Source: Planctomycetota bacterium (GTDB lineage Bacteria > Planctomycetota > GCA-002687715 > DRQF01). From it: DNA of 15,895 nucleotides. The stretch's first letter is position 1, and every line of letters begins with the position of its first letter. Positions 1-15,895 of the stretch are shown piece by piece. The notes under the pieces are model-generated. The model ran no database searches, was not told where the DNA came from, and saw nothing but the letters and a program-made list of their open reading frames with translations. The stretch covers positions 1-15,895 of the forward strand of contig WFTN01000495.1 in NCBI GenBank assembly GCA_015485455.1. Direction: 5' to 3'. The translations under genes were made by a program, and so were the position numbers.

Positions 1-196
1 GAATAGCGTTGTCTGCGGCGCCATCATCACCTGACGCCGAGTAGACGCGGATACGCTTGAATTCCCACTCCGTCACGCTGGAAATATCTTGGTCGATCAA
101 AAACACCGTGACGACGGCGCAGAAGATGGCCATAACTTTCGCCCAAACATGATGTCGAGCCAAGAGTGTGCGAATGAACCCCGAAGCTGAACTCAT
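1..196 (-). CDS. YbbR/CdaR-like membrane protein, N-terminal part (cut by window edge)
   Basis: Only the first 65 codons are visible; the gene continues beyond base 1. The ATG (196-194) overlaps the TGA of cdaA (195-193) in an ATGA arrangement, so translation is probably coupled. The visible peptide begins MSSASGFIRTLL. It has one hydrophobic stretch at about residues 18-34, followed by a segment that would lie outside the membrane. CdaR (YbbR-domain) proteins have this layout, with a short cytoplasmic start, one membrane anchor and extracytoplasmic YbbR repeats, and their gene almost always follows cdaA. CdaR binds CdaA and modulates its diadenylate cyclase activity in Firmicutes. The family call therefore rests mainly on position and on the N-terminal anchor. 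No YbbR repeat can be seen in this fragment, so I leave the symbol empty. Confidence 0.65.
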   Translation of the reverse strand, partial: MSSASGFIRTLLARHHVWAKVMAIFCAVVTVFLIDQDISSVTEWEFKRIRVYSASGDDGAADNAI

Positions 197-1104
197 TGAC
201 TCAACTCCGTGGCACCACTGGCTTCATCAACATCGACGATTTCAACGTCATCAATCTCTTCTTCGACAGTGTTGATGGCCTGAGCGGTCTGTGGCAACCG
301 CTGTTTGCTTTCCCTAGCCTCAAACTGCACGTTGATACCCTTGGCGATGGAAGCCTCAAGCTCTTCCACAGTGACTCCTAAACGGAGCTTCCCGCGGTGA
401 GCAATGGAGATTCGCCCGGACTCTTCTGAAACCACAACAACCATGGCATCGGACTGCTCCGAAAGTCCAACGGCGGCTCTGTGCCGTGTGCCCAAATTGT
501 GACTCATACCCACATTAACCCCCGACGGTGGCGGCAAATGACAGGCGGCATACATGATCCGACCACTCATGATCAAAACGGCACCGTCATGGAGAGGAGC
601 TCCGCTATAGAAGATGTTCTCCAGTAATTGGGCAGTGATATCAGCATTGAGCCTGACACCTCCGGCGCGAAAACCGTCAATGCCTTCTCGTCGCTCCACA
701 ACGATCAAAGCACCCGTGAACTTCTTCGACATGGACTGGCAAGCCTGCCCGATAGCTTTGATCGCTTTTTCTCTTTGGATTGGAGGCTTCGACCCAAAGA
801 ACCGCTCGATCATGCGGAACGCCGGGATATTTCCAAGCCGTGAGATTGCCAATCGCAACTCAGGTTGAAAAATGACGAGGAGAGCGACCCCTAACACAGG
901 CAATGCCGCGCTGGCGAGCCACCTCAATCGGGGCATTTCGAATTGATCCAAGAGCACAAAGAAAACGGCCACAGCGATCAAGAGGAGCACGATGAAACCT
1001 GCAAGGAGGCCGCCGCCCCGGGTGGCGTTCAAATGGCGAATGAAGCCATAGTATATCACCGCCAAAATGGCGACTTCTGCAATTGTCTCAAGCGTGTGAT
1101 TCAA
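193..1104 (-). CDS. cdaA: Diadenylate cyclase CdaA (c-di-AMP synthase, DAC domain)
   Basis: It makes cyclic di-AMP from two ATP at the inner membrane. The protein has 303 residues. Three hydrophobic segments come first (about 9-22, 33-52 and 62-80), ending in the family's VIFQPELR sequence. The DisA_N/DAC catalytic domain follows (about 100-245), with the two signature motifs intact: D173-G174-A175 in LHDGAV and R207-H208-R209 in GTRHRAA. The family order (GALIVVERREG, LLENIFYSGAPLHDGA, AACHLPP) is clear. The start is TTG at 1104-1102: an in-frame TGA lies only three codons upstream and no in-frame ATG or GTG is available. A weak purine-rich GAGATGAG precedes it. The last 30 residues form an acidic tail (VEEEIDDVEIVDVDE), which is not catalytic. 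It lies 16 bp after folP and overlaps the cdaR-like gene. An enzyme active as a dimer is expected from the family. Confidence 0.95.
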   Translation of the reverse strand: MNHTLETIAEVAILAVIYYGFIRHLNATRGGGLLAGFIVLLLIAVAVFFVLLDQFEMPRLRWLASAALPVLGVALLVIFQPELRLAISRLGNIPAFRMIERFFGSKPPIQREKAIKAIGQACQSMSKKFTGALIVVERREGIDGFRAGGVRLNADITAQLLENIFYSGAPLHDGAVLIMSGRIMYAACHLPPPSGVNVGMSHNLGTRHRAAVGLSEQSDAMVVVVSEESGRISIAHRGKLRLGVTVEELEASIAKGINVQFEARESKQRLPQTAQAINTVEEEIDDVEIVDVDEASGATELSQ

Positions 1105-1120
1105 CGAGGTTTCTCATCTC

Positions 1121-1963
1121 TTATCTGAGTTGATCTAAGACAAGCAAAGCATCAACATGGGCGCGGACATCATGAACTCGCACCATTGGGACTTTCTTTC
1201 CGTGCAAGAATGCCGTGGTCGCCGCAGTCCCATGATCACGACGACGGGGATCTGATTCTCCAAGAATCTCCCCCAAGAAACTCTTACGGGATGTGCCAAC
1301 CAACAGGGGCCGATCGAGCTCGAAGAACTCCTCAATGCGGCGCAAAATGCTAAGGTTTTGCTCCAGAGTTTTTCCAAAGCCAATGCCAGGGTCCAAGATG
1401 GTCTGTGACCATGATACACCGAATCTTTCGGCACGTGTCATCACTTTGCTGAAGAAGCGCTTAATATCCACAATCACATCCTCATATTGAGGCGCATCTT
1501 GCATCGTTCGTGGGCTTCCTTGCATGTGCATGAGGATGCAGGGAGCACCGGTTTCCCCAATAAGAGCTGCCATGTTGGGGTCGTATTGCAATGCAGAAAC
1601 ATCATTCAAGATATCGGCGCCCACGTCAAAACAAGCGCGAAAGACCTCTGCATGGTAAGTATCAATAGAAATGGGGATTCGAATGGATGCCGCCAAAGCC
1701 TGAACGACAGGGAGCAACCTCTCCAATTCCGTTGCCACACCCACATCTTGGGCCCCTGGTCGGGTGGAGCAGGCCCCGATATCCAGGATAGCTGCCCCGT
1801 CCTCCACCATTTGCAGCCCTGCAGCCACCGCGTCATCAACGGCTTGAAATTTTCCGCCATCGGAGAATGAGTCCGGTGTAACGTTGAGAATCCCGGCGAC
1901 TCCGGTGCCAGGCCCTAATGAGAATGGGCCTCGCCGCGTCTCAAACCGGAATTCGGATGACAT
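1121..1963 (-). CDS. folP: Dihydropteroate synthase
   Basis: It condenses 6-hydroxymethyl-dihydropterin pyrophosphate with p-aminobenzoate in folate synthesis, in the cytosol, and is the sulfonamide target. The 280 residues match the family length (TIM barrel). Visible motifs are GILNVTPDSFSDGG (24-37, N27), the loop-2 motif DIGACSTRPGA (61-71), ISIDT with D101, ILNDVSAL with N120, DPGIGFGKT (191-199), GTSRKSFLG (223-231) and RVHD (262-265). Loop 2 normally reads GGESTRPG; here the Gly-Glu before STRPG is Ala-Cys. The pABA/pterin-contacting Thr-Arg-Pro are kept. The ATG at 1963-1961 has GGAG seven bases upstream. The gene sits 20 bp after ftsH and 16 bp before cdaA; ftsH-folP-cdaA-cdaR is a recurrent order in c-di-AMP-producing Gram-negative lineages. 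Confidence 0.96.
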   Translation of the reverse strand: MSSEFRFETRRGPFSLGPGTGVAGILNVTPDSFSDGGKFQAVDDAVAAGLQMVEDGAAILDIGACSTRPGAQDVGVATELERLLPVVQALAASIRIPISIDTYHAEVFRACFDVGADILNDVSALQYDPNMAALIGETGAPCILMHMQGSPRTMQDAPQYEDVIVDIKRFFSKVMTRAERFGVSWSQTILDPGIGFGKTLEQNLSILRRIEEFFELDRPLLVGTSRKSFLGEILGESDPRRRDHGTAATTAFLHGKKVPMVRVHDVRAHVDALLVLDQLR

Positions 1964-1983
1964 AGGCCGACTCCACAGGACGC

Positions 1984-4413
1984 TTAAGCTCCTTCGCCTG
2001 CCAAACCGGGAGGCAGTTTCGGTTCAGGTTCAGGTTCTGTGGGAGTTTGCACTGTTGGCTGACTGAGGGGAGTCTCTTCAGCATGCTCTTCCATGGATGC
2101 CCGCTCCGCAGCGATGCGCTCGCGCACAGACTCCACCGATTCCCCAGCCATGAGTCCAGCGATTTCTTCTCCGGTCAAGACTTCATATTCCAGAAGTGCT
2201 TCGGCCAACTTAGCCAGCTCATCCTTGTGCTCGCTCAAGACCTTCATGGTCTCAGAATAGGCTTCCGTAACAATGCGCTTAACCTCTTCGTCTATGGCTT
2301 CAGTCATAGACTCAGAAACAGAAGTTTGTCGGCCAAGATCGCGACCAATAAACACTTGCTCCTGATTCTCTTGGTAGCTGATGGGGCCGATAGTTTCACT
2401 CATGCCCCATTCTCGGACCATACTGCGAGCAATAGCCGTCGCTTGTTTGATGTCATTCGACGCTCCGGATGTGTAATCATCAAAGAAAAGCTCTTCTGCT
2501 ACACGCCCGCCAAAACAGATCTTCAAATGAGTCGTGGCCTTAACAACAGTGATGCTGTAAGAATCCTTCTCTGGCAAGTACATCGTGGCACCCAGAGCTT
2601 GCCCACGGGGTACAATGGTGACCTTATGGATGGGGTCAGAGCCAGGAGTCAACAAAGAAATCAAGGTGTGCCCAGCTTCATGGTAAGCCGTGATCTTCTG
2701 TTCATGCTCATCCATGATGCGGCTTGTCTTGGCTCTACCCCAGCGAACACGGTCCCGAGCTTCTTCTAAGTCTTCTTCGCAGACATAGTCCTTCTGGGCC
2801 AAAGTCGCCACAATGGCTGCTTCATTGACGATGGCCTCAAGCTCAGCCCCACTGAAGCCCGGTGTTCCCCGAGCAATCTTCGCCAGATCAATATTCGGAT
2901 GCAGCTTCACTTTACGGCCATGAACACGAAGAATCGCTTCACGCCCAACAACATCTGGTAGCTCAACCGTGACCTCCCGGTCGAAACGTCCTGGACGGAG
3001 AAGAGCCGGATCGAGGACGTCCACCCGGTTAGTGGCTGCGATGACGATGATGCCCGTGTCCGTTTCAAAACCATCCATCTCCACCAAAATAGCGTTGAGA
3101 GTCTGCTCTCTTTCATCATGGCCTCCACCAAGACCAGCGCCACGACGACGCCCCACCGCATCGATTTCGTCCAAGAAGATAATACAAGGAGAGTTCTCCC
3201 GTGCTTGCTTGAAGAGGTCACGGACCCGAGATGCACCCACACCAACAAACATCTCAACAAAGTCAGAGCCAGAGATACTGAAGAAGGGAACTTCAGCCTC
3301 GCCAGCAATGGCTTTCGCCAAGAGTGTCTTACCAGTTCCAGGGGGGCCGACGAGCAAGAGTCCTCGAGGCGTACGGCCTCCAAGACGAGCAAACTTGCCC
3401 GGGTGCTTGAGAAACTCAACGATCTCGGAGACTTCCGACTTCGCTTCTTCCACCCCAGCTACATCATCAAAAGTGACTGTGCTCTTCTCATGAGCATTCA
3501 TCTTGGCTCGACTCTTGCCGAAAGAAAGGACGTTCCCTCCCATGCCGTTGCCTCGCATCTGGCGGAAAACAAAGAACCACAAGAAGGCAATAATCAAGAT
3601 CCAAGGCACCAATCCGATCAGGACGTTTTCCCAAAGACCCGCAGACGGTGCCCATGAGAGCTCACCTTTACTGGTATCACCCAGATCAATAGTGACCTCA
3701 CTCGGAGAGGCAATCCCTAAACGAGCATTTACTTCCGTGGTGTTGGTCAGCTCGAGCAAACGATTGAAGCTAATGCGAACTGGAACTCGACTATCATTGG
3801 TCGCGATAGTCTTAGGAGTGAAGAGATAGACCTGTTGCCCACGAGAGCTGTCGGTCCGGCTACCGGCTCCGTCAACCTTATCCGTGGACGTGGGTTCCGT
3901 CATGCGAACCAAGAGATGATCGACATCATCGAAACTCAGGATGTAACGGCGATGAACAGCAAAATCGAGAGCAGCAATCCCCCCCGGCTTGGCGGCAGCC
4001 TCATAGAGGCGGAGCAATTGCTCATCGGCAAGATCGGCGTTGCGAGCGGCTTTGACTCCTAAACTCTGGAGCTCTGTCAGGCGATTTGCCCATTCTGAAG
4101 ACACTTGGGTAGGGACCACCACCCGCACTGTCTTACTCTTGCTGTCTTTTGGAGCTTTCTTGAGATCGACTTGAACGGCCGTTTGTTCAATCCGCATCTC
4201 TTTCACTTTGCCCTGAGCCAGGTAAGCAAAAAGTTCCGGCGAGGAAACGTTCTTCGGCTCTTGGAAGTTACTCCGAACCACCATCCAGACGATGAGTAGA
4301 ACCAATCCAATCAACAAAACGCCGGCAAAATTCTTAGGACGAGGAGGCTGCGCCCCATCTTGGTTGCCGTTATTGCCTGGTTCCGTGGGCGGCGGTGTAT
4401 TGCCGTTCGACAT
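1984..4413 (-). CDS. ftsH: ATP-dependent zinc metalloprotease FtsH
   Basis: A hexameric inner-membrane AAA+ protease that extracts and degrades misassembled membrane proteins and selected regulators. The 809 residues show a Gly/Pro/Asn-rich cytoplasmic start (1-28), TM1 (about 29-47), a long periplasmic domain (about 48-262), TM2 (about 263-285) and the AAA core. In the core are Walker A GPPGTGKT (356-363), Walker B IIFLDEID (411-418), the pore-loop FVG (residues 389-391) and the second region of homology with R473 and R476. The peptidase carries HEAGH (578-582) and the third zinc ligand D654 in SGASNDIK. The C-terminal tail is Pro/Glu-rich (PTEPEPEPK). The protein is much longer than the roughly 644-residue E. 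coli enzyme, mainly because of the periplasmic domain and tail. The ATG start has AGGAG at 4424-4420. It is the first gene of the folP-cdaA-cdaR operon. Confidence 0.98.
2021..2038 (+). repeat. Three-unit 6-bp tandem repeat in the 3' end of ftsH
   Basis: GGTTCA-GGTTCA-GGTTCT on the plus strand encodes the Glu-Pro repeat near the FtsH C-terminus. Six-base units keep the frame, so changes in copy number would only lengthen or shorten the tail. Confidence 0.7.
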
Positions 4414-4704
4414 GAAAAACTCCTGGTCCCCGTAAATCGACGGAGTCCGATTCTTACTGCTGCGCGGGTTTGAAGGTATCCCGCCACAGGATCAATACGA
4501 AGTCTGAAGTACCGCTGTCCAAAAAACACCTCCCCCAAATGACATTTGAGAGCAGAAATGTTTGCCTTAAACAGCCCGCATCTTTGACGTGGGGAATCTT
4601 AACTGATGCGATGAAGAGGAAAAAGAAAGTCACGACGTTCGTCGGCACCCTCCCAATGGGCTGGGGAATTTCCCCCACGCCGAGATCAAGAAGAGCCTAT
4701 GTCC
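4414..4704 (-). promoter_or_regulatory. Intergenic region upstream of ftsH: probable promoter region and 5' leader
   Basis: This 291-bp gap is the only sizeable break between lptE and the ftsH operon and so is where an ftsH promoter should lie. The ribosome-binding site AGGAG (complement of 4420-4424) is clear, seven bases before the ATG. I could not find a convincing -35/-10 pair for a vegetative sigma factor, and saw no CIRCE element. Small reading frames in the gap start at GTG without a ribosome-binding site and resemble nothing, so I treat the stretch as non-coding. Confidence 0.45.
4613..4676 (-). terminator. Possible terminator or structured 3' end after lptE
   Basis: Reading on the minus strand, about 28 bases after the lptE stop lies a GC-rich palindrome, GGGGAAATTCCCC. 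A second hairpin follows, CGAC-GAAC-GTCG inside the imperfect repeat at 4629-4648, and then directly a T-rich run, TTTCTTTTTC (complement of 4619-4628). The second stem is only four strong base pairs plus two outer pairs across mismatches, so an intrinsic terminator is plausible but weak. If it works, ftsH is transcribed separately from bamD-lptE. Confidence 0.3.
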
Positions 4705-5250
4705 TTAGTTAGACTCGACTTCCGAGCTTTGAGCTCGGATTTCTTCAAGATCTCGCAAGAAACTCTGGCGCTCAAGCTTATTGACGATGTCTTCTGCCAA
4801 ATCTCTTAGAGCTTCGTCGAAGGCCGTTTCCAGGCTTTCCCCACGTTCGACGATGAACTCCGCCCGGTTAGCTCTTTGAAACGAAATGAGAACCTTGCCG
4901 GTCTTTGCACTGCGCAACTCCACGAGGGCCTGCACGACAACGGCCTGTTCAGAGACCAGATTGCGATTCGATTCCACCAAAGTCGGCCGGGAAACGCTCA
5001 CGATTCGCCCAGTCAAGATAGCGTCGGCATTCCGTCTGCGTGTTACGCGAACCGGTGCTCGCTGATTAAGCTCTGCGGTGATCTCCCGGGTCAGTTGAAA
5101 CTCGATCTCCCGGTAAAAAGTGTCATTACCAAAGACATCAACGGCAATATTGTTCACCCCGGCTGGCAAAAGAGAACGGGTGGTGTAACCACAACTGCTC
5201 AATAGCGTCAAAGCCAGGACCATAAAAGCCAATGAGTTCTTAGTGACCAT
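4705..5250 (-). CDS. lptE: LptE-like LPS-assembly lipoprotein
   Basis: LptE is the outer-membrane lipoprotein that plugs and helps fold the LptD translocon, which places lipopolysaccharide on the cell surface. From the ATG at 5250 the protein has 181 residues. A Lys-bearing n-region and hydrophobic stretch end in the lipobox LSSC, with Cys20 and Gly at +2, which suits outer-membrane sorting. The mature part follows the LptE pattern: CGYTTRSLLPAGVNNIAVDVF, a helix with REIEFQLTREITAEL, RRNADAILTGRI, and a C-terminal helix LRDLAEDIVNKL. I prefer this ATG over a GTG 12 codons upstream (5286) because the longer form would put a poor, Pro-rich stretch before the signal peptide. The start lies inside the last codons of bamD (11-bp overlap), with no clear ribosome-binding site, so coupling to bamD is likely. 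The family is divergent and the call rests on pattern rather than on strict motifs. Confidence 0.75.
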   Translation of the reverse strand: MVTKNSLAFMVLALTLLSSCGYTTRSLLPAGVNNIAVDVFGNDTFYREIEFQLTREITAELNQRAPVRVTRRRNADAILTGRIVSVSRPTLVESNRNLVSEQAVVVQALVELRSAKTGKVLISFQRANRAEFIVERGESLETAFDEALRDLAEDIVNKLERQSFLRDLEEIRAQSSEVESN

Positions 5251-6346
5251 GAGAGGAATGCCCAGAAGGTTCGGGTGTGGGTGCACGTTCAGCGTTCTTC
5301 AGATTCTCCAACTCGTCGAAGAACTTGTCTTCGCTTGGATCCGGAAGAGTCCCTATGATTGCTTCAGCCTCTTTGGCAGCTTCCGAATCAGGATAGTCTC
5401 GAATACATCGGCGTAAGAAGAATCGGGCTGCTCCATTGTGACCCTGACCGATGTACCAATTGGCGATGGACACTTGCTTTTGGGCCAGAGTATTGACGAA
5501 AAAGGCTATATGTTGATCCGCCTCTTCCCGCCGCTCATCCTCGGGAAACTCACTCTTATAGCGCTCAAACAGCCGAATACCTTCATGCATGTTCTCTTGG
5601 TCGTAGGCTGGCCCCTTACACATGGCCAAGCGACAAAGGCCTTGATTAAACAAAGCTCGAGGAGCCCAAACAGAACGATGATAGCGCTCGACGATGGTGG
5701 CATAGGCAGCTTCCGCTTCGATGAAGTTATCTTGATCAAAAAGGTAGTTCCCCAGTTTCCATTGAGCCTCGTCAGCGAAATGGCCATTGGGGAAATTGGT
5801 AACGATCAACCGTAGAAGGGCAACACCATCACTCTCCAAATTGAAGATGAACCAGCTATGCTTACCTTCCAAGTATTCGTTGGCCAAACGCCAAGCACTC
5901 GCCTCAATCTCTTCATTGAGCTCGGAAATCGGATAGAGGCGGACGAACTCCTTGATGCCATTGCGAGCATCGGTGGCTTCTTCCAATTCGAGATAACTAA
6001 GAATAAGAAGATGACGTGCCAAACGATCGTTCACCGTATCGGGAAAGTCTTCTAAGTAGAGCTCTAACGCCACCGCTGCTTGCTCGTGGTTTCCTGCGTC
6101 ATGGATGCTCTTGGCTTCATCAAATGCCTCCTGTGCATGACGGGTCTCTTCTTTGGAGCGGTTGAGGATGCGGATTCTTGCCTGATAGCGCTCAAGCTCG
6201 TCCGCCCCAGGATCTGAGCGGAGAAAATCGGGCAAGGCTTGGTTGAACTTGCGCCCAAACGAACCACAGCTCGTTAAAAGTGCAGTCGCGAACACCACAA
6301 GAATGAGCTTGGCCCCATGGGAGCGGGCCGATTGAGCCTGTTGCAT
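5240..6346 (-). CDS. bamD: BamD-like outer-membrane assembly lipoprotein (TPR)
   Basis: BamD is the TPR lipoprotein of the beta-barrel assembly machine. It works with BamA on the periplasmic face of the outer membrane to insert porin-like proteins, including LptD. The 368 residues begin with a signal peptide ending in LTSC (Cys27, Gly at +2). Repeated TPR-like helical pairs follow, for example EAFDEAKSIHDAGNHEQAAV near 73-92 and YLFDQDNFIEAEAAYATIV. A late repeat, VSIANWYIGQGHNGAARFFL, is very close to the typical BamD sequence. The protein is longer than the roughly 245-residue E. coli BamD, with an extra middle section and a tail rich in Pro, Ser and His (SGHSSHGH). The ATG has AGGA five bases upstream. 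lptE starts within its last codons. A generic TPR tol-pal-type lipoprotein is the main alternative, but the pairing with lptE favours BamD. Confidence 0.8.
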   Translation of the reverse strand: MQQAQSARSHGAKLILVVFATALLTSCGSFGRKFNQALPDFLRSDPGADELERYQARIRILNRSKEETRHAQEAFDEAKSIHDAGNHEQAAVALELYLEDFPDTVNDRLARHLLILSYLELEEATDARNGIKEFVRLYPISELNEEIEASAWRLANEYLEGKHSWFIFNLESDGVALLRLIVTNFPNGHFADEAQWKLGNYLFDQDNFIEAEAAYATIVERYHRSVWAPRALFNQGLCRLAMCKGPAYDQENMHEGIRLFERYKSEFPEDERREEADQHIAFFVNTLAQKQVSIANWYIGQGHNGAARFFLRRCIRDYPDSEAAKEAEAIIGTLPDPSEDKFFDELENLKNAERAPTPEPSGHSSHGH

Positions 6347-6400
6347 TTTCCTAAACCCTTTACAGGAAGGACCTTAGAATTCCAAAAGATGATCATTTGA

Positions 6401-6429
6401 ATCCTACTGCTATAGGGGTACGAGATCAA
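6401..6429 (-). promoter_or_regulatory. Candidate promoter for bamD-lptE
   Basis: On the minus strand TTGATC (6429-6424) is followed after exactly 17 bases by TAGGAT (6406-6401), each with four of six consensus positions, about 55 bases before the bamD ATG. Spacing is ideal but the hexamers are moderate. A perfect 13-base palindrome overlaps the -35 element. Confidence 0.35.
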
Positions 6430-6438
6430 CTCAGTTGA
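6426..6438. promoter_or_regulatory. Palindrome TCAACTCAGTTGA, possible operator
   Basis: A perfect inverted repeat of six bases each side of a single central C, lying between recO and bamD and overlapping the candidate -35 box. It has no T-run after it on the minus strand, so it is not a terminator. A repressor-type binding site is possible; no known operator was recognised. Confidence 0.25.
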
Positions 6439-6474
6439 GCAGGTCTTTCTGACACTGGAATTGTCGCCGAGAAT

Positions 6475-7299
6475 CTATCGAGAGGCATCGGATGAAACCG
6501 AAGGTGCGATCTTCTTGACATCCTTTTCCAAGAACCCCCATTGAGGGTCGAGAGCAAAGGGCTCACTCAGAATGGGTTTCTCAAAGATTCCAAGGAAGAT
6601 CCTGGCCATGAGGCCACGCAAGGATCGATGTTGGCGGCGAGAAAGTGGGATTTCCGCCGCTTCCACTGGTCCATGACTCCCTAAGAGAATGAGCAAACGA
6701 ATATGGTCAGGGTCAACAACCACCGGTTCAGAGCCAGGACTTGGGCACCGAGAGCAAACATAGCCCCCCTCCTGGGGGTAGATTGCCATCGTCTCCTTCG
6801 TCGGCGCAGACTGGCAGCGGACGCACTTCTCCACTTCAACGGCGAATCCAATGGCCTGGAGCAAAGCAAATTCCGAAGCGAGAACAATGGGACGAGCAGC
6901 CGTCTCCTTACTGGCATCAAGAGCACCGAAGGCTCGCATCAGCACCTCGAATGCTGGGTGGTTCGGGTCTTCCTCCCGGACGCTTTGATAGAGAATATCG
7001 GCGAGGTAAAAGGCTGAGAGAAGGCTTCCAAGCTTCTTCCGCATCTTGGGAAAACCGGTCATGGGCTCATAGCGTTGCAACAACCCAAGGGCGCTCCCTT
7101 GGCTCGATCGGTAGGTAATCTTCGCCAACTGGAAGAGGTCAAAAGGACCTTTAAGATAAGAATTCGGCTTTTTGATGCCTTTGGCCAAAACGGAAATGCG
7201 GCCCGCATCCGGAGTGAGCAGGTGGCCGATCTGACTGGTTTCCCCATAGTCAAATCGGCGCAAGACAAGGCCAATAGTTTGGTGCTCAGTAAAAGCCAT
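6475..7299 (-). CDS. recO: DNA repair protein RecO
   Basis: RecO loads RecA onto SSB-coated single-stranded DNA together with RecR in the RecFOR gap-repair pathway. From the ATG at 7299 the protein has 274 residues. An N-terminal OB-fold region carries the family start GLVLRRFDYGETS, LLTPDAGRISVLAKG and YLKGPFDLF. A helical middle includes SLLSAFYLADILY. A zinc-ribbon pair follows, CVRC (159-162) and CSRC (182-185), and the C-terminal helices end with SLRGLMARIF. A GTG 14 codons upstream (7341) would give a longer protein, but RecO proteins normally have only about nine residues before the LVLRR segment, so I chose the ATG. Its ribosome-binding site is poor (AAGG rather far upstream). It lies between the CNNM/CorC gene and bamD on the same strand. 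Confidence 0.93.
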   Translation of the reverse strand: MAFTEHQTIGLVLRRFDYGETSQIGHLLTPDAGRISVLAKGIKKPNSYLKGPFDLFQLAKITYRSSQGSALGLLQRYEPMTGFPKMRKKLGSLLSAFYLADILYQSVREEDPNHPAFEVLMRAFGALDASKETAARPIVLASEFALLQAIGFAVEVEKCVRCQSAPTKETMAIYPQEGGYVCSRCPSPGSEPVVVDPDHIRLLILLGSHGPVEAAEIPLSRRQHRSLRGLMARIFLGIFEKPILSEPFALDPQWGFLEKDVKKIAPSVSSDASR

Positions 7300-7514
7300 G
7301 ACTGCACTATACTGCCTTGCGGGACGTTTCGCTTGGGTCACCTCTTCGATTCATGCGATTGGGGCGTTGTGCTGACCCTAAGCTCAGTACATTCAGCCCG
7401 TTTGTCCTATTCTTGGCAGATTGCCAGAGTTTGTGAAGATCGAGTCCCTTGTAAACCCGGGGGCTTAACCCGAATGATTCGTGACCTCGGGACCGATCTC
7501 ATGGATGAGTCGGG
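7300..7514 (-). other. Non-coding gap between the CNNM/CorC gene and recO, with inverted repeats
   Basis: I see no supported gene in this 215-bp stretch. It contains an eight-base-pair stem whose 5' arm includes the stop codon of the upstream gene (TAACCCGA at 7517-7510 with TCGGGTTA at 7473-7466), with a small CTCA-TCCA-TGAG hairpin inside. It also holds an inverted repeat TGGCA-GAT-TGCCA at 7414-7426. Neither is followed by a T-run. A TATAGT that resembles a -10 box lies close to the recO ATG, but no -35 partner fits. Confidence 0.3.
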
Positions 7515-8792
7515 TTAGGAAGGCGATTCATCTTCCACAGGTTCGAGGGTTAAGCGAACTCGTTTCACTTTCCGATCATCAGCTTCCGTGACTTCGAAGT
7601 GGACGCCTTCCATCTCCACTTCTTCTCCCATGGCTGGTACTTTCCCCAGTTGGCTGGCCAAGAAGCCACCCACCGTATCGTACTCACCTGTATCAGGAAT
7701 CCTTAGGTCGAGTTTTTCGTTCAAATCGTCAATGGGGAGCTTGGCATCCACCACAACGGTGTTCTCCAAGACCTCGCCAATTTCGATTTCGTCGTCTAAG
7801 TCAAATTCGTCCTGAAGCTCGCCAACAATTTCTTCGAGAATGTCTTCAACGGTGACAATACCGGCGGTCCCGCCGAATTCATCCAAGACGATGGCAATAT
7901 GAATCTTCTCTGCTTGGAGCAATTTGAGGAGTTCGTTGATCTTCTTGGTTTCTGGAATGAACAAGGGTGGCCTAAGGATTTCAGTCCAAGCCAGCTCGCC
8001 AGCTTGCAATTTTGCCAGATGGCGCAGGACGTCCTTGAAATAAAGAACACCAACAATCTGATCCCGGTTGTCTTTGTAGATAGGAATCCGAGAATGGCCG
8101 TGCTCTCCCAAGGTTTTCAGGGCATCTTCCAGGCTCATGTCATACTGAGCGCAGAGGAGGGAGGGGCGCGGAGTCATGATCTCCCGGGCAATTCGATCCC
8201 GAGACTCCATGATGTTCTCGATGTAGTCAGCGGCGTTTTCGCCCAAGATTCCTTCGGCTTCACCCTCTGAGACAGCGTCCAGAATTTCCTCCACCGCATC
8301 TTCTTCTTCCGTTGGAACTTCATGGCCACCAAAGAGTCGACCCATGAAAACCCCAAAAATGCCAAGAGGGATGGTAATGGGTTGAAAGACTTTGGTGATG
8401 ACGCAAATGAATCCCAACAGGCTGAGTAACACCCGTTCTGGGGCTCTGGCTACGGTTGTACGAACCAGCCCCTTGGGGACGATCACCACCGCGAGGATAA
8501 ATAGACTGAGGGTGGAGAAGTCAAGACGACCCCCAACCCCAGAAAAAGCACTACCGAGAAGCAAACCACAGGCAGAAACGATGAGGGTGACGGAGTTAAA
8601 GATAGACAAGGCCAGGGCGTGACCATCGAAGTCTTTCAAACGCGCGCTGATATCCGTAATGCGCTCTTCATCCCCAAGAATTTTCTCGAGCTTACTGTGG
8701 CTGTAAGTCAGCAAAGCCCCTTCTGCGGCCTGCCCAAAGATGAATCCCGTACCTGCAATGATGCCAAAAATAAGGGCCGTACTGTCGTCCAA
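7515..8792 (-). CDS. CNNM/CorC-family membrane protein with CBS pair (hemolysin C-like)
   Basis: Members are inner-membrane ion transporters or regulators, several linked to Mg2+ (or Co2+) efflux and gated by nucleotide binding to CBS domains. The 425 residues show a DUF21/CNNM membrane domain (about 5-150, four hydrophobic stretches). A linker resembles GEAEGILGENAADYIENIMESRDR. A CBS pair follows (about 205-259, with IMTPRPS and GHSRIPIYKDNRDQIVGVLYFKD, and 270-325, with VLDEFGGTAGIVTVEDILEEIVGE). A CorC_HlyC domain closes the protein (about 335-417, with YDTVGGFLASQLGKVP). The CBS and CorC parts are canonical; the membrane domain is divergent, with the usual GE-x-x-PK segment reduced to VIVPK. 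The start is TTG (8792) with GGAG ten bases upstream and no in-frame ATG nearby. The exact substrate cannot be told from sequence. Confidence 0.9.
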   Translation of the reverse strand: MDDSTALIFGIIAGTGFIFGQAAEGALLTYSHSKLEKILGDEERITDISARLKDFDGHALALSIFNSVTLIVSACGLLLGSAFSGVGGRLDFSTLSLFILAVVIVPKGLVRTTVARAPERVLLSLLGFICVITKVFQPITIPLGIFGVFMGRLFGGHEVPTEEEDAVEEILDAVSEGEAEGILGENAADYIENIMESRDRIAREIMTPRPSLLCAQYDMSLEDALKTLGEHGHSRIPIYKDNRDQIVGVLYFKDVLRHLAKLQAGELAWTEILRPPLFIPETKKINELLKLLQAEKIHIAIVLDEFGGTAGIVTVEDILEEIVGELQDEFDLDDEIEIGEVLENTVVVDAKLPIDDLNEKLDLRIPDTGEYDTVGGFLASQLGKVPAMGEEVEMEGVHFEVTEADDRKVKRVRLTLEPVEDESPS

Positions 8793-8968
8793 GCGATTGG
8801 AACTCCGAATGAGAAAAGCGCTACTCGCATTAGAATCTACGATACTTGCTGCGAATCTTATAGACGTTCTATTATGGAAGATCGGCCGGAAGAATATTCA
8901 AACCAAAGAAGAATCTGCCAAGTGTCGGCCCAAATGACATAAATGTTCTTGATAAAGTGACTTAAGTG
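8793..8968 (-). promoter_or_regulatory. AT-rich intergenic region, likely promoter of the CNNM/CorC gene
   Basis: A 176-bp gap between the HEAT-repeat lipoprotein and the CNNM/CorC gene. On the minus strand it contains AT-rich segments resembling -10 boxes (CATAATAG and CTATAAGATT), but no -35 element at good spacing. No hairpin with a T-run follows the lipoprotein gene, so read-through from it is possible. I see no gene here. Confidence 0.3.
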
Positions 8969-9961
8969 CTATTCGTTTTTGCGCCACATGGTCGATGTTG
9001 ACTTCAAATAAGCCTCGAATGCATCATAACTTTCCATGCGAATCTCATCGCTTGCAGTTGGGTCTATGGCAGGCAAGGGCCTGGGAGTCAGGCTCTTCAA
9101 CCACTGGAAGCTTCCCTGGCGTACCGCAGATGACGGATCCTCCAAGATCAGTTGGACAGCTTTGGCCGCGAGACGCTTATCCATCACTTTCGCCCTCAAG
9201 AGATCCTGGGTTGTCTTGAGTCGTGTGGTTTCATCCTGGTGGTCCAAGAGCATCTCCACCATCTCGTCGAACTCAGGCACTTCCTTGCGCCGAGGCAAAA
9301 TCAACTTGAGGGCGGCTTTTGCACTGGATCCGTCCAAGTCCTCCACTGACTTAGCGACTTTTCTCAAGGTGGCCACACTTGGCTTACCCAGAGATAGGGC
9401 TTGGAGAACTTCATACTGCACCCGCCCATCCTCATCCTCCAAAAGAAGGACCAACTCCCCCACCAACTCTGGGTAGTACTTGGCCCACAATGTCGTCACG
9501 TCTCGGCGAACCAATGGGTTTTTGTCTTCTCTTCCTTTTCTCAAATGGCGCTTTCCCTGCTCTGGGTCAATGGCAGCAAAAGCCCCAAGAGCCATCAAGC
9601 GGATGTCGCTGTCCTTGTGGGTTAAGAAAGGTTCGATCTCCTCCAAAGCAGGTAGAGCCGCTGACCCCAGGCGGCCAAGACGACTGAGGGCTCGAACCGT
9701 TGCCTCAACGTCCTTCGCCGCTCCAAGGTCCGATCGGGCACGCCGCAGCTTTCGGCTGGTTTCAACCCGCGCTGATTTAGCAACGCGCTCTTCGTTGCGT
9801 CTTTGAACTTCGGATTCCGTCAAAGCGGTTCCCTGAGTCAGAAGTGTCACCGGCTCCCGGCGCTTCAAGACCACCAACTTCCCAGGCTCTCCCCCACAGC
9901 TGCTTAGAGCAAGGAGACCGACGAGAAAAACAGCATCCATTGAAAACCTGTTCTTGGCCAC
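8969..9961 (-). CDS. HEAT-repeat lipoprotein of unknown function
   Basis: I do not recognise a characterised homologue. The 330 residues start with a signal peptide ending in LSSC (Cys22, Gly at +2), so the protein is probably anchored in the outer membrane facing the periplasm. A charged, likely helical stretch follows (about 46-75). From about 85 to 291 there are at least five HEAT-type second-helix signatures of the form D-x-x-S-x-V-R-x-x-A: HKDSDIRLMALGAF, DKNPLVRRDVTTLW, DEDGRVQYEVLQAL, HQDETTRLKTTQDL and DPSSAVRQGSFQWL. HEAT solenoids are protein-binding scaffolds, so a partner-binding role is likely, but no enzymatic motif is present. The start is GTG (9961) with GAGG seven bases upstream, better than the ATG at codon 8. 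It lies upstream of the CNNM/CorC gene, on the same strand, at a divergent junction with hutI. Confidence 0.8.
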   Translation of the reverse strand: MAKNRFSMDAVFLVGLLALSSCGGEPGKLVVLKRREPVTLLTQGTALTESEVQRRNEERVAKSARVETSRKLRRARSDLGAAKDVEATVRALSRLGRLGSAALPALEEIEPFLTHKDSDIRLMALGAFAAIDPEQGKRHLRKGREDKNPLVRRDVTTLWAKYYPELVGELVLLLEDEDGRVQYEVLQALSLGKPSVATLRKVAKSVEDLDGSSAKAALKLILPRRKEVPEFDEMVEMLLDHQDETTRLKTTQDLLRAKVMDKRLAAKAVQLILEDPSSAVRQGSFQWLKSLTPRPLPAIDPTASDEIRMESYDAFEAYLKSTSTMWRKNE

Positions 9962-10014
9962 AACTTACCCTCACACCGGGAAAACAACGGCTATCCTGAA
10001 GCCATTCCTTCCCC

Positions 10015-10044
10015 ACTCTACACCAGATGGCCTCCATTCGCCAA
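10015..10044 (-). promoter_or_regulatory. Candidate promoter for the HEAT-repeat lipoprotein
   Basis: On the minus strand TTGGCG (10044-10039) and TAGAGT (10020-10015) stand 18 bases apart, the second preceded by TG, about 54 bases before the GTG start. Each hexamer matches four of six consensus positions. This is a weak but position-appropriate candidate in the 176-bp divergent gap; no equally good promoter was seen for hutI on the plus strand. Confidence 0.3.
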
Positions 10045-10137
10045 AGAGTTGGTGCTCTGGTCACCGTGCAATAAACTGAGCTGCGCCATTGGCCCGTTTG
10101 CCAAGGGCTAAACCCGACCACAGGACCGGAGATTGCC

Positions 10138-11409
10138 ATGCAGAAGGTAGATATGATCATCAAGAGTCGGGGAGATTGGCTCACTTTGGCCCAAGAGCAG
10201 CCTGGGCCTCGTTGTGGTGCCTCCATGGACGAACTGACCGTCAAGCAGAATCAAGCCATCGCCATCACCGAAGATCGAATCACGGCCATTGGGCCAGTCG
10301 CCGACATTCTGGAGAGCTATAGCAGCGAAAACGTATTGGACTGGGGCGATCGTCTGGTCATGCCCGGTTTGATTGACCCCCATACCCACCCCATTTTCCT
10401 GGCAACTCGCGAAAACGAATTTCAAATGAGGAATCTGGGCAAATCCTACGTCGAAATTGCTTTGGCCGGGGGCGGCATTCGTTCATCGGTCCGATCATTG
10501 CGTCAGGCTTCCGAAGACGAGCTGACAGAATTAGCCCTCAAGCGTGCAGATGGATTCTTGGCTCTAGGCACCACCACAATCGAAGCCAAAAGCGGCTACG
10601 GTCTCAGCACCGAGGACGAAATAAAATCTCTCCGGGCCATCCGCCGGACCAACGAGAATCACGTTATAGACCTTGAGCCGACTTTTCTCGGTGCCCATGA
10701 AATCCCCGACGAGTATCGTGAAGACCGCAACGCATACATCGACCTCATTATCCAGGAAATGATCCCAGCGGTAGCGAAAGAAAAGTTAGCCCGCTTCTGT
10801 GATGTTTTCTGCGAGGCTCACGTCTTCACCGTCGAAGAATCAAGGCGCATCCTCAACGCAGCCAAACAACATGGCATGGAAATTCGGATCCATGCGGACG
10901 AAATTGAAAGCACCGGAGGGGCAGAACTTGCTGCGGAAGTCGGCGCCCTATCCGCAGATCACCTTGGAGCCATCAGCCCTCTGGGAATCGAAAGAATGCG
11001 CGACGCCAAAGTGGTCGCCACCCTCCTCCCGGGCACATCGTTCTTCCTCAACTTGGACTGCCGTGCTCCTGGGCGCAAGATGATCGACGCAGGTGTGGCT
11101 GTGGCCTTGGCCACGGATTTCAACCCCGGATCTTGTCACACCCAGTCCCTCTTCATGATCATGACCATTGCCTGCATCCACTACGGTATCACCGCTGCGG
11201 AAGCGATTACCGCCGTCACAGTCAACGCCGCCTACACCTTAGGGTTAGATCAAGATCGAGGACAACTCAAAGCTGGCATGCGAGCGGACATCATCGGCGT
11301 TGATGCCCCCAATGCCGCTTTTCTGCCCTACAAATTCGGTGACAACCCTGTCCGAGCTGTGGTGAAGAACGGCAAACTCGTGAGCCACCTTTCGACCTCT
11401 TGTTCATGA
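10138..11409 (+). CDS. hutI: Imidazolonepropionase (histidine degradation)
   Basis: It hydrolyses 4-imidazolone-5-propionate to N-formimino-L-glutamate, the third step of histidine breakdown, in the cytosol. The 423 residues form an amidohydrolase of normal length. The metal and substrate residues are in place: H82 and H84 in DPHTHPIF, KSGYGL (151-156), H187 in LGAHEIP, FCEAHVFTVEESRRIL, H252 and E255 in HADEIES, GALSADHL with H275, LLPGTSFFL, and D327 in VALATDFNPGSC. These motifs separate HutI from other amidohydrolases. The ATG has GGAG eight bases upstream. There is no hutH, hutU or hutG in the window, so the pathway genes must be elsewhere if the pathway is complete. The next gene on this strand begins 103 bases further. 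Confidence 0.97.
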   Translation: MQKVDMIIKSRGDWLTLAQEQPGPRCGASMDELTVKQNQAIAITEDRITAIGPVADILESYSSENVLDWGDRLVMPGLIDPHTHPIFLATRENEFQMRNLGKSYVEIALAGGGIRSSVRSLRQASEDELTELALKRADGFLALGTTTIEAKSGYGLSTEDEIKSLRAIRRTNENHVIDLEPTFLGAHEIPDEYREDRNAYIDLIIQEMIPAVAKEKLARFCDVFCEAHVFTVEESRRILNAAKQHGMEIRIHADEIESTGGAELAAEVGALSADHLGAISPLGIERMRDAKVVATLLPGTSFFLNLDCRAPGRKMIDAGVAVALATDFNPGSCHTQSLFMIMTIACIHYGITAAEAITAVTVNAAYTLGLDQDRGQLKAGMRADIIGVDAPNAAFLPYKFGDNPVRAVVKNGKLVSHLSTSCS

Positions 11410-11512
11410 CCCAAGGGCCCCTCACCTCATTGCGGCTCCACAAAACAATTTTCAAAATGGATGAAACGTTCTGCAATTGGGCTTCGACAGGTTAGAAAGG
11501 AGTCCAACCAAA
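11410..11512 (+). promoter_or_regulatory. Gap before the sigma fusion gene, with its ribosome-binding site
   Basis: The perfect Shine-Dalgarno AAGGAG at 11497-11502, ten bases before ATG 11513, decides the start of the sigma fusion over an in-frame TTG at 11477. The gap also holds ATTTTCAAAAT, a short perfect palindrome. I found no convincing terminator for hutI and no clear promoter, including none of the usual ECF-type (AAC-containing -35) form. Confidence 0.5.
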
Positions 11513-14431
11513 ATGAAACATGAACTCGATCCATTCCTCATCCACGAACAAGAGCTGCGCCAAGCGGCCCGTTCTCGATCAGCGAACGACACCGATGCAG
11601 ATGATCTTCTGCAAGATGTTTGGTTGGCCGTCTTGGAAGCACCTCAGCGCCGGGCCAACTCCGATAAGTCCTGGCTCATGGGAGTTCTTCGTCACGTCTC
11701 CGTCAACCAGTTTCGCCGGGACAGCGCTAGACGTAGAAGAGAACGCCTGTCATCACGGGCGGAAGAAACAGAATCCACCGTTGACATCGTGGCCCGAGCA
11801 TCCCTGCGGCGGCAACTCTTGGATGCCATGTTGGAATTACAGGCGCCCTATCGCAAAGTCCTCTTGCTTCGCTTTTTGTCAGACATGCCACCCCGAGAAA
11901 TCGCTCAGTATTTGGACGAAAATCCAGCCACAATCCGAAGCCAACTCAAAAGAGCCCTTGTACTCTTAAGAGAAAAACTCGGTGTCAACGAAAAGGATAA
12001 ACGGCTACGGGCTCTTGCCATCTTCTGCCCAGGTTTAGCCGACCGTGGAACCATCACGACTACCCTACTCCAAGTCTCAGGTGCCATCGCCGCTACCATT
12101 GTGGCTGTGGTGTCCCTGAGCTACCTGCTTGACGATGAAGAGGTCATTCCCATGGTCGAGCAAGCCACTTGGGTTCAGCCACAGCCCCATAGTCCCCGCC
12201 GAACGAAAACACAGAAAGTCGAAAAAGTGAACCCGGCCAACAATCCACGGCCGAAACCTCCAGCAAGCCTTCTGGCCGTCCGCGGTCAAGTTTCCCTACT
12301 TCCTGAAATCACTGGGGCCAACACCGAATTAGAAGTTTCAGTGCAACCCGTGTTAAGCGGACCAGCCTCGAATTTCTTGGGTCTCTCGGCTTATGACCAC
12401 CATCTAAGAACCATGGGCCCAGATGCCTTCAGGGTGCAAACAACTGATGGTGGAAAATTCACTGTGCCCATGACTGAGCCGGGCCTATTGACTATTTCCT
12501 TCACCTCCCGCAAGTTTCCGGGCCGCAGCCAGATCATCGCAAACCACATGGATTCAAAAGTCCACCGTCACCACATTCGCTTGCTTCAGGACATAGACCT
12601 CAGACTCACGGACCAAGATCTGCGATTCCAAGGCCCCGTCCGCAATGGCCTGGGCATAAAACTGACTTCCAAAGATATTGATCACATCCAAAGGCCAGGA
12701 CCTTGGTTGCCCGGTGTAGGAATCCCAGTGTACGACGCCAGTTCAGATTTAACTTGGTACTTACGTTTGCGGGAGTCTCAAGCTCACCTGGGACCACCCC
12801 ATGTGCAACGCTGGTGCAACTTTCAATTGTTCGACACCCGTCATGGAGGCCCCTTGGCCCACGTCCAAGCCCGAATTCGATTCCAGGGGCGCAACTTTCG
12901 CGAGTGGACTTGCGAACTCCCCCAAGTCATCGATGGAAACCTCCGTTTCCCAATCCTTGACATCAACCCACAATCGGCGAATGTGGTCCTCGAATTCCAA
13001 TTCGAAGATGGAACCCTCATGAAAGTTCCCCGCTTTCAAAAAGTCGCTCTCGCCCTAAAAGGACAATTCGACGAAAACAACATTCCCATGTGGATCAGCC
13101 AACCCATGTCCATTCGGGAAGCAGAGATCGTAGATCAAAACGGTTCTCCCATAGATAAGGTTGTGGCCATACGCTTGGGACATTCTGGTCCGAGTTCTTG
13201 GGCCAGCAGTAATTCTAATGGCCAGCTCTCAATGTCTTCCATCCCTCCGGCCTTAGACCCAGCCATCGCTGTGGTTCGAGAAGGCCCACGTCCAGGTCTC
13301 TATGTTGGCGATCCAGATCCCGGGAAAGACATACTTCTTTGGCATGCGAGTCGGGGATTTCTCCGCCTCAAAGAAGACCAGCAAAGCCCATGGGTTTGGC
13401 CCAATCTACCTGGGCGGAAGATTCAATTTGTGTCGGAGGTCGGTGAACCTCTCCCTGGGTTGGAAATCCGTATCCGCCCTCAAGGAATTTTCGCCCATGA
13501 ACGTTATCTTTGTCGCCGCCCTGTGAAGAGCGATGCCAAGGGCGCAGTACGCCTCCCCCCCATCCAAGGTGGCTCTTTTGAAGCCATGGTCACCTTAGGT
13601 GAAAGCGAAACCTGGATTTTCGACTGCGCAAAACTCAATGACATCACCACCATCCCCTATCGGAATCTACCGAAAAACAAGCAAGAGATTTCTATCGTCA
13701 ATGAGCAAGGTAGGGTGTTAGCAGAAGTCCGCGGGCAATTGCGTCAGGTTGGCAGCAAACGACTGATTCGCCAAGTCAGCAATCACAACGGGCTCTTCGA
13801 ATTCCCCGAAATTAGCATAGGCACCCACTATCGTTTTGACATCCTGGCGGCCGGTCGTGAATTGTCCCTCAGGGCTGACAACTCAGTGGTGGGTGGGTCC
13901 AAGCGCCTACAATTCGCCGCTATCCCCTTGATCGACTACAACTTTCAGCTCAACGAGACCCCTTGGACAAAATCCAAGTTTTTGGGCATCATGATGGAGC
14001 GAGAAGGTGGTCGCCGGCGAGCCATTTTCAGTTCCCAGCCAAGGGCATACCTACCATTGACGGCGGAAACTCAAGAACTGACGATCTATCGACCAGGATG
14101 CCGTGCCCAGACCATTGACTGGAATCCAAGTCAAGGTCGGGTGAGCGCTTTGCTCAAGCCCGGCCCCAAGATCACCCTACGTTTGAACGAAGACGCCAAG
14201 ACCGGACACGTCCGACTGTCAGCCCTGAGGATTGCCACCAAAGACAGGCACCTAAAGCCTCTCAAGAGTGCTCTTTCTCAGTTTCAAGTCTCTGTCGAGG
14301 TCCACCAGCAAGATGTTGCGATTGGCCCCTTGACCCCAGGCCGCTACCGAATCGATTACGCTTCGGGCAAAGCCCAGGTGAAGTCGCGCATCGTCGAGAT
14401 CAAGCCAGACACGGAAATTGTGAATCTCTAA
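11513..14431 (+). CDS. ECF sigma factor fused to a transmembrane segment and a large exported beta-rich region
   Basis: The protein has 972 residues. Residues 10-77 form sigma-70 region 2, with DADDLLQDVWLAVLE (28-42) and WLMGVLRHVSVNQFRRD (54-70). Residues 99-156 form region 4, with a helix-turn-helix around MPPREIAQYLDENPATIRSQLKRA. No region 1.1 or 3 is present, as in ECF factors. A hydrophobic helix follows (about 185-206, ending in VVSLSYLL), then a Pro/Lys/Arg-rich linker (222-250) and about 720 further residues. This last part contains several carboxypeptidase-regulatory-like beta domains: about 255-330; 530-590 (VDQNGSPIDKVVAI); 635-695 (GEPLPGLEIRI then SDAKGAVRLPPI); 725-785 (NEQGRVLAEVRGQL then NGLFEFPEI); and a closing domain at 920-965 (GPLTPGRYRIDYASG). 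The expected topology is sigma inside, beta region outside. No anti-sigma gene adjoins it. The fusion is read in one frame without a stop. Target genes are unknown. Confidence 0.88.
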   Translation: MKHELDPFLIHEQELRQAARSRSANDTDADDLLQDVWLAVLEAPQRRANSDKSWLMGVLRHVSVNQFRRDSARRRRERLSSRAEETESTVDIVARASLRRQLLDAMLELQAPYRKVLLLRFLSDMPPREIAQYLDENPATIRSQLKRALVLLREKLGVNEKDKRLRALAIFCPGLADRGTITTTLLQVSGAIAATIVAVVSLSYLLDDEEVIPMVEQATWVQPQPHSPRRTKTQKVEKVNPANNPRPKPPASLLAVRGQVSLLPEITGANTELEVSVQPVLSGPASNFLGLSAYDHHLRTMGPDAFRVQTTDGGKFTVPMTEPGLLTISFTSRKFPGRSQIIANHMDSKVHRHHIRLLQDIDLRLTDQDLRFQGPVRNGLGIKLTSKDIDHIQRPGPWLPGVGIPVYDASSDLTWYLRLRESQAHLGPPHVQRWCNFQLFDTRHGGPLAHVQARIRFQGRNFREWTCELPQVIDGNLRFPILDINPQSANVVLEFQFEDGTLMKVPRFQKVALALKGQFDENNIPMWISQPMSIREAEIVDQNGSPIDKVVAIRLGHSGPSSWASSNSNGQLSMSSIPPALDPAIAVVREGPRPGLYVGDPDPGKDILLWHASRGFLRLKEDQQSPWVWPNLPGRKIQFVSEVGEPLPGLEIRIRPQGIFAHERYLCRRPVKSDAKGAVRLPPIQGGSFEAMVTLGESETWIFDCAKLNDITTIPYRNLPKNKQEISIVNEQGRVLAEVRGQLRQVGSKRLIRQVSNHNGLFEFPEISIGTHYRFDILAAGRELSLRADNSVVGGSKRLQFAAIPLIDYNFQLNETPWTKSKFLGIMMEREGGRRRAIFSSQPRAYLPLTAETQELTIYRPGCRAQTIDWNPSQGRVSALLKPGPKITLRLNEDAKTGHVRLSALRIATKDRHLKPLKSALSQFQVSVEVHQQDVAIGPLTPGRYRIDYASGKAQVKSRIVEIKPDTEIVNL

Positions 14432-14616
14432 CCGGACAAATGGTCCCCACAACCTCTCGAACGATTCAATTCTTGCTTCGAAGAATAGGACACAACGCCA
14501 TACCACCAAGATCCAAGATAAAACTGCGGTTTGAGACTTTCTTGCAACGTTTCGGCAAGCAGCTTTGACTGAAGGGTGAGATCGGCAGTTTCATTCTTAG
14601 AAAGTTGAGAATCATC
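14432..14616 (+). promoter_or_regulatory. Intergenic region before the FG-GAP gene
   Basis: A 185-bp non-coding gap. It contains a six-base-pair stem ATTCTT-GCTTCG-AAGAAT (14469-14486) and a second stem, CTTGC with GCAAG, around 14542-14560. Neither is followed by a T-run, so neither is a good intrinsic terminator. A TTGACT near 14564 has no matching -10 box at normal spacing. The ribosome-binding site before ATG 14617 is weak (TTGAGA). Confidence 0.35.
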
Positions 14617-15895
14617 ATGAATTTGAAGAAAACAGTGAGAGCCTCCTCTGCGGCGCTCTGCACCTTGGCGCTGATGGCCACGGCCAGTTGGGGCCAGTCA
14701 ACCATCATCGAAGTCCAAGGGGCCCCCACTTATGCCAGCACAGTGGCTTGCCCTGGCGATGTGAATGGGGACGGGATCAATGACTTGGCCGTGGGCGATG
14801 ACATCGTCGGCTCCGTCGAGATCCTCTCGGGTATCGACGGATCGCTCATTCGCCAGTTGAATATACCCGCCAACGGTCAAACCTGGGGTAACCAACCAAG
14901 TTACTGCATCGACACATTGGGAGACCTCAATGGCGATGGCAACGACGACTTCATGGTTAGCAAGGTTGGCGACACCATCAGCGGATTGGTCGGTTCTATC
15001 CCTATTGGACCCGGTATTGTCGGCGTCTTCTCTGGGCAAACTGGCAGCCCCTTGTACGTCATCCCCGCCATCTCAAGTGAACAGAGCTTCGGCTACGCCG
15101 CTATCTCCGTTGACGACCTTGACCAAGATGGAAAACGCGACATCGTTGTCGGTGCCCCTGGAGCCTCAACCCAGGGCAAAACAGAAAACGGTTATGTTGC
15201 TGTCTACTCCGGAGCGACTGGAACACTCCTTTATCTCATCCATGGTGCAGGTAGTACCCATCGCTTCGGCCAATCCCTTGCCAACACCCATGATCTGGAT
15301 GGTGACAACAAAGGGGATTTCGTGGTTGGCAGCAATCGGGCAGCTGGCACAGCTTTCATCATTTCTGGCAATAACGGCAGTCTCATTCGTAGTCACCAGG
15401 CTGGTTCCGCGACTCTGTCTAACTCCTTCGGTTTGGGTTACCCGGACATTGAGGTAGCCGGAGGCGCTGATGTCAACGGCGATGGCACGAATGACGTCGT
15501 CTTGGCCAAGCGAGGTGATCAAACCAATGGCCCTAACGCCGGCGCGATCTTCATCTACTCTGGCCTCAATGGTCAAATGCTTGGCATGATTCTCGGTGGA
15601 CCCTGTGACGGCATCGGGGCCAAAATCGATTTGGCCGATGTCAATAACGATGGCATGGCCGACATCCTGTCAAGCAGTCGCAACGACGCTGGACACGACG
15701 ACGACGTCACCGTCTATTCCGGAGCAACCAACAACCCCACCTTCGATACCGACGGTGTCAGCAATGACATGACGCAGATTTCCTTGGTTGGCGACGTCGA
15801 TGGCGACGGCACCAAAGACTTCTTCGTAGGCACAGACCCCAGTGGATCCAATCCAGGTCGGGCCATTGTCGTGGCTGGTGGTCCTTGGATGGGTG
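14617..15895 (+). CDS. Secreted FG-GAP/VCBS (integrin-alpha-like) repeat protein, cut by window edge
   Basis: The reading frame is open from ATG 14617 to the end (426 codons); the stop is outside the window. A Sec signal peptide starts MNLKKTVR, has a hydrophobic core and probably is cut after ATASWG. Seven FG-GAP units follow. Each carries a calcium-loop motif D-x-[ND]-x-D-[GN]-x-x-D: at residues 48 (DVNGDGIND), 103 (DLNGDGNDD), 167 (DLDQDGKRD), 226 (DLDGDNKGD), 285 (DVNGDGTND), 341 (DVNNDGMAD) and 393 (DVDGDGTKD). They are spaced 52-64 residues apart and each is followed by a hydrophobic strand. This matches a seven-bladed beta-propeller, so one full propeller is probably present. Such proteins are surface-exposed or exported, bind calcium and are often adhesive or anchored by later domains. 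Any C-terminal anchor or sorting domain is not visible. Confidence 0.88.
   Translation, partial: MNLKKTVRASSAALCTLALMATASWGQSTIIEVQGAPTYASTVACPGDVNGDGINDLAVGDDIVGSVEILSGIDGSLIRQLNIPANGQTWGNQPSYCIDTLGDLNGDGNDDFMVSKVGDTISGLVGSIPIGPGIVGVFSGQTGSPLYVIPAISSEQSFGYAAISVDDLDQDGKRDIVVGAPGASTQGKTENGYVAVYSGATGTLLYLIHGAGSTHRFGQSLANTHDLDGDNKGDFVVGSNRAAGTAFIISGNNGSLIRSHQAGSATLSNSFGLGYPDIEVAGGADVNGDGTNDVVLAKRGDQTNGPNAGAIFIYSGLNGQMLGMILGGPCDGIGAKIDLADVNNDGMADILSSSRNDAGHDDDVTVYSGATNNPTFDTDGVSNDMTQISLVGDVDGDGTKDFFVGTDPSGSNPGRAIVVAGGPWMG

Follow-up and report, generated by a model that had tools for sequence, protein, structure and literature searches.

This study revealed that a Planctomycetota genome encodes, in a single open frame, a sigma factor of the ECF type, one hydrophobic helix and a predicted outer region of about 720 residues. 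We put the probability at roughly 0.55 that this protein is a one-polypeptide transmembrane ECF sigma factor which operates without an anti-sigma factor and drives both its own gene and a neighbouring FG-GAP gene, most likely through proteolytic release. ECF signalling normally requires at least a sigma plus an anti-sigma protein. The window, by which we mean the whole stretch of 15,895 nucleotides analysed, constitutes the entire contig C495 of a draft genome of 4.13 Mb that is 77% complete. The layout of the protein, its family, its hydrophobic helix, its conservation and the upstream motif shared by its gene were established by computation. The elements of the gene are the following:

11496..11502, + strand: ribosome-binding site AAAGGAG (read from the sequence; conserved before the ortholog)
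11513..14431, + strand: sigma-TM-beta fusion gene, 972 aa plus stop (open frame, homologues, same-genus ortholog)
11543..11725, + strand: Sigma-70 region 2, residues 11-71 (Pfam PF04542, 33.0 bits)
11807..11962, + strand: Sigma-70 region 4, residues 99-150 (Pfam PF08281, 43.8 bits)
11984..12073, + strand: linker from sigma4 to the helix, residues 158-187, site of the family motif LDxxYGGDRxxWxxALLPL, which is degenerate here
12074..12130, + strand: residues 188-206, a hydrophobic helix predicted to span the membrane (Kyte-Doolittle mean of 2.08)
12149..12262, + strand: basic, Pro-rich linker, about residues 213-250 (read from the sequence)
12260..14428, + strand: C-terminal region, residues 250-972, predicted to be exported, Ig/transthyretin-like (weak CarboxypepD_reg match, family profile match)

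The initial annotation had described sigma regions 2 and 4, a helix, a linker and a long tail in one frame at these coordinates, and this description proved correct: the open reading frame spans 972 residues and both sigma matches exceed their Pfam cut-offs (24 bits for Sigma70_r2 and 25.7 bits for Sigma70_r4_2). NCBIfam TIGR02937 gave 70 bits over residues 10-156 (cut-off 42.9). The presence of regions 2 and 4 without the Pfam family of region 3 makes this a sigma factor of group 4 (ECF), and ECF sigma factors are its closest solved relatives by sequence. The strong ribosome-binding site and the basic, Pro-rich linker claimed at the outset were likewise recovered; AAAGGAG lies 10 nt before the ATG at 11513, and an alternative in-frame start, the TTG at 11477, is less likely.

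In another genome of the same genus (G001), the ortholog is split between two contigs, C195, where a single frame holds the sigma part, the helix and the beginning of the outer region, and C68, which holds the rest; the two pieces presumably belong to one gene. The orthologous FG-GAP gene comes after the sigma-gene piece on C68, and upstream of the sigma gene the window and G001 have different neighbours. A frameshift or a false assembly join of two genes is ruled out by the single open frame of the window together with contig C195. A chance origin of the layout is also excluded, since it is shared by the ortholog and by four further long paralogs in the genome of the window. When the two orthologs were compared, the sigma part was found to be 65% identical (157 codons, pN 0.24, pS 0.76), the linker and helix 37%, and the outer region 34% in a stretch of 559 residues and 30% in another of 177; the FG-GAP protein was 58.5% identical over 424 codons. 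As synonymous sites are saturated, these values can be read only as a ranking of constraint: the sigma part is kept and the outer part drifts. The loss of residues for core polymerase or DNA binding, which the initial annotation had named as a refuting result, was not found in the sigma part, where regions 2 and 4 are intact and form the most conserved portion of the protein.

With regard to the helix, residues 188-206 are the sole hydrophobic segment of membrane strength in the window protein, close to the originally proposed position of 185-206. Helix calls were made here by hydropathy. A segment with a mean hydropathy of at least 1.6 within 130 residues after sigma4 occurs in 51 of 52 distinct long members of the family, at a median offset of 40.5 residues, so that homologues do not lack it; the single exception is cut short, ending 21 residues past sigma4. 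A comparable segment was found in only 1 of 80 ordinary or low-scoring control sequences, namely L070, itself a long fusion, and because only 7 of the 80 carry at least 40 residues past sigma4, this control mainly shows that ordinary ECFs are short. When the 15 residues flanking the helix on each side were considered, the sigma side carried the more positive net charge in 42 of the 52 members and the less positive in 3, with 7 equal. This asymmetry is due to the acidic residues after the helix (2.8, versus 0.25 before it) and not to K+R, which are alike on both sides (1.17 before, 1.15 after). A second hydrophobic stretch of like strength lies further downstream in 5 of the 52 members, in a set where many sequences are cut off downstream by the end of the locus. 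For the family protein, an orientation with the N-terminus inside and the C-terminus outside is likely. The idea that the helix is buried and the C-terminal region cytoplasmic is ruled out by the occurrence of the helix in 51 of 52 members and by the extracellular-type folds of the tails.

It could also be argued that the helix is no membrane span, or that the sigma part is a relic, which would leave a cytoplasmic or structural beta protein with no regulatory role. Such a reading takes its strength from the nature of the helix evidence, which is hydropathy. Nevertheless, it has to contend with the near-universal helix, with the resemblance of the tails to extracellular domains, and with a sigma part that is the most conserved portion of the protein and whose gene bears the shared motif; we regard it as very improbable.

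The protein had initially been regarded as a singular device, which it is not: it is one of a large clade of Planctomycetota, and homologues with the sigma-TM-beta layout are numerous. In its own genome, 30 sigma-region-2 matches were found; five lie in open frames 832-1219 residues long, and all of these comprise sigma, helix and long tail. A protein search with 8000 candidates scored returned eight further proteins of 730-1128 residues, all with precomputed sigma and CarboxypepD_reg domains. The family model A2, which covers about the first 240 residues, found matches at E<=1e-40 in 72 genomes, spread over 60 genera, out of 392 genomes and 267 genera sampled across the phylum; seven candidates were scored per genome, so copy numbers in this sample are lower bounds. 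In seven chosen genomes, for which up to 150 candidates each were scored, family matches at E<=1e-25 numbered 7 (own genome), 19, 22, 23, 5, 12 and 32, these being lower bounds for four of the seven. Among the 120 sequences obtained from these genomes, 107 lie in open frames of at least 500 residues, one with an in-frame stop, and several of the other 13 are at contig ends. A lone oddity is ruled out by the 72 genomes and by the matches counted in the seven, up to 32 in one.

A scan of named genomes gave 150 confirmed places, and 30 loci among the best 80 were checked for frame length; 11 of them were long and carried a helix, ten being titled Planctomycetota, Planctomycetes or Planctomycetia and one only 'bacterium'. 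As far as seen among these best 80 of 150 places, the family is restricted to Planctomycetota. Planctomycetes bacterium Poly30, a culturable relative, has two nearby members (L043). A tree of 144 sigma domains placed all 66 long sequences in one branch (100/95), a result obtained with a bootstrap that had not settled and favoured by the definition of 'long', which was set partly by model score (>=130 bits). The same branch holds two short sequences, L044 and L037_p_10226, both ended by a contig or locus end. A long tail and helix are also present in L070_m_6767, which belongs to a different sigma lineage, so the fusion of sigma and tail happened more than once in the phylum.

The tethered, one-component reading without a separate anti-sigma factor, put forward in the initial annotation, is supported by the sequences: the helix is present in 51 of 52 members, the sigma part is intact and neither neighbour of the window gene is recognisable as an anti-sigma gene. 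These neighbours are a gene which, judging from its translation, is presumably imidazolonepropionase-like, and the FG-GAP gene. No anti-sigma Pfam family, including zf-HC2 and the cell-surface signalling type, matched the window protein at E<=1, and a CxxC/HxxxC zinc signature is absent from the 65 residues after sigma4 in all 66 long sequences. Six zf-HC2 matches were found in the own genome, five of them 258-330 bases from an ordinary ECF gene (contigs C554, C532, C577, C206 and C549); in this 77% complete assembly, the contigs that carry the five long fusions have none. An anti-sigma factor of another kind, or one encoded elsewhere, is possible for the fusion protein.

The linker that follows sigma4 could itself be a miniature built-in anti-sigma, which would make the protein a reduced relative of sigma/anti-sigma fusions. 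Its motif is conserved across paralogs, a crude search for [RKDH]xxW finding it in 49 of 66 sequences, and conservation would not be required of a passive tether; some fused ECF extensions are thought to derive from anti-sigma factors (PMC8999054). This is countered by the shortness of the linker, by the lack of a zinc signature and of any anti-sigma Pfam match, and by the degeneration of the motif in both the window protein and its G001 ortholog. We consider a built-in anti-sigma unlikely and favour a plain membrane tether.

A further result, which goes beyond the initial annotation, is the link from the sigma gene to the FG-GAP gene by way of a shared upstream motif. The elements concerned are:

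11462..11488, + strand: predicted ECF-like promoter of the sigma gene, TGAAACG-N16-CGAC (register alignment, shuffle test)
14543..14569, + strand: predicted ECF-like promoter of the next gene, TGCAACG-N16-TGAC (register alignment, shuffle test)
14617..15895, + strand: FG-GAP repeat gene with a signal-like N-terminus, cut off by the contig end (Pfam FG-GAP, E 1.3e-26, five stretches)

The motif YGMAACG-N16-YGAC ([TC]G[AC]AACG-N16-[CT]GAC) stands in register in all four upstream regions compared, those of the window sigma gene, the window FG-GAP gene and their equivalents in L028 and L029 of G001, with 11 of 27 columns invariant. Its first base lies 51 nt from the ATG of the sigma gene, a distance that is equal in the ortholog, and 74 nt from that of the FG-GAP gene; in both genomes the two genes are neighbours, to the extent that the contigs reveal it. 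When the FG-GAP regions were put through 2000 paired dinucleotide shuffles with both sigma-gene regions kept fixed, none reached 11 columns (mean 7.1, maximum 10), and none of 300 was as good when all windows were allowed. Out of 20000 shuffles, the strict pattern arose 10 times for one of the two FG-GAP regions and once for the other, figures that are optimistic because the motif was read off the same four sequences. ECF promoters have as hallmarks AAC at -35 and CGT at -10, as given in a review (PMC8103513); the AAC of the present motif agrees with this, whereas its -10-like box is YGAC and not CGT.

Genome-wide, the motif was counted 17 times in the own genome (G000) against 18 in the control, which is the chance level and reveals no wider regulon there, and 35 times against 22 in G001. 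Among the sites inspected (14 of 17 in G000 and 15 of 35 in G001), the sigma gene and the FG-GAP gene have clean upstream positions in both genomes; L171 (G000) has a further clean site, and that of L161 is doubtful. When 14 distinct family genes (15 sequences) with a co-directional neighbour were examined for a motif shared with that neighbour, the window locus gave p 0.01, one other gene gave p 0.045-0.06, the rest were not significant and four had no usable site pair, so the wiring is supported at the window locus and not as a family trait. Spacings of AAC to CGA or CGT before 67 family genes gave at best GAAC-N15-CGA, 8 forward versus 1 reverse, which is too weak given the many spacings tried. 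Exported downstream neighbours were not established as a family rule, the picture being mixed among those listed with a crude gene caller.

From these observations we infer a topology, an exported sensing part, a sigma that reads the motif, autoregulation in vivo and release by proteolysis. The sigma2-sigma4 part would be cytoplasmic and held at the inner membrane by the single helix, with the 720-residue beta region outside as a sensor or ligand-binding arm. The membrane tether, not a separate anti-sigma factor, would keep basal activity low. A signal would then lead to proteolysis near the membrane, the likeliest mode of activation, yielding a soluble sigma of about 20-22 kDa. Once active, sigma would direct RNA polymerase to YGMAACG-N16-YGAC before its own gene, which would amount to positive autoregulation, and to the adjacent FG-GAP gene, the product of which is probably exported. 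Genes for site-2-type proteases (Peptidase_M50) are present, and they are uninformative with regard to release, as they were also found in 14 of 14 control genomes.

ToxR and CadC activate transcription while anchored in the membrane. The present sigma might do the same, being switched by a ligand-induced change or by clustering of its outer part with no cleavage. The protein showed no protease site or release element, and the linker from residue 156 to the helix at 188, about 31 residues (family median offset about 40), could accommodate a tethered polymerase. Against this stand IutY, the experimentally studied fused relative, which works by proteolysis, and ECF52, for which release is the proposed model (PMC8999054, PMC5826349). 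Transcription in the anchored state is a possible but doubtful alternative, and release of sigma by proteolysis is the reading that we prefer.

One-chain membrane ECF factors are known, and the initial remark that ECF factors with C-terminal extensions already exist holds for IutY/ECF243, ECF52 and ECF53; membrane location rests on experiment for IutY, in part on experiment for ECF52, and on prediction for ECF53 and ECF48 (PMC8999054, PMC5826349). In IutY of Pseudomonas putida, Prc and RseP remove the C-terminal part and free the active sigma (PMC8999054). IutY is likewise one membrane-spanning chain, but its extension is a fused membrane-bound anti-sigma of cell-surface signalling, a family with no match at E<=1 in the window protein. 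ECF52 (SCO4117 of Streptomyces coelicolor; PMC5826349, PMC8999054), ECF53 and ECF48 resemble the window protein in joining an ECF sigma, a membrane helix, a Pro-rich stretch and an outer domain in a single chain. They differ in that a zinc-finger (anti-sigma-like) domain lies between sigma and helix, and in that they are from Actinobacteria and have extensions that reach at most about 400 residues, whereas the present protein is from Planctomycetota, has no zinc signature and carries a beta-sandwich-type tail of about 720. ECF52 also has a carbohydrate-binding domain; no carbohydrate-binding Pfam family matched the window protein at E<=1.

ECF57, a planctomycete group whose members have WD40 repeats and, within sigma, a conserved pair of cysteines (PMC8999054), shares with the window protein a long, beta-rich C-terminal extension, as do other planctomycete WD40 fusions. 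In contrast, WD40 gave no match to the window protein at E<=1, and its residues 1-157 lack cysteine. Some Tuwongella ECFs have been recovered in detergent-soluble fractions (PMC8567305). In canonical pairs of an ECF factor and a membrane anti-sigma factor, an outside signal also reaches sigma2-sigma4, but two genes are required where the window system would use one polypeptide. No description of a Planctomycetota sigma-TM-CarboxypepD_reg family was found in the literature, in a search that stopped short of the 2021 ECF classification, the 2012 and the 79-planctomycete 2020 surveys and the 2019 review of extensions; the clade may already have an ECF group number. The concept of a one-chain membrane sigma is known from IutY and ECF52/53, and the Planctomycetota clade would be a new form of it.

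Tentatively, and at somewhat less than even odds, this clade could represent an undescribed Planctomycetota class of direct transmembrane sigmas with no anti-sigma domain, which arose once, reached some 20-30 copies in some genomes and has fast-diverging outer arms, each member acting on its own gene and on a small number of exported targets. If so, a cell would carry an array of private outside-to-promoter switches, each made of one polypeptide. A single chain appears to combine a sensor arm, a membrane anchor and the subunit that recognises the promoter. Members of this family can number up to tens in a genome, and one of them offers a testable predicted promoter (TGAAACG-N16-CGAC) together with a likely target, the FG-GAP protein with its signal-like start. 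This makes sigma regulation by tethering alone directly testable, and such proteins could offer self-contained switches from the outside to transcription.

The outer region had been described as containing repeated carboxypeptidase-regulatory-like folds. This holds for the family, in which 16 of 18 aligned members match CarboxypepD_reg in their tails at E<=0.01 (best 4e-61) and the paralog L010 has five such stretches, but only weakly for the window protein, which has one match of 26.1 bits, below the cut-off of 32.3 (28.6 bits when the C-terminal part is taken alone). A piece of the ortholog matched the same family at 1.8e-11. The tails of the family also match other prealbumin/Ig-like families, and the family profile matched PDB chains of NOMO2, invasin, SusC and a cell-wall anchor. 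A search of proteins with the outer region alone returned only the window's own protein, and no relative of its tail beyond the same-genus ortholog was found among 20 relatives. When the window tail and that of its ortholog were aligned with the beta region of the family by hhalign, 146 columns were matched (92%, E 5.4e-7, from a shallow alignment). On the basis of these resemblances, the outer region probably lies outside the membrane. Similar domains were also observed without a sigma part, behind a hydrophobic N-terminus, in L151 and L039, two of the four such neighbours scanned.

Long sigma fusions in Planctomycetota have more than one origin, since a helix and a long tail also occur in a sigma factor of another, distant type. 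This sigma factor is encoded by a 1222-aa frame at 2115-5780 (minus strand) of the locus L070, where it adjoins a member of the family to which the window protein belongs. It scored 66 bits against the family model, a profile of about the first 240 residues, and exhibits a strong hydrophobic helix and a long tail.

With regard to the outer region, a match to FGE-sulfatase was found in one of the 18 members of the family alignment A4 (E 8.2e-32), and the outer domain is therefore not CarboxypepD_reg-like in every member. The outer module also seems to occur alone, as L151, another locus with family members, encodes a 978-aa protein (9259-12192, minus strand) without a sigma match, which comprises eight CarboxypepD_reg stretches behind a hydrophobic N-terminus. 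This protein is located between two sigma fusions.

Many family members carry a short motif, approximately LDxxYGGDRxxWxxALLPL, after sigma4:

Window 11984-12073, plus strand: place of the linker motif, which lies at the equivalent position in relatives.

By a crude test, the motif is present in 49 of 66 family rows; the copy of the window protein is degenerate.

A tandem array of four successive family matches, on one strand and spaced by about 3 kb, was observed in another genome (G158:C1:4806948-4816213), with frames of 931-1029 aa each. The window's own genome contains an additional match (G000:C98:1805-2467, minus strand), with one in-frame TAG within an 851-aa frame. In L158, a further family locus, the sigma fusion gene is flanked by one protein on each side (927-2063, minus strand, and 5402-6580, plus strand), whose N-terminal parts appear similar when compared by eye.

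In the window, the strand opposite to the sigma fusion gene carries a gene block (193-9961, minus strand). Judging from the translations, this block appears to comprise genes resembling cdaA, folP, ftsH and recO, together with genes for BamD-like and CorC-like proteins and for two lipoproteins, one LptE-like and the other with HEAT repeats.
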